From: Salinisphaera sp.
GTDB taxonomy: Bacteria > Pseudomonadota > Gammaproteobacteria > Nevskiales > Salinisphaeraceae
Assembly: GCA_027858915.1 (NCBI GenBank)
Contig: JAQIBT010000124.1
Span: forward strand, 1-64,000
DNA length: 64,000 bases
Reading direction: 5' to 3'
Shown: one piece after another, positions 1 to 64,000 of the stretch
Layout: each line of letters opens with the position of its first letter
How positions within the stretch are numbered: the first letter of the stretch is position 1
Notes under the pieces: generated by a model
The model's input: only the letters and a program-made list of their open reading frames with translations
The model's database searches: none
What the model was told of the DNA's origin: nothing
Position numbers and translations under genes: made by a program

Positions 1-460
1 CCTTGGTATCGGTCTCGACGTAGATCTTGGCCTTGCTCTTGCCGACCTGCATGAAGCCGCCGATCCCGCCCTGCCCGCCGCCCATTCGGCGCATCAAAAA
101 AAACCATAGGGCAACGAAAAGACCGACCGGCAACAACCAGGAAAGCAACGCCCCCAACTAGGTATTATCGGGCGCCCCGGTGTATTGCACACCGGCTTTT
201 TGCAACTCACGTCGCAGATCCGTCGGTACCGGCACGGTGGAGAACCGGGTTTTGCCGCCTTGGGGCGTCGTGAACTCGCCATGAATAGATTGAGCACCCA
301 CAACGACGCTCTTGATATGCCCTTGCTCGAGTTCGTGCTGAAACCTGCTATAGGGAATGTTCTCGGTCTGCTGGCTCACCCCCCAGAAACTCTGCATCAC
401 CAAGATCAGGGTCATCGGGATAAACACGAACAACAGATAGAACCGGGCTGTTTTATTCAT
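1..460 (-). pseudogene. ftsH: FtsH-type membrane AAA protease, N-terminal part, interrupted by an amber codon (runs off window)
   Basis: The minus-strand frame starts at ATG 460-458 and encodes an N-terminal membrane helix (about residues 7-25) followed by the small periplasmic domain typical of FtsH, ending in APDNT. The next codon is TAG (161-159). The same frame then stays open to the window edge and encodes a second membrane helix followed by FLMRRMGGG, a glycine-rich linker and GFMQVGKSKAKIYVETDT, the conserved approach to the FtsH ATPase domain. FtsH is a membrane-anchored Zn protease that degrades misfolded membrane and some soluble proteins. Many homologues appear to have an aromatic residue at the stop position, so TGG to TAG is the simplest origin (inference). 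An FNR-like box lies about 125 bp upstream. This is probably an accessory ftsH copy belonging to the stress island. Nonsense mutation, readthrough and sequencing error remain possible. Confidence 0.8.
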
Positions 461-582
461 ATCCGCCTGAGAAGAAACATCAACGATGGTTACGCCGCAA
501 TCCTGACGCTACCGTTCAAGCGGACTTGTACGCATCAGGTGACCAAGACCTGACCAAATTAACCCTCCTGTCATACGGAGTT

Positions 583-596
583 TTGATTTGAGTCAA
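583..596 (-). promoter_or_regulatory. FNR/ANR-type box upstream of ftsH
   Basis: On the minus strand the site reads TTGAC-TCAA-ATCAA, one perfect and one near-perfect FNR half-site. A TAATTT or TTAATT sequence about 21 nt downstream (near 556-562) fits a -10 element, and the ftsH start at 460 follows. Assignment to an oxygen-sensing FNR/ANR regulator rests on the dyad and on the same arrangement at other genes of this island. Confidence 0.6.
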
Positions 597-677
597 CTAG
601 AGCGGGAATATGTTCCTGAGCCTGTTGCCGCTTCATTCTCATCACACCGCCGGGCCCAGAGAAAACAAATCGCGAAT

Positions 678-952
678 TTACCGGCGGTTCTGGCTGCCGA
701 ATATCGTCGACGAAGGAAACACCGACGCACTCGACCATGTCGCAATCTCAGCGGGCCTGAGCTGATGTTCGTGCGAAAGTTGGGTGATGAGGGCTGCACG
801 CAGCAGCCACGGCAGGATAGATCGCAGGTCGTAGCGGCGGTTGAATCGATACTGGAAGTCCGCCAGATAGCCGAGTACTGGGCGAAACTTGAAGTAGAGG
901 CCGTAATACGTGCCGCTGACGACCGTATTGGATGTATAGAGGAACCATACGG
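678..952 (-). pseudogene. Remnant of an IS1595-type transposase, C-terminal end
   Basis: Read on the minus strand from about 950, the frame encodes NTVVSGTYYGLYF followed by YLADFQYRFNRRYDLRSIL. This resembles the end of IS1595-family DDE transposases, where an (S/T)GTYH segment is followed by a Y-x-x-x-x-x-(F/Y)RFNRR(F/Y)DL block. The frame closes at TAA 680-678. Only about 90 codons survive; there is no catalytic core and no recognisable start, so it is a dead fragment lying between ftsH and the first stress-protein gene. The plus-strand open frame of 142 codons over the same DNA resembles nothing and is treated as a shadow. The family call rests on memory of the motif, not on a search. Confidence 0.6.
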
Positions 953-1012
953 CCCTTCTTCTTACAGCAATCCTTTCCCATCTATCCGCTCGCTCATTGG
1001 ATGGCTCCCTAA

Positions 1013-1054
1013 TTGACCCAGATCAATCGCAGGGCAGGCAGGCCGGCTTAAAAT
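1013..1054 (+). promoter_or_regulatory. FNR/ANR class II promoter of the first universal stress protein gene
   Basis: TTGAC-CCAG-ATCAA lies at 1013-1026. Exactly 22 nt later is TAAAAT (1049-1054), a good -10 hexamer. This puts the box centre near -41.5, the usual class II FNR activation geometry. The stress protein starts at 1140 behind AGGAGG. Confidence 0.7.
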
Positions 1055-1139
1055 AAACAAGACGAACAACTTAATGTTGTGGTATTTGCAGCGGGTTTAT
1101 TAAACGCACGGCACGACTGTTCCATCCAGGAGGATTGGC

Positions 1140-1988
1140 ATGAGCTACAAAAGCATAGTTGTTTCTGCCCATAGCCCACACAATGTGCGCACCCTGAATA
1201 CGGCCGCGTCGGTTGCGGCGCAGTTCGATGCACATTTATCCGGATCGTTCGTGTACGAGCCGCTTTACTATTATTACCCGACGGCCTATGGAATTGATTT
1301 GGGTGCCGATATAGACAATCATCGGCGTGCGGCCGAAAAGCGGGCTGACTTGGCCAAAGCCGCTTTTGAAAAAGCCTGTCGCGCGTGTCGTGTGACCAAT
1401 ACGGACTGGCAATTCTCTGAGGGGGAGGTTCTGAGCACGCTCAACTCGCAGGCGCGCTATGCGGACGTGGTTTTTATGACCCAAACGGAGATTGACCACC
1501 CCACGGATTTGCAGAACAACGATCCTGACCTCCCGGCCAAAGTGGCGATTGCATCGGCACAGCCGGTGATTGTGGTGCCTTGTGTCGGCCACTTGGAAAC
1601 GTTCGGAAAGCGGGTGCTGGTAGCCTGGAATGGCTCTCGCGAAGCCACACGTGCAGTACGTGAAGCGTTGCCTTTGCTCTCCACCGCAGAGCAGGTGGTC
1701 ATCCTCGCTATCAATCCGGAAACCAGTGACTACCGAGGCTTCGGCGAAGAGCCGGGAGCGGACATCGCCCTTTACTTGGCGCGCCACGGCGTCAATGTGG
1801 AAGTGACGAAAACGGTCGACGACGGCGGCAATGTGGCAGACATCCTGCTGTCAAGCGCAGCCGATCTCAGTGCTGATCTTATTTGCATGGGAGCCTATGG
1901 CCATTCCCGATTACGCGAGCTGGCGCTCGGCGGCGTGACGCGCAAAATCATGCGGCAAATGCCCGTGCCGGTCTTGTTGGCTCATTAA
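1140..1988 (+). CDS. Tandem-domain universal stress protein (UspA family)
   Basis: This 282-residue cytoplasmic protein has two UspA folds, about 1-150 and 155-282. The second ends with the ATP-binding signature G-x2-G-x9-G, visible as GAYGHSRLRELALGG (from residue 251). Two-domain Usp proteins of this kind are induced by oxygen limitation and other stresses in proteobacteria (family knowledge); no enzymatic role can be read here. A strong AGGAGG stands upstream of the ATG and an FNR-type promoter precedes it. The copper ATPase follows after 21 bp and may be co-transcribed. The gene at 5254-6102 is a close paralogue of identical length in the opposite orientation, so the pair brackets the copper genes. 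Confidence 0.92.
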   Translation: MSYKSIVVSAHSPHNVRTLNTAASVAAQFDAHLSGSFVYEPLYYYYPTAYGIDLGADIDNHRRAAEKRADLAKAAFEKACRACRVTNTDWQFSEGEVLSTLNSQARYADVVFMTQTEIDHPTDLQNNDPDLPAKVAIASAQPVIVVPCVGHLETFGKRVLVAWNGSREATRAVREALPLLSTAEQVVILAINPETSDYRGFGEEPGADIALYLARHGVNVEVTKTVDDGGNVADILLSSAADLSADLICMGAYGHSRLRELALGGVTRKIMRQMPVPVLLAH

Positions 1989-2009
1989 AGAGTCGAAAAC
2001 GGCGGACAT

Positions 2010-4388
2010 ATGGACAACGCTGTCAAGGATCCGGTCTGCGGTATGGCCGTGGATGCCAACCGCTCATCCTCGCATGAGCACGCCGGCCGGACATATTATT
2101 TCTGCAGCCAGCGGTGTCATGAGCGCTTCGTCAATGATCCGGAGCACTTTCTGAGACCGGGCAAGGCCAGTGCGACCTATGCCTGTCCCATGCACTCCGA
2201 CATTGAAGAGAACGCGCCGGGCGACTGCCCCAAGTGCGGAATGGCACTGGAGGCGTCCGGCCCGCCACGACGCCAGACCCAGTACACCTGCCCCATGCAT
2301 CCCGAGATCGTCGCCGACGAACCCGGCGACTGTCCCAAGTGCGGCATGGCGCTGGAGCCGATGACGGTGTCCGGCAGCGATGAAGAAGACGGCGAGCTCA
2401 AGGTAATGCAGCGGCGTTTCTGGATCAGCGTGCCGCTGTCTGCGGCGGTGCTGTTGCTGGCGATGGGCGAAATGCTGCCGGGTCTGGACATCCGTAATTT
2501 CTTTGGTGCCAGCTTTGGTTGGATCCAGTTCGCACTCGCGACGCCGGTGGTGTTCTGGTGCGGCGGTTTTGCTTTCCAGCGGGGCTGGAAATCGGTGGTC
2601 AACGTCAGCCCCAATATGTGGACGTTGATTGCGCTCGGCGTAGGCGCGGCGTACGGTTTTTCGATCTTTGCCCTGTTGCTGCCCGAATGGCTGCCTGCGG
2701 CCTTCAAGAGCAGCGCCGGCCACGCGCCGATCTATTTCGAAGCCGCAGCGGTCATTATCACCCTGATACTGCTCGGTCAGGTGATGGAGGCTCGCGCCCG
2801 TGGTCAGACCTCGCAGGCGTTGAAATCCCTGCTGGATCTGGCCCCGCCGAGTGCGAATCGAATCAATCAAGACGGCGAGGAGGAAGAAGTCTCGCTCGAC
2901 GCACTTGCCGCCGGCGACAAACTGCGCGTGCGCCCCGGTGAGAAAGTGCCAGTGGACGGCGAGATCGTGGAAGGCCGCTCCACCCTCGACGAATCGATGA
3001 TCACCGGCGAGCCTATCCCACAGGAAAAAGACGTCGGCGACAACGTGACTGGCGGTACCGTCAACCAGACCGGCAGCTTTGTGATGGCCGCCGGCCAGGT
3101 CGGCGACGACACCGTGCTGGCACGTATCGTCAATATGGTGGCTCAGGCCCAGCGCTCACGCGCGCCTATTCAGGGCCTGGCCGACAAGGTGGCCGGCTTT
3201 TTTGTACCGGCGGTGGTGGGCACCGCGATTGCGGCGTTCATCGTCTGGGCGCTGGTCGGGCCAGCACCGGCGCTGGCTTATGCGCTGGTGGCGGCAATCT
3301 CTGTGCTGATCATTGCCTGCCCCTGGGCGCTGGGCCTGGCGACCCCGATGTCGGTGATGGTGGGGGTAGGTCGCGGCGCACGCGAGGGCGTGCTCATACG
3401 CGACGCCGAGGCGTTGGAACTCATGGAACAGGTCGATGTATTGCTGGTCGACAAGACCGGCACGCTCACCGAAGGCAAACCGAAACTGGTGGCCGTGGAA
3501 ACCGCGCAAGGCTTTGACGAGAAAGACCTGCTCAAACTGGTTGCGTCGCTCGAGAACGCCAGCGAGCATCCGCTGGCCCGCTCGATCGTCGACGGTGCGG
3601 CCGAACGCGGGGTCAAACCGGTCGATGTCGATGATTTCAACTCTGTAACCGGCAAAGGCGTGCGTGGCACGGTCGATGGCCGCCGTGTCCTGATCGGCAA
3701 TACACGACTGCTGCAAGACAACGACATCGATCCCGGCGTGCTGGCCGACACGGCCGATACGCGCCGAACCCAGGGCGAAACCGTCATGCTGGCGGCGGTC
3801 GACGGTGTCATCGCTGGCTTGATCGCGGTGGCCGACCCGATCAAGCAATCCACCGGCGAGGCGGTGCGTATCCTGCACGACGCCGGTCTGCGAATCATCA
3901 TGCTCACCGGCGACAATGAAAAGACCGCGCATGCCGTGGGCGAGCAGCTCGGGATCGACGAGGTGCACGCCAACGCGCTGCCCGAAGACAAGCACGCGCT
4001 GGTCGAAAAGCTTCAGAGCGAAGGCCGCAAGGTGGCCATGGCCGGCGACGGCGTCAACGACGCGCCTGCGCTGGCCAAGGCCGATGTCGGCATCGCCATG
4101 GGCACCGGTACCGACGTGGCCATGGAAAGCTCGCGTATCACCCTGGTCAAGGGCGATCTACGCGGCATCGCCAAGGCACGACGCTTGTCGGAACAGAGCA
4201 TGCGCAATATTCGTCAGAATCTGTTCTTTGCCTTCATCTACAACGGCGCCGGGGTTCCGGTAGCCGCTGGAATACTGTATCCGTTGTTCGGCGTGCTGCT
4301 TTCGCCTATGTTCGCCGCTGCGGCGATGAGTATTTCATCGGTGTCGGTGATCTCCAATGCGCTGCGGCTACGCCGGGTTCAGCTGTAA
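2010..4388 (+). CDS. copA: Copper-translocating P1B-type ATPase with N-terminal YHS and two metal-binding modules
   Basis: This 792-residue inner-membrane pump exports Cu(I) or Ag(I). The N-terminus has a YHS-like segment (CGMAVD, then [12 protein letters not shown]) followed by two repeats of the pattern CPMH-x(9-10)[11 protein letters not shown] (about 55-80 and 92-120), the heavy-metal-binding domain that replaces the classic CxxC domain in SilP/CopA-like pumps. Catalytic landmarks are TGEP in the actuator, the phosphorylated Asp in DKTGT (residue 481), SEHPLA with the nucleotide-site HP pair, and GDGVNDAP. The transmembrane metal site reads C-P-W (437-439) instead of the usual C-P-C, which would remove one thiolate ligand. 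A Met-rich periplasmic protein lies downstream. Function as a copper or silver efflux pump is likely from the family; specificity is uncertain because of the altered CPx site. Confidence 0.9.
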
Positions 4389-4611
4389 AAGCGGTGGCGC
4401 CAATTTAGAGCTCGTTGCCAGCATACGAACATATTTGATCCACAAGAACACAAACGATGACTGAGACGACATCGAAAGCAGTCAAGAATTCTGTCTACGG
4501 CTCGACAGAATCGTCCGGCACGCATCACACCGAGCAATGCCGGTGCGTGGCGGGCCGGCCATAGAACCGCCACCTATTCCAACCACCATGACGACAAAGG
4601 AAGAGAGAATT

Positions 4612-5034
4612 ATGAAAAACCTCGCAACTGCAACGATCCTGACGTTGGCACTGGCCCTACCCGTGGCGTATGCCGAGCAAGCCCCTCATGGCGCCGATCA
4701 AGCCGCGGGCTCGGGGATGAGCCAGAAAATGGGCGGCATGGGCATGGGAGCCATGCACGAGCGCATGCAAAAGATGCATCAGACAATGCAGGAAGTTCAC
4801 GACACTAAGGACCCGGAAAAACGTCAGCGCCTGATACGCGAGCACATGCAGCAGATGCAACAAGCCATGGGCGGCATGCAAAACATGATGGGCGCTAGCA
4901 GCATGGGCCAGAACATGGACATCGAACAGCGCCAACAGATGATGCAAAAACGCATCGACATGATGCAACAAATGATGGGGCAGATGATGGAGCAAATGCA
5001 GGCCCAGCAACCGCCGGATAAGGGCTCGCAATAA
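4612..5034 (+). CDS. Small Met/His-rich periplasmic protein, putative copper binding
   Basis: This 140-residue protein begins with a classical signal peptide: MKN, then a hydrophobic stretch ending in VAYA, with likely cleavage before EQAPH. The mature part is dominated by Met, Gln and His, with repeated MGGM, MHERM, MQQMQQ and MMQQMMGQMM motifs that could coordinate Cu(I) through thioethers. It probably forms amphipathic helices and resembles the broad group of Met-rich copper or stress periplasmic proteins rather than a named family. I chose ATG 4612 because it sits behind AAGGAAGAG and gives the signal peptide; an open extension upstream to 4537 has no such signal. Position next to the copper pump supports metal buffering. 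The roughly 220 bp between the two genes show nothing I can name. Confidence 0.8.
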   Translation: MKNLATATILTLALALPVAYAEQAPHGADQAAGSGMSQKMGGMGMGAMHERMQKMHQTMQEVHDTKDPEKRQRLIREHMQQMQQAMGGMQNMMGASSMGQNMDIEQRQQMMQKRIDMMQQMMGQMMEQMQAQQPPDKGSQ

Positions 5035-5092
5035 TCCTGAGTCTCATCGCCTTTGGCTCGAAGAAGACGTTCGTCATCGTGCGAATAAAGCT

Positions 5093-5112
5093 CCCCGCGG
5101 CAAGCCGCGGGG
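5093..5112. terminator. GC-rich perfect hairpin between convergent genes
   Basis: CCCCGCGG-CAAG-CCGCGGGG forms an 8-bp perfect stem with a 4-nt loop. It lies 58 bp after the Met-rich gene and about 140 bp past the end of the convergent stress-protein gene. No clear U-run follows, so it may be a bidirectional terminator or a REP-like palindrome. Confidence 0.55.
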
Positions 5113-5253
5113 TATTACTGCCGGTGTTGCCGAGTCCAAAATATCCGACGTGTCGCCGGTTCGAAATTGAGGCTAGCGGCCCGCGATGATACCTCGTTGG
5201 ATTTATCCGCAGAGGCCGACGCAAACAGGATGCGCCGGACCCTGAATACCGCC

Positions 5254-6102
5254 CTACTGAGCCAAGAGAACAGGTACAGTCATTTCGCGCATGATTGTCC
5301 AAGTCACACCACCAAGTGCCAGCTCGCGCAACCGGGAATGGCCATAGGCGCCCATGCAAATCAGATCGACATCAAGATCGGCGGCGCTCGATAGCAAGGT
5401 GTCCGCGACGCTGACAGCCCCGCTGACCGTTGTCATCACTTCGACGTTGACGCCATGGCGCGATAGATATAGCGCAATGTCCGCTCCCGGTTCTTCGCCG
5501 AAGCCTCGGTAGTCGCGGGTGTCTGGATTGATCGCCAAAACAAACACTTGCTTGGCGCTGTGAAGCAAAGGCAACGCTTCGCGCACCGCGCGTGTGGCTT
5601 CACGGCTACCGTTCCAGGCCACCAACACCCGTTTGCCCAAAGTTCCCCCCTCGCCAACACAAGGCACCGCGATAACCGGCCGTCCCGAGGCAATCGCGAC
5701 TTTGGCCGGCAAATCGCGATCGGTGCTGTGCAGATCGCTTGACCGCCCTGTCTGCGTTTGCGTCATGAAAATGACGTCTGCATAGCGTGCCCGAGCGTTG
5801 AGCATCATCAACAGTTCACCCTCGTCGAACTGCCAGTCGGTATGATCAACGCCGCAGCTGCTACAGGCTTTTTCGAAGGCGATCTTGGCCGCCTCCGCCT
5901 CTTTCTTGGCAGCATGCCGATCATTGGACATAACGGCAGTCAAATCGACTCCGTACGCTGCCGGATAATTATAATAAAAAGGCTCGTACACGAACGTACC
6001 GGAAAGATGCGCATCGAACTGCGCGGCCATGGCCGCTGCTGTATTCAGCACTCTGTCGTTGTCGGAATTGTTTGCAGAAACAACCATACTTTTATAGCTC
6101 AT
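5254..6102 (-). CDS. Tandem-domain universal stress protein, paralogue of the gene at 1140
   Basis: This 282-residue protein is the same length as the protein encoded at 1140-1988 and near-colinear with it: MSYKS start, AAQFDAHLSG, then VAWNGSREATRAVREALPLL, and GAYGHSRLRELALGG at the ATP-site end. It has two UspA domains and is presumed cytoplasmic. The start at 6102 is chosen because GAAGAGGA lies just upstream and because it aligns with the paralogue's start; an upstream in-frame start at 6141 would add 13 unsupported residues. An FNR-like box with a -10 hexamer lies 127-140 bp upstream. The second domain is more conserved between the copies than the first. The pair reads toward the copper genes from both sides. 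Confidence 0.92.
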   Translation of the reverse strand: MSYKSMVVSANNSDNDRVLNTAAAMAAQFDAHLSGTFVYEPFYYNYPAAYGVDLTAVMSNDRHAAKKEAEAAKIAFEKACSSCGVDHTDWQFDEGELLMMLNARARYADVIFMTQTQTGRSSDLHSTDRDLPAKVAIASGRPVIAVPCVGEGGTLGKRVLVAWNGSREATRAVREALPLLHSAKQVFVLAINPDTRDYRGFGEEPGADIALYLSRHGVNVEVMTTVSGAVSVADTLLSSAADLDVDLICMGAYGHSRLRELALGGVTWTIMREMTVPVLLAQ

Positions 6103-6200
6103 GACATATCCTCTTCGAAGAAACAACGGCGTTGTGCGCATTGGTCCGTAAGCATCGATAAACGGTTGTCAGTCTTGCGGTGCGAAGCGTCACTTTGCAG

Positions 6201-6242
6201 AGCTTAAGCGGACTTGAAAGCGGTATGTTTGACCTGTGTCAA
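6201..6242 (-). promoter_or_regulatory. FNR/ANR-type promoter of the second universal stress protein gene
   Basis: The box (6229-6242) reads TTGAC-ACAG-GTCAA on the minus strand. Exactly 22 nt downstream is TAAGCT (6206-6201), a plausible -10 hexamer, repeating the geometry at 1013-1054. Confidence 0.6.
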
Positions 6243-6252
6243 AATCGACCGC

Positions 6253-6408
6253 ATTATCACTCACGAGCGCTCGGCTGGCGGACGCCAGTCGTACTCCGTT
6301 TTTGTATTTTCCGAGGAAGTCCGGTGGCTTGGCTAGCCGCTGCGCTAAATCGCGCTGAGTGAAGCTTGTGTTGGAACGCGAATCGGGAAAACGGTGGGTT
6401 GTCGACAC
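6253..6408 (-). pseudogene. Possible remnant of an XRE-type helix-turn-helix regulator
   Basis: A minus-strand frame carries FTQRDLAQRLAKPPDFLGKY followed by KNGVRL, which resembles the Cro/CI-type helix-turn-helix pattern (TQ-x-x-LA-x-(R/K)L-x(6-8)-KYE-x-G). The following recognition and dimerisation part is absent, and the frame has no convincing start or ribosome-binding site. It lies in the 425-bp gap between the stress-protein gene and hsp20. It is either a decayed regulator or chance; the motif is the only support. Confidence 0.3.
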
Positions 6409-6526
6409 GATTCGTCATGTGCACTGTCTTCTTGGGATTTTTGGCGGACTCGCCGACAGACCGGTCCTACAGACGGGGTAACGCAGATACCCGGCGTCGT
6501 ATCGGCACGGCGCCGGGCAGAGTTCA

Positions 6527-6940
6527 CTACTCGATTGTAATTTGCGTTTTCCGCGATGGTGTTTGTTCACTCTTCGGTATACGAATTTCGACAACCCCGT
6601 CGGCGTATTTCGCCTTGATCTGTTCGGTCGCGGCGTTATCCGGCAGACTGAAACTACGTGAGAATTGGCCGTAGTAGCTTTCACGACGATGTTGCTTTTC
6701 GTCTTTTTCCTCGCTCTCGTGGCGTCGTTCGCCTTGAAGCGTCAGCACACCGTTATCGACCGAGAGATGGATATCTTCGCGCGCCACTCCCGGCAGCTCG
6801 GCTCGAATCAGGTATTCCTCTGTCTTCTCGCGGATATCCACCGCTGGCGCCCAGACATCCCGGTCGAAAACGAGAGCCAAGTCGCCGCGTTTGAGTAGCG
6901 CATCGATTTCACCCATTGGATTCCAAGTCATCAGATCCAT
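6527..6940 (-). CDS. hsp20: Small heat-shock protein of the Hsp20/alpha-crystallin family
   Basis: The protein has 137 residues from ATG 6940. It begins MDLMTWNPMGEID, the common N-terminus of class A bacterial small heat-shock proteins, and continues into an alpha-crystallin domain. The VWAPAVDIREK strand, the ELPGV segment, the GVLTLQGER block and the closing A-x-x-x-x-G-V-(V/L) motif (ADGVVEIRIPK) are all visible. It acts as an ATP-independent holdase in the cytoplasm. A TTG at 6985 would extend it by 15 residues without family support. An FNR-like palindrome lies 79 bp upstream. The gene is separate from the phosphoketolase operon, which ends about 110 bp further upstream. Confidence 0.9.
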   Translation of the reverse strand: MDLMTWNPMGEIDALLKRGDLALVFDRDVWAPAVDIREKTEEYLIRAELPGVAREDIHLSVDNGVLTLQGERRHESEEKDEKQHRRESYYGQFSRSFSLPDNAATEQIKAKYADGVVEIRIPKSEQTPSRKTQITIE

Positions 6941-7018
6941 GGCAAACTGCTGGTTTTTCGGATCAGCCGGCTTTTGAACCGGCAACGTTCAGTCTGAATC
7001 GCCCCGGGGCTGGCGTTG

Positions 7019-7032
7019 TTGACTTAAGTCAA
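7019..7032 (-). promoter_or_regulatory. FNR/ANR-type palindrome upstream of hsp20
   Basis: TTGACTTAAGTCAA is a perfect 14-bp palindrome with the FNR half-site spacing but C/G in place of the T/A at the inner position of each half. It lies 16 bp beyond the phosphoketolase stop, so it serves hsp20 rather than that operon. The hexamer 22 nt downstream (CAGACT) is a poor -10. Confidence 0.5.
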
Positions 7033-7047
7033 ACTCACCGCCAGGAA

Positions 7048-9465
7048 TTAAGACGCGCTGGATTCAGCAGGCGCGGCATCCTGCACGTATGCCTCTGACC
7101 AGCGCCAATCGCGAACTTCGGGCATGTCCTGCCCATATTGGTCGATGTACAAGCGGTGCGCGATCAACTTGTCCTGGAGCAACCACTTGACGTGAGCCGC
7201 CCTGGGATGAGGCTCGACAAGACGATCGATCGCATCGATGACCAGGTGAAAACGGTCGAGCTGATTGAGCACCGTCATATCGAAAGGCGTCGTAATCGTG
7301 CCCTCTTCCCGGTAGCCGTGCACATGAAGATTGGGATGGTTGGCGCGTCGGTAGGTGAGCCGATGGATGAGCCATGGATAACCGTGAAAAGCGAAGATCA
7401 CAGGCTTGTCCCGCGTGAACAGGTCATCGAAATCCTGATCGCTCAATCCGTGTGGATGCGCACTTTTCGGCTGTAGCTTCATCAGGTCAACGACGTTGAC
7501 TACCCGTACCGAGAGTTCCGGCAAATATTCGCGCACAATCGAAACGGCGGCGAGTGTTTCCAGCGTCGGTACGTCACCGCAGCAAGTCATGACGACGTCA
7601 GGCTCACTTTGCTGATCGTTGCTGGCCCATTCCCAGACGCCGATGCCTTTCGTGCAGTGGATGATCGCAGCATCCATAGGCAGCCATTGCGGCGCTGGAT
7701 GCTTGCCCGCTACAACGACATTGACGTAGTGGCGGCTGCGTAGACAATGATCCATCACGGACAGCAGACAGTTGGCATCGGGCGGCAGATACACACGGAC
7801 CACCTCGGCTTTCTTGTTCAGGACATGACCGATGAAGCCGGGATCCTGATGCGAAAAACCGTTGTGATCCTGGCGCCAGACGTGAGAAGCGACCAGATAA
7901 TTCAATGAAGCGATCTTTCGGCGCCACGGCAGATGGGCGCTGACTTTCAACCATTTGGCGTGCTGGTTGAACATCGAATCGATAATATGTATGAACGCCT
8001 CGTAGCAATTGAACAGCCCGTGGCGACCGGTCAGCAGATAGCCTTCGAGCCAGCCTTCACACTGGTGCTCGCTGAGCATTTCCATGACCCGGCCGCTGGG
8101 GGAGAGAAATTCGTCGTTGTCTTCAGTAGCGGCGTTCCATTGGCGCTCGGTGACGTCAAACACCGCTTCGAGACCGTTGGATAATGTCTCGTCCGGGCCG
8201 AATACGCGGAAATTGCGCTGCACGTCGTTCAATTTCACGACGTCGCGCAGGAACGGGCCCAGCACATGCGTATCGCCCACCCCGTGCGTACCCGGCACCG
8301 GCACGTCTTCGGCATAGCCACGAAAATCAGGCATTCGAAGATCGCGCAGCAGCAGGCCACCGTTTGCGTGGGGATTGGCGCCCATGCGGCGCTCACCCTC
8401 GGGCGCCAGCTCGGCAAGTCCGGGTTGCAAGCGTCCCTCCTCGTCGAACAGCTCTTCGGGCCGATAGCTTCGGAGCCAGTCTTCCAGCATCTTCAGATGT
8501 TCAGGATGAACGGCCGGCTCCTTGAGCGGCACCTGATGCGCCCGGAACGTGCCCTCGACCGGCTTGCCGTCAACTACCGCCGGCCCGGTCCAGCCCTTGG
8601 GGGAACGCAGCACAATCACCGGCCAGCGCGGTCGCGCCAACTGGCCGCCAGCGGCACGGACTTTCAGAGCCTCTACCTTGAAGGCCTTGATCTGGCCGAT
8701 GGCGGTATCTAGCGCCGTTGCCATCGCTTCATGCATCAGCGCCGGCTCGTGGCCTTCTACAAAAATCGGCGTCCAGCCATAACCGCGCAGCAGCTGATCC
8801 AGTTCGTCATGGCCAATCCGCGCCAGGAGAGCAGGATTGGCGATCTTGTAGCCGTTGAGATGCAGAATCGGCAGCACAGTGCCGTCAGTCAACGGATTGA
8901 GAAACTTGTTGGAATGCCAGGCGGTCGCCAATGGCCCGGTTTCGGCTTCGCCGTCGCCAATGACACAGGCCGCAATGAGATCCGGATTATCGAATACGGC
9001 GCCGAACGCGTGGCTCAGAGAATAGCCGAGTTCGCCGCCCTCATGGATTGAACCCGGGCACTCGGGCGAAACATGGCTCGGGATGCCCCCCGGAAACGAA
9101 AACTGCAAAAAAAGCTTGCGCAGGCCGGCCTCATCCCGACTGATGTCGGGGTAAAACTCGCTGTACGTGCCTTCGAGATAGGTCTGGCCGACAACCGCCG
9201 GGCCGCCGTGACCGGGGCCGGAGATATAGATCATGTTGAGATCGTATTGCTTGATGATCCGGTTCAGGTGGACATAAACGAAATTCTGACCGGCAGTCGT
9301 GCCCCAGTGGCCGAGCAACATATGTTTTATGTCTTCAAGTTTCAGCGGCCGTCGCAGGAGCGGATTGTCGAAAAGATAGATCTGGCCCACGGCCAGATAG
9401 TTCGATGCCCGCCAGTAGGCATCCATCTTCCGCAGCAGTTCTGGACTCAGGGGCTCGCTTGCCAT
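7048..9465 (-). CDS. xfp: Xylulose-5-phosphate/fructose-6-phosphate phosphoketolase
   Basis: The protein has 805 residues, the usual length for the family. This thiamine-diphosphate enzyme splits xylulose-5-P or fructose-6-P with phosphate into acetyl phosphate plus glyceraldehyde-3-P or erythrose-4-P. Seen here are the N-terminal [20 protein letters not shown], the ThDP motif [14 protein letters not shown] (about residues 170-183), and family blocks such as [11 protein letters not shown] and [14 protein letters not shown]. The ATG is preceded by AGGAGA, 12 bp after the acetate kinase stop, so the two are co-translated and acetyl phosphate passes directly to the next step. It is the last gene of the minus-strand operon that appears to start at the box at 15287. 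Confidence 0.96.
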
Positions 9466-9477
9466 GGTTCAAATCTC

Positions 9478-10674
9478 CTATGCTGGGTACAAGCCGAAAA
9501 CGCGGGCGGTCGAGCGCGCGAGCATGCGTTCTTCGTTGGTGGGAATGACCCGCACCGTGACGCGGGCCAGATCGGGCGAAATGATCGTGCTATCGGCATG
9601 GTCGCGCATGGAATCAATCTCAATGCCAAGGAAGTCCAGTCCCCGGCAGATTCTCTCGCGGATCGCCGCCGAGTTCTCGCCAATACCGCCCGAAAAAACC
9701 ACCGTATCCACCCCGCCAAGCGAAGCAGCGAATGCGCCGATCCATTTTTTTGCCTGATAACAAAACACTGCCAGCGCTTCGGCCGCGCGCGTATCGCATT
9801 GCTCCTGTGCGAGCAGATCCCGCACGTCAGAGCTGAGCTCGGAAATACCCAGCAGGCCCGATTCGTGGTTCGCCATTGCCTCGAAGCGGGCTGTACTCAT
9901 GCCCTCGCTTCGAGCAAGATAGTCGGCCATACCGGGGTCCAGGTCGCCGCAGCGAGTGCTCATCGGCAGCCCCGACGCCGGCGTGAAGCCCATGCTGGTA
10001 TCGATACTCTGGCCGTCGCGAACCGCCGCCATACTGGCGCCATTGCCGAGATGCGCGAGGATCACCCGACCGCTCGTGGCAGCTGAATCGCCGAGGCGCT
10101 CCAGTTCCTCCAGCAAGTAGCCATAAGACAGACCGTGGAAGCCGTAGCGCCGGATACCGTGGTTCTGGTAGCGGCGCGGGATCGGCAGTATGGCTGCGCA
10201 GCGCGGCAGCGCGGCGTGAAACGCGGTATCAAAGCAGGCCGCCTGACCCAAAGTGAGTACGCGTTCGCGAAACGCCTCGATCAGTTCAATTTCATGCGGC
10301 AGATGTTGCGGAACGAAGATCGCGATGCGATAGAGTTCGTCGAGCAGCGCGGGCGTTATCGGCTCCGGCACCGTATGTTGCATTCCGTGTACTATGCGAT
10401 GGCCAACGGCCTGAAGCGATTCGAGTGCATTCTGGTTGTCGAGCCAATCAATCAAAAACGAGGCCGACGACTTATGGTTGGTGACCGGAATGTCGACGTG
10501 ACCGAACGTTTCTCCAGCCGGATCGGCATACGTCAACTGCGTTCCATCTAGGCCGATGCGATCGATCTTGCCGTGCAGACCGGGCTGCATATCTGCATCC
10601 GTGTCGTATAGCGCGAAGCGGATGCTGGACGAGCCGCCGTTGACGGTCAGAATGCGTGCATTGGATGAACTCAT
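9478..10674 (-). CDS. ackA: Acetate kinase
   Basis: This cytosolic enzyme of 398 residues converts acetyl phosphate plus ADP to acetate plus ATP. Signatures are the N-terminal phosphate-binding loop ILTVNGGSSSIRF (usually N-x-GSSS-x-K), HRIVHG, FDTAFH and GFHGLSY, and the C-terminal TGGIGE-like segment FSGGIGENSAAIRERIC. The start at 10674 gives the family N-terminus; an open extension upstream to 10797 overlaps the phosphoglucomutase and is not supported. It lies between phosphoglucomutase (85 bp upstream) and phosphoketolase (12 bp downstream), the standard pairing for substrate-level phosphorylation by a phosphoketolase shunt. Confidence 0.95.
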   Translation of the reverse strand: MSSSNARILTVNGGSSSIRFALYDTDADMQPGLHGKIDRIGLDGTQLTYADPAGETFGHVDIPVTNHKSSASFLIDWLDNQNALESLQAVGHRIVHGMQHTVPEPITPALLDELYRIAIFVPQHLPHEIELIEAFRERVLTLGQAACFDTAFHAALPRCAAILPIPRRYQNHGIRRYGFHGLSYGYLLEELERLGDSAATSGRVILAHLGNGASMAAVRDGQSIDTSMGFTPASGLPMSTRCGDLDPGMADYLARSEGMSTARFEAMANHESGLLGISELSSDVRDLLAQEQCDTRAAEALAVFCYQAKKWIGAFAASLGGVDTVVFSGGIGENSAAIRERICRGLDFLGIEIDSMRDHADSTIISPDLARVTVRVIPTNEERMLARSTARVFGLYPA

Positions 10675-10759
10675 CGCTGTTCGCAAACCGGTGCGTCCAC
10701 GACGGCGCACACGGCTTTCGGGGCGTACCAGGCCAGCCATCCTGAACGCTTGTGACGAA

Positions 10760-12427
10760 TCATGACGAGCCCTTCGAATCGTCGGCCAGGGCCGCATTTA
10801 CGATGATTTGGGCCTCGGTCAAAATACGCTTCAGATGAGCGGCGTCACGAAAACTCTCGGCATATATCTTGTACAGGTCTTCGGTGCCGGAGGGGCGCGC
10901 CGCAAACCAGCCGTGCGCGGTGGTGACCTTGATGCCACCAATCCGGGCGCTATTGCCCGGGGCTCGGTCGATCACGTTTTCGATGGCATCACCGGCGAGT
11001 TCGGTGCCTGTCATCTGGCGCGGCGAGAGATTCGCCAGTCGGTGTTTTTGTTGCGCGTTTGCGGGAGCTTCGATTCGCTCCGCGAACGACCCACCGCCTA
11101 GTTCTTGCACGAGCTCGTCATAGTATTCACTTGGATCGCGGCCGCTGCGCGCGCCGATCTCGGCGGATGCGAGCGCGGCTACGATTCCGTCCTTGTCTGT
11201 GGTCCAGACCCTACCGTCGAACCGGCTGAACGTCGCACCCGCACTTTCTTCGCCGCCGAATGCCAGGCGCGCATCCAACAAGCCGCCTACAAACCACTTG
11301 AAGCCGGCCGGCACTTCGTAAAGTTTACGCCCGAGTCGCTCGACCACACGATCGATCAGGGCGGTACTAACCACGGTCTTGCCCACGGCGGCATCAGCGG
11401 CCCATTGGATCCGATGACGGAATAGATAATCGGCGAGCACGCAGAGATAGTGGTTCGAGGGCATCAGTCCGGCATGGGTTACGATGCCGTGCCGGTCGTG
11501 GTCGGTGTCGCAGGCGAAGGCGACGTCGTAGCGCGTCTTCAAATCGATCAGCCGCTGCATCGCACGGGATGACGACGGATCCATGCGGATGGCGCCGTCC
11601 CAATCGACCGGCATGAAGGCGAAAGTGGGGTCGACCTGGGTATTCACGATGTCAAGATCGAGAGCGTAGGTGTCGGCGATTCGGGCCCAGTAGTGCACTC
11701 CCGCGCCGCCCAGTGGGTCGACGCCCAGACGAAGCCCGGCAGTACGTATGGCCGGCATGTCGATGACGTGGCGCAGATCCTCGACATAGGCCGTGAGATA
11801 GTCGTACCGATGAACCGTGCCCTCGCCACGCGCGGTTCTCAACGGCATGCGTTTTACGCCGTTCAGGCCGCTCTCGAGATATCGGTTCGCTGCATCCTGG
11901 ATACGATCCGTGACGGTCTGCCCCGCCGGCCCGCCGTGGGGCGGGTTGTACTTGAAACCGCCATAGGCAGGTGGGTTATGCGATGGGGTAAGGACAATGC
12001 CATCAGCCAGGCCGCTCGTTCGGCCCCGGTTATAGTCGAGAATCGCCAGCGAAATCGAGGGTGTGGGGGTATATTCGGATTCGCCCGCCAACATCACATC
12101 GACATCGTTGGCGGCGAGTACGACGAGTACACTGTCACGAGCCGGCGCCGACAACGCATGCGTATCGATCCCCAGAAAAAGCGGCCCGTCGATATTCTGC
12201 CGGTCCCGGTAGTCACAGATCGCCTGGCTGATTGCCAGTACGTGCCATTCGTTGAAGCTGCGCTCGACAGCAATCCCGCGGTGGCCGGACGTGCCGAAGA
12301 CAACACGCTGCGCCGCGACCGCAGGATCTGGGCGTAGATCGACGTAGGCATCGAGAAGTTCGGATACGTCGATCAATCGCTCAGGCGGCGTCGGACTGCT
12401 TGTCGAGGGACACCTCATGGTACTCAT
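10760..12427 (-). CDS. pgm: Alpha-D-glucose phosphate-specific phosphoglucomutase
   Basis: The protein has 555 residues and interconverts glucose-1-P and glucose-6-P. The active-site phosphoserine loop is [20 protein letters not shown], the metal loop is DTDHDRHG, the sugar-binding GGEESAG loop is present as [11 protein letters not shown], and the phosphate loop is [14 protein letters not shown]. Start ATG 12427 overlaps the stop of the isomerase frame as ATGA, indicating translational coupling. A second ATG at 12418 is possible. In this operon it would feed glucose-1-P, for example from glucan phosphorolysis, into hexose-6-phosphate for phosphoketolase. Confidence 0.95.
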
Positions 12428-14118
12428 GACGGCAGACCTCGAATCCGCCGATACCGACGGATCAAGGTGTTGGTGGAGCTGTCGCGAGCGAGTTTTGTAT
12501 CCTGTGTCGCGTCGATCTCGCTCGCCATTCGGCTGGCCAGTGTCTTGCCCAACTCCACGCACCACTGATCGAATGAATCGATGTCCCAGATCGCGCCTTG
12601 CACGAATACGCTGTGCTCATAGAGCGCGACCAGCGCGCCGAGGGTGTATGGATCCAGCTTTTCGGCGAGGATCGTACTGCTCGGGCGGTTGCCCTCAAAC
12701 CCGTGCTGGCCGTTCGCTTGTTGGCACGCCCTCTGCGATGAGTTGTTCGGCTGTTTTGCCGAAGGCCAGTGCCTCGCTTTGGGCAAACAGGTTGGCCATG
12801 AGCAGGTCGTGCTGCTCCGCCAGCCGACTCACTGGACGGCAGAAGCCGATAAAATCACAGACAACGAGCCGCGTACCCTGATGGAGGAGCTGGGCGAAGG
12901 AATGCTGGGCGTCGGTGCCTGGCTCGCCCAATAAATGGGACCGGTCGAATAGTCCACGCGTCGGCCATCGCGCGTGACCTGCTTGCCGTTGCTCTCCATA
13001 GTGAGTTGCTGCAGATAGGCAGGGAAGCGTTGGAGATCGTGAGCATAAGGCAGCACCGCGACGCTTTCGGCTTTGAGTAAGTTCGTATTCCAGACCGTGA
13101 GCAGTCCCAGCAATATCGGCAAATTATGTTCCAGCGGCGCGTTGCGAAAATGACAATCCATCGCATGAAAGCCGGCGAGCATGGCGCGGAAATTGTCCGG
13201 TCCGATCGCCAGCATCGTGGACAGACCGATCGCCGAATCCATCGAGTAGCGGCCACCGACCCAGTCCCACAGCCGGAACATATTTCTGGTGTCAATTCCG
13301 AATTTGCGCACGGCCTCGACGTTGCTCGATACCGCCACGAAATGTTTAGCCACCGCGTTGCCGTCTTCTAGCGCGCGCAGGCACCAGGCGCGGGCAGCGC
13401 GGGCGTTGCTCATCGTCTCGAGCGTAGTAAAGCTCTTGGAACAAATGATGAACAACGTTTCGGCGGGATCGAGATCGCGCGTGGCCTCGATAAAATCCGA
13501 ACCGTCCACGTTGGAGACAAACCGAAACGTCAGGTCAGGCCCGCGATAGGCGCGCAGCGCATCATGAGCCATCGTCGGCCCAAGATTCGACCCGCCAATT
13601 CCAATATTGACGATATTGCGGATCGGCCGGCCGGTATGGCCGATCCAACTCCCGTTGGGATAGTCGGTCGTCCAGCCGCCGTTATATATACGAGTGTAGA
13701 AACTCGCCATATGATCGAGCACTGCATGCACTTGAGGCACTACGGCCTTCCCGTACAGCTCGAACGATTCGCCGGCTGGCGCACGCAACGCCACGTGCAG
13801 CGCGGCACGTTGTTCGCTGACGTTGATGCACTCGCCCGCAAACATCGCCTGGATACGATCGGGCACTTTACAATCTGAAGCGAGTTCGATCAGTCGCCGC
13901 AACGTTTCGTCGGTAACGCGCTGCTTGGAATAATCCAGATACAAACCGACTGCCTCGGCACTCAGACGCTCGCCACGCCCCGGGTCTTCGGCAAACAGCT
14001 CGCACAGATGACGTTCGCCGAGCGTATCGGAATGTTGCTGAAGCGCACACCACGCCGCCCGTTCGGTCAGCGAGACCGCCATCGAATCATCCGACGCATA
14101 GGGCTTGAACCGTGTCAT
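12424..14118 (-). pseudogene. pgi: Glucose-6-phosphate isomerase with two compensating frameshifts
   Basis: From ATG 14118 the frame encodes a typical isomerase ([11 protein letters not shown], then SKSFTTLET, and YSTGPIYW), interconverting glucose-6-P and fructose-6-P. At 12927-12929 a G-run on the coding strand is one base short of what the family sequence needs (YWGEPGT). The original frame then ends at 12829, about 430 codons in. The homologous sequence continues in the next frame ([19 protein letters not shown], then [17 protein letters not shown]) and near 12728-12732 returns to the first frame ([19 protein letters not shown], then [18 protein letters not shown]), ending at 12424. One base lost and one gained about 200 nt apart restore the C-terminus. 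This is either a recent double mutation or base-calling errors. The gene overlaps the transaldolase by about 30 bp and pgm by 4. Confidence 0.85.
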
Positions 14119-15225
14119 GCCGGCCCCCGCTTTTTTCGGCGATACGCTGCAATAGCGCTTGCCAGGACTCGACGAACGATTGAGCACCTTCACGCTGCAA
14201 TGTGAGCGCCAGAGCATTCACGTCGACGCCGGCCAGTCGAAATCGTGCCAGCATGGCGTCGCTATCGCCGCCATCGCTCGCCAACGCACCGTGCAGTTGT
14301 CCGTGATCCGCGAACGCATGCAGGGTCTTTTCCGGCATAGTATTGAGGGTATCCGGTGCGGCCAGCGCTTCGACATACAAGGTATCCGAGGCATCTGGAT
14401 CCTTTGTTCCCGTGCTCGCGAATAACAGCCGTTGCGGGCTCGCGCCCGCAGCGGCGAGTGTCTGCCAGCGTGGTGATGCCAATAGTTCTCGATAGTCCCG
14501 GTAGGCCCGTTTGGCGACCGCGATTCCGAGCCTGTTTCGAAGCTCGCCCGGCACCGTGTCGGCCACGGCCTTGTCCCAGCGACTGACAAAAATTGACGCG
14601 ATCGACGCGATGCGCGGGTCGCGGCCCGCCTGAATGCGTCTTTCGATACCGCGTATGTAGGCTTCGGCTGCCGCAAAGTAATGTGCCGACGAGAACAGCA
14701 ACGTGACGTTGATCGGCACACCGGCAAAGATCGACTCCTCGATCGCCGGAATACCTTCGGGTGTGCCCGGTATCTTGATGAAAAGATTGGGTCGCTGCGC
14801 CCGCGCGTGCAGTTCGATCGCACTTTGTATTGTGCCCTGGGCATCACCGGCCAGCAGGGGCGAGACTTCCAGCGATACCCAGCCATCCCCACCATCGGTG
14901 GCATCGTGTATCGGACGCAGCAGATCGGCAGCTCGCGTCAAATCCTCCAGCGCGAGTTCGAAGAACACTGCTTCGCTAGATTGCCCGCTGTCGTTTTTTG
15001 TTGAATTGCCTCGTCATAGCTGTCGGTATGGCCAATAGCCTGATCGAAGATCGTTGGGTTCGATGTCAGCCCCGTCACAGCGTACAACTCGATATATCGG
15101 GCGAGCGTGCCCTGGGTCACCAGCGAGCGCGAAATGCTGTCGAGCCAGAGGCTTTGGCCAAGCCTCCGGAGCTGCCCAGTCGCGCGACAAGACGCTGACG
15201 TTAAGATTGCCTTCGAATTATTCAT
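14087..15225 (-). pseudogene. tal: Transaldolase interrupted by a -1 frameshift at an A6 run
   Basis: The first frame (from 15225) encodes a transaldolase N-terminus (GQSLWLDSISRSLV, TGLTSNPTIFDQAIGH) to about codon 76. The second, ending at 14087, encodes the rest: FFELALEDL, EVSPLLAGDAQGTIQ, the Schiff-base lysine in NLFIKIPGT, and the ASIFVSRWDKAV and STGTKDP blocks. The switch falls at CAA CAA AAA ACG (T-run at 14994-14999 on the plus strand). Slipping back one base, or one extra A in the transcript, gives QKNDSGQSSEAVFFEL and a complete protein of about 380 residues. Transaldolase exchanges a dihydroxyacetone unit between fructose-6-P or sedoheptulose-7-P and aldose phosphates. It is first in the operon and directly behind the FNR-like box. 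Mutation, base-calling error and recoding cannot be separated here. Confidence 0.85.
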
Positions 15226-15258
15226 CGGGCGCCTCAGCGCAATTCAAGCGACGGCAGC

Positions 15259-15300
15259 ATTAAGCCGCAAACGCGCGGCCAGCGTGTTGATTTCGATCAA
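15259..15300 (-). promoter_or_regulatory. FNR/ANR class II promoter of the tal-pgi-pgm-ackA-xfp operon
   Basis: The box at 15287-15300 is a perfect consensus dyad (TTGAT-CGAA-ATCAA on the minus strand). Exactly 22 nt downstream is CTTAAT (15264-15259), a reasonable -10. The tal ATG at 15225 follows by 33 bp. The box also lies just past the end of the glucan synthase gene at 15338. Confidence 0.75.
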
Positions 15301-15337
15301 TTCCCAGCGCGTGACCTGCGAACGTCAGGCCAGCGAA

Positions 15338-18300
15338 TCAGGCGTGCGTGGTTGGCGGGCGGCAGACGCTGATTACCACCCGATGGCTTGTGCCGTCGTC
15401 GATCAGCGGCAAGCGGGTGTCCGCAATCAACTCGTCATCCACCATCACGCAGGGCGCCTTGCTGAAAGCGCTCGGGGAGATCTCGACCTCGATCTCGTAA
15501 CGGCTATCGCCGTGACGCAGACTCACCGAGAAGCCGTGCCAGGCAGCGGGCAGGCAGGGATCGATTTCTAGGACAGCGCCGCGGCGTTTGAGGCCCAGTA
15601 ACGCTTCCAGCGCGCCGCGGAATAACCAGCCAGCGGATCCCGTGTACCAGGTCCAGCCGCCGCGCCCGATATGCGGATCCACACCATAGATATCGCCGGC
15701 CAGCACGTACGGTTCAACCCGATAGCGCGCCGCGCTGTCGGCATCGGCTGCTCGATGAATCGGGTTGAGCAGCGAAAACAAATGCCAGGCGCGATCGCCA
15801 TCGCCCAGGGCCGCTGCCGCCCATACGATCCACGCCGCCCCGTGGGTATATTGTCCACCGTTCTCGCGGATACCTGGGGGATAACCCTTGATATAGCCGG
15901 GCTCCATTTCGCTGCGGTCGAACGGCGGGTCCAACAACCGGATCAGGCGGGCCTCGCCCTCTACCAACCGGGCATCGACCGATGCCATAGCCTGGACTGC
16001 GCGGGCACGGGACATTTCGCTGAATTCGTCTCTGGCGAGTACCGCCCAAGTTTGGGCCATCAGATCAATCTGGCACTCATCGTTATCGGCCGAGCCCAGC
16101 GGCGTGCCGTCGTCGAAATAGGCACGCCGGTACCAGGCACCATCCCAGGCCGTCGCCTCGACCTGGCGTTCGACGGTCGTCGCCAGTTCGGCGTAACGCC
16201 GTGCACGCGATGTATCGCCACGCCGTGTACACAACGGAGCAAAATCACGGCATACGCGGATGACAAACCAGGCCAGCCAGACGCTTTCCCCCTGCCCGCC
16301 GACGCCGATACGGTTGTAGCCGTCGTTCCAGTCACCATCGCCGATCAGCGGCAGCCCGTGCACGCCCATCTGCGCGGCCCGCTCTATCGCATGCCAGCAA
16401 TGCTCGTAGAGCGTTCCTTCGAGCGATCCCTCGGCATACTCGGTATAACGTTCTGCTTCGTCGTCAGCGAGTGGCTCGCCGTCTAGATAGAGCACGTTCT
16501 GGTCCAGGATCGTATCGTCGCCAGTGGCCGCGACGTACTGCGCTGTCGCGTACGGGAGCCACAACAGATCGTCCGAGCAGCGCGTACGAACGCCTCGCAA
16601 CGGCTGCTCATGCCACCAGTGCAATACGTCGCCTTCGGGAAACTGACGCGAGGCGGACTTGAGAATATAGGCGCGTGTCCATTCCGGCCGGGTCCACAGC
16701 AGCGCCAGCACGTCCTGCAGCTGGTCGCGAAAACCAAATGCGCCGCTCGATTGATAATAGCCGCTGCGCCCCCAGTAGCGACACGACAGCAGTTGATACG
16801 GCAACCAGCGGTTGACCATCAGGTCGGTCGCCCGATCCGGGGTATGAATCTGCAGCCGGGCCAGGTGGTCGTCCCAGAACTCCGCCAGACTCGACTCGGC
16901 GCGCGCTGCCGCCTCGGGGTTGCTGAACTGCCTGGCCAATGCCAGTGCGGTTTCGCGGTCCCGGCCCTGGCCGAGCACGAAATAGAACTCGCAGCGGGCG
17001 TTTGGCGGCAGATTGACGTGGATTTGATAGGCCGCACAACTGTCGCGGCCCGACTCGACCCGACCGGACAGGCCGATCCGAAACATCGCCGCGGGCGCAT
17101 CGACACCACCCGAACTACCCAGAAATTCGCTGCGATCGCTGGTCACTCCATGGGCGCGTTGGCTCGCGGTGAGAAACGCCACGCCCGGCTGACTGTCGCG
17201 CGTGAACGCGTTGCGAGCCAGCATCACGCCCGAATCACTCTCGTATTCCGTGACGATATGCGCTGCGGTTTGCGCGCGCGAGGTTCCCAACACCCATTCG
17301 GCGTAATACGTCGCCGTGATCCGCCGGGTCCACGGCCAGTGGTTGGTCAGACTAAGCCGCACCAGTTTGACCGGCTGTTCTCGCTCGACGCTCACGCGCA
17401 GCATCTGTTCCAGACCATGGCAATGATGTCGATAAAGCGTGTAACCGGCTCCGTGGCGAATCTGATAGGCGCCATCGGTCGGCCGTGGGCCAGGGGTCGG
17501 CGACCAGACTTGCGCGGTTTCCTCGTCGCGCAGATACAGCACCTCGCTGGGCGGATCGCGCACCGGATCGTTGGTCCAGGGCGTCAATCGGTTCTCGCCG
17601 CTGTTACCGGCCCAGGTGCACCCCAACCCGGCATCGGTGACCAGACAGCCAAACCCTGGGTTGGCGATCACGTTCGACCACGGCGCAGGTGGCCGCTGAC
17701 CGGCCTCGAGGTGAATTACGTATTCGCGGCCGTTGTCGGCGAACCCGCCGAACCCGTTGTCGAATTCAAGATCGTTCGGACGCATCAACGCCTGCGTGGC
17801 CGGCCGGGTTCCGATCCCAGAACCCACAGCGACAAACGGTGGCAATGCCGCCGCATGCGTTCGCGCCGGATTGAGCTGATGGGCGATCGTGCCAGCCGAC
17901 GCGTCCAGGATCACCTGCGCGGCGGACCAAAGCTGCACGCGATCGTGTTCCGAAAGCTCAGGGCCGGAAAGCACGCGCACATCACCGACGATCACACGCG
18001 GCGTATCGCTCTGGACTTCGGCGATCAACTGCTGCAATCGGTCGCGCACCGGCTGCACATAGCCCCCGGGACTCTCGTCAGTCAACACCAGATCCACTGG
18101 CTGGCCGCGCACATTCCAGAATGCATGGGCCTGCAGCAGTTGCCGCGCGAACGCGGCGTCGCCGACGCTGTGTATCCGAACCAGCAGAATCGGGTGATCG
18201 CCGGAAATTCCGCGGCCCCAGAGGCTGTCCTGAATTCGGGCACTGCGGGCCAACAGATTGCTGGGGGCTCGCAAGGCCGGAATCGGAACCATCAATGCAG

Positions 18301-21300
18301 ACAACAGCGTCATCATCCACTCGACCGCCCATGGCTCGATCCCCAGGTCGCCGAGCAGCTGCTCGGACTGCATGCGCGCCTGCTCGAATACCCACTGCGC
18401 GCGCGACGGCGCGTGGTAGGCGCGAACGGCATCGAGCACCTCCTGACGCACCCGACCGACGCCGGTGATGTAAGTGATCGTCGTGGCAGCATAGGGGGCC
18501 AGTTCCAGTTCGACGCCCGTGGCCAGGACCGGATCGAGCACCGTGCCGCTGGTATTGCCGAAGCCCGACAGCCCGGATGTAGATGCAGCCAGGGCTTGCG
18601 GTGCGCTCGGCGACCCGCCGCGGCCAAGAAAGTGCTCGCGATCGGTTTCCCAGCGCACGCTATGGGACGTCTCTGGGGAGACCCGCAACGTGTGCGCCAG
18701 ATAGACCGGCTTTTCGTCCGCCCCTCTGGGACGACGCCGGTACAGCAGAGTCTGACTCTCCGCCAGATAGCGGGTTTCCACGAACAGCTTCACGAATGCC
18801 GGATGGCGCAAATCGTCGGCCGGCGGTGCCAGGACGACTTCGGCATACGTGCCGATCAGCAGTTGCCGGCGTCGCCCGCTTTCATTCTTGATGACCAATT
18901 GACGTACTTCCACGTCGTGCTGCGATGACAGACCGATACGCAGATGACAGAACAACGCGAGCGCACGGCGCTGATATTCCACCTGGTGAGGCGCGAATAG
19001 GGTTCGCGTGGTGTCAGAATCACCGGTGCTGGGCTCGAAGCCGACCGAGGTCACGGCGTTGTCCTGCAAATCCTTGACGTAGCACCAGTGACCCTGGGTA
19101 TCGCGAGTCCCGTCCGCCGACCAGCGCGTGAGCGCAATGCCCTGCCACTGGCTGCCGCCGCTGCCATCCGCACCTTGCAGCGACGACAAAACGCCGTTCG
19201 ACAGCAGATTGTATTCGCGCAGCATATGCCCGCGCGCCGGCTGCCACGACACCAGCGGCATAGCGGCTCTGAAGGTATGGGCCGGTTGGGCTCCAGCCCA
19301 AGGCCGCATGGCCGGCGGCGAGACCGGTGGTTGCTCATGCAGCAATGTGGCCAATCGCGCGACGCGCGTATCGCTGTTGAAACGCTGGGGCATGATCTCG
19401 CTGTTGACGAAGTTGTTGAGCGCCAGCAATGCCATGCCTTGGTGATGACTCATGTAGGAACGCACGATGTGCGCCCGGCGCGGCCCTTCCAGATCGCTGC
19501 GCCCATAGTCGATCGCTTCATAGAAGCCGTATTGGCCCATCGCGCCGAGCTGTTCCAGCATGCGCAGATTCTCGACTACCGCGTCGGGCGCAAACGGCAG
19601 CGCCATGATCGACGAATAGGGAGAAACGACCAGCTGATCGCCAAGATCGCGACGGAATCCCAGTCCGGGAACGCCGAACGCGCGATACTGGTAATTGGCC
19701 TGTGAATCGAGCTGGTAGTAACCCGATTCCGAAATGCCCCAGGGCAGCCTTTTCGATGCGACAAAATCTGTCTGCACCTTGATCGCGCTGCGGCAGGCCC
19801 GGCCCATGAGACTGCCCGGTGGCGTGGTCATGAGCAATACCGGCATCAGGTATTCGAACAGCGTTGCCCCCCAGGACATGAGCACGACCTGTCCGTGAAC
19901 CCGGCTGAAGGGACGAGCCAAATGCAGCCAGTGCTGACTTGGCACATCGCCCTTGGCGATGGCGACGAATCCGGTCAACCGGGCCTCGGAGGCGAGCAGA
20001 TCATAGTAATTGCTGTCGACTCTGGCGTCGTCAACGTTATAGCCGATCCGGAACAGATGGCGGGCCCGATCGTAGAGAAACCCAAAATCCATAGCCGCGA
20101 CCCAGGCATCGGCTTGCGTAATTAACTGTTGCAGTTCGCTCAGCTGCGCGTTCGCTGCCTGTTCGCCAGCCTGCAACGCATCGCGCAGCTGCTTATGCCA
20201 GGCCCTGGCCTGTGTGCGTGTCTCGTCGGCGCAGCCGAGCGCATCCAGCGCGGCGTCAACCTGTTCGAGCGATGCCCGTGCGGCCGCAGCTGATTCTGCA
20301 CAGTTTTCGAGCGTGACCGGTTGCGAAAGAGTGTGACAGATCTCGTCCCAGTGCTTGCCCGCATGCGGGTCTCGCGTGCCTTCATCGCGATAAAGATCGG
20401 GCGGGTCTTGTACCAGTCGACGCCACGGCAATAACCGATTCCCGGACTCGCGTGCATGGGTTGCCTGGCGGCGCAGTTCTTCGAGCCACTGCTGCAGCTG
20501 CGTGAGCCGCTCCACGCTGAACGCGGGCTCGGCCGCGTCGACTACTGCCAGCAACCGGGTTTGCAGCGCAGGCAGGTATTCATCGGCGAGGCGATCCAGC
20601 AAGGTCCAACCGTCGTCGGCTGCCCGTTCCGCGATTGCGCTGCGACAATCGCGAATCGCCACTGCCCATCGTTCTCCCGCCGCCGACAGTTGACGGGCCG
20701 CCGCGGGCTTTGACAACGATTCGAGCACGATCAGCGTATCGCAGACCCCGACCAGCAACTGGCTGGCAACGATGGGCTGATGCCGGAGTTGCTCCAGACC
20801 GCGCGAGAGCGTCATCAGCGATGCCGCGAGGTTGCCGCTATCCACGGTCGACACATAGCGCGGCGGCATGGAACGCAGATCGCTCGTTTCATACCAGTTC
20901 AGCCAATGGCCCCGATAGCGCTCCAATAGCTTTATCTGCTCGAAACTGCTGTTCAGGCGTGCCAGCAACGACAACAGGTCGATATAGCCCAGATCGAACG
21001 CGCTCAATGTCGCCAGCAAACCCATGCCAATATTGGTAGGCGATGTACGCCGAGCCAGCACAACGCGTGGCTCCTCCTGATAGTTGTCGGGCGGCAGCCA
21101 GTGGTCGTCCGGCCCCATGAAACGCTCGAAGAAAAACCACGTTTTGCGGGCGACATCGCGCAACGCCTGCTGTTCGGATGGAGACAGCCTAGGCGTGTTT
21201 TCAGACAACGGCCGACTGATGCCGTACACCAGCGCCGGGGCCAGCAGCCATGCCAGCAGCAGCGGCGCCGCCGGCCACAGCGCATATGGAAAAAACACTA

Positions 21301-23944
21301 GCAGCAGTGCACCGATCGCGAGTGCGCACGCCGGCGATATCCACATCTCGCGCGCAATCGCCGCGGGTACAAAGCCGTCGCCCAGGGCACGCTGCACATG
21401 ATGAGCCGATCGCCATTCGAGCAGATTCTGCCGCGAGGCCATCAGGCGGTACAGCGTGCGCCCGATGGCGTCGAGCACGACCCGGCTCTCGTAAGGCAAT
21501 AGACTCACTGTCAGCAGCCAGCGCCGCAGACGCTGGTGCAACCAGACTGGGGTCTCGCGCGCGTGGCGCGGCGCTTGTCGCCAATCAGCGGTGCTTCGCC
21601 AAGCCAGCGCCAGAAGATCGGCCCAGATCGGCTCGGCGGCCACGGCAAGAATCAGCAGTGTCCATACCCAGGCCGGGCCCGGCAATGCGTCACTCCAGCC
21701 GATGCAGAACAAAGCAACAAGACACGGTGCCATGAGGCTGCGACGCAGATTGTCGATGATCCGCCAGCGCTGGATACCGGACAGCGGGTTGCGCTCTTGC
21801 GAACCGTCAGCCAGGCGCATCCGGCGCGTTAACCATGGCAATAGCTGCCAGTCGCCGCGTATCCAGCGATGCGAGCGGTGAAAAAACGTCAACAGATTGG
21901 GCGGAAAATTCTCGTAGAAGCAGGTATCCGTAACCAATGCGGTACGGCCGAAACTGCCTTCGAGCAGGTCATGACTGAGCAGCGCGTTCTCCGGGATACG
22001 CTGGCCGAGCACGTAATCGACCACGCGCGGATCATAAAGCCCCTTGCCGACGAAGATGCCTTCTCCGAACAGATCCTGGTAGGCATCAGATACCGCATGC
22101 GCATACAGATCCACGGTGGTATCACCGGCGAAAATGCGGGTAAACCGATTATGAACCGTCGTTACCGGATCGGTGTCGAGCCGTGGCTGGAGAAACGCAT
22201 AGCCGCGGCTGACCCGGCCACTGGCCGTATCCACCACGGCGTGGTTGAGCGGATGCGCCATGGTCCCTGCGAGCACGCGTGCCGCGCCGGGCGGCATGCC
22301 GGTATCCGCATCGAGAGTAATGACATAGCGGATACCGGCCAGCGCTCGGTCGTCGCCGGCGATCGTCTCGAAGCGATGCCGGTCATCACCCAGGATCAGG
22401 CGATTGAATGCCAGCAATTTGCCACGCTTGCGCTCCCAGCCCATCCAGCAGTTCTGGGCTGCATTCCACTCGCGTCGACGATGCAGGGCAACAAACGGTC
22501 CGTGGGCATCGCCGGTTCGCGCACGGCGTTGATTGAGTGCGTTCAGCCGCGTGCGGATGGCATCGACAATCGCCTCATCGTCACTGCGCTCGCGCGTCGA
22601 TGCATCGGCGAAATCGCCCAGCAACACATAAACGAGGTTGCGATCATCGTTATTGAGATAGTTGAGCTCGATACGATCCAGCAGCGGATCGATATCCTCG
22701 ACACCGCCAAATATTGCCGGCACGACAACCGCACTCTTGAACGCTTCTGGAATGCCCTCGCTGAAATCCAACTTCGACAGTCGTCGCGGCGCCAGACTAT
22801 GCGTGATCAAACCCTGCAGCAGCGCGTTGGCGAGTCCTGCCAGCGGTGCCGCGGCCAGCGTCATCGTCAGGGCAGTTAGCCAGCCTGCAGTGTTGTTCAG
22901 CACCAAAAAGAAACCCAACCCCAGCCATAACGGCAGCGCAAATCCCGCCAGGCCCGCCAGATAAATCGCCGTGGCGGCGCGGGACGAGGGTTCGAAACCC
23001 TGGGCGCACCGGCTGCAATCAAGCGTTGCCGCGAGCTGGGTTCGCCCGTCGTCGATCAGGTAATAGCCAACGTGCCGGCGATAATCCTCGCCCGTCGCAG
23101 CCAGCGCGCACTGTTGCGTGGCGCGTGCGACCGCCAGTTCCGACTTGCGCGCGCGTCTCGCGAACGCTTCGACGGCCTTGCGATAGCGGTCGCGAGACGC
23201 AAAATTCATCGACGCATACGCGCCGGCTGGATCCTCCCGCAGAATCTGCTCGACCGGCATCAGCGATTCCGCGAAGTCGCCCCAGTCCCTGCTTTCCAGA
23301 GCGCGAAGACCGCGAATCACCTCGGCGACACCCGAAATCGGCGAATTGTCTTCGTCCTGCATAGCAGCAGACGGGACCAGCGAAAGCGCGGTTTCCGCCG
23401 ATCGGATCAACGCTTCCAGCAGCACCCAGCGAAGTACTGCGGGTAACGCCCAGATTTCGCCGATGGTCAACACACAAACGTTCTGATACCGACTCACCTG
23501 ATCTACGATCAGATTAATGTCGATCGGCTGGTCTCCGGAAAGGGCTACCAGTTCGCGCGCCAACAGCCGCACGCGCAGGTCGGGCCTGCCCGTTGGGCTC
23601 GCCGACTGCGGCAATTGACGGAGAAACATCCTGGGCAGGCTTTCGCGTACCTGTGCAAGCGCCTTCTGGACAACGTGCCAGTTGTCGAGCAGCCATTCCT
23701 CGGTGCGGCTGCCCTTCGTACCGGCAGCGACGCGTTCGGCGATACGCGCGTAGACGGCCTCATAGCGGGTTTCCAGCGCTGCCAGTACGGCCTTGAGATT
23801 GGGCGGCGCATCTGTTGCGGACGCGTTCTGGTGGCTGTCGGCAAGCGCTGCGAGCTCATCGCGCTCCGCAGTGTGTGCATTAGCGGAAGGCTTGCCTAGA
23901 TCGTGATCAAGCCGAGTCCGAGGCGCTGGCAAAGGCTCAACCAT
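15338..23944 (-). CDS. ndvB: Cyclic beta-1,2-glucan synthase (NdvB/Cgs type, GT84 plus GH94)
   Basis: This 2868-residue multi-domain inner-membrane protein has the usual length for Cgs/NdvB. The N-terminal third has two clusters of hydrophobic segments (about residues 325-400 and 735-940) around a glycosyltransferase region containing DADTGMPPGAARVL near residue 543. The C-terminal half carries GH94 phosphorylase-like domains, with GDGDWNDGYNRIGVGGQGES near 2538 and GYPPGIRENGGQYTHGAAW near 2685. In known Cgs proteins the GT domain makes the beta-1,2 chain from UDP-glucose, and the GH94 domain sets chain length by releasing glucose-1-P. It starts 41 bp after a stress-protein stop in the same direction, so it probably shares the FNR-type promoter at 25023. 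Cyclic glucans are periplasmic osmoprotectants; direct link to the fermentation operon is inference. Confidence 0.93.
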   Translation of the reverse strand: MVEPLPAPRTRLDHDLGKPSANAHTAERDELAALADSHQNASATDAPPNLKAVLAALETRYEAVYARIAERVAAGTKGSRTEEWLLDNWHVVQKALAQVRESLPRMFLRQLPQSASPTGRPDLRVRLLARELVALSGDQPIDINLIVDQVSRYQNVCVLTIGEIWALPAVLRWVLLEALIRSAETALSLVPSAAMQDEDNSPISGVAEVIRGLRALESRDWGDFAESLMPVEQILREDPAGAYASMNFASRDRYRKAVEAFARRARKSELAVARATQQCALAATGEDYRRHVGYYLIDDGRTQLAATLDCSRCAQGFEPSSRAATAIYLAGLAGFALPLWLGLGFFLVLNNTAGWLTALTMTLAAAPLAGLANALLQGLITHSLAPRRLSKLDFSEGIPEAFKSAVVVPAIFGGVEDIDPLLDRIELNYLNNDDRNLVYVLLGDFADASTRERSDDEAIVDAIRTRLNALNQRRARTGDAHGPFVALHRRREWNAAQNCWMGWERKRGKLLAFNRLILGDDRHRFETIAGDDRALAGIRYVITLDADTGMPPGAARVLAGTMAHPLNHAVVDTASGRVSRGYAFLQPRLDTDPVTTVHNRFTRIFAGDTTVDLYAHAVSDAYQDLFGEGIFVGKGLYDPRVVDYVLGQRIPENALLSHDLLEGSFGRTALVTDTCFYENFPPNLLTFFHRSHRWIRGDWQLLPWLTRRMRLADGSQERNPLSGIQRWRIIDNLRRSLMAPCLVALFCIGWSDALPGPAWVWTLLILAVAAEPIWADLLALAWRSTADWRQAPRHARETPVWLHQRLRRWLLTVSLLPYESRVVLDAIGRTLYRLMASRQNLLEWRSAHHVQRALGDGFVPAAIAREMWISPACALAIGALLLVFFPYALWPAAPLLLAWLLAPALVYGISRPLSENTPRLSPSEQQALRDVARKTWFFFERFMGPDDHWLPPDNYQEEPRVVLARRTSPTNIGMGLLATLSAFDLGYIDLLSLLARLNSSFEQIKLLERYRGHWLNWYETSDLRSMPPRYVSTVDSGNLAASLMTLSRGLEQLRHQPIVASQLLVGVCDTLIVLESLSKPAAARQLSAAGERWAVAIRDCRSAIAERAADDGWTLLDRLADEYLPALQTRLLAVVDAAEPAFSVERLTQLQQWLEELRRQATHARESGNRLLPWRRLVQDPPDLYRDEGTRDPHAGKHWDEICHTLSQPVTLENCAESAAAARASLEQVDAALDALGCADETRTQARAWHKQLRDALQAGEQAANAQLSELQQLITQADAWVAAMDFGFLYDRARHLFRIGYNVDDARVDSNYYDLLASEARLTGFVAIAKGDVPSQHWLHLARPFSRVHGQVVLMSWGATLFEYLMPVLLMTTPPGSLMGRACRSAIKVQTDFVASKRLPWGISESGYYQLDSQANYQYRAFGVPGLGFRRDLGDQLVVSPYSSIMALPFAPDAVVENLRMLEQLGAMGQYGFYEAIDYGRSDLEGPRRAHIVRSYMSHHQGMALLALNNFVNSEIMPQRFNSDTRVARLATLLHEQPPVSPPAMRPWAGAQPAHTFRAAMPLVSWQPARGHMLREYNLLSNGVLSSLQGADGSGGSQWQGIALTRWSADGTRDTQGHWCYVKDLQDNAVTSVGFEPSTGDSDTTRTLFAPHQVEYQRRALALFCHLRIGLSSQHDVEVRQLVIKNESGRRRQLLIGTYAEVVLAPPADDLRHPAFVKLFVETRYLAESQTLLYRRRPRGADEKPVYLAHTLRVSPETSHSVRWETDREHFLGRGGSPSAPQALAASTSGLSGFGNTSGTVLDPVLATGVELELAPYAATTITYITGVGRVRQEVLDAVRAYHAPSRAQWVFEQARMQSEQLLGDLGIEPWAVEWMMTLLSALMVPIPALRAPSNLLARSARIQDSLWGRGISGDHPILLVRIHSVGDAAFARQLLQAHAFWNVRGQPVDLVLTDESPGGYVQPVRDRLQQLIAEVQSDTPRVIVGDVRVLSGPELSEHDRVQLWSAAQVILDASAGTIAHQLNPARTHAAALPPFVAVGSGIGTRPATQALMRPNDLEFDNGFGGFADNGREYVIHLEAGQRPPAPWSNVIANPGFGCLVTDAGLGCTWAGNSGENRLTPWTNDPVRDPPSEVLYLRDEETAQVWSPTPGPRPTDGAYQIRHGAGYTLYRHHCHGLEQMLRVSVEREQPVKLVRLSLTNHWPWTRRITATYYAEWVLGTSRAQTAAHIVTEYESDSGVMLARNAFTRDSQPGVAFLTASQRAHGVTSDRSEFLGSSGGVDAPAAMFRIGLSGRVESGRDSCAAYQIHVNLPPNARCEFYFVLGQGRDRETALALARQFSNPEAAARAESSLAEFWDDHLARLQIHTPDRATDLMVNRWLPYQLLSCRYWGRSGYYQSSGAFGFRDQLQDVLALLWTRPEWTRAYILKSASRQFPEGDVLHWWHEQPLRGVRTRCSDDLLWLPYATAQYVAATGDDTILDQNVLYLDGEPLADDEAERYTEYAEGSLEGTLYEHCWHAIERAAQMGVHGLPLIGDGDWNDGYNRIGVGGQGESVWLAWFVIRVCRDFAPLCTRRGDTSRARRYAELATTVERQVEATAWDGAWYRRAYFDDGTPLGSADNDECQIDLMAQTWAVLARDEFSEMSRARAVQAMASVDARLVEGEARLIRLLDPPFDRSEMEPGYIKGYPPGIRENGGQYTHGAAWIVWAAAALGDGDRAWHLFSLLNPIHRAADADSAARYRVEPYVLAGDIYGVDPHIGRGGWTWYTGSAGWLFRGALEALLGLKRRGAVLEIDPCLPAAWHGFSVSLRHGDSRYEIEVEISPSAFSKAPCVMVDDELIADTRLPLIDDGTSHRVVISVCRPPTTHA

Positions 23945-23985
23945 TCGGCCAGCTCCAGCACACCATGGCCGAGTCAGAAAGACGA

Positions 23986-24957
23986 CTAGACATCGCAGAA
24001 GAGGCCGGACCGGCAGCGCGCAGTTTCTGTAATCTGGCCGGCTGTCGGATGTTCGTCTGGCAAATCCTGGAATAACAGCACCGACTGCATGCTGTGGCCT
24101 ACCACGGCGTCCGCGACGCTGCCCAGCGCCCAGCTCGATTCACCGGCAGCGCCATGTGCCGTGAGTGCGATCATATCCACGGCTTCACTATTGGCCATGC
24201 GCACAATTTCCCGGGCCGCACTGGGGGCGCGCACGACGCGCGTGGTTATATTCAAGCCGTGCTGCAGGTGACCACGCACTTCCTTGAGATAGTCTTGTCC
24301 AACCCGCAACTCTTCGGCGAGCATGTTTTTTCGTAAGGAGGCGATGTCTCCGGTCATCAACGCGGGCGACAGCTCGTCCAACATAACGACCACGTGCAAA
24401 AGGATCAATTCGGCATCGGTGTCGCGCATGAGAGCGGCGATCTGGTGCACCGCCCACTCGGCACGACAGGAACCGTCGAGCGGTAACAGCACACGCCGGT
24501 ACGCGGACCTGCCGGGAAGCCCGGTTTCCTGCATCGCATGGCTGATAAAAACCGATGTATGTGTTCGGCGCATCGCCTTTTGCACGGTGCCGCCGAGATG
24601 AAATCGGCTGAGGCCACCGCGGCCGCAGGCGCTCAGAACAATCAGATCCGTGCCATCCCGTTTTGCAAACTCGAGTATCTGTTGCACCGGGTCGCCGTCT
24701 TCGACATGTGCCGTCACGCGTGTGCCCTCGCCGGACAGACGCTCGACGAGTCCGTTGAGATAACTTAGTGCCTTCGCATGCTGCATGCGCCAGTCCAACG
24801 GATCCACTTGACAGCTCCCTTCTTCGGATCGTGTCGGCACGACTTGCAGCAAATGGAGTTCGCCACCGGCCGTCTTGACCAGCCGTTGCGCTTGGCTCAA
24901 GGCTCTTTCGGCCATATGTGAGCCGTCTAACGGCACTAGAACATGATTGAAAAGCAT
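23986..24957 (-). CDS. Tandem-domain universal stress protein, third copy
   Basis: The protein has 323 residues and two UspA domains (1-145 and about 160-305), each starting with the VLVPLDGS or VLLPLDGS strand. The first keeps an ATP-type loop, SACGRGGLSRFHLGGTV; the second has AHGAAGESSWALGSVADAV. It is only distantly similar to the other two stress proteins in the island. ATG 24957 is chosen because AGGAGGG lies 5 nt upstream; the longer open frame from 25002 lacks a site. A perfect FNR-type box is centred 72 bp upstream. The cyclic glucan synthase follows after 41 bp, so the two probably form an operon. Confidence 0.92.
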   Translation of the reverse strand: MLFNHVLVPLDGSHMAERALSQAQRLVKTAGGELHLLQVVPTRSEEGSCQVDPLDWRMQHAKALSYLNGLVERLSGEGTRVTAHVEDGDPVQQILEFAKRDGTDLIVLSACGRGGLSRFHLGGTVQKAMRRTHTSVFISHAMQETGLPGRSAYRRVLLPLDGSCRAEWAVHQIAALMRDTDAELILLHVVVMLDELSPALMTGDIASLRKNMLAEELRVGQDYLKEVRGHLQHGLNITTRVVRAPSAAREIVRMANSEAVDMIALTAHGAAGESSWALGSVADAVVGHSMQSVLLFQDLPDEHPTAGQITETARCRSGLFCDV

Positions 24958-25022
24958 CGTGCCCTCCTGGCCCGCTCTACTTAAAACAGTTCCAGTAAGC
25001 ACCGAGCGATGGGCCCTATGTG

Positions 25023-25036
25023 TTGATCCTGATCAA
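25023..25036 (-). promoter_or_regulatory. Perfect FNR/ANR box upstream of the third universal stress protein gene
   Basis: TTGATCAGGATCAA (minus strand) matches both consensus half-sites. Hexamers GCTTAC or CTTACT fall 22-23 nt downstream. It is positioned to activate the stress protein and, by read-through, the glucan synthase. Confidence 0.7.
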
Positions 25037-25364
25037 TTCCGGTCCACCTGGGCGCTTCTCTCTATAGCTTTTAGGTGTGGACCCTCTTCGTAGCGGCCAC
25101 AACCCGGTAAAACAGCTATCAAGAGAGCACACCCAGCCGCGGCTCTGATCGAGACGCCAACGGACCCGCTTTGGGATGTCACGCGGTTTCCCTTATTCCG
25201 CGGCCTGGCCCAATAAGACCACACCGCCTATGCCGATTTCGCCAGCCGCTGCCGTTATTCCATGATCCCGACCCAGCCGCACCTGTCACGGCCCATTCCC
25301 CTGCTTCGATTGACTCAGATCAATCCTCGCTCTTCTACATCGCTCTATAGTCAGGTCATTCTAT
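25037..25364. other. Gap with an orphan FNR/ANR promoter (box 25310-25323)
   Basis: No convincing gene is present. A minus-strand frame of 63 codons (25033-25224) ends in a lipobox-like LLIAVLPGC but has no ribosome-binding site and overlaps the neighbouring FNR box, so it is not called. TTGAC-TCAG-ATCAA at 25310-25323 is followed, exactly 22 nt later on the plus strand, by TATAGT (25346-25351). This is a complete class II layout pointing right, toward a gene on the opposite strand and hence toward no gene. Its target was probably lost at the junction near 25,450. Confidence 0.5.
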
Positions 25365-25976
25365 TTATCGCTTGCGCGGGCTATGCCCCGACGCAGCAAT
25401 CGGCCTACGCCCATATGAGTCAGCCTCGGGAAATTCGCAATAAAAAGAGTAAGTATCCCCCGGCTCTGCCCTGTCTCTGCGTTTCTGAATCTCCTCTTCG
25501 GTGACGACGCAAAGGCGTGCGAGATCCCGAAAGCTTAGTGATCGCGTGTCACCCGCCTTCTTCCTGCGAACAGTTTTCCCCTCCAGATTCGCACGCTGAA
25601 GGAGCTCAAAAGAAACAGTGTCGCGGCGCGCGCCACTGTGTTTATACCTGAGCGAGTTTGGCTCGGTTTGCGGCGAGCCGCTAAAGAGCAACTCTTCATA
25701 CGCGAGAAAGTTCCCGCCCTCGACGCTCCGATCCAGCGTCAATGGTGGCCACCCGGCGCTCTCAAGTGCCAAGCGTATTCGGTCATACCCGGCGAGTTCC
25801 GGGATATCTCGTACTGGGTTCTCCTGGCCAAGCATGAAGTCGATGCTTTCTGCTATAAGCGATTTGCCGGTTTCCGACGCTCCGCATATAACGTTCAGTC
25901 CAGGATGGAATTCCAACGTGGCCGGATCTTTGTTGGGACCGAAATAGCCGAGGAAGCGCAGACGAAAACCACTCAC
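25365..25976 (-). pseudogene. Truncated ATPase of an ABC-three-component (ABC-3C) conflict system
   Basis: The frame opens with GTG 25976, which overlaps the stop of the preceding gene (TAGTG). It encodes an SMC/ABC-like N-terminal lobe: FRLRFLGYFGP, then the Walker A loop GASETGKS, ESIDFMLGQ, and later the LCVVTEEEIQKRR block, about 175 residues in all. Recognisable sequence ends near 25,455, where the tail runs into a 16-bp motif shared with the hairpin at 27041. The signature and Walker B lobe are absent, so it cannot be a working ATPase. In ABC-3C systems an ATPase of this type works with a small middle component and an effector, and these are predicted anti-phage modules (family knowledge). 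The upstream neighbour fits the middle component. Confidence 0.6.
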
Positions 25977-26466
25977 TAGAAAAGGTCTCCGTGCGTCGCT
26001 AGCTGAACAGGCTGGAATTCAACTGTCCACGCCTTGAATAGCCGGTTCACCATTGCATCGAGGGCGGCCGGCTCCAGCGGGTCAAAGACTGAGGCCGCCC
26101 ATTCCGCCCGCTCACGGAGTGCGACGATATAGGGGGCGCGCATATTATCCAGAAAGGGCCCTGCAGCCTCCTCAGCCTGGTATAAGATCCCTTGGGCATG
26201 TGGCGCGCGGCTTACAAGAAAGCGGCTGATCATAAGACGTAGCCCAGCCTGTACCAAGCCGCGCCGTACCAAGAGTTCTCCTGAACGAAGCGGCAGAGGG
26301 GGATGGAGACTGGATGGGCCGCCCGCGTCAGCCGAGTGCACCGTGAGATAGTCGTACTGGACAAGTCTGCCGAGGTCGTGCGCCGTGGGATAACTGGCCA
26401 CCAGAACGGCCAGCGTCCTAATGCCGGTCTCAAGTAAAGTGGACCCAAGTGTCAAGACAGAATCAC
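25976..26466 (-). CDS. ABC-three-component system middle component, type 2-like
   Basis: The protein has about 160 residues. The pattern LETGIRTLAVLVASYPTAHD, then LVQYDYLTVHSADAGGP-SLHPPLP-RSGELLVRRGLVQAGL and ultimately an AP-x-x-x-AL-RERA-W segment resembles ABC-3C middle components, small proteins thought to bridge the SMC-like ATPase and the effector. No catalytic residues are expected. The start is uncertain: GTG 26466 or TTG 26455 are possible, neither with a good ribosome-binding site, and the IS4 end at 26537 lies just upstream, so the native 5' region may be lost. It is coupled to the truncated ATPase by a stop-start overlap. With that ATPase broken the module is probably non-functional. 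Confidence 0.55.
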
Positions 26467-26536
26467 TTTTAATTTAAGCTGTAATTCTCTCGCTGCATGC
26501 AGCTGGACGGTCTTCGAGCATTGTTCATAGGCACGC

Positions 26537-26554
26537 TTCATAGGTAAGTACTTA
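26537..26554 (+). repeat. Left terminal inverted repeat of an IS4-type element
   Basis: TTCATAGGTAAGTACTTA is present here and in reverse complement at 41357-41374, just beyond an IS4-type transposase 3' end. A transposase 5' fragment follows 137 bp inside this end. Confidence 0.65.
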
Positions 26555-26690
26555 GTGGCGCGCCCCTCTGGATAGCGGTCGCCGATCAATCGGCTGATTT
26601 TTAGTCATTGGTTCGATTGAAATTATTTTCAAAGTCCCATTCGATCTCCAAGCTGGACATCAACAAACAACCTCCGGCAAAGAGATACGA

Positions 26691-27044
26691 ATGGGACGAG
26701 ATCAACTTAACGCATGGATCGCGCAGTTCAAACAGCTGATGGCATCGGATACCGTGGATACGCTGGGTCGCGACACGGGGCTGTGCCTGCGCCGTCGCCA
26801 GATCACGCCCTGGCGTCTGACCGTGAGTCTATTATAGGCGTTTGCCACCCGGTCGTTGGACAGTCTGGCCGATTGCCAGCGCGAATATAACGCGTTGTTC
26901 GACACGCCCGTCGCCTACAAACCGTTTCACAAACCACTGGCCAAGGCGTCATTCGCCGATTTCATGCGGCAATTGGCCGGGCGGTTGCTCGATCAGTTGC
27001 GGGTCCAGGTATTACAGCCCTCATCAGACGCGGCGTTAAAGTAA
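26691..27044 (+). pseudogene. IS4-type transposase, N-terminal fragment with an internal amber codon
   Basis: The frame starts at ATG 26691 and encodes the typical IS4-family N-terminus: a short helical segment, LRRRQITPWRLTVSLL, then after a TAG at 26835-26837 the continuing frame AFATRSLDSLADCQREYNALF, YKPFHKPLAKASFADFMRQL. It ends at a TAA inside the hairpin at 27041, just before the region that would hold the first catalytic Asp. Only about one third of the protein remains. The 3' transposase fragment at 40383-41359 overlaps it by about seven codons (RV-x-x-LQP) with different codons throughout, so the two come from diverged copies, not one simply split element. Confidence 0.8.
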
Positions 27045-27075
27045 GTATCCCCCGGCTTTGCCGGGGGATACTTAC
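27041..27075. repeat. Perfect 16-bp hairpin; one arm repeated at 25449
   Basis: GTAAGTATCCCCCGGC and its exact reverse complement flank a TTT loop. The left arm plus T recurs at 25449-25465, at the point where the ABC-3C ATPase loses homology. It could be a terminator, a REP-like palindrome or an insertion junction. The next 234 bp up to the regulator gene are AT-richer and contain nothing I can name. Confidence 0.6.
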
Positions 27076-27309
27076 TACGTCACACCTATTAACAGGTATC
27101 GCTCGTAGGCAGCCTTTAGCAATACAGACATGACATCGTATTTTATTTCGCTTACATGCGGCGTTTGTATTAATACCAAAGGATAAAGATCAGACGTTGT
27201 ATTTTCGCCATGGACCGATCATCCTCATTCCTGATGTTCGGATTCGTTATTTTTCACATATTTTAACGTTTCGCGGTTATACCGATCATCATCAAATGGG
27301 TCCGAGTAA

Positions 27310-28161
27310 ATGGCACCAACTTCGGACCGAATCATTTCTGAGGGCAACGTGATTCCGACCAAGCGACGCGACTATCTCGTAGAACTGCTCGGCGAGCAGC
27401 CGGTGCTTGGCATCAATGAACTGACCGAATTGCTCGGCGTATCGCACATGACTGTGCGCCGCGATATTCAGCAGCTCGAACAGCAGGGCCGTGTCCTGGC
27501 GGTCTCCGGTGGCGTGCGGCTAGCCGCACATTTCCGTCGCGAACCGGGCTGGCACGAAAAGGCCGCATCTCACATTAACGCGAAGCAAGCGATTGCCCGC
27601 CGGGCCGCCGCCATGATTCACAACGGGCTGTCGGTCTATCTCGATGCGGGCACCACGACCTACGAAACCGCGCGCCTGATCACCGACCGCCAGGATCTGT
27701 CGGTAGTAACAAATAACTTCCGTATCTCGTCGCTACTGTCTAATTATCCGCACATCGAAATCTTCCACGCGGGGGGGCGCGTCAGCCACGACAACTACTC
27801 GACCGTCGGTCCTTCGGTGGTGGAGTTCCTTCGCCACATCAATTTGGATATCGCTTTTCTGAGCAGCAGTTCGTGGCATCTGGGTCGCGGCGTCACGACG
27901 CCCAATGAATCGAAGATCCTGGTCAAGCAGCAATTGCTGAGCATCGCATCAAAACGCGTGCTGCTGGCCGACAGCTCAAAATATGGCCGTTTCGGCATGT
28001 TCTGCGCCTGCGCACTCGAGGATTTCGATCTCATCATCACAGACACGGGTCTGCCCGCGGCTGATCGACGGGCCATTCGCGAAAGCAGCTTGGAACTCGA
28101 AACCGTTGATCCTGTAGACGCCGAATTGTTGGATGCCGAAAAGGCAGCTGAGCTTTCGTGA
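27310..28161 (+). CDS. DeoR-family transcriptional regulator
   Basis: The protein has 283 residues from ATG 27310, or 270 from GTG 27349, which sits behind GAGGG and gives the usual IPTKRRDYLVELL N-terminus. A winged helix-turn-helix (INELTELLGVSHMTVRRDI-QLE-QG) is followed by a DeoR sensor domain with DAGTTTYETARL, the phosphosugar-binding loop region, and VVTNN and ADSSKYGRFG motifs. Regulators of this class usually repress adjacent sugar or polyol catabolic operons and release DNA on binding a phosphorylated intermediate. It precedes the dehydrogenase and importer genes in the same direction and is the likely local regulator. The ligand cannot be read from the sequence. Confidence 0.88.
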   Translation: MAPTSDRIISEGNVIPTKRRDYLVELLGEQPVLGINELTELLGVSHMTVRRDIQQLEQQGRVLAVSGGVRLAAHFRREPGWHEKAASHINAKQAIARRAAAMIHNGLSVYLDAGTTTYETARLITDRQDLSVVTNNFRISSLLSNYPHIEIFHAGGRVSHDNYSTVGPSVVEFLRHINLDIAFLSSSSWHLGRGVTTPNESKILVKQQLLSIASKRVLLADSSKYGRFGMFCACALEDFDLIITDTGLPAADRRAIRESSLELETVDPVDAELLDAEKAAELS

Positions 28162-28276
28162 TGACTTGCCCTGCAAGCCATTCGTCACCGGATCCCCTAT
28201 CGGAAACCGCGGGCCATTTGGGTGTGTTTTGAGCACACCCCTATCCAGTGGAAAAACATTCATAAGAGGAGATATT

Positions 28277-29197
28277 GTGAGCAAGATTGCTATCATCGGC
28301 GCCGGCCTGGTCGGTCGCGGCTGGTCGATCGTATTCGCCCGCGCTGGCCATGAAGTCGCGCTGTACGACAGTCAGGCCGCCGCTCTCGACAGCGCCCCGC
28401 GTCAGATCAGCCAAACGCTGACTGATCTGCATCGCAACGGCATCGTGGACGAGGCGGCGGAAACAATCGCCGCCCGTGTTCAAGCAACTGGCGATCTTAT
28501 CGATGCGCTGAGCGGTGCGGTCTACGTCCAGGAAAACGTACCGGAAACGGTGGCCGCCAAGAAAGCGATCTTTGCCAAGCTTGACGAGACGGCAGCGCCC
28601 GAAACGATTCTGGCCAGTTCAACCTCCGGCATCGCTGCCTCGCGCTTTACCGAAGAACTGGCCCATCGCGAGCGCTGCCTGGTATCGCATCCGATCAATC
28701 CGCCGTCTTTGATCCCGCTGGTCGAGATCGTACCTGCACCTTGGACCGATGCCGCAGTGGTTGAACGCACCCGCGAACTGCTCGCCGGCGCCGGCCAAAT
28801 CCCGATCGTGCTCGAGCGCGAGATCGCCGGCTTCATCGTCAACCGCTTGCAGGCGGCACTGCTCAACGAAGCTTTCGCTCTGATCGAGGACGGCTACGTC
28901 AACAGCGATGATCTCGATAAGGCGATCAAGCATGGCTTGGGCGCGCGCTGGAGCTTCATGGGGCCGATGGAGACGATCGACTTGAATGCGCCCGGCGGCA
29001 TTCGCGACTACATGAAACGCTACGGGCCGCTGTATCACGAGATCGCACAGCAGGCGCGTCCACGCGGCTATAGCGACGCGCTGATCGATCGGGTGGAAAA
29101 AGAGCGACGCACAGCCCTGCGTGTCGACCAGCGCGAGGAGCGCATGGCCTGGCGCGACAGCATGCTGATGCGTCGAGCTGCTGCCAATCGGAAGTAA
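28277..29197 (+). CDS. 3-hydroxyacyl-CoA dehydrogenase-like hydroxyacid dehydrogenase (lambda-crystallin/L-gulonate 3-dehydrogenase type)
   Basis: The protein has 306 residues from GTG 28277, preceded by AAGAGGAGA. It has an N-terminal NAD-binding Rossmann loop IAIIGAGLVGRGWSIVFA. The catalytic block SHPINPPSLIPLVEIV carries the active-site His and Glu. The helical C-terminal domain begins near GFIVNRLQAALLNEAFALIEDG. The HP-x-NPP-x-x-IPLVE form points to the CRYL1/L-gulonate 3-dehydrogenase branch, which oxidises a 3-hydroxy sugar acid, rather than fatty-acid oxidation. Its place between a DeoR regulator and a solute importer supports a sugar-acid role. The exact substrate is unknown. Confidence 0.85.
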   Translation: MSKIAIIGAGLVGRGWSIVFARAGHEVALYDSQAAALDSAPRQISQTLTDLHRNGIVDEAAETIAARVQATGDLIDALSGAVYVQENVPETVAAKKAIFAKLDETAAPETILASSTSGIAASRFTEELAHRERCLVSHPINPPSLIPLVEIVPAPWTDAAVVERTRELLAGAGQIPIVLEREIAGFIVNRLQAALLNEAFALIEDGYVNSDDLDKAIKHGLGARWSFMGPMETIDLNAPGGIRDYMKRYGPLYHEIAQQARPRGYSDALIDRVEKERRTALRVDQREERMAWRDSMLMRRAAANRK

Positions 29198-29281
29198 TTC
29201 ACAACGCAACACACGACACACCAAATACGCACCTATCGAAATACGGCCATCGATTAAGGCCGACTCAAAGGAGGAGTTGAG

Positions 29282-30442
29282 ATGAAATATTCCTGTAAAA
29301 CGCTTTGCCAGACTGCCGCCGTCCTCGGCGTATCCCTGGCCTCGATCTATGCGGGCCAGGTTCAGGCCGCCGATTCGGGCCCGATCAAGATCGGACTGAT
29401 TGCCGATCTGACCGGCAACGCGGCGCTGAGTGGCCGACACAAGGTCAACGGTGCCAAGCTTGCTGTCGAGCAGGTCAATGCTCACGGCGGCGTGAGCGGC
29501 AGGAAGCTCCAGCTCGTGGTCGAAGACGATCGCGGTAGCAACCAGGCTGGCGTATCCGCCTATCAGAAGTTGGCCTCGGATACCGAGATCAAGGTCATCA
29601 TTGGCTCTATCCGCAGCACCATCGTCAAGGCGACCCTGCCCTACATCACCCGCTACAAGATTCCGACCATGATCGGCGGCACTAATCCGGGATTGACCCA
29701 CGAAGGCAACCAGTGGGTGTTTCGTTTCAGGCCCAACGATGACTATGCATCCAAGGTGATGGCCAAATATTCAACCAACCAGATGCACGCCAAAAAAGTG
29801 GCGATTCTCTACGACACCGACGCTTTCGGCTCGGCCGGCAATCGGCTGCTGCAGAAAGCGCTGAAGGCCGACGGCGCGAAAGTCGTCTCCGATCAGGGCT
29901 ATACCACCGGCACCAAGGACTACACCTCGTATCTGACCAATATCAAGAGCTCCGGCGCCGATACACTGGAAACCTACATGACAGACTCCGAGGACGAAGG
30001 CCAGATGCTCAAGCAGTTCAGCCGCATGGGGCTGAACATGAAGTTCATTGGCTCAGCCTCTACCGCGACCGCCGTGACCATCCAGCTTGCCGGCAATGCC
30101 GCCAACGGTAAATATGCCGTGACCGGCTTCGTCAACAGCGGTAACGAGGCAGCCAAGCAGTTTTCCGCCGCCTACAAGAAAAAGTACAACGACGACGCTG
30201 ACCTCTATTCGGCCTGGGTCTATGACGCAGTCAACGTGGTGGCCAAGGTCATCGGTAAGGACGGCAATTCCACGCAGAAAATTCAGCAGGGTCTGCGCCA
30301 TGACGTCAAGGGCTATCACGGCGTGATCGGCGTCTATGACTTTGATAAGAAAGGCGACGGTCTCCATGGCCTGAACGTGGTCAAGATCGAAAACGGTCAG
30401 GTCAAGGTTGTCAAATACGTCAATTTTGCCAAGCAGCAATAG
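29282..30442 (+). CDS. Periplasmic substrate-binding protein, branched-chain amino acid (LivK) type
   Basis: The protein has 386 residues with a signal peptide ending in GQVQA before ADSGPIK. The mature protein starts with IKIGLIADLTG, the usual leucine-binding-type type I periplasmic fold, with DDRGSNQ and GSIRSTIVKA segments lining the ligand cleft. GGAGG is just upstream of the ATG. Despite the family name, these importers carry many organic and sugar acids. The gene is first of a four-gene importer operon, and a 9-bp stem hairpin separates it from the permease, which commonly gives the binding protein higher expression. The ligand is probably an acid related to the surrounding enzymes (inference). 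Confidence 0.9.
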   Translation: MKYSCKTLCQTAAVLGVSLASIYAGQVQAADSGPIKIGLIADLTGNAALSGRHKVNGAKLAVEQVNAHGGVSGRKLQLVVEDDRGSNQAGVSAYQKLASDTEIKVIIGSIRSTIVKATLPYITRYKIPTMIGGTNPGLTHEGNQWVFRFRPNDDYASKVMAKYSTNQMHAKKVAILYDTDAFGSAGNRLLQKALKADGAKVVSDQGYTTGTKDYTSYLTNIKSSGADTLETYMTDSEDEGQMLKQFSRMGLNMKFIGSASTATAVTIQLAGNAANGKYAVTGFVNSGNEAAKQFSAAYKKKYNDDADLYSAWVYDAVNVVAKVIGKDGNSTQKIQQGLRHDVKGYHGVIGVYDFDKKGDGLHGLNVVKIENGQVKVVKYVNFAKQQ

Positions 30443-30449
30443 CCTGGCG

Positions 30450-30478
30450 CCAGCGCCCGCTAACAGAGTGGGCGCTGG
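30450..30478 (+). terminator. Intercistronic hairpin after the binding-protein gene
   Basis: CCAGCGCCC and GGGCGCTGG form a 9-bp stem with an 11-nt loop, 7 bp after the stop, followed by TCTTT. It is likely a partial terminator or mRNA-stabilising stem. Confidence 0.6.
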
Positions 30479-30502
30479 TCTTTCAGCCAACGGCATAATC
30501 CG

Positions 30503-31384
30503 ATGCAAGAGTTCATACAGCTGACAGTTGCCGGTCTGGCGATCGGCAGCATTTATGCGCTGGTCGCGCTAGGCTTCGTGCTGATCTACACCACGGTCGA
30601 CGTGGTCAACTTCGCCCAAGGCGACTTTGCGATGATCGGCGCCTATTTCATGGTGACCTGCGTACTGAGCTGGGGCCTGCCCTGGTGGCTGGCCTTCGTA
30701 ATCAGCGTGGTGCTCGCGGCGATTGCCGGCGTGGTATTCCAACTGCTCATCTACCAGCCAGTCAAGAATCGGCCACGCAGCTTCGTGCCGATCCTGATCG
30801 CTACTGTCGGCGCCTCGATTTTCATCGAGCAGGCCTATCTGATCATGTACGGCGCGGTGCCCTATCAGGTACCCGGCATGTTCAGCGTCCAGACCGTCAG
30901 TCTGGGCGGCATCACGCTCTATTCTCAATATCTGGCCATCATCGTGATCACTGCCGCGCTCGTGGTGCTGCTCAGCTGGTTCTTGGAAAAGACCAAGACC
31001 GGGCTGCAGATGCAGGCTACCGCTCAGGATCCCGACACCGCCAAGCTAATGGGTATCCACACGGCCTGGATCGCGGCGCTGGTGTTCGCCATAAGCGCCG
31101 GCACTGGCGGCCTGGCTGGCATTCTGGTGGCCCCGGTGTTCAATGTCAGCATCAGCATGGGCTCGTCGATCGCGCTCAAGGCGTTCGCGGCAGCTGTCGT
31201 TGGGGGCTTCAGTAGCGTTCGCGGCTCGATCATCGGCGGGCTGATCATCGGGCTGGTCGAAACCTACGGCGCGACCTATATTTCCGGCTCCTACCGTGAT
31301 GCGTTTGCCTTCATCGTGCTGATCGTCTTCCTGGTATTTCGTCCCTACGGACTGTTCGGTGAAAAGACATCCGACAAGGTCTAG
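30503..31384 (+). CDS. livH: ABC importer permease, LivH type
   Basis: This 293-residue integral membrane protein has about eight hydrophobic helices. The N-terminus LTVAGLAIGSIYALVALGFV and later the G-x-x-ANG-like conserved loop replaced by AVVGGFSSVRGSIIGGLIIG match the LivH branch of branched-chain-type permeases. It pairs with the permease half of the fused protein encoded from 31408. No own regulatory signal is visible beyond the hairpin ahead of it. Confidence 0.9.
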   Translation: MQEFIQLTVAGLAIGSIYALVALGFVLIYTTVDVVNFAQGDFAMIGAYFMVTCVLSWGLPWWLAFVISVVLAAIAGVVFQLLIYQPVKNRPRSFVPILIATVGASIFIEQAYLIMYGAVPYQVPGMFSVQTVSLGGITLYSQYLAIIVITAALVVLLSWFLEKTKTGLQMQATAQDPDTAKLMGIHTAWIAALVFAISAGTGGLAGILVAPVFNVSISMGSSIALKAFAAAVVGGFSSVRGSIIGGLIIGLVETYGATYISGSYRDAFAFIVLIVFLVFRPYGLFGEKTSDKV

Positions 31385-31407
31385 CGGACCGGAGACAAGG
31401 CACATCC

Positions 31408-33204
31408 ATGATCAAGCAATTCCTCAAGTTCTCGCCGTTGATGCTGTTTTTTGCGGTTGTACCGTTTTTTCTGCCAGAAGGCCGCGCCGGCTCTTATTAT
31501 CTGACCCTGATGATTCTGTCGGGCGCGTATGCGATTGCGGCCCTGGGGATGACCGTTCTGTTGGGCTATGCCGGCCAGGTATCGCTGGCCCAGGCTGCGT
31601 TTTTCGGCATCGGCTCCTACGCTTTTTCCATTCTCGCGGTGAAATACGGCCAGGACTTCTGGCTGTCGCTGTTCGGCGCGGTGGTGATCGCGCTGATCTT
31701 CGGCGCACTGATCGGCCTGCTTGTGTTGCGTTTGCGCACCCATTACCTGGCCCTGGTGACGATCGGTTTTCAGATCATCACCAATCTGGTGCTCAACAAC
31801 TGGGATTTCACCGGCGGCTCGGACGGCATCTCAGGCATCCCGCGCCCCAGTCTGTTCGGCATCGACTTCATGTCGGACCAGAACTTCTACTGGCTGACGC
31901 TGGTCTTCATTACCTTGGCGGCCTTTGTCGTCTATCGGTTGCGCTATTCCCTGCTTGGCAGCACGCTGCTCGCGCTGCGAGAAGACGAGATCGCGGCCTC
32001 GACGAGCGGCATCAGCGTGGTCGCAGCCAAGATCCTGGCGTTCTCGGTCTGCGCGGGCCTGGCCGGGCTGGGCGGTGCCTTCTATGCCTCGGGCTCGATG
32101 TATATCAGCCCGAACGTCTATACCTTCAGTCAGTCGGTGACGATTTTCGCCATGGTCTTGATCGGCGGTCAGGAATCAATCGTCGGCACCATTCTTGGCG
32201 CGGCCTTGCTGATCTTTCTGCCGGAGATGCTGCGTTTTCTGCACGACTACTATATTGCGGTGTACGGGCTGGCCGTGGTGGTCATCATCCTGTTCATGCC
32301 CAAGGGCGTCTACGGTTCACTGGCCAGCGGTGCCGAATGGGGCTGGCAGAAGCTGTTTGCCCAACGCCAGACCGAAATACCGACTGCCTCGACGGTACAA
32401 CAAGCGCCGCCTGAAAAGGCCGCGGTGCGCAGCGACGAAGTCATTTTGAAGATCAGTGATCTGCACAAGTACTTCGGCGGGGTCAAGGCGGTCCAGGGCG
32501 TGGATATCACGATCCGGCGCGGCGATGTCGTGGTGCTGATCGGGCCCAACGGTTCGGGCAAGACAACCGTGCTGAACACGATGAGTGGCATCTACAAGGC
32601 GACGCGCGGCGAAATCAGCTTCTGTGGCCATGACATCGTCAACAAGAGCGCGCATCAGATCAGCCGGCTGGGTATGTCACGCACTTTCCAGAATATCCGT
32701 CTGTTTGCCGAACTGTCGGTCATCGAGAACGTCGCGATCGGCTTTTATCCGAAAGCCACGGTCGGTGTGGTCGGTACGTTGCTGCTGCGCCCCAAAGGAC
32801 TGCGCGAGGATCGCCAGGCCGAGGAGAAGGCGAAACAGACGTTGTTGCTGCTCGGCTTGGATCGCTTTCACGAGAAAGCCAAGAATCTATCCTACGGCGA
32901 ACAGCGGATCGTGGAGATCGCGCGCGCGATCATCAGCGATCCCGAAATCCTGTTGCTTGACGAGCCCGTGGCCGGCATGAACCGCGAGGAAAAAATCCGG
33001 CTGTCGGGCATCCTGCGCACTATCAGCGGGATGGGCATCACCATCTTGCTCATCGAACATGATATGTCCTTCGTTTCCGAAGTCTCGACCTATCTCTATG
33101 TCATGGACTACGGCAGGCTGATCAGCGAAGGCGTCGCACGCGAGGTCCTCAAGGACCCAGCGGTCATTCAAGCCTATCTAGGCGGCGAGATCGAAGATGC
33201 TTAA
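31408..33204 (+). CDS. livM-livG: Fused ABC importer permease-ATPase (LivM-LivG)
   Basis: The protein has 598 residues. Residues 1 to about 315 form a LivM permease, with many membrane helices, GMTVLLGYAGQVSLAQAAFFGIG and the GGQESIVGTILGA loop. A linker of about 30 residues rich in Gln, Pro and Glu leads to a complete LivG ATPase: Walker A GPNGSGKTT, signature LSYGEQR, Walker B ILLLDEPVAGM and switch His in LLIEHDM. In most relatives these are two proteins; the fusion fixes stoichiometry. The frame shows no internal start with a ribosome-binding site at the junction. The next gene, LivF, overlaps its end by 8 bp. Confidence 0.9.
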   Translation: MIKQFLKFSPLMLFFAVVPFFLPEGRAGSYYLTLMILSGAYAIAALGMTVLLGYAGQVSLAQAAFFGIGSYAFSILAVKYGQDFWLSLFGAVVIALIFGALIGLLVLRLRTHYLALVTIGFQIITNLVLNNWDFTGGSDGISGIPRPSLFGIDFMSDQNFYWLTLVFITLAAFVVYRLRYSLLGSTLLALREDEIAASTSGISVVAAKILAFSVCAGLAGLGGAFYASGSMYISPNVYTFSQSVTIFAMVLIGGQESIVGTILGAALLIFLPEMLRFLHDYYIAVYGLAVVVIILFMPKGVYGSLASGAEWGWQKLFAQRQTEIPTASTVQQAPPEKAAVRSDEVILKISDLHKYFGGVKAVQGVDITIRRGDVVVLIGPNGSGKTTVLNTMSGIYKATRGEISFCGHDIVNKSAHQISRLGMSRTFQNIRLFAELSVIENVAIGFYPKATVGVVGTLLLRPKGLREDRQAEEKAKQTLLLLGLDRFHEKAKNLSYGEQRIVEIARAIISDPEILLLDEPVAGMNREEKIRLSGILRTISGMGITILLIEHDMSFVSEVSTYLYVMDYGRLISEGVAREVLKDPAVIQAYLGGEIEDA

Positions 33205-33910
33205 AGTGGACAATATAAGCGCTTCCTACGGCAAGGTGCGCGCAATTACGGACGTTTCCCTGGAAGTTCGCGAGGGAGAAGTGGTCGCGTTGCTCGGCGT
33301 CAATGGCGCTGGCAAAAGTACGACGCTGAAGACCATCTCCGGTCTGCTTAGAACCCAGGACGGAAGTATTCACTTCCAGGATGAGCGCATCGACCGCCTG
33401 TCGCCGGAAAAGATCGCCCGGCGGCGCATCGTACACGTGCCGGAGGGGCGGCGGCTTTTCCCCGGGCTTACGGTGCGGGAAAACCTGATCATGGGGACGT
33501 CGAATCACAAAGTCTCAAAGGTCGATCTGAACCACCGTCTGGATTACGTGCTCGAGATTTTTCCGGACTTGAAGCCGCTCTATAGCCAGCTCAGTTGGTC
33601 ATTGAGTGGCGGCCAGCAGCAGATGGTGGCCATCGGCCGAGGTCTGATGGCCGATCCGGTGATCCTGATGCTCGACGAGCCCTCGCTGGGCCTTGCCCCG
33701 GTGATCGTCAAGCAAGTCTTCAAGACCATACGTGATATCAACGCCCGTGGTGTAACCGTGCTGCTGGTCGAACAGAACGCCCATCTGAGCCTGCAGGTCG
33801 CCCACCGCGCCTATCTCATCGAGACGGGCCGCATCGTGCGCGAAGACGATGCGGATACCCTGCTCCACGACGAAAACCTGCAGAAGGAAATGCTTGGGGC
33901 CGGGTTCTAG
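33197..33910 (+). CDS. livF: ABC importer ATPase, LivF type
   Basis: The protein has 237 residues. It has Walker A GVNGAGKSTT, signature LSGGQQQM, Walker B LMLDEPSLGLAP and the H-loop replaced by VEQNA, as usual in LivF. It forms the second ATP site with the LivG half of the fused protein. Its ATG lies inside the end of the preceding gene, giving an 8-bp overlap and translational coupling. Directly after the stop lies debris of an altronate-dehydratase-type gene. Confidence 0.92.
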   Translation: MLKVDNISASYGKVRAITDVSLEVREGEVVALLGVNGAGKSTTLKTISGLLRTQDGSIHFQDERIDRLSPEKIARRRIVHVPEGRRLFPGLTVRENLIMGTSNHKVSKVDLNHRLDYVLEIFPDLKPLYSQLSWSLSGGQQQMVAIGRGLMADPVILMLDEPSLGLAPVIVKQVFKTIRDINARGVTVLLVEQNAHLSLQVAHRAYLIETGRIVREDDADTLLHDENLQKEMLGAGF

Positions 33911-33927
33911 ATCGATCGACAATAGAC

Positions 33928-34098
33928 ATGGGCATAAACTGCGACCTCATCATGACCGGCGGGGAAAGCCTGGCTGAATGCGGCGAACGGATTTTCGCCA
34001 AACTATTGACCACGGCCTCAGGCGAAGCGAGCTAAAGCGTGAAGTTCGGTTGCGGCGATAACGAGTTCGTGCCGAGGCCGCTCGGCGCGGCAATGTAG
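33928..34098 (+). pseudogene. C-terminal remnant of an UxaA/altronate dehydratase-type gene
   Basis: Reading from ATG 33928, the 57 codons parallel the end of the intact gene at 47246-48781: INCDLIMTGGESLAECGERIF here against INCGTIITGEETLAECGERIF there, then FGCGDNEFVPRPLGAAM against FGYGDNEFVPWQLGATM. A TAA interrupts it at codon 37 and about 450 N-terminal codons are missing. It is a clear relic of a second, diverged dehydratase gene. Confidence 0.85.
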
Positions 34099-34158
34099 GT
34101 CGACCGTGTTCACGCCTTGGCGCAGAAATGACTCGCGCGTAGATCCGTTGGCGCGGCG

Positions 34159-34959
34159 TCAGTCGTCCTCTGTTTTCGGGCTCTCTTCTACCTCGCGGGC
34201 TTTGTGGCGTTGCACCACGGCGACGGCCGCGTCGCGTAACAGCGGAATATCGATCCCGGTTGCGATGAAATCGAAGCCTTGCGCTGCATAGCGTCGGGCA
34301 TCGGCTTCGATCGGCGCAAGGATGCCAGCTGCCTTACCTGCTGCGCGAGTTACCTCGAGCACGTAGGCTATCAAAGCTTGAACCTCAGCATGGCCCGGAT
34401 CGCCCGCGCGTCCAATGCTAGTCGATAAATCGAACGGGCCGACGAATACCGCGTCCACGCCGTCCACGGCGGCGATCGCTTTGGCGTTATCCACCCCAAC
34501 ACGCGATTCAATCTGGACAATCAGACAGAGCTGCTGATGGGCGTTGGCCAGATAGTCTACGACCGCGCCCCAGCGTGTCGCGCGGGTCAGCCCACCGCCC
34601 ACTCCTCGAATACCGTGCGGTGGATAACGGGTGGCCCGTACCAGAGCCACGGCCTGCTCTGCGGATTCGACCATGGGCACCATGAGCGTCTGTGCGCCGA
34701 TATCCAGAATCTGCTTAATCAATGCCGGATCGTGATTGACCGTACGCACCACTGGCGCGCTGCTGTACGGGGCGATCGCCTGTAGTTGGGCGAGGATCGA
34801 GGGCACCGTATTAGGGGCATGTTCACCATCGATCAACAACCAGTCGAAGCCGACCGTAGCCAGGACTTCGGCGGCGTAGCCGCTACCGAATCCAGCCCAG
34901 CAACCATAATTTGGGCCACGGTTGAGAGCCGCCTTGAATGGGTTGGCCGGTAATTCCAT
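34159..34959 (-). CDS. HpcH/HpaI-family aldolase (2-keto-3-deoxy-acid aldolase)
   Basis: The protein has 266 residues. It is a class II, divalent-metal aldolase of the HpaI/YfaU/GarL group that cleaves 2-keto-3-deoxy acids into pyruvate and an aldehyde. Visible are FDWLLIDGEHAPN, the metal and pyruvate site blocks TLMVPMVESAEQA, LIVQIESRVGVDN with the metal-binding Glu, and VGPFDLSTSIG. It is on the minus strand and convergent with the importer operon. In a sugar-acid region it would act on a dehydrated aldonate or aldarate. The exact chain length cannot be told. Confidence 0.88.
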   Translation of the reverse strand: MELPANPFKAALNRGPNYGCWAGFGSGYAAEVLATVGFDWLLIDGEHAPNTVPSILAQLQAIAPYSSAPVVRTVNHDPALIKQILDIGAQTLMVPMVESAEQAVALVRATRYPPHGIRGVGGGLTRATRWGAVVDYLANAHQQLCLIVQIESRVGVDNAKAIAAVDGVDAVFVGPFDLSTSIGRAGDPGHAEVQALIAYVLEVTRAAGKAAGILAPIEADARRYAAQGFDFIATGIDIPLLRDAAVAVVQRHKAREVEESPKTEDD

Positions 34960-35264
34960 AGTGGTGATTCCCTTTGTTCTACGCGCCTGAACACCAGCCT
35001 AACGCATACAACGGGATCTCGTATCGGTAAGCACCGTCCAGGCGAGTGATCGCCATCAGACAGCAAAACGAGCGTTGGGCAACAGCCAGGCGACGCAGCC
35101 CTAGTAAGTCACGTGTAGGCTGCTATTTACGGATAGAACCGAGGAATTCAGCCCTCACGCGACCGCAAGTACCCCCATCACAGGCGCGATATCATCGGCC
35201 CGGTACAATACCGCTTCTGAAACCATCAACGCAGCAGACAAAACCGTCGAGTTAAATAGGCAAC
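34960..35264. other. Divergent intergenic region
   Basis: About 300 bp between the aldolase and kinase genes, which are transcribed away from each other. It must hold both promoters, but I see no clear operator or RNA. Short open frames here have no family resemblance. Confidence 0.5.
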
Positions 35265-36461
35265 GTGGTACAACATCAGATCATCATCGCCGACGACCTG
35301 ACCGGCGCTGCCGACGCAGCGGCAGCTTGGGCGCACGTAGCACCGATCGCCGTATTGTTCGGCCACGAAGCACTCGCCGGTGGGATCGAATCCGCCCTGG
35401 CCATCGACACCGACAGCCGTCATGTTACGGCTGCACAGGCAAGCCAACGAGTCGCCCAAGCGATGGCGGCGGCTGCCCAGCGTAACGCACGCATCTACAA
35501 GAAGATCGATTCAACGCTTCGCGGCAACACGGCCACTGAGATCATTTCGGCGCTCACCGCTTATCGCGAGACGCAAGTGCCGCAGGCATCGGCTCTGCTC
35601 GCCCCAGCTTTTCCCGCTACGGGCCGAACAGTGCGCGGCGGCATTTTACACCTCCACGGCCAGCCTCTTCCCAACGGGCGCGGCGATATCGCCGCCCTGC
35701 TGCACGGATACGGCGTGCGCACCGGACACCTCGGGCTCACCGCAGTACGCGCCGGCAGCCACGCATTCGCCTCAGCGTACCAGGCCCTGACCGGCGATTT
35801 GGACATCATCGTCGTCGATGCCGAGACCATGGAAGACCTGGCCCTAATTCATCGTGGCACCGACAGGCTTGGCTCGCACGTGCTGCCAATAGGCTCGGCC
35901 GGTTTAATCGCTTCCATCGCAGCAGACGAGCCCCGGCAATCGACTCAGCAAACTAGGGCCGTGCCCCGCCGAGCGGCGAAACCCGTGCTAACTGTTCTGG
36001 GCAGCTATAACGACATCGCCCAGCAGCAGCGCATAGCACTCGTTGAGTGCGGCACCCGATCCGTCACTCTGCGCCCCCCTTTCGACCATCACGAGTGCGA
36101 GACAATCGCCACGTTGCACGCCCAACTGGCGGCGGGCGACGCCCTGCTTACACCCGATCCGGCCTTGCCTCTAGCACGCCGCAACGCTCCAGCCGTCGCC
36201 GCGGCCATGGCGTCAGTCGGCCGTGTTTTTTTGCACGGCGAGCCCCGTTCGCTCGCTGGTCTGATCGCGACCGGTGGCGAAACTGCGCGCACCCTGCTGC
36301 AGGCGGCCGGCGTCGATCGGCTGATGGTCAGCGGCGAGATCGAGCCTGGTGTGGTGTTGTCCCAGCTACCACAACTGGACAATCTCGCACTGATCACCAA
36401 GGCTGGCGGCTTCGGCGAAGCCGACACGTTGGTACGGGCACAGCGGTACCTGCACGGTTAA
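35265..36461 (+). CDS. dtnK: Four-carbon acid sugar kinase (DUF1537/DtnK-OtnK family)
   Basis: The protein has 398 residues from GTG 35265. The family's N-terminal IIADDLTGAADAAAAWA is exact in style, with a KKIDSTLRGN block (about residues 85-95), PAFPATGRTVRGGI and, in the C-terminal ATP-binding half, GGETARTLL and AGGFGEADTL. Members phosphorylate D-threonate, L-threonate, D-erythronate or related C4 sugar acids at O4 (family knowledge). The PdxA2-like dehydrogenase follows after 77 bp in the same direction. This pair catalyses C4 acid to 4-phosphate to dihydroxyacetone phosphate plus CO2. Which stereoisomer it uses cannot be read. Confidence 0.85.
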   Translation: MVQHQIIIADDLTGAADAAAAWAHVAPIAVLFGHEALAGGIESALAIDTDSRHVTAAQASQRVAQAMAAAAQRNARIYKKIDSTLRGNTATEIISALTAYRETQVPQASALLAPAFPATGRTVRGGILHLHGQPLPNGRGDIAALLHGYGVRTGHLGLTAVRAGSHAFASAYQALTGDLDIIVVDAETMEDLALIHRGTDRLGSHVLPIGSAGLIASIAADEPRQSTQQTRAVPRRAAKPVLTVLGSYNDIAQQQRIALVECGTRSVTLRPPFDHHECETIATLHAQLAAGDALLTPDPALPLARRNAPAVAAAMASVGRVFLHGEPRSLAGLIATGGETARTLLQAAGVDRLMVSGEIEPGVVLSQLPQLDNLALITKAGGFGEADTLVRAQRYLHG

Positions 36462-36538
36462 CGCGTCGAGACAGACTCCGCGCCCGCTAGCGCCGAAACC
36501 ACTCGTTTGCACATCAACCGCCGAGACAATTCAAGCCT

Positions 36539-37537
36539 ATGAAACTCCCTATCATTGCCATCACGATGGGCGACGCCGCTGGCGTCGGACCAGAGATTAT
36601 CACCCGGGCGCTGGCCGAGGCCAGTCTGTACGAGCGATGCCGCCCGCTCGTCATCGGCGATGCCGCCTGCCTTCGGCGTGCGGTTACAATCACCGACACA
36701 GGCCTCGCCGTGCGCCCGATCGATACGCCAGCGGCCGGTAGCTACCATTCCGGCACAATCGATTGCATCGATCTCGACATCATCCCGGCCGAGTTGCCTT
36801 TCGGCGAAGTCAGCGCAGTGGCCGGCGAAGGTGCCTACCGATTCATCGAGAAAGCCACACAACTCGCAGTCGCGGGCGAAGTACAGGCCATCTGTACCGC
36901 ACCGCTTAACAAGGGTGCGCTGCGCGCCGCCGGCCACGCCTACCCAGGCCACACCGAACTGCTGGCCGCGCTTACCAATACTCCCGAAGTGTCGATGATG
37001 CTGACCGCGCCCGGACTGCGGGTGATCCACGTTACGACACATATCGGCCTGATCGATGCAATCGAGGCAATTGAGCCCGGGCTGGTCGAGCGCACCATTC
37101 GCCGCGGCCACGACGCGCTGGTCCGTTCCGGAATCAAGCACCCGCGTATCGCGGTCTGCGGCATTAATCCTCACGCCGGCGAAAACGGACTGTTCGGGCA
37201 TGGCGAGGAGGCCGAAAAGATCTTGCCCGCGGTGACATCTTTGCAAAGCGATGGGATAGATGTCGCTGGCCCCCTGCCGGCCGATACCTTGTTCTACCGA
37301 GCTATACGAGATGATTTCGATCTGGTGGTGGCCATGTACCACGACCAGGGCCACGGACCGATAAAAGTGTTGGGGCTGGAAGCCGGTGTCAACATCACCA
37401 TCGGTTTACCAGTTATCCGCACCAGCGTCGACCACGGCACTGCCTTCGATATTGCGGGCAGCGGCAAGGCCGACCACGCTAGCCTGCTCGAGGCGCTGCG
37501 CCAGGCAATCGAGCTAGTCCCCCCGGCCATCGAATGA
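36539..37537 (+). CDS. pdxA2: PdxA2-type 4-phospho-threonate/erythronate dehydrogenase
   Basis: The protein has 332 residues of the PdxA fold. It contains ITMGDAAGVGPEII, the metal-binding His in PGHTELLAAL, ICGINPHAGENGLFGHGEE, a second metal His in MYHDQGHGPIKVLG, and TSVDHGTAFDIAG. True PdxA makes the pyridoxal ring; PdxA2 members next to a DUF1537 kinase oxidise and decarboxylate 4-phospho-C4 acids to dihydroxyacetone phosphate. Linkage to the kinase upstream makes the catabolic role much more likely than vitamin B6 synthesis. No downstream partner gene is intact. Confidence 0.88.
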   Translation: MKLPIIAITMGDAAGVGPEIITRALAEASLYERCRPLVIGDAACLRRAVTITDTGLAVRPIDTPAAGSYHSGTIDCIDLDIIPAELPFGEVSAVAGEGAYRFIEKATQLAVAGEVQAICTAPLNKGALRAAGHAYPGHTELLAALTNTPEVSMMLTAPGLRVIHVTTHIGLIDAIEAIEPGLVERTIRRGHDALVRSGIKHPRIAVCGINPHAGENGLFGHGEEAEKILPAVTSLQSDGIDVAGPLPADTLFYRAIRDDFDLVVAMYHDQGHGPIKVLGLEAGVNITIGLPVIRTSVDHGTAFDIAGSGKADHASLLEALRQAIELVPPAIE

Positions 37538-37998
37538 AGACCGTTCACGATATCGCCCGTGGGCTTGTAGCCGCCGCCCACTGTCAGGCTCATGTCGAGG
37601 GCATCGCGGATTCGATATCCAGACTCTGCAGGCACCGACCAGTCGATAGTTCGGGATCAGTGACCGGCTGTGGATAGACCAGGGTTGACTCAACTGGTTT
37701 GGGAGACGACCAGCAATAACCAGTGAACCGATGATCACACCGCAAGTACGCACAACGCATGCCGTAGGCGCGAAACACGTTGCTGCAGAGCTCGATCAGT
37801 GATTCTCGCGCTACGCGTAGGGACGCTGCTGTGTCGAAGTCCGTCATACGCACACCCGGTCACGACGAAGCGAATCCAACCAGGCCCGAAACTGGGGCCT
37901 TACGAATGCCAGGCAGTGCCGAAAGCACGTGTCGAGGCAATACCAAGTTCAAGCATTGTAGCATCCGTTGTAAAAGGCGGCACCGATCACTCAGCCCA
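37538..37998. other. Non-coding debris after pdxA2
   Basis: No intact gene. A minus-strand frame (37590-37853) begins with a plausible dehydrogenase-like N-terminus (SLIELCSNVFRAYGM, vaguely Ldh_2-like) but loses all resemblance after about 35 codons. I treat the stretch as gene debris of uncertain origin, lying next to a broken TRAP permease and a broken regulator. Confidence 0.4.
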
Positions 37999-38881
37999 TC
38001 AGTCAGTGGGCAGCCACAGCGAGATCGACGGCACACAGGACGCCAGCCCGACCACCGAGATGTTGCAGATCAGAAACGGCACGACTGCATGCGTCCGCTG
38101 GCCGACCCGTAGATTGCCGATACTGGCCACCACGGCCAGCAGCGCCGGGAACAGGATGCTCAGTGCGACAACGGTTTCCATGAATGTACCGATCACCAGC
38201 AGGATCAGGATCGCCACCCAAGGCGTATCGCTGATATTGAGGATGCCACCGGCGATCATCTGCGGGATCTGTTCGCTGGTGAGTATCCAGGCAAACAGAT
38301 TGGCCAGGCTCACCAGCAACGGCAGTGAACCCGACATCAGCACCGGATCGACTAGCAATTCGGGCAGCTTGCGTAGCGTAAGGCTCTTGCCGACGAGCAT
38401 GCCGACCACCAGCGCATAGACGCTCGTTGTCGTAACCGGCCCTCTCCATGCCAGGAATCATCACCGAGCCGATACTGGCTGCATCGGCCACCGCGGTGCT
38501 GGAAATGCCGCCGAATATCATTGAGCCGCCGGCATTGGCAACACCCAGCCTGCCGCGGATATGACCAAGCAGCGCATTCGAGAAACTCACGACCTGCTCG
38601 GTGATATTGCCGATATTCATCAGATTCCTGGCCAGTACGAAGCCGGGAATGCACAACAGCACGAACGAATCGATGCCGCCGTAGAGTTTCTTCAGCACGA
38701 TGATCAGCGGGATACCTGCCAGAAGCAGATAGGTCAGCGAGGCCAGACCAAGCAAAAGGCAAGCCGGCTCGATCACGATCAGTGAAAAGCCGCCCAAGCC
38801 GATACAGACCAGCATCTGGCGGATCGCCTGCGCATCGCGGCCGACCAGCACCGGAATCACATGCGCTTTGGGATAAACCAC
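37999..38881 (-). pseudogene. TRAP transporter large permease (DctM type), internally deleted
   Basis: The first frame (from 38881) carries DctM-like LLAGIPLIIVLKKLYGGIDSF, GFVLARNLMNIGNITEQVV, then SMIFGGISSTAVADAASIGS and VMIPGMERAGYDNE. Near 38,430 the homology jumps, in another frame, to VYALVVGMLVGKSLTLRKLPE and continues through EQIPQMIAGGILNISD to a normal end at 37999. By comparison with DctM proteins (about 425 residues) roughly 100 or more residues between these blocks are missing, together with a frame change. The first ~30 codons do not look like a native DctM start. It was probably the transporter of an uronate or C4-acid pathway. The small and binding subunits are not present in the window. 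Confidence 0.8.
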
Positions 38882-38884
38882 TAC

Positions 38885-39185
38885 CGCCTGCCAACCGAGC
38901 GCGAATACGCCGAACGGTTGTGCGCGAAGCCCTCATCCTGCTTAAGCGTTCGCAAGGGTTCAGGCACCTATGTCTGTGATCCGAAATCGGCCGCACCGAT
39001 GAGCGGTACCCACGCTGCCGATGCGCCGGTCAACGACGATATCGGCCTTTTTTTTATTACTCAACGCGCGCCAAGCAGGCCATGCGGATGCATCTGGAAA
39101 ATGTCAAAACGACCCTGTTACGCTATTGGATACCGACGACCCACGCTTCGACGGCTATCTGCGCCACCAGCTCAGAGCGCGATAA
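38885..39185 (+). pseudogene. Degraded FadR/GntR-type regulator
   Basis: Three fragments in shifting frames follow the order of a FadR-type GntR protein: LPTEREYAERL, RTVVREALILL and VRKGSGTYVCDP form a broken winged helix. After a gap, AMRMHLENVKTTLLR and DDPRFDGYLRHQLRAR correspond to the C-terminal end of such regulators, closing at TAA 39183-39185. Most of the ligand-binding domain is missing. It faces away from the broken TRAP gene, so it was likely its divergent regulator. Confidence 0.7.
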
Positions 39186-39260
39186 GAGAACGACTATCCG
39201 GATGACGCTCTTTACCGCTAGCGGAAACGGAATCGTCCAAAGCCCGCACTGGGCCGTGCG

Positions 39261-40202
39261 CTAGCCAAGTGCGGGCATCTCGGGCATCAAGGTTTGCTCG
39301 ATCACCGCACCGCGATGCTGGATCACGGTCGCCGCAAGCCGGTGCCCCCACGAAGCCGCTGTCTGTGGGCTACCGCCCTGCAGTCGGCACGCCAGATAAC
39401 CGGCGCTGAAGGCATCGCCGGCCGCCGTGGTATCTACAACCTGCTCAACCTGCTCTGCGGTCACTTCTTCACGTCCCGCCGACGAAACGATGGTGCAGGA
39501 TCCCGCACCTCGCTTGACGACCAGTTCGCAGATGTCCTTTTCGGCATACCAGTCGATCAATGCCAACAGCGACTGATGTCCATACAGTGCCCGGTCGTCG
39601 TCTTCGGTCACGATTGCGATATCCACATAATTCAACAGTTGCCGATAGCTACGCTCTGCGGTCGCTCGATCCGCCCAAAGCCGGGGCCGGTAGTTGTTGT
39701 CGAATACCACCCGAGTACCTCCTTCACGTATCCTGGCGAGCGCTTGGAACAGACGCTCACGTCCAGTGGCGGTCAGAATCGCCAGCGAAATACCGCTGAG
39801 ATATATGACGTCCATGGCGCACAGCTGCTCGAGGCGTGCCTGCCCGTCCGCGACATCGTCGAACATCAGCCGTGCCGCCGCCTCGCTGCGCCAGTAGTGA
39901 AAGCGACGCTCACCGGCCACATCGGTCTCTATGACATACAACCCGGGCAGGTGCGTGTCCAGCCGGGCGGTGAGCCGGTGACGCACCTGTTCCTGCGCCC
40001 AACGGGCAAGCATCGCATCGCTGAAAGTATCGCGACCGACGGCCGATACATATTCGATCTGCCAGTCCCGGTCAGCAATCAGCCGCGCCAGATAGACCGC
40101 GGTATTGAAGGTGTCACCGCCGAAGGTCTGTTGCAGGATGGCGTTTGGCTGGGCATACAACTCGATCATGCATTCGCCGATCAGGGCTATGGATTGGGGC
40201 AC
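39261..40202 (-). CDS. kdgK: PfkB-family sugar kinase, 2-keto-3-deoxygluconate kinase type
   Basis: The protein has 313 residues from GTG 40202, which follows AAGGAG by 5 nt; a TTG at 40220 would add six residues. It has N-terminal ALIGECMIELY, the substrate site GGDTFNTAVYLAR, and the C-terminal PfkB signature DTTAAGDAFSAGYL with the catalytic Asp. KdgK phosphorylates 2-keto-3-deoxy-D-gluconate, the shared intermediate of hexuronate and aldonate breakdown. It stands alone on the minus strand between debris and an IS fragment, though a dehydratase of the UxaA group about 7 kb away and the aldolase at 34159 could supply or share intermediates. Confidence 0.85.
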   Translation of the reverse strand: MPQSIALIGECMIELYAQPNAILQQTFGGDTFNTAVYLARLIADRDWQIEYVSAVGRDTFSDAMLARWAQEQVRHRLTARLDTHLPGLYVIETDVAGERRFHYWRSEAAARLMFDDVADGQARLEQLCAMDVIYLSGISLAILTATGRERLFQALARIREGGTRVVFDNNYRPRLWADRATAERSYRQLLNYVDIAIVTEDDDRALYGHQSLLALIDWYAEKDICELVVKRGAGSCTIVSSAGREEVTAEQVEQVVDTTAAGDAFSAGYLACRLQGGSPQTAASWGHRLAATVIQHRGAVIEQTLMPEMPALG

Positions 40203-40382
40203 ACGAAACTCCTTGAACAATCACGTTCGGGCGGCATGGGAAGGCTGTGGTAACCAGCGCCTCGGACGTCTGCCTGCCAGGTCCTGGTAGATAGGGTATC
40301 TACTGTTGTAATCAGTGCCCGCCCGGAAATGCTACGACTCTGATTCCGAAAGTAACTCCGGCATAAATAGAAATAAAAACCC

Positions 40383-41359
40383 CGAGTAGTTATGCTCCAA
40401 CCGGGCGATGTGCTGGCTGAATGTAATCAGGTGATTATTCCGGGTGGTCGTTCGTTCGGCCTTCGAGATGATCTGGCCAATGTCTTTCCAGGCCGTTTCA
40501 CCCACTACAAGCCGGCGGCGGTCGCACTGCAGACCACGCTGGAACTATTCGAGGGCATGCCGTCTCGATTGCACCTGACACCGCACCGGAGCGTGATGAT
40601 CTGCCGACGGTCGGGTCGTCGGCCGGCCGCTTGCTGTTGGCCGATCGCGGCTATTTCCAATGGAATTATCTGAATCGGCTCGATGACAACGGCGCGTTGT
40701 TTGTCATGCGTGCCTATACGACGATCAATCCGCAGGTGGTTCAGACATTCGACGGCCAAGGCCGACGCCGTCCCCGACTCGAGGAGCAATCCCTCAAAGC
40801 GCTGCGCCACACCCCGCAACGGATACTGGATCTGGACGTCTATCGGACCCAAAGACAACAGTCCGTTGTGCTTCGGTTGATGGTGAGCTGGAATCCAGAC
40901 CGTGAAGCGCCTTGTTTCATCGTGACCCATATGGATCGGTCGCGTTACAGCGCCGACACGGTTGTTCGCCTGGTTCAGCTGCGCTGGCAGATCGAGTTGT
41001 TGTTCAAGGAAACCAAATCCTACGCCCAGTTGCGCGCGTTTCGCACAGCCAACCCCTACATCGCCGAATGCTTGATCTGGGCAGCGGTCGCCGCGGCCAC
41101 GATCCAGCGTTTCACGGCTCATCTGACCCAGCGGGTTCACGCGGTGGAGATCTCCACCCAGAAAACCGCCAAAGCCGCGAGCGCCGCCTTGACGGACCTG
41201 TACAAAGCGCTGGCCATCGATCGGACACCGTGTATCCAAAAAGCGTTCAAGGCGGCGCTGAATTATCTCGCGACCAACGCCCAGCGCGCTCACCCTCGTC
41301 GGGACAGGCAGAGCGGACGACTACAGGCTGGACTGAAAAGTGTGGGCGTGGCAGCTTAA
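40383..41359 (+). pseudogene. IS4-type transposase, C-terminal fragment
   Basis: Homology begins abruptly at 40383 with RVVMLQP and runs NQVIIPGGRSFGLRDDLANV, VFPGRFTHYKPAAVALQTTL. Near 40,577 a few bases are missing and the frame changes to DTAPERDDLPTVGSSAGRLL, then LLLADRGYFQWNYL and the YREK-like block QLRWQIELLFKETK, ending at TAA 41357-41359. The second catalytic Asp (ADRGY) and the Glu (QIELL) are present, but the first Asp position (normally in a DG-S-S-F block) reads GGRSF. Missing N-terminus, frameshift and lost Asp make it inactive. Its stop codon is part of the terminal repeat. Confidence 0.85.
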
Positions 41360-41374
41360 GTACTTACCTATGAA
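41357..41374 (-). repeat. Right terminal inverted repeat of an IS4-type element
   Basis: TAAGTACTTACCTATGAA is the exact reverse complement of the 18 bp at 26537-26554. It includes the transposase stop codon, as expected for a compact IS end. Confidence 0.65.
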
Positions 41375-41386
41375 TGCCTGCTTATG

Positions 41387-41833
41387 TCACATCGCGATCG
41401 CGATGGTGTATCCACCGTCGACCACGACCCATTGGCCTGTGGTAACCGTCAGATGTGCCTTACATAAATGTGCCATCAGATAATAACGCAGCAGATTGAG
41501 CTCCAGCGACTTTTTGAAGGCCGCTAACCCTGCGTCAGCCCGACGCCATCGTTGGCCCGGCATTATTGACCAGGCCGCGGATCGGTCCAATATCCGCGGT
41601 CTCCGAAACCGCTTTTCGGCAGGCGTCCTCGTCGGTGAGGTCTGCCGCGGCATGATGTGCGCCGGGTTGAGTGCGTTGTAGATCATCCAGAAACGCCGGG
41701 GCAGACCCGCGGTCGATGATCACCGGGATCGCGCCTTGTGCGGCCAGCCGCTGGCTGATGGGAGCGCCGATGCCGGCCAGGCTGCCGCTCACCATTTTGT
41801 CGGTGAGTGCCAGGCCTACGGCGTCGTTCTTCT
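41387..41833 (-). pseudogene. Short-chain dehydrogenase relic, L-fucose dehydrogenase-like
   Basis: The first part (from about 41833) has the Rossmann start GSLAGIGAPISQRLAAQGAIP, VIIDRG and LVNNAG. Frame changes near 41,540-41,560 lead to LAAFKKSLELNLLRYYLMAHLC, and the sequence then jumps to TTGQWVVVDGGYT, the usual C-terminus of this group. About 100 residues with the catalytic Y-x3-K are missing. Order and sequence style match the SDR that oxidises L-fucose to L-fuconolactone. It begins immediately after the lactonase stop, as the last gene of the fucose operon. Confidence 0.75.
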
Positions 41834-42674
41834 ACAGATCGAGCGAATAGAGCGATGCGGCGTTCGCCCCGAACACCTTGGCGCGACAATCCGGGCTCTG
41901 GGCGCGCGCCCAGGCATCGATCAACGCGAACCAGTCGCCGTAGTCGATCGCCAGCCGGCACACTGGCCAATCGGAGCCGAAGATCAGGCGATCCTCGCCG
42001 AACAGTTCGAGCGCGGAATCCAGATGGCGATAGATGCCGTCGATATCCGGCGCTTCGCCGGGCGCTGTCTGCGCCTCGGTCGCCAACCCCGAAATTTTGA
42101 CCGCAACATGCGGGAGGGCGGCGAGCGCGGCTATGGCATCCCGCCACTGGCCAAATGCCGCGTCGTCGCCGGTGATCGCGGGCTTGGCGAGATGATCGAC
42201 CACCAGCGTGTGCGCATCGTGGCGGATGCAGAAGGGAACCGCATCGGCCAACTGGCGATGATTGACCAGCACTTCGTAGACCAGGCCGCGCCGCTGCACA
42301 GCGGCCATGCCGACATCGAAGGCCGCGTCGTTCAGACGTGCCGGATCGCCCTCGATCTGATGCCGCAGGCCAACAAGCGGTCCGGCGGCCTGCCAGTGGC
42401 CGATGCACTCGTCCGCATCGGCCGAGGCCAGATCGACCCAGCCGACCACGCCGGCGATCCAGTCCCTGGCCGCGGCCTGTTCCATCAGGAAGGCGGTCTC
42501 GGCCTCGTCGCCAGCGGCCTGCACGGCAATGGTGGCCTCGATGCCGGTTTCGGCCCACGCTTCGGCGAGATCCACCGGCAGCCAGTCGTGCATCAACGCG
42601 TTCATACCGGGCACAATCCAGTCCAGACGGGCCGGATCGTAGCGCCAGAAGTGTTGATGCGCGTCGATGAGCAT
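41832..42674 (-). CDS. Amidohydrolase-family lactonase, probable L-fucono-1,5-lactonase
   Basis: The protein has 280 residues of the COG3618 amidohydrolase group. It has N-terminal MLIDAHQHFWRYDP with the metal-site HxH, a central VGLRHQIEGDP, VVDHLAKPAI, KISGLATEA and C-terminal FGSDWPVCRL with the metal Asp. Members beside an L-fuconate dehydratase hydrolyse L-fuconolactone or L-rhamnonolactone. It lies 150 bp downstream of the dehydratase gene in the same operon and upstream of the broken fucose dehydrogenase. Cytoplasmic; assignment to fucose rests on the neighbours. Confidence 0.85.
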   Translation of the reverse strand: MLIDAHQHFWRYDPARLDWIVPGMNALMHDWLPVDLAEAWAETGIEATIAVQAAGDEAETAFLMEQAAARDWIAGVVGWVDLASADADECIGHWQAAGPLVGLRHQIEGDPARLNDAAFDVGMAAVQRRGLVYEVLVNHRQLADAVPFCIRHDAHTLVVDHLAKPAITGDDAAFGQWRDAIAALAALPHVAVKISGLATEAQTAPGEAPDIDGIYRHLDSALELFGEDRLIFGSDWPVCRLAIDYGDWFALIDAWARAQSPDCRAKVFGANAASLYSLDL

Positions 42675-42823
42675 GGTTTCAGAAGGTCCTCAAAAAACGT
42701 AGCGAGCGCCGGCAGTTCGGGCGCGTCCAGAGCACAGGAAGCGCAGCGTATAAGCGACACGCGAGCATTCCGAGCACCGGACGGGTTCGAAATGACAAGC
42801 GCAGTAGTTTTGTGAGCATCCTG

Positions 42824-44104
42824 TCAGTGCCCGGTGAACCGGTAGCGTTCCAGCGATTCGGCTTTCATCTCGCCGGAATAGCCAGGGGCGGTCGGCACCC
42901 GATACGCAGCATCGCGCACCACGCAGGGGGCGACGAAATGCTCATGCAGATGATCGACATATTCCGTCACGCGGCCTTCGGTGGTGGCCGAGAAACAGAC
43001 GAAATCGATCATCGACAGATGCTGGACGTATTCGCACAGGCCAACGCCGCCGGCGTGCGGGCAGACTGGCAGCTCGTATTTCGCGGCCATGAGCAGCACC
43101 GCGAGCACTTCGTTGACGCCGCCGAGCCGGCAAGCATCGAGCTGCACCACGTCGATCGCCTCGCGCATCATGAACTGCTTGAAGAGCACGCGGTTCTGGC
43201 ACATCTCGCCAGTGGCCACCTGCACCGGGGCAACGCCCTGGCGGATCGCTCGATGGGCCTCGACGTCATCCGGGCTGGTCGGCTCCTCGATGAACCAGGG
43301 CCGGGCGAAGGCCAGTTCGTTGACCCAATCGATGGCCTGGTCGACGTCCCACATCTGGTTGGCGTCGATCATCAGCTTGCGGTCGTCGCCGATCACTTCA
43401 CGGGCGATGGTCACGCGGCGCTTGTCGTCTTCCAGGCTGCCGCCGACCTTGAGCTTGACGTGGTTATAGCCTTCTTCGACGGCTTCCTGGCACAGCCGGC
43501 GCAGCTTGTCGTCGCTATAGCCGAGCCAGCCGGCCGAGGTGGTGTAGCAGGGGTAGCCGCGTTCCACGAGCTCGGCAATGCGCTCGGCCTTGCCGTTTTC
43601 GCGTTCGCGCAGCAGGGCGAGGGCTTCATCTTTTGTAATGCAGTCGGTCATGTAGCGGAAATCGATGCAGCGCACGACCTCCTCGGGCGACATCTCGGCG
43701 ACCAGCCGCCAGACCGGCTTGCCTACGGACTTGGCCCACAGATCCCAGGCGGCATTAACCACGGCCGCGGTCGCCAGATGGATGGCGCCTTTCTCAGGCC
43801 CTATCCACCGCAGTTGGCTGTCGCCGGTGACATGGCGCCAGAACGAACCCATGTCGGCGGCGATATCGGACAAATCGAGGCCGACCACTAGATGTCGCAT
43901 CGACTCGATTGCCGCGCAGGCAAGTTCGTTGCCGCGGCCGATGGTGAAGGTCAGGCCGTGGCCGGTCATATCTGGGGTATCAGTCTCCAGGATGCAGTAA
44001 GCGGCCGAATAATCCGGATCCGGGTTCATGGCATCCGAGCCGTCGAGCTGCTCGGAGGTCGGAAAGCGCACGTCGACGACGCGCATATCGATGATTTTCG
44101 TCAT
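42824..44104 (-). CDS. fucD: L-fuconate dehydratase (enolase superfamily)
   Basis: The protein has 426 residues, close to characterised L-fuconate dehydratases. It shows the general-base lysine motif KLKVG, the first metal ligand in LMIDANQMWD, EEPTSPDDV and GEMCQNRVLFKQF for the second and third ligand region, and the HAGGVGLCEYVQHL block around the catalytic His. The N-terminus IIDMRVVDVRFPTSEQLDGSD is typical of the family. It converts L-fuconate to 2-keto-3-deoxy-L-fuconate. Its ATG overlaps the stop of the hydrolase gene ahead by 4 bp (ATGA). Confidence 0.93.
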   Translation of the reverse strand: MTKIIDMRVVDVRFPTSEQLDGSDAMNPDPDYSAAYCILETDTPDMTGHGLTFTIGRGNELACAAIESMRHLVVGLDLSDIAADMGSFWRHVTGDSQLRWIGPEKGAIHLATAAVVNAAWDLWAKSVGKPVWRLVAEMSPEEVVRCIDFRYMTDCITKDEALALLRERENGKAERIAELVERGYPCYTTSAGWLGYSDDKLRRLCQEAVEEGYNHVKLKVGGSLEDDKRRVTIAREVIGDDRKLMIDANQMWDVDQAIDWVNELAFARPWFIEEPTSPDDVEAHRAIRQGVAPVQVATGEMCQNRVLFKQFMMREAIDVVQLDACRLGGVNEVLAVLLMAAKYELPVCPHAGGVGLCEYVQHLSMIDFVCFSATTEGRVTEYVDHLHEHFVAPCVVRDAAYRVPTAPGYSGEMKAESLERYRFTGH

Positions 44105-44943
44105 GCGTCCACCGTGTGCTGGGATTGTTCGCCCAGGCCCTCGATGCCGAGCCGGATATGCTGGCCGGCGCGCAGAAAGACCGGCGGCGACTGGCCAGCG
44201 CCCACGCCGGGCGGCGTGCCGGTCGAGATGATGTCACCAGGCTGCAGGCTCATGAAACGGCTGAGATACGACACCAGATAGGCCACCTCGTAGACCATGG
44301 TGAAGGTGCTGCCGTTCTGATAGGTCTTGCCGTCCACCGACAGCCACATGTCCAGTGCCTGCGGATCGGCGATCTCGTCGCGGGTGACCAGCCAGGGGCC
44401 GATCGGCCCGAAGGTATCGCAGCCTTTGCCCTTGTCCCAGGTGCCGCTGCGTTCGAGCTGGAATTCGCGTTCGGAGACATCGTTGACCACGCAATAACCG
44501 GCGACGTGGTCCATCGCCGCATCGGGCTCGATATAACGCCCGCCGCGGCCGATCACCACGCCTAGCTCCACTTCCCAGTCGGTCTTGTTCGACGCGCGGG
44601 GAATCTCGATATCGTCGTTCGGCCCGCAGATCGCGCTGGTCCACTTGTTGAACACGACCGGCTCGGGCGGCACCTCCGCGCCGGTCTCGGCGGCATGATC
44701 GGAGTAGTTCAGGCCGATGCAGATGAACTTGCCAACACCGCCCACGCAGGGGCCGATCCGGACATCCGGATCCACCTGTGGAAGGCTGGACAGGTCATGC
44801 CGGCGGAGCCGCTCAATCGAATCAGGATCGAGCATGGGGCCGGCGATATCGTCGACCAGCGGGGAGATATCCCGGATGGTCTCGTCGTCGTCGAGCAAAG
44901 CGGGTTTTTCGTCGCCCGGCGGACCGTATCTGAGCAGTTTCAA
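44101..44943 (-). CDS. Fumarylacetoacetate hydrolase-family enzyme, probable 2,4-diketo-3-deoxy-L-fuconate hydrolase
   Basis: The protein has 280 residues from TTG 44943, chosen because AGGAG stands 7 nt upstream and because the family N-terminus KLLRYG follows. It contains CIGLNYSDHAAETG, FNKWTSAICGPNDDI, the metal triad region DWEVELGVVIGRGGRY and DIISTGTPPGVG. In the non-phosphorylative L-fucose pathway this family splits 2,4-diketo-3-deoxy-L-fuconate to pyruvate and L-lactate. It lies 28 bp after the partner dehydrogenase and overlaps fucD. A rhamnose analogue of the pathway is a conceivable alternative. Confidence 0.87.
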   Translation of the reverse strand: MKLLRYGPPGDEKPALLDDDETIRDISPLVDDIAGPMLDPDSIERLRRHDLSSLPQVDPDVRIGPCVGGVGKFICIGLNYSDHAAETGAEVPPEPVVFNKWTSAICGPNDDIEIPRASNKTDWEVELGVVIGRGGRYIEPDAAMDHVAGYCVVNDVSEREFQLERSGTWDKGKGCDTFGPIGPWLVTRDEIADPQALDMWLSVDGKTYQNGSTFTMVYEVAYLVSYLSRFMSLQPGDIISTGTPPGVGAGQSPPVFLRAGQHIRLGIEGLGEQSQHTVDA

Positions 44944-44971
44944 GTGCAGCTCCTGATGATTGAAAATAGGT

Positions 44972-45709
44972 TCAGTTCGCCCAGCCGCCGTCGATGAGCT
45001 GGGCGGTGCCGGTGATGAAGGCGGATTCGTCGCAGGCGAGGAAGGCTGCGAGTGCTGCGATCTCGCTGGCATCGCCCAGGCGGCCCATTGGCTGGCGGGC
45101 GATGAAGTCGTCGAGCACTTCGGCCTCGGTCCGGCCCTGTTCGGCGGCCTGGGCGGCGATGCGGCCACGCAGCGACGGCGAATCGACGGTACCGGGGCAG
45201 ATCGCGTTGCAGCGTATGCCGTCGGCCATGTAATCGGCGGCAATTGACTTGGTCAGGCCGATCACCGCGGCCTTGCTCGCGCCATAGGCACAGCGGTTGG
45301 TCACGCCCTTCAGGCTCGAGGCCAGTGACGACATGTTGATGATGCTGCCGCCGGACTCGCGCATGCCGGGCAGAAAGGCTCGGATCATGTCGAACATCGA
45401 AGTCACGTTGAGATCGAAACTGGCCTGCCAGACCTCACGATCGCAGTCGAGCACACTGCCGGCCGGTACCATGCCGGCGCAGTTGAACAGCACGTCGAGC
45501 GTCGGCAACTCGTCGTGCAGTCGTGCGATCGCGGCAGGATCGGTCACGTCCAAGGCATGCACTTCGATATCCGGTTCGTCGGCCAGCGGCGCGATCTCGA
45601 TATCGGTGGCGATCACCCGGGCGCCCTCGGCACGGAAACGAGCCACCGTGGCCAGACCGATACCCTGGCCGGCGGCGGTGATCAGTGCGGTCTTGTTGTC
45701 GAGCCTCAT
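44972..45709 (-). CDS. SDR dehydrogenase, probable 2-keto-3-deoxy-L-fuconate dehydrogenase
   Basis: The protein has 245 residues of a classical short-chain dehydrogenase. It has NAD loop TAAGQGIGLATVARF, acidic residue ATDIEIAPLAD selecting NAD, NCAGMVPAG, catalytic Ser in MSSLASSLKG and Y-x3-K in YGASKAAV, and CPGTVDSPSLRGRI. The DHRS6-like pattern is that of the enzyme oxidising 2-keto-3-deoxy-L-fuconate at C4. It is the first gene of the fucose operon as preserved here. Confidence 0.88.
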   Translation of the reverse strand: MRLDNKTALITAAGQGIGLATVARFRAEGARVIATDIEIAPLADEPDIEVHALDVTDPAAIARLHDELPTLDVLFNCAGMVPAGSVLDCDREVWQASFDLNVTSMFDMIRAFLPGMRESGGSIINMSSLASSLKGVTNRCAYGASKAAVIGLTKSIAADYMADGIRCNAICPGTVDSPSLRGRIAAQAAEQGRTEAEVLDDFIARQPMGRLGDASEIAALAAFLACDESAFITGTAQLIDGGWAN

Positions 45710-46037
45710 GGCTGGATCACGGATTGCTTCATCATGTCGTTGGGCTATTGGTCAAGCCTTCCATGTCCGAGGTTAGAGCGGTCATGCTGATGTTGACAAG
45801 CCGTTGTTGTCGGCCGAGCCTCGAACTCTTCACCCATTCCGATGAATGAGAGTTTCGCGGCGCCGATCGCCACACGGCGTCGCTGTTGGTATTGAAGTCG
45901 GGTTGGGTGTCTACAGCCATTGCTGCTCTCCTCTGCTCGTTATCCGGTTCAACATCCGGTTCAACGGTGAGCTCGTGCCTCGGTGTATGTCATGGGTGTA
46001 TGTCATGTCAGACGATCGGGGCTCAACGCCCTGCGGT
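45710..46037. other. Intergenic region upstream of the fucose operon
   Basis: About 330 bp with no supported gene. It contains a short direct repeat (ATCCGGTTCAAC next to CCGGTTCAACGG, and two GTGTATGTCATG copies, near 45,945-46,005). The fucose-operon promoter should be here, but I cannot point to a clear -10/-35 pair. Confidence 0.45.
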
Positions 46038-47111
46038 TTAAGGCGCCGTCGCGAACTGCGGCGGCGCAATGTCCAGGCGTTGCGACCAGTCATGAATCTG
46101 CTCGGCCAGCCCGGGCTCGATCGGTATCCCTGAGTGCAGACGCTCGCGCTCGGTGCGATATTCCGGGTCGCCCGGTGCCATGACTTCCGTGCCCGGACGG
46201 GCCGGCATCAATCGGGCCTCCCGGGCCATGCGTGCGACTTCATCGGCCAGGGTCTCAGCACCGAAAAAACGACGCGGATCGACCGCGATCATCAACGAAC
46301 CGAGATTCCGTCGCTGGCCGAGATCTTCGTACATCGGCGTGATATGCGGACCGAACGTCATGCCGTTGAGCAGACCGCAGAGCACGTCGATCATGAAGCC
46401 AAGCGCATAGCCCTTGTGCTCGGCGAAAGGCAGGAGCGCTGCCGCAGCCTGAGCGTCGGTGGTGGTCTCGCCGGCATCATCGACTGCCACACCACTCGGC
46501 AACGTCGTGCCGTCGCGGCGTGCGTTCATCACGCGATTGAAGGCGATCATGCTGGTGGCCGTGTCCACGCAGACCGGCTGGCCCTCCGCGCTGGGCACCG
46601 CGATACAGATCGGATTCGTGCCGAGAAACGCGTCGCGGCCGTTGTGCGCGGTGACGAACGCATCGGAATGGGTGAATGCAATGCCGATCATGCCGCGCGC
46701 TGCGGCTTGCCGACCGTACAGTCCGATCGCCCCGCAGTGGCTTGAGTGATAGCAGCCAACCACACCCGCACCGGCATCTTCGGCGCACTTGATGGCCTGG
46801 TCCATCGCGAAATCACAGACGACCATGCCCAGTCCGTGACCGCCGTCGACCGACGCCGTAGCCGCCCCGGTACGCTCGACCTGCAGTGTCGGCCGGGCCT
46901 CGATCGAGCCGCGCTCCAACCGCCGCAGGTAATGCGGCAGTCGCGCGATACCGTGGGTATCGATGCCCCAGAGACTGGTCTGCACCAGGCATCGCGCGAC
47001 CAGTTTGGCGTCGCGATCATCCACTAGCTTCCGGCGCAGCGTCTCGGCTGCCCAGGTACGCAGCTCGTCAGCAGCGATGACAGTCTGGCTGGGAACGGTT
47101 CCATTTCTCAT
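46038..47111 (-). CDS. Malate/L-lactate dehydrogenase-like (Ldh_2 family) NAD(P)-dependent dehydrogenase
   Basis: The protein has 357 residues. It shows the family's catalytic His in SLWGIDTHGIARLPHYL, VDGGHGLGMVVCDFAM, GCYHSSHCGAIGLYGRQAA and DAFLGTNPICIAVPS. The family oxidises or reduces small 2-hydroxy acids, including malate, L-lactate, ureidoglycolate and 2,3-diketo sugar acids. Between the fucose operon and a dehydratase gene it may handle the L-lactate or a keto-acid product, but the substrate is not determined. It is divergent from the dehydratase gene, and the 134 bp between them carry an operator-like site. Confidence 0.85.
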   Translation of the reverse strand: MRNGTVPSQTVIAADELRTWAAETLRRKLVDDRDAKLVARCLVQTSLWGIDTHGIARLPHYLRRLERGSIEARPTLQVERTGAATASVDGGHGLGMVVCDFAMDQAIKCAEDAGAGVVGCYHSSHCGAIGLYGRQAAARGMIGIAFTHSDAFVTAHNGRDAFLGTNPICIAVPSAEGQPVCVDTATSMIAFNRVMNARRDGTTLPSGVAVDDAGETTTDAQAAAALLPFAEHKGYALGFMIDVLCGLLNGMTFGPHITPMYEDLGQRRNLGSLMIAVDPRRFFGAETLADEVARMAREARLMPARPGTEVMAPGDPEYRTERERLHSGIPIEPGLAEQIHDWSQRLDIAPPQFATAP

Positions 47112-47166
47112 CGTCAGGACTGTGGTAGCGCAAGTGCAGCATCGAACATAGCGCGTTTAAACTCAA

Positions 47167-47186
47167 ATTGGTATAACAGGTATACT
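47167..47186. promoter_or_regulatory. Operator-like site in the divergent promoter, shared with 49920
   Basis: ATTGGTATAACAGGTATACT contains the 14-mer ATTGGTATAACAGG, which is repeated exactly upstream of the sugar importer (49920-49933). TGGT-x3-ACA spacing fits FadR-type GntR operators. The regulator is encoded at 48799-49512. Confidence 0.55.
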
Positions 47187-47245
47187 TAAGTTCTATGCCC
47201 CGGCGTGCATTGCGCCGAAACAAAAATCCAAGGAGAAGGCACGCC

Positions 47246-48781
47246 ATGTCCACCTCAATCGCCAGCGATAGCCCTCTGATTCGGCTGCACGCCGACGACA
47301 ACGTAATGATCGCGCGCTATGAGATCGCCGCCGGCGAGACCATGGACGAGCCGGGAATCACAGCCCGCGCTGGTATCAGCGCGGGACACAAGATCGCCAC
47401 GCAAGCTATCGCTTCCGGCGCACCCGTGCTGCGCTACGGCCAGGTGATCGGCTTCGCTTCGCGCGATATCGAACCCGGTGCCCACGTGCACCTGCACAAC
47501 CTGGCCATGGGCGACGTCAGCCGAGACTATGCGTTCTGCCAAGACATTCGCGCCACGAAATTCGCGGACCAACCGGCCACCTTCGACGGCTATCTTCGCG
47601 CCGACGGGCGTGCCGGCACTCGCAACTATGTCGCCATCGTGTCAAGCGTGAACTGCTCGGCGACGGTTGCCCGACATATCGCCGACGGCTTTCGCTTTTC
47701 CGGCGAGATGGAAAGCTATGACAACGTCGACGGCGTGATCGCACTCACCCACCAGGGCGGCTGCGGCCTGGCCGATTCCGGCGAAGGTTTCGAAATCCTC
47801 AAGCGCACCTTGCAGGGCTATGCCGATCATCCCAATGTGGCGGCTGTTCTGTTCCTGGGACTGGGCTGCGAAGTGATGCAGATAGGCGGGCTCCAGCGCA
47901 TCGACGGCCTGCGCGCCGTCAAGCCAGTCCGCTCGATGACGATTCAGGAGACCGGCGGCACCCGTCAGACCATCGAACGCGCCACTGCACTCATCCGCGA
48001 ACTGCTGCCCGAGGTCAATCAGGCCAAACGCGGGCCGATTCCGGTATCGAAACTCTGCGTGGCGCTACAGTGCGGCGGCTCGGACAGCTATTCCGGCATC
48101 ACCGCCAACCCGGCGCTGGGCTATGCAGTCGACCGATTGGTCGAACAGGGCGGCACCGCGATCCTGTCGGAAACCCCCGAGATCTATGGCGCCGAACATC
48201 TGCTAACCCGCCGCGCGGCGTCGCCGGAGGTGGCCGAGAAACTGATCGAGCGAATTCGCTGGTGGGAGGACTACACGCGCCGCGAAGGCGCCGAGATGAA
48301 CAACAATCCCTCGCCGGGCAACAAGGCAGGCGGCATCACGACCATTCTCGAGAAATCACTCGGTGCAGTCGCCAAGGGCGGCACCACAAATCTGGTCGAG
48401 GTCTATGAATACGCACAGGCGGTGACGGCCAAAGGGTTCGTGTACATGGACACACCGGGCTATGACCCGGTCGCAGCCACCGGCCAGGTCGCCGGCGGCG
48501 CCAATCTGGTCTGCTTCACCACCGGGCGCGGATCGGCGTTTGGCTCCAAGCCCGCGCCGTCGCTCAAGCTGGCCACCAACTCACCGCTCTACCAACGCCA
48601 GGCCGAGGACATGGACATCAACTGCGGCACCATCATCACCGGCGAGGAAACCCTGGCCGAGTGCGGTGAACGCATCTTCGCGCGCATCCTCGAAATGGCC
48701 TCGGGCCAGCCAAGCAAGAGCGAGGAATTCGGCTACGGCGACAACGAGTTCGTGCCCTGGCAACTCGGCGCGACAATGTAA
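47246..48781 (+). CDS. UxaA-family dehydratase (altronate/galactarate dehydratase type)
   Basis: The protein has 511 residues from ATG 47246 behind AAGGAGAAGG. The N-terminal SAF-like domain (about 1-100) is followed by the large UxaA/GarD core, with GYLRADGRAGTRNYVAIVSSV, QGGCGLADSG, FLGLGCEVMQ, LQCGGSDSYSGITANPALGY and the C-terminal CFTTGRGSAFGSKPAPS and CGERIF blocks. These enzymes dehydrate altronate, galactarate or related sugar acids to 2-keto-3-deoxy products with a metal cofactor. The neighbourhood does not settle the substrate. A degraded relative lies at 33928. Confidence 0.87.
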   Translation: MSTSIASDSPLIRLHADDNVMIARYEIAAGETMDEPGITARAGISAGHKIATQAIASGAPVLRYGQVIGFASRDIEPGAHVHLHNLAMGDVSRDYAFCQDIRATKFADQPATFDGYLRADGRAGTRNYVAIVSSVNCSATVARHIADGFRFSGEMESYDNVDGVIALTHQGGCGLADSGEGFEILKRTLQGYADHPNVAAVLFLGLGCEVMQIGGLQRIDGLRAVKPVRSMTIQETGGTRQTIERATALIRELLPEVNQAKRGPIPVSKLCVALQCGGSDSYSGITANPALGYAVDRLVEQGGTAILSETPEIYGAEHLLTRRAASPEVAEKLIERIRWWEDYTRREGAEMNNNPSPGNKAGGITTILEKSLGAVAKGGTTNLVEVYEYAQAVTAKGFVYMDTPGYDPVAATGQVAGGANLVCFTTGRGSAFGSKPAPSLKLATNSPLYQRQAEDMDINCGTIITGEETLAECGERIFARILEMASGQPSKSEEFGYGDNEFVPWQLGATM

Positions 48782-48798
48782 CCAGGCCGAGCCGCGCC

Positions 48799-49512
48799 TC
48801 AGTTATCGCCCGCGCGCATGCTTCGGTAGACGCCGTAATGCTGCTCGAGATGATCTCGCATAGCCGCATCGGCGGCCTCAGGGTCGCGGCTTTCGATGGC
48901 CTGCACGATCCGCTCGTGCGCCGCCAGCGCGATACGGTCTTGGCCGGGTTTTTCCAAAGCCACGGCGCGCCGGTCATCCAGCCACTGGGCCATGGCGTCG
49001 TGAACAGCGGTATAGACGGGGTTGGCCGGGATTGCGGCCAATACGCGATGAAAAGCAATATCCGTGCGCTTGAACTCGGCCTCGTCGCCCACCGCCGCGG
49101 CGTTGTCGGAAAACGCCGCGCGCAGCGCCTTGATATCTTCCGCGCTCGCATGCGCCGCTGCGTTGCGGGCCATGGCCGCTTCGAATGCCGATCGCGCATC
49201 CTGAAAATGACGCTGACCGTCGGCGGTCGACAAGAGATGTCCCATCACACCTGACATTCCGTTCAACACCACGGCCGGTGTCGGACGGATTACCCGGGCT
49301 CGCGAACCGCTGCTCAACGCAACCAATCCCATCCTCTCCAGCGAAAAGAGCGCTTCACGGATCGTGGGGCGGCCCACACCGAACTGTTCCATGAGCGCGC
49401 GCTCTGACGGCAGGCGATCGCCTGGCTCGAAATGCTCCGACACGATATCGTTCTCGAGCTGCCGGATAACCTGGTCGGATAGTTTGGTACGTTCGATCTG
49501 GTATCGAGCCAT
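48799..49512 (-). CDS. FadR-subfamily GntR transcriptional regulator
   Basis: The protein has 237 residues from ATG 49512. The winged helix (IVSEHFEPGDRLPSERALME, FGVGRPTIREALFSLERMG) is followed by an all-helical FCD ligand-binding domain with the metal-site pattern around DIAFHRVLA and DAMRDHLEQHYG. Regulators of this group commonly respond to sugar acids and repress catabolic genes. It is convergent with the dehydratase gene; two copies of a FadR-type site sit upstream of that gene and of the sugar importer, suggesting both as targets. An extended frame to 49590 has no supporting signal. Confidence 0.9.
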   Translation of the reverse strand: MARYQIERTKLSDQVIRQLENDIVSEHFEPGDRLPSERALMEQFGVGRPTIREALFSLERMGLVALSSGSRARVIRPTPAVVLNGMSGVMGHLLSTADGQRHFQDARSAFEAAMARNAAAHASAEDIKALRAAFSDNAAAVGDEAEFKRTDIAFHRVLAAIPANPVYTAVHDAMAQWLDDRRAVALEKPGQDRIALAAHERIVQAIESRDPEAADAAMRDHLEQHYGVYRSMRAGDN

Positions 49513-50016
49513 GGTATTCGTTTCGAAGAGGCAGTCGGTGTCGGCCGGTTCCGGCGCTGCAAGGATAATTGGCCACGCTATGCTAATCATCGGCTAAACG
49601 CGAGCCGGCCAGATGATATCACTGCATCTCATGGCGCCACCGAAGCAGCGCAGCTTCAGATTGCATTACGGACAGCTTGCCCCCGCTGGGTCCGACATAG
49701 GTCGTAACGAACCATAGATTGATGGATCCCAGATCGGCCAAGGCGATCAGTCTGGCCCAACACGTCGAAACACCGCCTCTGCCTGTGTTGAAGGCGACCG
49801 GCGCCGTTAATCCGCGGTGGTGCTTCCGGGCTATACAACCGACTGCCCTGCACAACCCTGCCATCTTCGACTAAAGCGTATGTTGCGCATACATGATCGC
49901 GCTGTTAAAAATGAACATCATTGGTATAACAGGCTAACAGGTAGTTCGCGTGATCCACAAAGCGGCCTGGTGGTCTTGACAAAAAAAGACTTGGTAACCA
50001 CTCGGAGGTAGGACGC
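49513..50016. promoter_or_regulatory. Importer promoter region with a second GntR operator-like site (49920-49933)
   Basis: About 500 bp without a supported gene. ATTGGTATAACAGG at 49920-49933 repeats the site at 47167. About 45 bp further, TTGACAAAAAAAGAC (from 49977) looks like a -35, with TTGGTA-type sequence after it. The importer gene starts at 50017 behind CGGAGGTAGG. Confidence 0.5.
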
Positions 50017-51108
50017 ATGAAACGCAGAGATCTTCTTATTCGTGCCGCGGGCGGCATGGGCTCGGCAATGCTACTAGGGGCTCTCCCAACGCTGGCTTGG
50101 GCAGATAATTCTGCCTGTTACAGCGCCTGGAGCGGCAGCACAGAGTCTTTTTCGTGGCCCAAGAAGAAACCGCCTTACCGGATCGCGCTAAGCAACTCCT
50201 ATATCGGCAACGAGTGGCGTGCCGAAATGGTCACGATTGCGAAAATGTACTACCAACGGCCGGAGGTGAAAAAACTGATCAAGGATTTCAGGGTTTCCAG
50301 CGCCGGTAACGACGTGAACGCCCAGATCGCCCAGATCAATCAGATGATCCTGAGTGGGGTGGACGCTATCGTCATGGACGCGGCCAGCCCGACCGGCCTG
50401 AACTCAACCATCGAACGTGCGGCAAACGCCGGCGTCCTGGTGGTCTCGTTTGACAACGTGGTAACCACCGACAAGGCGATCACGATCAATCAGGATCAGT
50501 TCGATATGGGCAAGCGCTGGGCTGATTTCGTCGTCAAGCACACCGGCGGCAAGGGTCATGTTCTCGTGGTGCGCGGCGTGGCCGGCACCTTTGTCGATCA
50601 GCAGCGCTACAAGGGCGGCCGCTCGGTGTTCGACAAACACTCTGGCATAACGACCACCGAGGTCTACGGCAACTGGGACAGCGGCACGGCCCAGAAAGTC
50701 ACCGCCAATGCCCTGGCCGCCGGCTCGGATTTCGACGCAGTCTGGAGCGAAGGCGGCGACAGCGGCGTCGTCAACGCATTCAGGCAGCGCGGCAAGAAAG
50801 TCCCGCCGTTCGCCGGAGAAGGCGAAAACGGCTTCCGCGCTGCGGCAGCCAAGGAGGGTTTTCCCATGCTCTCGATTGGCCAGTCCGCTGGCTTGGTCGC
50901 GTTGTCGATGAAGGTGGCACTGAGCGTACTGCAGGGCGATAAAGTGCCGCAGTCCATCCGGTCGCCGCTCAATCTGGTGACCAATGACAATCTCCAAGAA
51001 GGCAAGAACTACTTCAAGGATATTCCGGACAGCTTCTACAACGGCGTGAGCGTACCCGGCTGCGGCTTGGATTTCGACGCCGTCAAGGTCTACAAGGGCA
51101 TCACGTGA
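50017..51108 (+). CDS. Periplasmic sugar-binding protein (ribose/galactose type)
   Basis: The protein has 363 residues. The N-terminus MKRRDLLIRAAGG and a hydrophobic stretch to AWA-D resemble a twin-arginine-type signal peptide, though the motif is not perfect and Sec export is possible. The mature protein has the peripla_BP_4 pattern: RIALSNSYIGNEWR, AQIAQINQMILSGVDAIVMD, VSFDNVVT, and DAVWSEGGDSGVVNAF. The ligand is a pentose or hexose, possibly one of the aldoses oxidised by the nearby pathways. CGGAGG precedes the ATG, and a 12-bp hairpin separates it from the ATPase gene. Confidence 0.9.
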   Translation: MKRRDLLIRAAGGMGSAMLLGALPTLAWADNSACYSAWSGSTESFSWPKKKPPYRIALSNSYIGNEWRAEMVTIAKMYYQRPEVKKLIKDFRVSSAGNDVNAQIAQINQMILSGVDAIVMDAASPTGLNSTIERAANAGVLVVSFDNVVTTDKAITINQDQFDMGKRWADFVVKHTGGKGHVLVVRGVAGTFVDQQRYKGGRSVFDKHSGITTTEVYGNWDSGTAQKVTANALAAGSDFDAVWSEGGDSGVVNAFRQRGKKVPPFAGEGENGFRAAAAKEGFPMLSIGQSAGLVALSMKVALSVLQGDKVPQSIRSPLNLVTNDNLQEGKNYFKDIPDSFYNGVSVPGCGLDFDAVKVYKGIT

Positions 51109-51158
51109 TTTTATGCCGGCCATCGTCTGAATCCATCTGAACCCACTCGAGGCGATTT

Positions 51159-51187
51159 GAGAGATCGGCGCACGCCGCCGATCTCTC
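51159..51187 (+). terminator. Intercistronic 12-bp hairpin between binding protein and ATPase genes
   Basis: GAGAGATCGGCG and its exact complement CGCCGATCTCTC flank a 5-nt loop. Likely attenuates or stabilises mRNA so that the binding protein is made in excess. No U-run follows. Confidence 0.65.
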
Positions 51188-51227
51188 AGGCCCGACTCCC
51201 CGCTTTTAAATAGACTGGAAGCGCCCC

Positions 51228-52817
51228 ATGGCCGAACTGTCCGTAGCCGGTACGTCGAGCGACACACCGGCTCTCGAAGCACGCGGCATAAGAAAACAAT
51301 TCGCCGGTACCGTCGCCCTCGAGGACGCCGACTTCAGCTGTCGACGTGGCGAAGTCCACGTGCTGCTGGGCGCCAACGGCGCGGGCAAGAGTACCCTGGT
51401 CAAGATCCTGTGCGGTGTACAGCCGCCCGACGAGGGCACAATTCACCTTGACGGCGAGGAGGTCACCATGACCGATCCGATCAGGGCGGCTGAGTTGGGT
51501 GTCGCGGCCGTATTCCAGGAACTGTCACTCTGCCCGCATCTGACGGTGGCCGAAAACATCATGCTCGCCCACGAGCCGACCGGTCCCGTGGGCCAGATCC
51601 GCAGCCGGCAGCTGCGGCGCCGGGTGTCCGACCTGTTCGAACAGGTCGGCATCGATCACATCAAGCCCGATATTCTGGTCGCCCGACTGACGCTCGCCGA
51701 TCAGCAGCTGGTCGAGATCGCCAAGGCCTTGTCCCACGAGCCCAGAACGCTGATCGTCGACGAAGGTACCTCGGCGCTAGGCAGGGAAGAAGTCCGGCGC
51801 CTATTCGATCTGCTGGGCCGGCTGCGCAGCCAGGGCACAGCCATCATCTTCATTTCTCACCGGATGGCGGAGGTTCGCGAAATCGCAGATCGGCTGACGG
51901 TGTTTCGAAATGGAACCAACGTCGGCACGGTCGATGCCGCAGACATGGATGAAGGTTATCTCGTCGAACTGATGCTCGGCGAGCGTATCGAGAAATCTTT
52001 TCCCGAACGGGCGCCGCGGCCGTCGAGCGCCGACGAACCGCTGCTCGATGTCACCCATCTGGGTGCCGGCGACCTGCTCGACGACATCAGCTTCCAATTG
52101 CGTGCCGGTGAGGTGCTGGGCGTCGCGGGCCTCGAGGGCCAAGGCCAGGGCGACCTGCTGCTGGCCTTGTTCGGCATGGTGCGGCGCCTTTCCGGAGAGA
52201 TCCGCGTGCGCGGCGAGCGAGTGCGGATGGGTTCGCCTTGGAAAGCGATCCGAGCCGGCTTTGCGTTCATTCCAGAAGACCGCAAGACCCAAGGGCTGCT
52301 GCAACCGCAGTCGCTGCGCGAAAACATTGTGCTGGCAAGCCTTGGCGCGCTGACCCGGCACGGCCTGATCGACCGATCACGGGAACGCCGGACAGCCGAG
52401 TCCGGCATGCAGCGCATGCAGATCAAGGCGGCCAGCATGGAATTGCCCGTGGCCGCGCTGTCCGGCGGCAATCAGCAGAAAGTGGTGATCGCGAAATGGC
52501 TGGAAACCGGCGGCGACATATTCCTGTTCTACGACCCGACTCGCGGCGTGGACGTCGGCACCAAGCGCGCCTTTTATGAGCTGATCGGCGAGCTGGCACG
52601 GGACGGCAAGGCCGTGCTGCTCTATAGCACCGAGCTGTCCGAGCTGGTCGGACTGTGCCACCGCGTCATGGTAATGAACGACCGCCGCGTTGTGGAGACC
52701 TTGGCCGATAACGCCATCACGGAAAACGCCATACTCGCCGCATCGCTGGGTGTGCGCGAGCGCCAGGTTCCCGAGGCCGATGCTCCGACCACCCAGACCG
52801 CCGGAGGTGCCTCGTGA
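51228..52817 (+). CDS. Sugar ABC importer ATPase with two nucleotide-binding domains (RbsA/MglA type)
   Basis: The protein has 529 residues. Domain 1 has Walker A GANGAGKSTL, the usual degenerate signature (LTLADQQLVEIAKAL) and Walker B LIVDEGTSALG, with Gly in place of the typical Pro after DE. Domain 2 (from about residue 270) lacks a normal Walker A (GLEGQGQGDLLLA), as in RbsA, but has signature LSGGNQQKVVIAKWL. The start at 51228 follows an open spacer with the hairpin. It overlaps the first permease gene by 4 bp (GTGA). Confidence 0.92.
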   Translation: MAELSVAGTSSDTPALEARGIRKQFAGTVALEDADFSCRRGEVHVLLGANGAGKSTLVKILCGVQPPDEGTIHLDGEEVTMTDPIRAAELGVAAVFQELSLCPHLTVAENIMLAHEPTGPVGQIRSRQLRRRVSDLFEQVGIDHIKPDILVARLTLADQQLVEIAKALSHEPRTLIVDEGTSALGREEVRRLFDLLGRLRSQGTAIIFISHRMAEVREIADRLTVFRNGTNVGTVDAADMDEGYLVELMLGERIEKSFPERAPRPSSADEPLLDVTHLGAGDLLDDISFQLRAGEVLGVAGLEGQGQGDLLLALFGMVRRLSGEIRVRGERVRMGSPWKAIRAGFAFIPEDRKTQGLLQPQSLRENIVLASLGALTRHGLIDRSRERRTAESGMQRMQIKAASMELPVAALSGGNQQKVVIAKWLETGGDIFLFYDPTRGVDVGTKRAFYELIGELARDGKAVLLYSTELSELVGLCHRVMVMNDRRVVETLADNAITENAILAASLGVRERQVPEADAPTTQTAGGAS

Positions 52818-53773
52818 TCTTCGAACGCTACTACAGTTCGCTGACCGCCGTGGTCGGCCTGATTCTGCTGGGCATATTGTTTGTCTATATCCAACCGCTG
52901 ATCCTGTCGCCCTTCGGGGTGACCCTGTCGGCCAACCAGGGCACAGCGCTCGCGCTCGCCGCACTGGCGCAATTGGTTGTCGTGCTTACTGGCGGCGTGG
53001 ATTTGTCGGTAGGCGCGATGGTCGGCCTGACCAACGCCATCGCCGCGACCTACATGGGTACCCATCCGGGCATCGCGACCGCGGTACTGATCGGCACGCT
53101 GGCCGCTGGCACCCTCGCCGGCTTCCTCAACGGACTGGTCGTGGCCTATGGACGGCTTCAGCCGATCATCGTCACGCTGGCTACCCTCTATATCTATACC
53201 GGCGTCGGCTTGGTGGTACGACCACAGCCGGGCGGCCTGGTGCCCAGCGGTTTTGCTAGTGCGCTGACCGGCTCCTGGGGTTATCTGCCTTATGCGCTGG
53301 TATTCCTACTCGCGGTCGTCGGGCTCGCTTGGATTCCGTTGATGCGCTCGCGGCTCGGCCGGGCCATCCATGCGATCGGCGACAATCGCAATGGCGCGCG
53401 TGTGTCCGGTATCTCGGTGGCCCGTACCGAACTCTGGGCCTATACCGCAAGCGGTTTCTTTGCCGCCTGCGCGGGCATTTTCCTGACCGCCCAGACCACA
53501 TCAGGCGACGCCACGATTGGCACCAGCTACACGCTCAATTCGGTTGCCGCAGTCGTGTTCGGCGGCGCCGTACTCGGCGGCGGGCGCGGGATCGCGCTGG
53601 GCCCGATCTGCGCGGCTTATTTTCTGTCACTGCTAATCAGCGTGCTGTTTGCCAGCGGCGTATCGCCATTCTATCAGAACCTGCTGCAAGGCGCGATTCT
53701 GGTGATCGTGCTGGCATTGGCCAATGTTTGGCGCCTGCGTACCCGCCACTGGCTCAACGTAATGTCGAATTAG
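52814..53773 (+). CDS. Sugar ABC importer permease 1 (RbsC type)
   Basis: This 319-residue inner-membrane protein has about eight to ten helices. It shows VLTGGVDLSVGAMVGLTNAI and GTSYTLNSVAAVVFGGAVLGGGRGI, the two conserved blocks of the BPD_transp_2 family. It begins with GTG inside the stop of the ATPase gene and ends 7 bp before the second permease. Two different permeases in the same operon suggest a heterodimeric channel. Confidence 0.92.
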   Translation: MIFERYYSSLTAVVGLILLGILFVYIQPLILSPFGVTLSANQGTALALAALAQLVVVLTGGVDLSVGAMVGLTNAIAATYMGTHPGIATAVLIGTLAAGTLAGFLNGLVVAYGRLQPIIVTLATLYIYTGVGLVVRPQPGGLVPSGFASALTGSWGYLPYALVFLLAVVGLAWIPLMRSRLGRAIHAIGDNRNGARVSGISVARTELWAYTASGFFAACAGIFLTAQTTSGDATIGTSYTLNSVAAVVFGGAVLGGGRGIALGPICAAYFLSLLISVLFASGVSPFYQNLLQGAILVIVLALANVWRLRTRHWLNVMSN

Positions 53774-53780
53774 GCTGTTT

Positions 53781-54752
53781 ATGAACACATCAGCACGCAA
53801 ACGCACCACGGCCCTGCCCGCCTGGCTACTCCAGGGCGTGACGATCTCCTATATCCTGCTGATTGTGCTATTCGCGATCGCCGCGGCGATCAATCCGAAT
53901 TATGCGTCCTGGGCGAATATCCGCAATCTGCTGCAGATCGGCGCCTTCATCGGCGTTATCGCGGTCGGCCAGACGATGGTCATCATCACTGGCCAGATCG
54001 ATCTGTCGGTACCCTGGAATCTCACATTCTCGGCCATTCTGATGGCCACGCTCATCAGCCACGGCTACGGCACGACCACGGCGATTACCGCCGCGTTGAT
54101 CTCGGGCACGCTGGTCGGGATTTTCAACTCGATCGGCACGGCGATATTCCGTATTCATTCGCTGGTCTGGACGCTGGGCGTCAATGCGCTCATGCAGGGC
54201 GCGACCCTGGTCTATACCCATGCGCAGCCGCCCAAGGTCGATGTGCCGCCGCTCGTGCGGGCGTTGGGCTCCGGCGAACTGTACGGCATTCCGGTACCGT
54301 TGATGGTGTGGATTGTGGCCGGCGCCGCGGCCCTCGTGGTCCTGCATCGCACGCGCTTCGGCCGCTATCTGTATGCCATCGGCAACAACGAATCCGCCCT
54401 GTTCCTGTCTGGTGTGGACAGCCGCAAAGTCTATCTAGGCGCCTTCGCGATGTCGGGGTTTTGTGCTGCCCTGGCCGGCATCATGCTGACCGGCTATTCC
54501 TCGCAGACCTATCTGGGCATGGGCTCCGATTATCTGCTGATACCGATCGCTGCCGTGATCATCGGTGGCACCAATATCATGGGAGGTTCGGGCGGCTATC
54601 TCGGCTCCATATCGGGGGCGCTGATCGTAGTGCTGCTGCAATCGGTACTCTCGACCATGCAGATCCAGGAAGCTGGCAAGGATATCGTATTCGGCTCCAT
54701 CATCATTGTGTTGCTGCTGCTATATGGGCGACAGAAACTAAGCAACCACTGA
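53781..54752 (+). CDS. Sugar ABC importer permease 2 (RbsC type)
   Basis: This 323-residue membrane protein is of the same family as the preceding one. It has VAVGQTMVIITGQIDLSVPWN, GNNESALFLSGVDSRKV and YLLIPIAAVIIGGTNIMGGSGG. The two permeases are diverged, so this is not a recent duplication. A lactonase gene follows after 25 bp in the same operon. Confidence 0.92.
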   Translation: MNTSARKRTTALPAWLLQGVTISYILLIVLFAIAAAINPNYASWANIRNLLQIGAFIGVIAVGQTMVIITGQIDLSVPWNLTFSAILMATLISHGYGTTTAITAALISGTLVGIFNSIGTAIFRIHSLVWTLGVNALMQGATLVYTHAQPPKVDVPPLVRALGSGELYGIPVPLMVWIVAGAAALVVLHRTRFGRYLYAIGNNESALFLSGVDSRKVYLGAFAMSGFCAALAGIMLTGYSSQTYLGMGSDYLLIPIAAVIIGGTNIMGGSGGYLGSISGALIVVLLQSVLSTMQIQEAGKDIVFGSIIIVLLLLYGRQKLSNH

Positions 54753-54777
54753 ATCAACAACGATCGAGGACCGCGCG

Positions 54778-55683
54778 ATGAGCGACACGATCAAATATAT
54801 CGATCCCCGTTTCTACGACCTGACCCAGCCAAACGCCCGGCTCGAGCAGCTGTACACGGGCGCGCTCTGGTGCGAAGGGCCGGTCTATATCGCCGATGCC
54901 GATATCCTTCTCTGGAGTGATATCCCCAACGACCGGATCCTGCGCTGGACACCTACCGGCGATGTCGGCGTGTTCCGCCAGCCCAGCCGCCATGCTAACG
55001 GCCATACCCGTGACCGCCAGGGGCGGCTGGTCAGCTGCGAGCACGGCGCCCGACAGGTCACGCGCACCGAAGCCGATGGGCGAATCACGGTGCTCGTGGA
55101 TCGCTACGACGGCGGCCGGCTGAACTCGCCCAACGACGTGGTCGTGGCCTCGGACGATAGCATCTGGTTCACTGATCCGCCCTACGGGATCCTGAGCGAC
55201 TACGAGGGCCACAAGGCCGAATCCGAGCAGGAGAGCTGCCATGTCTTTCGGCTCGATCCTGACCGCGGCGAGCTGCGGGTCATGGCCGATGACTTCGTAC
55301 GCCCGAACGGTCTAGCCTTCTCGCCCGACGAGCGCGTGCTCTATATCTCCGACACCGCGCGCTCGCATGATCCGAACGGACATCATCATATTCGTGCCTT
55401 CGACGTCGAAGGCGGCCGGCTGAGCAATTCCCGCGTGTTCGCGATCATCGAGCCGGGCGTGCCCGACGGCTTTCGCCTGGATACCGACGGCAACCTCTGG
55501 ACCAGTGCGGCCGACGGTGTGCACTGCTATGCGCCGGACGGCACCCTGCTCGGGCGGATTCACGTGCCGGAACCGGTATCCAATCTCACCTTCGGCGGTG
55601 CGCGCCGCAATCGGCTGTTCATCACCGCCAGTTCCTCACTGTACGCGATCTATGTCGCTCAGACCGGCGCTCAATATCCCTGA
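54778..55683 (+). CDS. SMP-30/gluconolactonase-family sugar lactonase
   Basis: The protein has 301 residues forming a six-bladed beta-propeller. The metal-site residues are recognisable: Glu in ALWCEGPVYI, Asn in GGRLNSPNDVVV, Asn in RPNGLAFSPDERVLYISDTA and Asp in GVPDGFRLDTDGN. It hydrolyses aldono-1,4 or 1,5-lactones. Being last in the importer operon, it would process the lactone formed when the imported aldose is oxidised. No signal peptide is seen, so it is cytoplasmic. Confidence 0.9.
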   Translation: MSDTIKYIDPRFYDLTQPNARLEQLYTGALWCEGPVYIADADILLWSDIPNDRILRWTPTGDVGVFRQPSRHANGHTRDRQGRLVSCEHGARQVTRTEADGRITVLVDRYDGGRLNSPNDVVVASDDSIWFTDPPYGILSDYEGHKAESEQESCHVFRLDPDRGELRVMADDFVRPNGLAFSPDERVLYISDTARSHDPNGHHHIRAFDVEGGRLSNSRVFAIIEPGVPDGFRLDTDGNLWTSAADGVHCYAPDGTLLGRIHVPEPVSNLTFGGARRNRLFITASSSLYAIYVAQTGAQYP

Positions 55684-55698
55684 CGCCGACTACGTTTG

Positions 55699-56721
55699 CT
55701 AGCGAGGCGACGCCAGCCATGGACTATTCACCACGTTTCTCAGCTGCCCGTCGCGCATGTAGCGGATCAGGGTTTCGGTGGACAGCCGCCGGGCGTCCGC
55801 TCGGCTTTCCGGGCTGTACCAAGCCGAGTGCGGGGTGATCACGACGCGGTCCCGCAGATCGCCTTCGCCATCGGCGAGCGCACGGATCAGAGGGCGGGCC
55901 GGATCGGCCGGTTCTTCAGGCAGCACGTCGAGCGCGGCACCGGCCAGCCGGCCGGCAATCAGGGCCTCGTACAGTGCATCGATATCGACTAGCCCACCGC
56001 GGGCGGTGTTGATCAATACAGCATGGGCCGGCATGAGCGCGAGCGCCTGCGCGTCAATGATCTGACGGGTCTCACCGGTCAACGGCGCATGCAAACTGAC
56101 CGCGTCGGCGCTTTCCAGAACTGCTTCGAGGCTGTCGACCCGTGACACGCCGAGCGCGATCTCCTGACCGCGCGGCAAATAGGGGTCGTAGGCAACGACG
56201 TCCAGACCGAATGCCTTGGCCCGCAGGGCGGTCGCCGTACCTATGCGGCCGAGTCCGATCAGACCCAGTCGGGTACCGCGTATCCGGCCGACCAGCGGCG
56301 CGCCCGGCACGAAAGCCCCCACAGGATCGTCCCTGAGCTTCTGGTTGTCATAAATCAGACCACGCCGCAGCACCAACAACATGGCAAGGGCATGGTCGGC
56401 CACCTCGCTGGTACCGTAATCGGGCGTATTGCAGACCGGGATGCCGGCCGCACCGGCGGCTGCCAGATCGATGTGATCGAAGCCAACGCCGGCCCGCACT
56501 ATGATTCGGCAACGATCAAGGCGACTGATCAATGCGGCATCGATGACCACTTCATGCCAGACAAGCAAGGCATCGGCCTGCCGCCAGTATCCGGCCGGAA
56601 TCGCACTCGCCTTGCGTTCGCGAAATATATCGAACGAAAAGTCCTGTCCGGCGGCCGCTTTTTCGATGGTGCCATCGTCATCGTACTGTGCGTCCGGCGT
56701 GAGGATTTGTTGTTGGTTCAT
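55699..56721 (-). CDS. D-isomer-specific 2-hydroxyacid dehydrogenase (CtBP/SerA fold)
   Basis: The protein has 340 residues from ATG 56721, with GGAGA 9 nt upstream. NAD-binding LGLIGLGRIGTATALRAKAF and catalytic Arg in INTARGGLVD, Glu in LPEEPADP and His in ITPHSAWYSPES are all present. The Ser/Trp around the catalytic His resembles C-terminal-binding-protein-like dehydrogenases. It reduces a 2-keto acid or oxidises a D-2-hydroxy acid such as glycerate, glyoxylate or a sugar acid; the exact substrate is not clear. It is convergent with the importer operon. Confidence 0.88.
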   Translation of the reverse strand: MNQQQILTPDAQYDDDGTIEKAAAGQDFSFDIFRERKASAIPAGYWRQADALLVWHEVVIDAALISRLDRCRIIVRAGVGFDHIDLAAAGAAGIPVCNTPDYGTSEVADHALAMLLVLRRGLIYDNQKLRDDPVGAFVPGAPLVGRIRGTRLGLIGLGRIGTATALRAKAFGLDVVAYDPYLPRGQEIALGVSRVDSLEAVLESADAVSLHAPLTGETRQIIDAQALALMPAHAVLINTARGGLVDIDALYEALIAGRLAGAALDVLPEEPADPARPLIRALADGEGDLRDRVVITPHSAWYSPESRADARRLSTETLIRYMRDGQLRNVVNSPWLASPR

Positions 56722-56814
56722 CGGCAAATTCTCCGTAAATCTCGCCGCGACCGAGTCGCGCGAAGAACAGGCTTATCGTAGTACCCATATCCGCTGCCAC
56801 CGCATGGGCATCGC

Positions 56815-57123
56815 TCACACTGCTCGTATCTTCGATGGCCAGCCGGACTGAGCCTGTTGAGCCACATGACTAAAATTGCATTCCTGAATCGCGTCCGGTG
56901 ATACCTCGTCATCGCCCATCAGTCGATAACTCCCCAACAACGCCGCGGTCTCGCCTTCGTAGCACCGCGCCATCGAAGCGCCCATCTGCCGCGCCAGCCC
57001 TGCACCGACATCCACCAGTCGTCGCGTGCGGGGGCTGTCGCCCAAATCACACGCACTAAACAGTTGCTCCGCCCGGTCGCCTTCTCTTCTACCATGACCG
57101 CAATCTATGACCATATATATCAA
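56815..57123 (-). pseudogene. N-terminal remnant of a Tn5/IS4-type transposase
   Basis: The frame carries FSACDLGDSPRTRRLVDVGAG, then ASMARCYEGETAALLGSYRL and DDEVSPDAIQECNFSHVAQQ. This is the arrangement of the Tn5-type DNA-binding N-terminus (DLGD-x-R-x-x-RRL, then AAYR-x-x-x-(N/D)-x-x-V-x-P-x-x-I). Nothing of the catalytic part remains. Different from the IS4-type fragments at 26691 and 40383. The next 215 bp (57124-57338) are markedly AT-rich and contain nothing I can name. Confidence 0.65.
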
Positions 57124-57338
57124 TATATTACGGGATATTTATCATGTGATTTGTGATCAAGAGACAGGCCTATGCCGGAGGCATTTCCTCAGGTATTAAA
57201 CTAAAGCACATGTTGATCATACATTATAAATGTTTGACATTTGGTTCAATAAATTGGAAGTGACAATAAGCAGGAAATAGAACAGAGAAACGACGCGGCG
57301 ATCTTAAGCTTGGTTCGATGGTCATGATCAAGACAGCT

Positions 57339-57760
57339 TTGTGCATGTTATTTGGATAAAAAACCGTGGCCTTCCCAAGCAGGCCTTCGACGGACGCCCC
57401 GTGATCGCCATTTGTAACACTTTCTCCGAATTTACTCCTTGCAACGCTCATTTTCGCGGGTTAATCGAACATATCAGACGCGGTGCAATTGTCGCGGGCA
57501 GCACACCTGTGGAGTTGTCGGTGTTTTCCTGCGGCGAAACGCTGCTCCACTGCGATGAGGTCTGGCACTCTCGCTGCATGGACACCGAGGAAGCCCATCC
57601 GCGGCAACCCGATGGACGGCGTGACCCTCATGTGCGGATGCTACAAGATAACGTGATGGGCGCGGCCAACTGTGATCTGCCCACGCTCCTAGTATCCGTT
57701 AGACCAATGCTCAATGGCGGCTTCACAGGGCGTAGACAAAATGGCGATTTCTAAAAGTCA
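57339..57760 (+). pseudogene. Degraded IlvD/Edd-type sugar-acid dehydratase, N-terminal part
   Basis: The frame carries IKNRGLPKQAFDGRPVIAICN, then SEFTPCNAHFRGLIEHIRRG and CGETLL. Two compensating frame changes bracket a block that in the neighbouring frame reads RGNPMDGVTLMCGCYKIT, the Fe-S cluster cysteine block of the family (usually CGCDKTTP). After it MGAANCDLPTLLVS and PMLNGGFTGR return. About 140 of the roughly 590 residues survive, so it is dead. L-arabinonate and D-xylonate dehydratases of this type normally make the substrate of the fusion protein encoded just downstream. Confidence 0.8.
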
Positions 57761-57968
57761 GGAAATACATACACGTGCGCAGTTCGGATTATGAGTAAGT
57801 CGTGATCCGACAAGGTGAGATCGCGAACACCCGGGTTTAGCGTCGAATTACACGCTGCAGGTTAACCTAGCGTAAAGGTGATTTTTTGTTTTCAAATTGC
57901 TATTGGTGCCCGCGACAGCGCGCAGCGTACCGCGCATAAACACTTAATGGACGGCGGTTGATACTGAT

Positions 57969-60740
57969 ATGGAATTACTGGAATTGAACCACTGCTTGCC
58001 CGAGGATCTCGATCGAGCTCTGCTGCTCGGCCGGGTCTGGCGGACCACGCCGGTCGACGGGCCGGCAATCGTAGTCGTGCGCGACGGTGAATTGATCGAC
58101 ATTAGCGCGCAGGCCCCGACCATGGCGGATCTGTTGGATCGCAACGATCTGGTGACAATCGCAACGACCGCACCTGGCGAATCGCTCGGCAAGCTGCGCG
58201 ATTGGCTGGCCCAGTCGCTGGAAACCGAGTCTGGCGAGCGCCTGCTAGCACCGATCGATCTACAGGCAGTCAAAGCCTGCGGCGTGACCTTCGCAGTAAG
58301 CTTGCTGGAGCGCGTTATCGAGGAACAGGCCGGCGGAGATTCAAGCAAAGCCGCTGAAGTCCGTTCACAGTTCCACGACCTGATCGGTCAGGATCTGTCG
58401 CGAATCACACCTGGCTCCGACGCGGCCGTGGAGCTTAAAAAGGCGATGGTTAAGCGCGGCGCCTGGTCGCAGTATCTCGAGGTCGGCCTCGGCTCCGACG
58501 CCGAAGTCTTCTCTAAATGCCAGCCGATGGCCTCGCTGGGGTTCGGCGCCGAAGTGGGACTGCATCCGGGTTCTGCTTGGAACAATCCTGAGCCCGAGAT
58601 CGTACTTGCGGTGGATTCAAGCGGCCGCGTCCGCGGTGCCACGCTCGGCAATGACGTCAACCTACGCGACTTTGAAGGCCGCAGCGCCTTGCTGCTGTCC
58701 AAGGCCAAAGATAACAATGGATCCTCTGCGATAGGGCCATTCATTCGTCTGTTTGACGATCATTTTACAATCGATGACGTTCGTAGTGCGACCGTGCGCC
58801 TAACCATTGAAGGCGCCGACGACGCTTTTCGCCTCGACGATGCCTCCGACATGCGCGAGATCAGCCGCGATCCGCTCGATTTGGTATCCCAAGCGTACGG
58901 TGCGCATCATCAGTACCCAGACGGCTTCGTGCTGTTTCTTGGCACGATGTTTTCGCCCACTGCCGACCGCGGCGGTGAGGGTCAGGGCTTTACTCATCAC
59001 GTGGGCGATCGCGTCACTATTGCGACGCCACGCCTCGGTGCGCTGGTCAATCGCGTCAATCGATCTGACGCTATTCTACCTTGGACCTACGGCGCTCGGC
59101 GGCTGTTTGAATACCTGACGCGGCGCCACCACGCTCCGCAGTACACTGAAAACTTTTCGACTCAAGAGTTCTCCATGATCAAGATTACCGGACAGCAGTT
59201 CATCAAAGGATCGCGTGTTGCGGCTGGCACTAACAAGCTGTCAAGTCGCTCGGCCGCCGATAACACGCCCTTTAAGCAGGACTACTTCGAAGCCACGGCA
59301 GAGGAAGTCACTGCGGCCGCACAGGCGGCGTTCGATGCGTTCGATGACTTTTCGACCTCCGAGCCCGAGATTCGTGCAAAGTTTCTGGAAACTGTCGCCG
59401 ACGAGATCGACGCACTCGGCGATAGCGTGATTCGCGAGGCAATGCGCGAGACCGCCCTGCCAGCACAACGTTTGACCGGCGAAGTCGGTCGGACCACTGG
59501 TCAGCTGCGACTTTTCGCCAAGGTCCTGCGCCGCGGTGACTACCTAGGCGCGCGCATCGATACTGCGACCGACGCCGCCCCGGATCTGCGCCAGATTCAG
59601 CAGGCGATTGGCCCGGTCGCTGTATTTGGCGCTTCCAACTTCCCGTTCGCCTTCTCGGTCGCCGGCGGCGATACTGCCTCAGCGCTAGCAGCCGGCTGCC
59701 CGGTTGTGGTCAAGGCCCATCCTGGCCATATGGTGACCTCCGAGATGGTGGGCACGGCTATTGAGTCGGCCGTATCCAAATCCGGCATGCCGGCCGGCAC
59801 CTTCAACATGATCTTCGGTGACAAGGTCGGCGCCCAACTCGTGCAGGAGCGTCCCATCAAGGCCGTGGGTTTCACAGGCTCACAGAACGGCGGTCGCGCC
59901 TTGTTCGACCTGGCCGCGCAGCGCGCCGAGCCGATACCTGTGTTCGCCGAGATGTCAAGCGTGAACCCGATGTTCATGCTACCCAGTGCGCTGGAAGCTC
60001 GCGGCGCCGAACTGGCCGACGGCTTGGCCAACTCGGTCACGATGGGCGGGGGCCAGTTCTGCACCGGTCCGGGCGTGATCGTGGGCGTGAAATCGCCGGG
60101 GATGACGACGTTTCTCGAAGCCTTAGGCGAAGGGCTTAAGCACAAACCCGGCCAAGTGATGCTCAACCAGAGTCTGCTCGCTAACTATCAACGCGGCGTG
60201 GAGCGGCTGAAAAGTCTGCCCGGTGTCAAGGAAGTGGTGGTCGGCCCAGCTGAACCTAATCAGGCAGCGGCCCGTCTGTTCACGGCCGACAAGGCAGCGC
60301 TGTTCGATGACTCCCAACCGCTGATGACCGAAGTTTTCGGCCCGAGCACGGTCGTGATCGAACTCGATGACAGTAACGAGTTGGAAAAAGCCGCGCGGGC
60401 AATTAGCGGACAACTCACGGCTACTGTGACCGGCGAAGACAGCGACATTTCGTCGCATAAGGCATTGGTAACCGAGTTATCGCGTCGGGCCGGCCGCGTG
60501 TTGTTCAACGGTTTTCCCACCGGCGTTGCGGTCGGCGACGCGATGGTTCATGGCGGGCCATATCCGGCGACTACTGATCCGCACAGCACGTCGGTCGGCA
60601 CGCTGGCGATCGAACGCTATCTGCGCGCAGTGTGCTTCCAGAACGCGCCGGCCGCCGTGTTGCCAAAAGCACTCGCCGATGACAATCCGTTAGGCATTCG
60701 TCGACTGATCAACGGTGAACTGACGACGGCCGGGCTGTAA
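57969..60740 (+). CDS. Fusion of an FAH-type 2-keto-3-deoxy-pentonate dehydratase with alpha-ketoglutarate-semialdehyde dehydrogenase
   Basis: This single frame encodes 923 residues. Residues 1 to about 388 match the XylX-like FAH-superfamily dehydratase: ALLLGRVWRTTPVDGPAIVVV, DISAQAPTMADLLD, LGFGAEVGLHPGSAWNNPEPE with the metal Glu pair, and LGNDVNLRDFEGRSALLLSK. After a short linker an aldehyde dehydrogenase begins at an internal in-frame Met (403, base 59175) and runs full length: ASNFPFAFSVAGGDTASAL, catalytic Glu in PVFAEMSSVNPMF and Cys in GGGQFCTGPG. Together they convert 2-keto-3-deoxy-pentonate to alpha-ketoglutarate semialdehyde and then alpha-ketoglutarate (Weimberg-type pathway). 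In relatives I know these are separate proteins. A lost stop codon could also create the fusion. It lies 15 bp upstream of a GguC-like gene. Confidence 0.88.
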   Translation: MELLELNHCLPEDLDRALLLGRVWRTTPVDGPAIVVVRDGELIDISAQAPTMADLLDRNDLVTIATTAPGESLGKLRDWLAQSLETESGERLLAPIDLQAVKACGVTFAVSLLERVIEEQAGGDSSKAAEVRSQFHDLIGQDLSRITPGSDAAVELKKAMVKRGAWSQYLEVGLGSDAEVFSKCQPMASLGFGAEVGLHPGSAWNNPEPEIVLAVDSSGRVRGATLGNDVNLRDFEGRSALLLSKAKDNNGSSAIGPFIRLFDDHFTIDDVRSATVRLTIEGADDAFRLDDASDMREISRDPLDLVSQAYGAHHQYPDGFVLFLGTMFSPTADRGGEGQGFTHHVGDRVTIATPRLGALVNRVNRSDAILPWTYGARRLFEYLTRRHHAPQYTENFSTQEFSMIKITGQQFIKGSRVAAGTNKLSSRSAADNTPFKQDYFEATAEEVTAAAQAAFDAFDDFSTSEPEIRAKFLETVADEIDALGDSVIREAMRETALPAQRLTGEVGRTTGQLRLFAKVLRRGDYLGARIDTATDAAPDLRQIQQAIGPVAVFGASNFPFAFSVAGGDTASALAAGCPVVVKAHPGHMVTSEMVGTAIESAVSKSGMPAGTFNMIFGDKVGAQLVQERPIKAVGFTGSQNGGRALFDLAAQRAEPIPVFAEMSSVNPMFMLPSALEARGAELADGLANSVTMGGGQFCTGPGVIVGVKSPGMTTFLEALGEGLKHKPGQVMLNQSLLANYQRGVERLKSLPGVKEVVVGPAEPNQAAARLFTADKAALFDDSQPLMTEVFGPSTVVIELDDSNELEKAARAISGQLTATVTGEDSDISSHKALVTELSRRAGRVLFNGFPTGVAVGDAMVHGGPYPATTDPHSTSVGTLAIERYLRAVCFQNAPAAVLPKALADDNPLGIRRLINGELTTAGL

Positions 60741-60755
60741 CGCCGGAGGCCCTTT

Positions 60756-61760
60756 ATGCAATTGATTCAATTCGAGACTGTTTCCGGCCAGCGTCGCATC
60801 GGTGTCGTAGATGCTGATCGCGTGGCCACAGTTAACCACACTGCAAGCATTCGCGAACTCGCGCTGATGGCAATCCAAACGGGCCTTGGATTGGCGGCCC
60901 AGATCGAGAACATGGGCATGGCTGATGGTACCGATAGCTTGGCAGACCTGCTGAAAAGCAATCGTGTGCTGTCACCGCTGGATCATGAGGACCCGGCACA
61001 CTGCACGATCAGCGGAACCGGACTGACTCATACCGGCAGCGCGACCACTCGCAATTCCATGCACGAAGGCCAGGCCATTCTGGAGGGCGATACAAAACTC
61101 ACCGATTCAATGAAGATTTTCCGCTGGGGCATGGAAGGTGGCCGACCAGCGCCCGGCCAAAGCGGGGTGCAGCCGGAGTGGTTCTACAAGGGCGATGGCC
61201 GGATCGTGGTCAGCCCGGGTGGAGATATTCCTCAGCCGGCTTTCGGTGAGGACTTGGGCGAAGAGCCTGAGATCGCCGGTCTGTACGTGATCAGCGACGG
61301 CGGTACTCCTTACCGTATCGGGTATGCGCTAGGTAACGAGGTATCCGACCACGTGGTCGAGCGCCGCAATTATCTGTACCTGGCGCATTCGAAACTACGC
61401 TATTGCAGCTTCGGCCCAATCTTGGTGACCGGCGAATTACCACAGTCTGTAGAAGGCACCAGTCGTATCTGGCGTAACGGTTGTGTGCTCTGGGAAAAAC
61501 CGTTTCTATCTGGCGAAGCGCATATGTGCCATAGCTTCGAAAACCTTGAGTATCACCACTTCAAGTACAGTCAGTTTCTCGGCGCTGGCGATGTGCACGT
61601 GCATTTCTTTGGCACAGCCACATTATCGTTCGCCGACGGCGTCTGTACGCGACCTGGAGACGTTTTCGAGATCGCATCGAGCACCTTTGGCCCGTCACTG
61701 AAGAACACGATCCGGGGCGTCACGAATGCTTTCCCCCCGGGTGGAATCCAGCCTCTGTAG
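60756..61760 (+). CDS. gguC: AraD1/GguC-type fumarylacetoacetate hydrolase-family protein
   Basis: The protein has 334 residues. FAH-like core residues are seen in GDIPQPAFGEDLGEEPEIAG and GYALGNEVSDHVVERRNYLYL, with LRYCSFGPILVTGELP and VHVHFFGTATLSFADGV. The ARNSMHEG-like segment near residue 103 matches GguC, which is often encoded with pentose importers. It is probably a second 2-keto-3-deoxy-pentonate (L-arabinonate-type) dehydratase, giving the pathway overlapping stereochemical range. It is 15 bp downstream of the fusion gene and co-transcribed. Confidence 0.85.
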   Translation: MQLIQFETVSGQRRIGVVDADRVATVNHTASIRELALMAIQTGLGLAAQIENMGMADGTDSLADLLKSNRVLSPLDHEDPAHCTISGTGLTHTGSATTRNSMHEGQAILEGDTKLTDSMKIFRWGMEGGRPAPGQSGVQPEWFYKGDGRIVVSPGGDIPQPAFGEDLGEEPEIAGLYVISDGGTPYRIGYALGNEVSDHVVERRNYLYLAHSKLRYCSFGPILVTGELPQSVEGTSRIWRNGCVLWEKPFLSGEAHMCHSFENLEYHHFKYSQFLGAGDVHVHFFGTATLSFADGVCTRPGDVFEIASSTFGPSLKNTIRGVTNAFPPGGIQPL

Positions 61761-61914
61761 GTAGCTAGTCACCCCTTCGCTCTTCCTCTTGAGCTATCGC
61801 CAGCCAGTGCGAGCTCACTCGTGACCAATGGGTCAAAGCGGTTTCACGCCATGGTTTGCATATGCTTGAGATCGACCCGCCGCCCAGCAAAGCCTGCCAT
61901 GCTAATTACATAGC

Positions 61915-62917
61915 TCATGTCGCGATACTCTCGAGCGTTTGCCCCGGCTCGATGCTCGGGAGCAGAATTGCCAGATACTGCCCGAAGCCTACGGCGACCG
62001 CGACCACAAGCCACGTTACTTCGGGCGTACTCACGCTGATCAGCGCCGTCCAGATCAGCGAACCGATGATGAAACCCGCGCCCATCATGGGGACCCTAGC
62101 CACCCGATGGCTGTACCTCGCACGCGAGTGGGGAAGCATTCAGCCATGTATGCATAGCCCGTACCTGACCAGGTGCCGTTGGTGACTTGGTAGATGCAGA
62201 AATAAACGACGGCAATTGCGACTGGCGTATGGAGGAACAGGAACAGTAGATTGAGCGGGCCCACGAGAATGCCCGATGCCACGAGCACTCGCTTACGCCC
62301 CCATTTTTCGCCGAGAGCGCCGCCGATAATATAAAAGAAAAACCCGATGCCGGCCGAGACGAACAGAAGTTCACTAACCGCGGAACTCGTCCAACCTTGG
62401 TACTGGGTCAACCAGTAGGTAATATAGATGTTTGTCGCGACAAAAGACACGCCGTAGAACAGCCATATGATAGTCAGCAGGACGAGGCGGCGGCGGATCT
62501 CGCCTGGTGTCAAAAATAACTGCTTCAATGTGACTTTATCGATTTCAGAGATGTTCACATCGTATTTACTTAGCAGTTTTTCGACCTTCTCGGTTTGGCC
62601 GGCTTTCTTCGCCGCCTTGACTGATTGCAAATGCTCAAACCGCTCGGATTCTTTCACCCAATAACGGCCAACAATGACCACAATGATGGGAATGACTCCG
62701 AACACGAAAACCGTGCGCCAGCCCAGACTGTGAAAAGCAAGATAAAGGTTGCTGACAGGTCAAGCGATTTCGCGATGTCCGGGAAAGTGATTACCAGAAG
62801 GTTGAAATCATAAGAAGCGAGGGCCCATCCGGCGGTGGCAACGATAATGAGGTAGGTGGTGTAATGGCGCTCGATAAAGCCGGGAATCACGATCCCTTTC
62901 CGCGCTGTTATTGACAT
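61915..62917 (-). pseudogene. MFS transporter with a large internal deletion and a frameshift
   Basis: The start (ATG 62917, GAGAGAGGG upstream) encodes helix 1, with GWALASYDFNLLVITFPDIA and KSLDLSAT. Near 62,750 the sequence jumps, in another frame, to LYLAFHSLGWRTVFVFGVIP and VKESERFEHL, so helices 2-5 (roughly 110 residues by family comparison) are missing. Helices 7-11 follow with GEKWGRKRVLVASG and TRVRGTAIGW. A missing base near 62,090 shifts to VPMMGAGFIIGSLIW up to the stop at 61915. It was an aromatic-acid or sugar-acid:proton symporter-like protein and cannot function now. Confidence 0.85.
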
Positions 62918-63238
62918 GTTTTCCCTCTCTCATTTTGATCGGACTGCCCCAGGACGCACGGCAGATATTGCGGGTAATTTATAAGGATTGGATGGTCTCC
63001 AAATCGAGGTTCTCGCGGGAAAGCACTAGATTGCCGTGTATCAACTGTTCGATTGTGGGTCGCGAAATTTATAACTTCCCGGCATTAGTCGTTCAAACCA
63101 AGGGCGCACTACATAATCAAGAGGGCGCAAGCCTGTGCGCCGCTTATCAGTGGTTCGTTCAGTATCGGGCCGAAGATGACGTCGGAGCCGCGCTCGCTTT
63201 CATACTTCCGGGTTGAAACACGCATACCGCCCCCGCCC
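62918..63238. other. Intergenic region
   Basis: About 320 bp between the broken transporter and the cyclase gene, both on the minus strand. No gene, repeat or clear promoter is recognised. Confidence 0.5.
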
Positions 63239-64000
63239 CTATTGGGGAACTACGAACGCCGCGGCCCGGCCAGGTCCACCGGTAGATCCTGCAACCTTGA
63301 CCGGAAGAAAAATGAACCAAGCACCGGTGGCCGGCAGTCGGTCCAGGTCGGCCAGCATTTCCACATAACGCATGCCGCGACTGAGCCCTTCCTGATGTGC
63401 CGGTACCCCGTCGTGCGCTGCACCGATGCTAGGTGCATCGATACCCAGACAGCGCACCCCCTTGTCGTGGAGATAGATCACCGCGTCGGCATCCGGCGCC
63501 GGCCAACCGGGCGTTGATTGATAAACGAGCGGGCCGCTGGCATAACGCTGACCGCCCTCGCCGCGTACATAGAAGCGATCCCAGCCCGTACGCAGCAGTA
63601 CCACCGCGCCCGGTGCGATCTCGCCGTGCGCTTGTTCCCAAGCGCGGATGTGTTCTACCGTTATCCACGGACTGACACCGCCGACCTGCTCGCCCTCTGA
63701 CAGAAAGGCCATATTTAAGCATACCGCCGGCCCGCACAGGTCCTCCAAAGGCACGTGATTTCCGGTCTGGTCACCTAGTTCGGACGCCCAGGGCAAGTTG
63801 GAATCGGACGGCGGAATAAAGTGTGGCGGCGCATCGAAATGCGTACCACAGTGTTCGTCGATGATCCAGTAGCGAGTCTGGTACGGGGCATAGCTGCTGA
63901 TGTGGCCCTGGCGCTCGTCCAGGTCCGCGTAGTAATTCCAGACCTTAGCCGAAAAAGGCATGTGAAACGGCCAAGCCGACGGCAGATCAGCGTCCACCGT
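63239..64000 (-). CDS. Cyclase/kynurenine formamidase-family metal hydrolase (5' end outside window)
   Basis: At least 252 residues. The metal-binding signature H-x-GTH-x-D-x-P-x-H is present as HCGTHFDAPPHF, followed by PGAVVLLRTGW, LGIDAPSIGAAHDG and the C-terminal FLPVKVAGSTGGPGRAAAFV. The family hydrolyses amides or lactone-like esters and is often found in aromatic or sugar-acid catabolic clusters. A GTG at 63997 is in frame, but members usually have a longer N-terminus before this point, so the true start is probably beyond the window. The role with the adjacent transporter relic is unknown. Confidence 0.8.
   Translation of the reverse strand, partial: TVDADLPSAWPFHMPFSAKVWNYYADLDERQGHISSYAPYQTRYWIIDEHCGTHFDAPPHFIPPSDSNLPWASELGDQTGNHVPLEDLCGPAVCLNMAFLSEGEQVGGVSPWITVEHIRAWEQAHGEIAPGAVVLLRTGWDRFYVRGEGGQRYASGPLVYQSTPGWPAPDADAVIYLHDKGVRCLGIDAPSIGAAHDGVPAHQEGLSRGMRYVEMLADLDRLPATGAWFIFLPVKVAGSTGGPGRAAAFVVPQ

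Follow-up and report, generated by a model that had tools for sequence, protein, structure and literature searches.

Aerobic bacteria need some way to supply ATP once oxygen vanishes, and how they do so is a live question. It is raised by a stretch of Salinisphaera DNA in which a cyclic glucan synthase gene adjoins genes of a phosphoketolase route to acetate. Does the glucan feed the route, or do the two only answer to the same oxygen signal? We see about an even chance that this stretch is part of an FNR/ANR-type oxygen-loss survival island in which beta-1,2-glucan, as a store or sink, feeds ATP formation through phosphoketolase. Gene identities, the catalytic residues of the synthase, predicted regulator boxes and recurrence of the neighborhood form the sequence basis of this proposal, and from the whole we infer low-oxygen expression, the direction of flux, a cytoplasmic glucan pool and a flow of carbon from glucan to acetate.

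Genes of the window

The window analyzed here is 64,000 nucleotides long (bases 1-64000 of the 69136 of contig C84) and comes from a draft genome of 4.33 Mb in 169 contigs that is 99.6% complete. Reading downward on the minus strand, usp-ndvB comes first, followed by tal-pgi-pgm-ackA-xfp, and two more universal stress protein (Usp) genes and a P-type ATPase gene are found at 1.1-6.1 kb (Table 1). The GH94 part previously read in the glucan synthase is there, in an open gene.

Table 1. Features of the usp-ndvB and tal-pgi-pgm-ackA-xfp blocks and of the adjoining stress genes in the window.
Feature	Position	Strand	Evidence and remarks
FNR/ANR-type box, perfect	25023..25036	-	Upstream of usp-ndvB; centre ~72 nt from likely usp ATG (24957)
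Universal stress protein (Usp), two matched stretches	23986..25002	-	PF00582, 7.2e-47; likely start 24957
Cyclic glucan synthase (ndvB), 2868 aa, with GH94 part	15338..23944	-	Open; family matches and solved relatives
FNR/ANR-type box, perfect	15287..15300	-	Centre 68 nt upstream of tal ATG
Transaldolase (tal), two reading frames	14087..15225	-	Frame-wise family matches; split near 14970-15000
Glucose-6-phosphate isomerase (pgi)	12424..14118	-	Family matches; frame changes near 12935 and 12720, stop between
Phosphoglucomutase (pgm)	10760..12427	-	Open, likely start read; TIGR01132, 793.3 bits (cut-off 778.05)
Acetate kinase (ackA)	9478..10797	-	Open; TIGR00016, 356.5 bits (cut-off 293.4); family match from residue 46 of longest ORF
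Phosphoketolase (xfp)	7048..9465	-	Open; above curated NCBIfam cut-off
Universal stress protein, same island	5254..6141	-	Family match and box scan; weak box (2 mismatches) at 6229-6242
Universal stress protein	1140..1988	+	Box scan; one-mismatch box 1013-1026, TAAAAT (5/6) 22 nt downstream
Heavy-metal P-type ATPase	2010..4388	+	Comparison with C31; C31 copy 81% identical

Some enzymes that might be expected nearby are elsewhere. With the enzyme of contig C31 as query, no transketolase was found in the window, and there is one on C31. An aldolase is not part of the operon, no glucose-6-phosphate dehydrogenase (G6PD) was found in it, and neither a GH144-like gene nor a stand-alone GH94 gene was seen within the window.

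Just above the usp gene, at 25365-25976, lies an AAA/SMC-like ATP-binding N-terminal fragment, perhaps the remnant of a larger gene, and at 26700-27050 a transposase-like remnant, read by eye, separates the island from a DeoR/ABC-transporter region. A plasmid origin was rejected after a megablast of bases 1-25000, in which no single place in any of 128 records spanned 80% of the query; the 20 of 128 rows that were read matched one gene each or, in H1, xfp-ackA, at 70-75%, and the other 108 include 3 in the 90-95% band.

Predicted oxygen control

We scanned for the consensus TTGATN4ATCAA and found perfect boxes at promoter distance before both blocks. The sequence-only reading had placed an FNR-like box before the phosphoketolase operon, and that box is perfect; the one before usp-ndvB is an addition. 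Allowing at most one mismatch, the window has 7 boxes against 1.21 expected and a maximum of 5 in 100 shuffles. The 7 are confined to 0.5-25.4 kb, and two of them (5798 and 23897) fall within genes. Genome-wide, the perfect box occurs 19 times and the backwards control pattern never, with two of the 19 in the window and two in the island on C31 described below.

The promoters themselves are of uneven quality. That of tal has CTTAAT (4/6) 22 nt downstream of the box, which fits a class II promoter, and the Usp gene at 1140 has a good -10 hexamer at class II distance from its one-mismatch box, while the -10 match of usp-ndvB is weak (at best 3/6, at 23-nt spacing). A Crp/FNR-family protein encoded in the C31 island has C-x2-C-x5-C near its N-terminus, which we take to be support for FNR-type control. 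Since both blocks stand behind FNR-type boxes, we predict that usp-ndvB and tal-pgi-pgm-ackA-xfp are co-regulated.

The tal and pgi genes are interrupted as assembled

The operon had been described as a complete five-gene route from glucose-1-phosphate to acetate. Phosphoketolase, acetate kinase and phosphoglucomutase are indeed open and above their cut-offs, but a complete operon has to be rejected for the window as assembled, where tal and pgi are frame-broken: the PGI family matches pgi in three pieces and two frames, and transaldolase matches in two pieces. Among the island genes, frame changes occur only in these two (2.8 kb) and the remaining 19.1 kb are open. By eye, each of the three lesions coincides with or adjoins a short homopolymer run.

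The breaks may be pseudogenes or assembly errors. The 99.6% completeness speaks against many errors, and the base runs speak for them, as does a DctM-like TRAP transporter gene at 38003-39029, in which the family covers positions 17-131 of 413 and the remainder, read by eye in another frame, makes the gene look frame-broken. Measured against their C31 counterparts, the broken genes (tal 68%, pgi 55-62% identity) have diverged about as far as the open ones (pgm 68%, ackA 57%, xfp 72%), which would make any decay a recent event.

The window copy could thus be a decaying duplicate of a horizontally spread island, with tal and pgi as pseudogenes and C31 doing the work. Confinement of the frame changes to tal and pgi fits this, as do the additional copies on C31, the transposase-like remnant near 26.7-27.1 kb (by eye) and the presence of xfp in only 2 of 13 other genomes of the genus. 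The lesions at base runs and the broken-looking TRAP gene at 38-39 kb fit assembly error too, however, and open, well-conserved frames persist in xfp, ackA, pgm and ndvB. We regard decay as possible but somewhat short of an even bet.

Even intact, the operon would not be self-sufficient. To take hexose phosphate wholly to acetate, a cell also needs transketolase, ribose-5-phosphate isomerase, ribulose-5-phosphate epimerase and a fate for triose phosphate, so the five enzymes alone are not enough. The genome has further pgi copies on C31 and C160 and transaldolase-family genes on C31 and C167, and with tal and pgi interrupted as assembled it would have to rely on these copies together with the transketolase of C31.

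A second island on contig C31

Contig C31 (132 kb) of the same genome (G000) carries a second stress/energy island at about 8.5-68.5 kb (L113-L115, L121). Its energy and regulator genes are those for a calcium-type ATPase, phosphoketolase, three Crp/FNR-family proteins, a P-type ATPase and transketolase, and its sugar and glucan genes encode a stand-alone GH94 protein (1292 aa), G6PD, Tal, Pgi, Pgm and a GH144-like protein. There are also Usp genes with boxes, a pyridine-nucleotide oxidoreductase, an amino-acid kinase, ackA, a Band-7 protein, a pgm fragment, arginine deiminase, two Orn/Lys/Arg decarboxylases and a second glucan synthase (2965 aa). G6PD-tal-pgi-pgm, xfp, ackA and transketolase are all unbroken. 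An fnr-like gene occupies C31:27687-28505. The GC content of the island, 63%, exceeds the 60% found over bases 70-132 kb on this contig.

The GH144-like gene directly follows pgm, and its product is the only PF10091 match in the genome apart from the two synthases. Its closest solved relative is XCC2207 (8xul, E 1.6e-84), which is described as XcSGL, a GH144 protein with beta-1,2-glucanase activity (PMC12102758; this and the other PMC papers are cited from excerpts). The C31 protein is therefore a candidate beta-1,2-glucanase, on the strength of its family match and its relation to XcSGL. By eye, the likely starts of this protein and of its homologue in locus L010 have no signal peptide. For the stand-alone GH94 protein, the best solved relative is the synthase itself (8rf9).

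The glucan synthase as a source of glucose-1-phosphate

The best solved relatives of the window synthase are 8rf9 and 8rf0, with matches along most of its length. Tyr614, Glu1320, Glu1406 and Asp2541, counted along alignments to chain 8rf0, align with residues named in the excerpted text of PMC11842490. According to the same excerpt, phosphorolysis by the GH94 part of the cyclic glucan synthase (CGS) serves to adjust chain length and finished rings are not cleaved, so on its own the synthase would be a poor supplier of glucose-1-phosphate, and the stand-alone GH94 protein and the GH144-like protein are likelier suppliers.

No ChvA/NdvA exporter was found in the genome at the family cut-off (best 260 bits vs 585), which speaks for a glucan that feeds the route, although the control genomes also fell below this cut-off and so gave no positive control. 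Speaking against that reading, the genome has many further ABC proteins, one of which could export the glucan in place of ChvA.

Recurrence near phosphoketolase in other genomes

Glucan-synthesis or -breakdown genes occur near xfp in 7 of 80 named phosphoketolase loci, which are the best 80 of at least 589 and have flanks of up to 10 kb, many shorter. Three contain a synthase or GH94 gene (L009, L062, L063) and four others a GH144-like gene (L010, L021, L032, L076). With a threshold of 100 bits per match, 36 of the loci have AckA, 6 TAL, 5 PGM and 4 PGI. The 3 loci in 80 compare with 0.055 expected if shared ancestry is ignored and 1.1 copies per positive genome and 3.3 Mb genomes are assumed, at a rate from the class sample below, whereas the 80 loci span several phyla. 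Linkage is found in 4 of 16 loci whose xfp is at least 77% identical to that of the window and in 3 of 64 below this (P 0.027; P 0.035 at a 73% cut), with two cuts tried and shared ancestry ignored.

Two of these loci are close parallels. In L009, 13 bp separate the end of a synthase ORF, truncated at the contig edge, from the ackA ORF, and xfp comes next. L010 has a row of G6PD, HAD hydrolase, tal, pgi, pgm, ackA, xfp, class I aldolase (FBA), transketolase and GH144-like genes, with its pgm match split between two frames.

In a class sample of 369 genomes, 91 have xfp, 43 a synthase/GH94 gene and 28 both, this genome included; among the 368 others, 27 have both (odds ratio 7.5, with shared ancestry ignored). 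The two genes are within 15 kb in 4 of the 27 (G125, G315, G189, G300) against 0.31 expected, or 3 against 0.31 when counted by genus (P about 0.004), and unlinked in the other 23. Two of the four, G189 and G300, belong to one genus, and what is linked there is a gene for a GH94 protein that, at about 1830-1850 aa, falls short of a full synthase. That gene is 10 kb from xfp, which follows pgm (L154-L157). In a phylum sample of 398 genomes, xfp is found in 52, synthase/GH94 in 54 and both in 19, again with this genome included; linkage is seen in 2 of the 18 others (G125, G694), and the 16 unlinked genomes include all 12 of family f223. In both samples the figures take no account of shared ancestry, at most two candidate places were scored per genome and pairs on different contigs counted as unlinked, and two-place scoring misses copies, for example the stand-alone GH94 gene of C31, which is absent from the class sample.

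The synthase is about 6-10 kb from xfp in G125, G315 and G694, on the opposite strand in G125, and the pgm and transketolase matches of G315 are fragments. G212 has a synthase fragment, itself outside the class-sample rows, before G6PD-tal-ackA-xfp. In G724, an oxidoreductase, a GH144-like gene, a GH94 protein (about 1325 aa) and a synthase occur together (L177, G724:C22:250001-270000), possibly a full cluster for glucan synthesis and breakdown, 97 kb from xfp.

The boxes did not recur in the same way. The sequence-only reading had suggested looking for the same gene set and promoter boxes in other genomes; glucan genes do recur near xfp, but no perfect FNR box lies between genes in the distant clusters examined (for L009 and L010 the scan covered perfect boxes), and the one perfect box of G315 is inside its synthase gene. 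Within the genus, 2 of the 13 other genomes have xfp (G005, G007) and one has the synthase (G005). G005, the only other genome of the genus with both, keeps the Usp-ndvB pair and has xfp on a different contig. Its perfect box nearest usp-ndvB is ~420 nt before usp; a divergent ATPase gene is closer and may be the one it serves.

What links glucan and fermentation

In the reading we favor, the usp-ndvB block would make cyclic beta-1,2-glucan, to be stored or used as a sink for carbohydrate. GH94, either as the synthase domain or as the stand-alone C31 protein, would release glucose-1-phosphate from it by phosphorolysis for phosphoglucomutase, and the enzymes of tal-pgi-pgm-ackA-xfp would then convert hexose phosphate to acetate and ATP by way of phosphoketolase and acetate kinase, without respiration. 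Counting against it are the breaks in the window tal and pgi, the mostly unlinked genomes, the lack of intergenic boxes in distant clusters, the chain-length role of the CGS GH94 part and the reliance on C31.

The main alternative is shared regulation only, in which glucan synthase and phosphoketolase act independently within a low-oxygen stress island and no carbon passes between them. The glucan would give envelope or osmotic protection, phosphoketolase would give ATP, and Usp, the metal and calcium-type ATPases, arginine deiminase and the decarboxylases would be further members. The C31 island does mix many stress functions, G005 keeps usp-ndvB while its xfp is on another contig, and three reports of oxygen-linked phosphoketolase are without a glucan synthase in their excerpted text (PMC3050613, PMC6515984, PMC8575079). 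Stand-alone GH94 and GH144-like proteins are not needed for protection, however, yet their genes join sugar-phosphate genes on C31, an arrangement that L010, L021, L032 and L076 repeat with their GH144-like genes. We give shared regulation alone roughly one chance in three. A pentose-phosphate shunt, with G6PD and tal as marks of an oxidative/pentose route, xylulose-5-phosphate as the main substrate of phosphoketolase and the glucan genes as bystanders, is improbable: the fuller clusters contain G6PD, but the window operon is without it, and pgm and the GH94/GH144-like genes would go unexplained.

A glucan store or sink feeding phosphoketolase is thus the reading we keep, in modified form. The glucan-fermentation link first proposed from the window gains from the C31 island and from recurrence elsewhere, mostly outside the window, and is weakened by the 23 of 27 class genomes in which the genes are unlinked. 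The proposed absence of a redox step does not hold as a general design, because the clusters of C31, L010, G125, G315 and G212 contain G6PD. Overall, the first reading is partly supported: it saw a real association and overstated the completeness of the window copy.

A stronger version is doubtful at present: that beta-1,2-glucan is an internal anaerobic fuel, made by the synthase, broken down in the cytoplasm by GH94 and GH144-like enzymes and fermented through phosphoketolase to acetate and ATP, with one oxygen sensor over both halves. If true, it would parallel glycogen fermentation, though the polymer involved has until now been examined chiefly for its envelope, osmotic or symbiotic roles. 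A polymer known from envelope and symbiosis would then also serve energy supply, and its use as a fermentable reserve could be recognized by GH144-like and GH94 genes close to phosphoketolase. The gene set points to a few enzymes that are open to direct assay.

Comparison with known systems

The bifid shunt, or non-oxidative glycolysis, combines phosphoketolase, transaldolase, transketolase and acetate kinase, and its acetyl-phosphate yields acetate and ATP. The window operon has enzymes and the acetyl-phosphate step in common with it; in contrast, it is without transketolase and aldolase, adds pgm, and adjoins a glucan synthase and an FNR box.

Oxygen-linked phosphoketolase, cyclic glucan synthases and enzymes of beta-1,2-glucan degradation are all already reported, as far as the excerpts consulted go. 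In Rhodopseudomonas, phosphoketolase is a putative FixK target, and the effects of fixK loss differ between conditions (PMC3050613); it is raised in microoxia in Bradyrhizobium (PMC6515984) and is listed in a Pseudomonas regulon table (PMC8575079). Oxygen-linked control is thus reported for the FixK- and Anr-linked phosphoketolases of R. palustris (Rpal_1869) and P. aeruginosa (PA3613), whereas the excerpts of PMC3050613 and PMC8575079 mention no glucan synthase. The lxa (low-oxygen-activated) locus of Burkholderia cenocepacia is similar by description in being oxygen-linked and having Usp genes, and is set apart, also by description, in that the main text of PMC6127331 has no match for phosphoketolase, acetate kinase or glucan. 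Among titles and abstract starts of the open-licence PMC literature, we found none that joins glucan and phosphoketolase, although up to three papers contain both words; nor did the searches turn up their combination in one oxygen-linked neighborhood.

The solved cyclic glucan synthase (8rf0, 8rf9) has the same domain order and the same named catalytic residues as the window synthase, which differs in its link to fermentation genes and in having no ChvA/NdvA exporter above the cut-off in its genome. The degradation enzymes SOGP (GH94) and SGL (GH144) have counterparts in the stand-alone GH94 and GH144-like proteins of the C31 island, whose activities are predicted from sequence; unlike SOGP and SGL, these are encoded together with sugar-phosphate and phosphoketolase genes.
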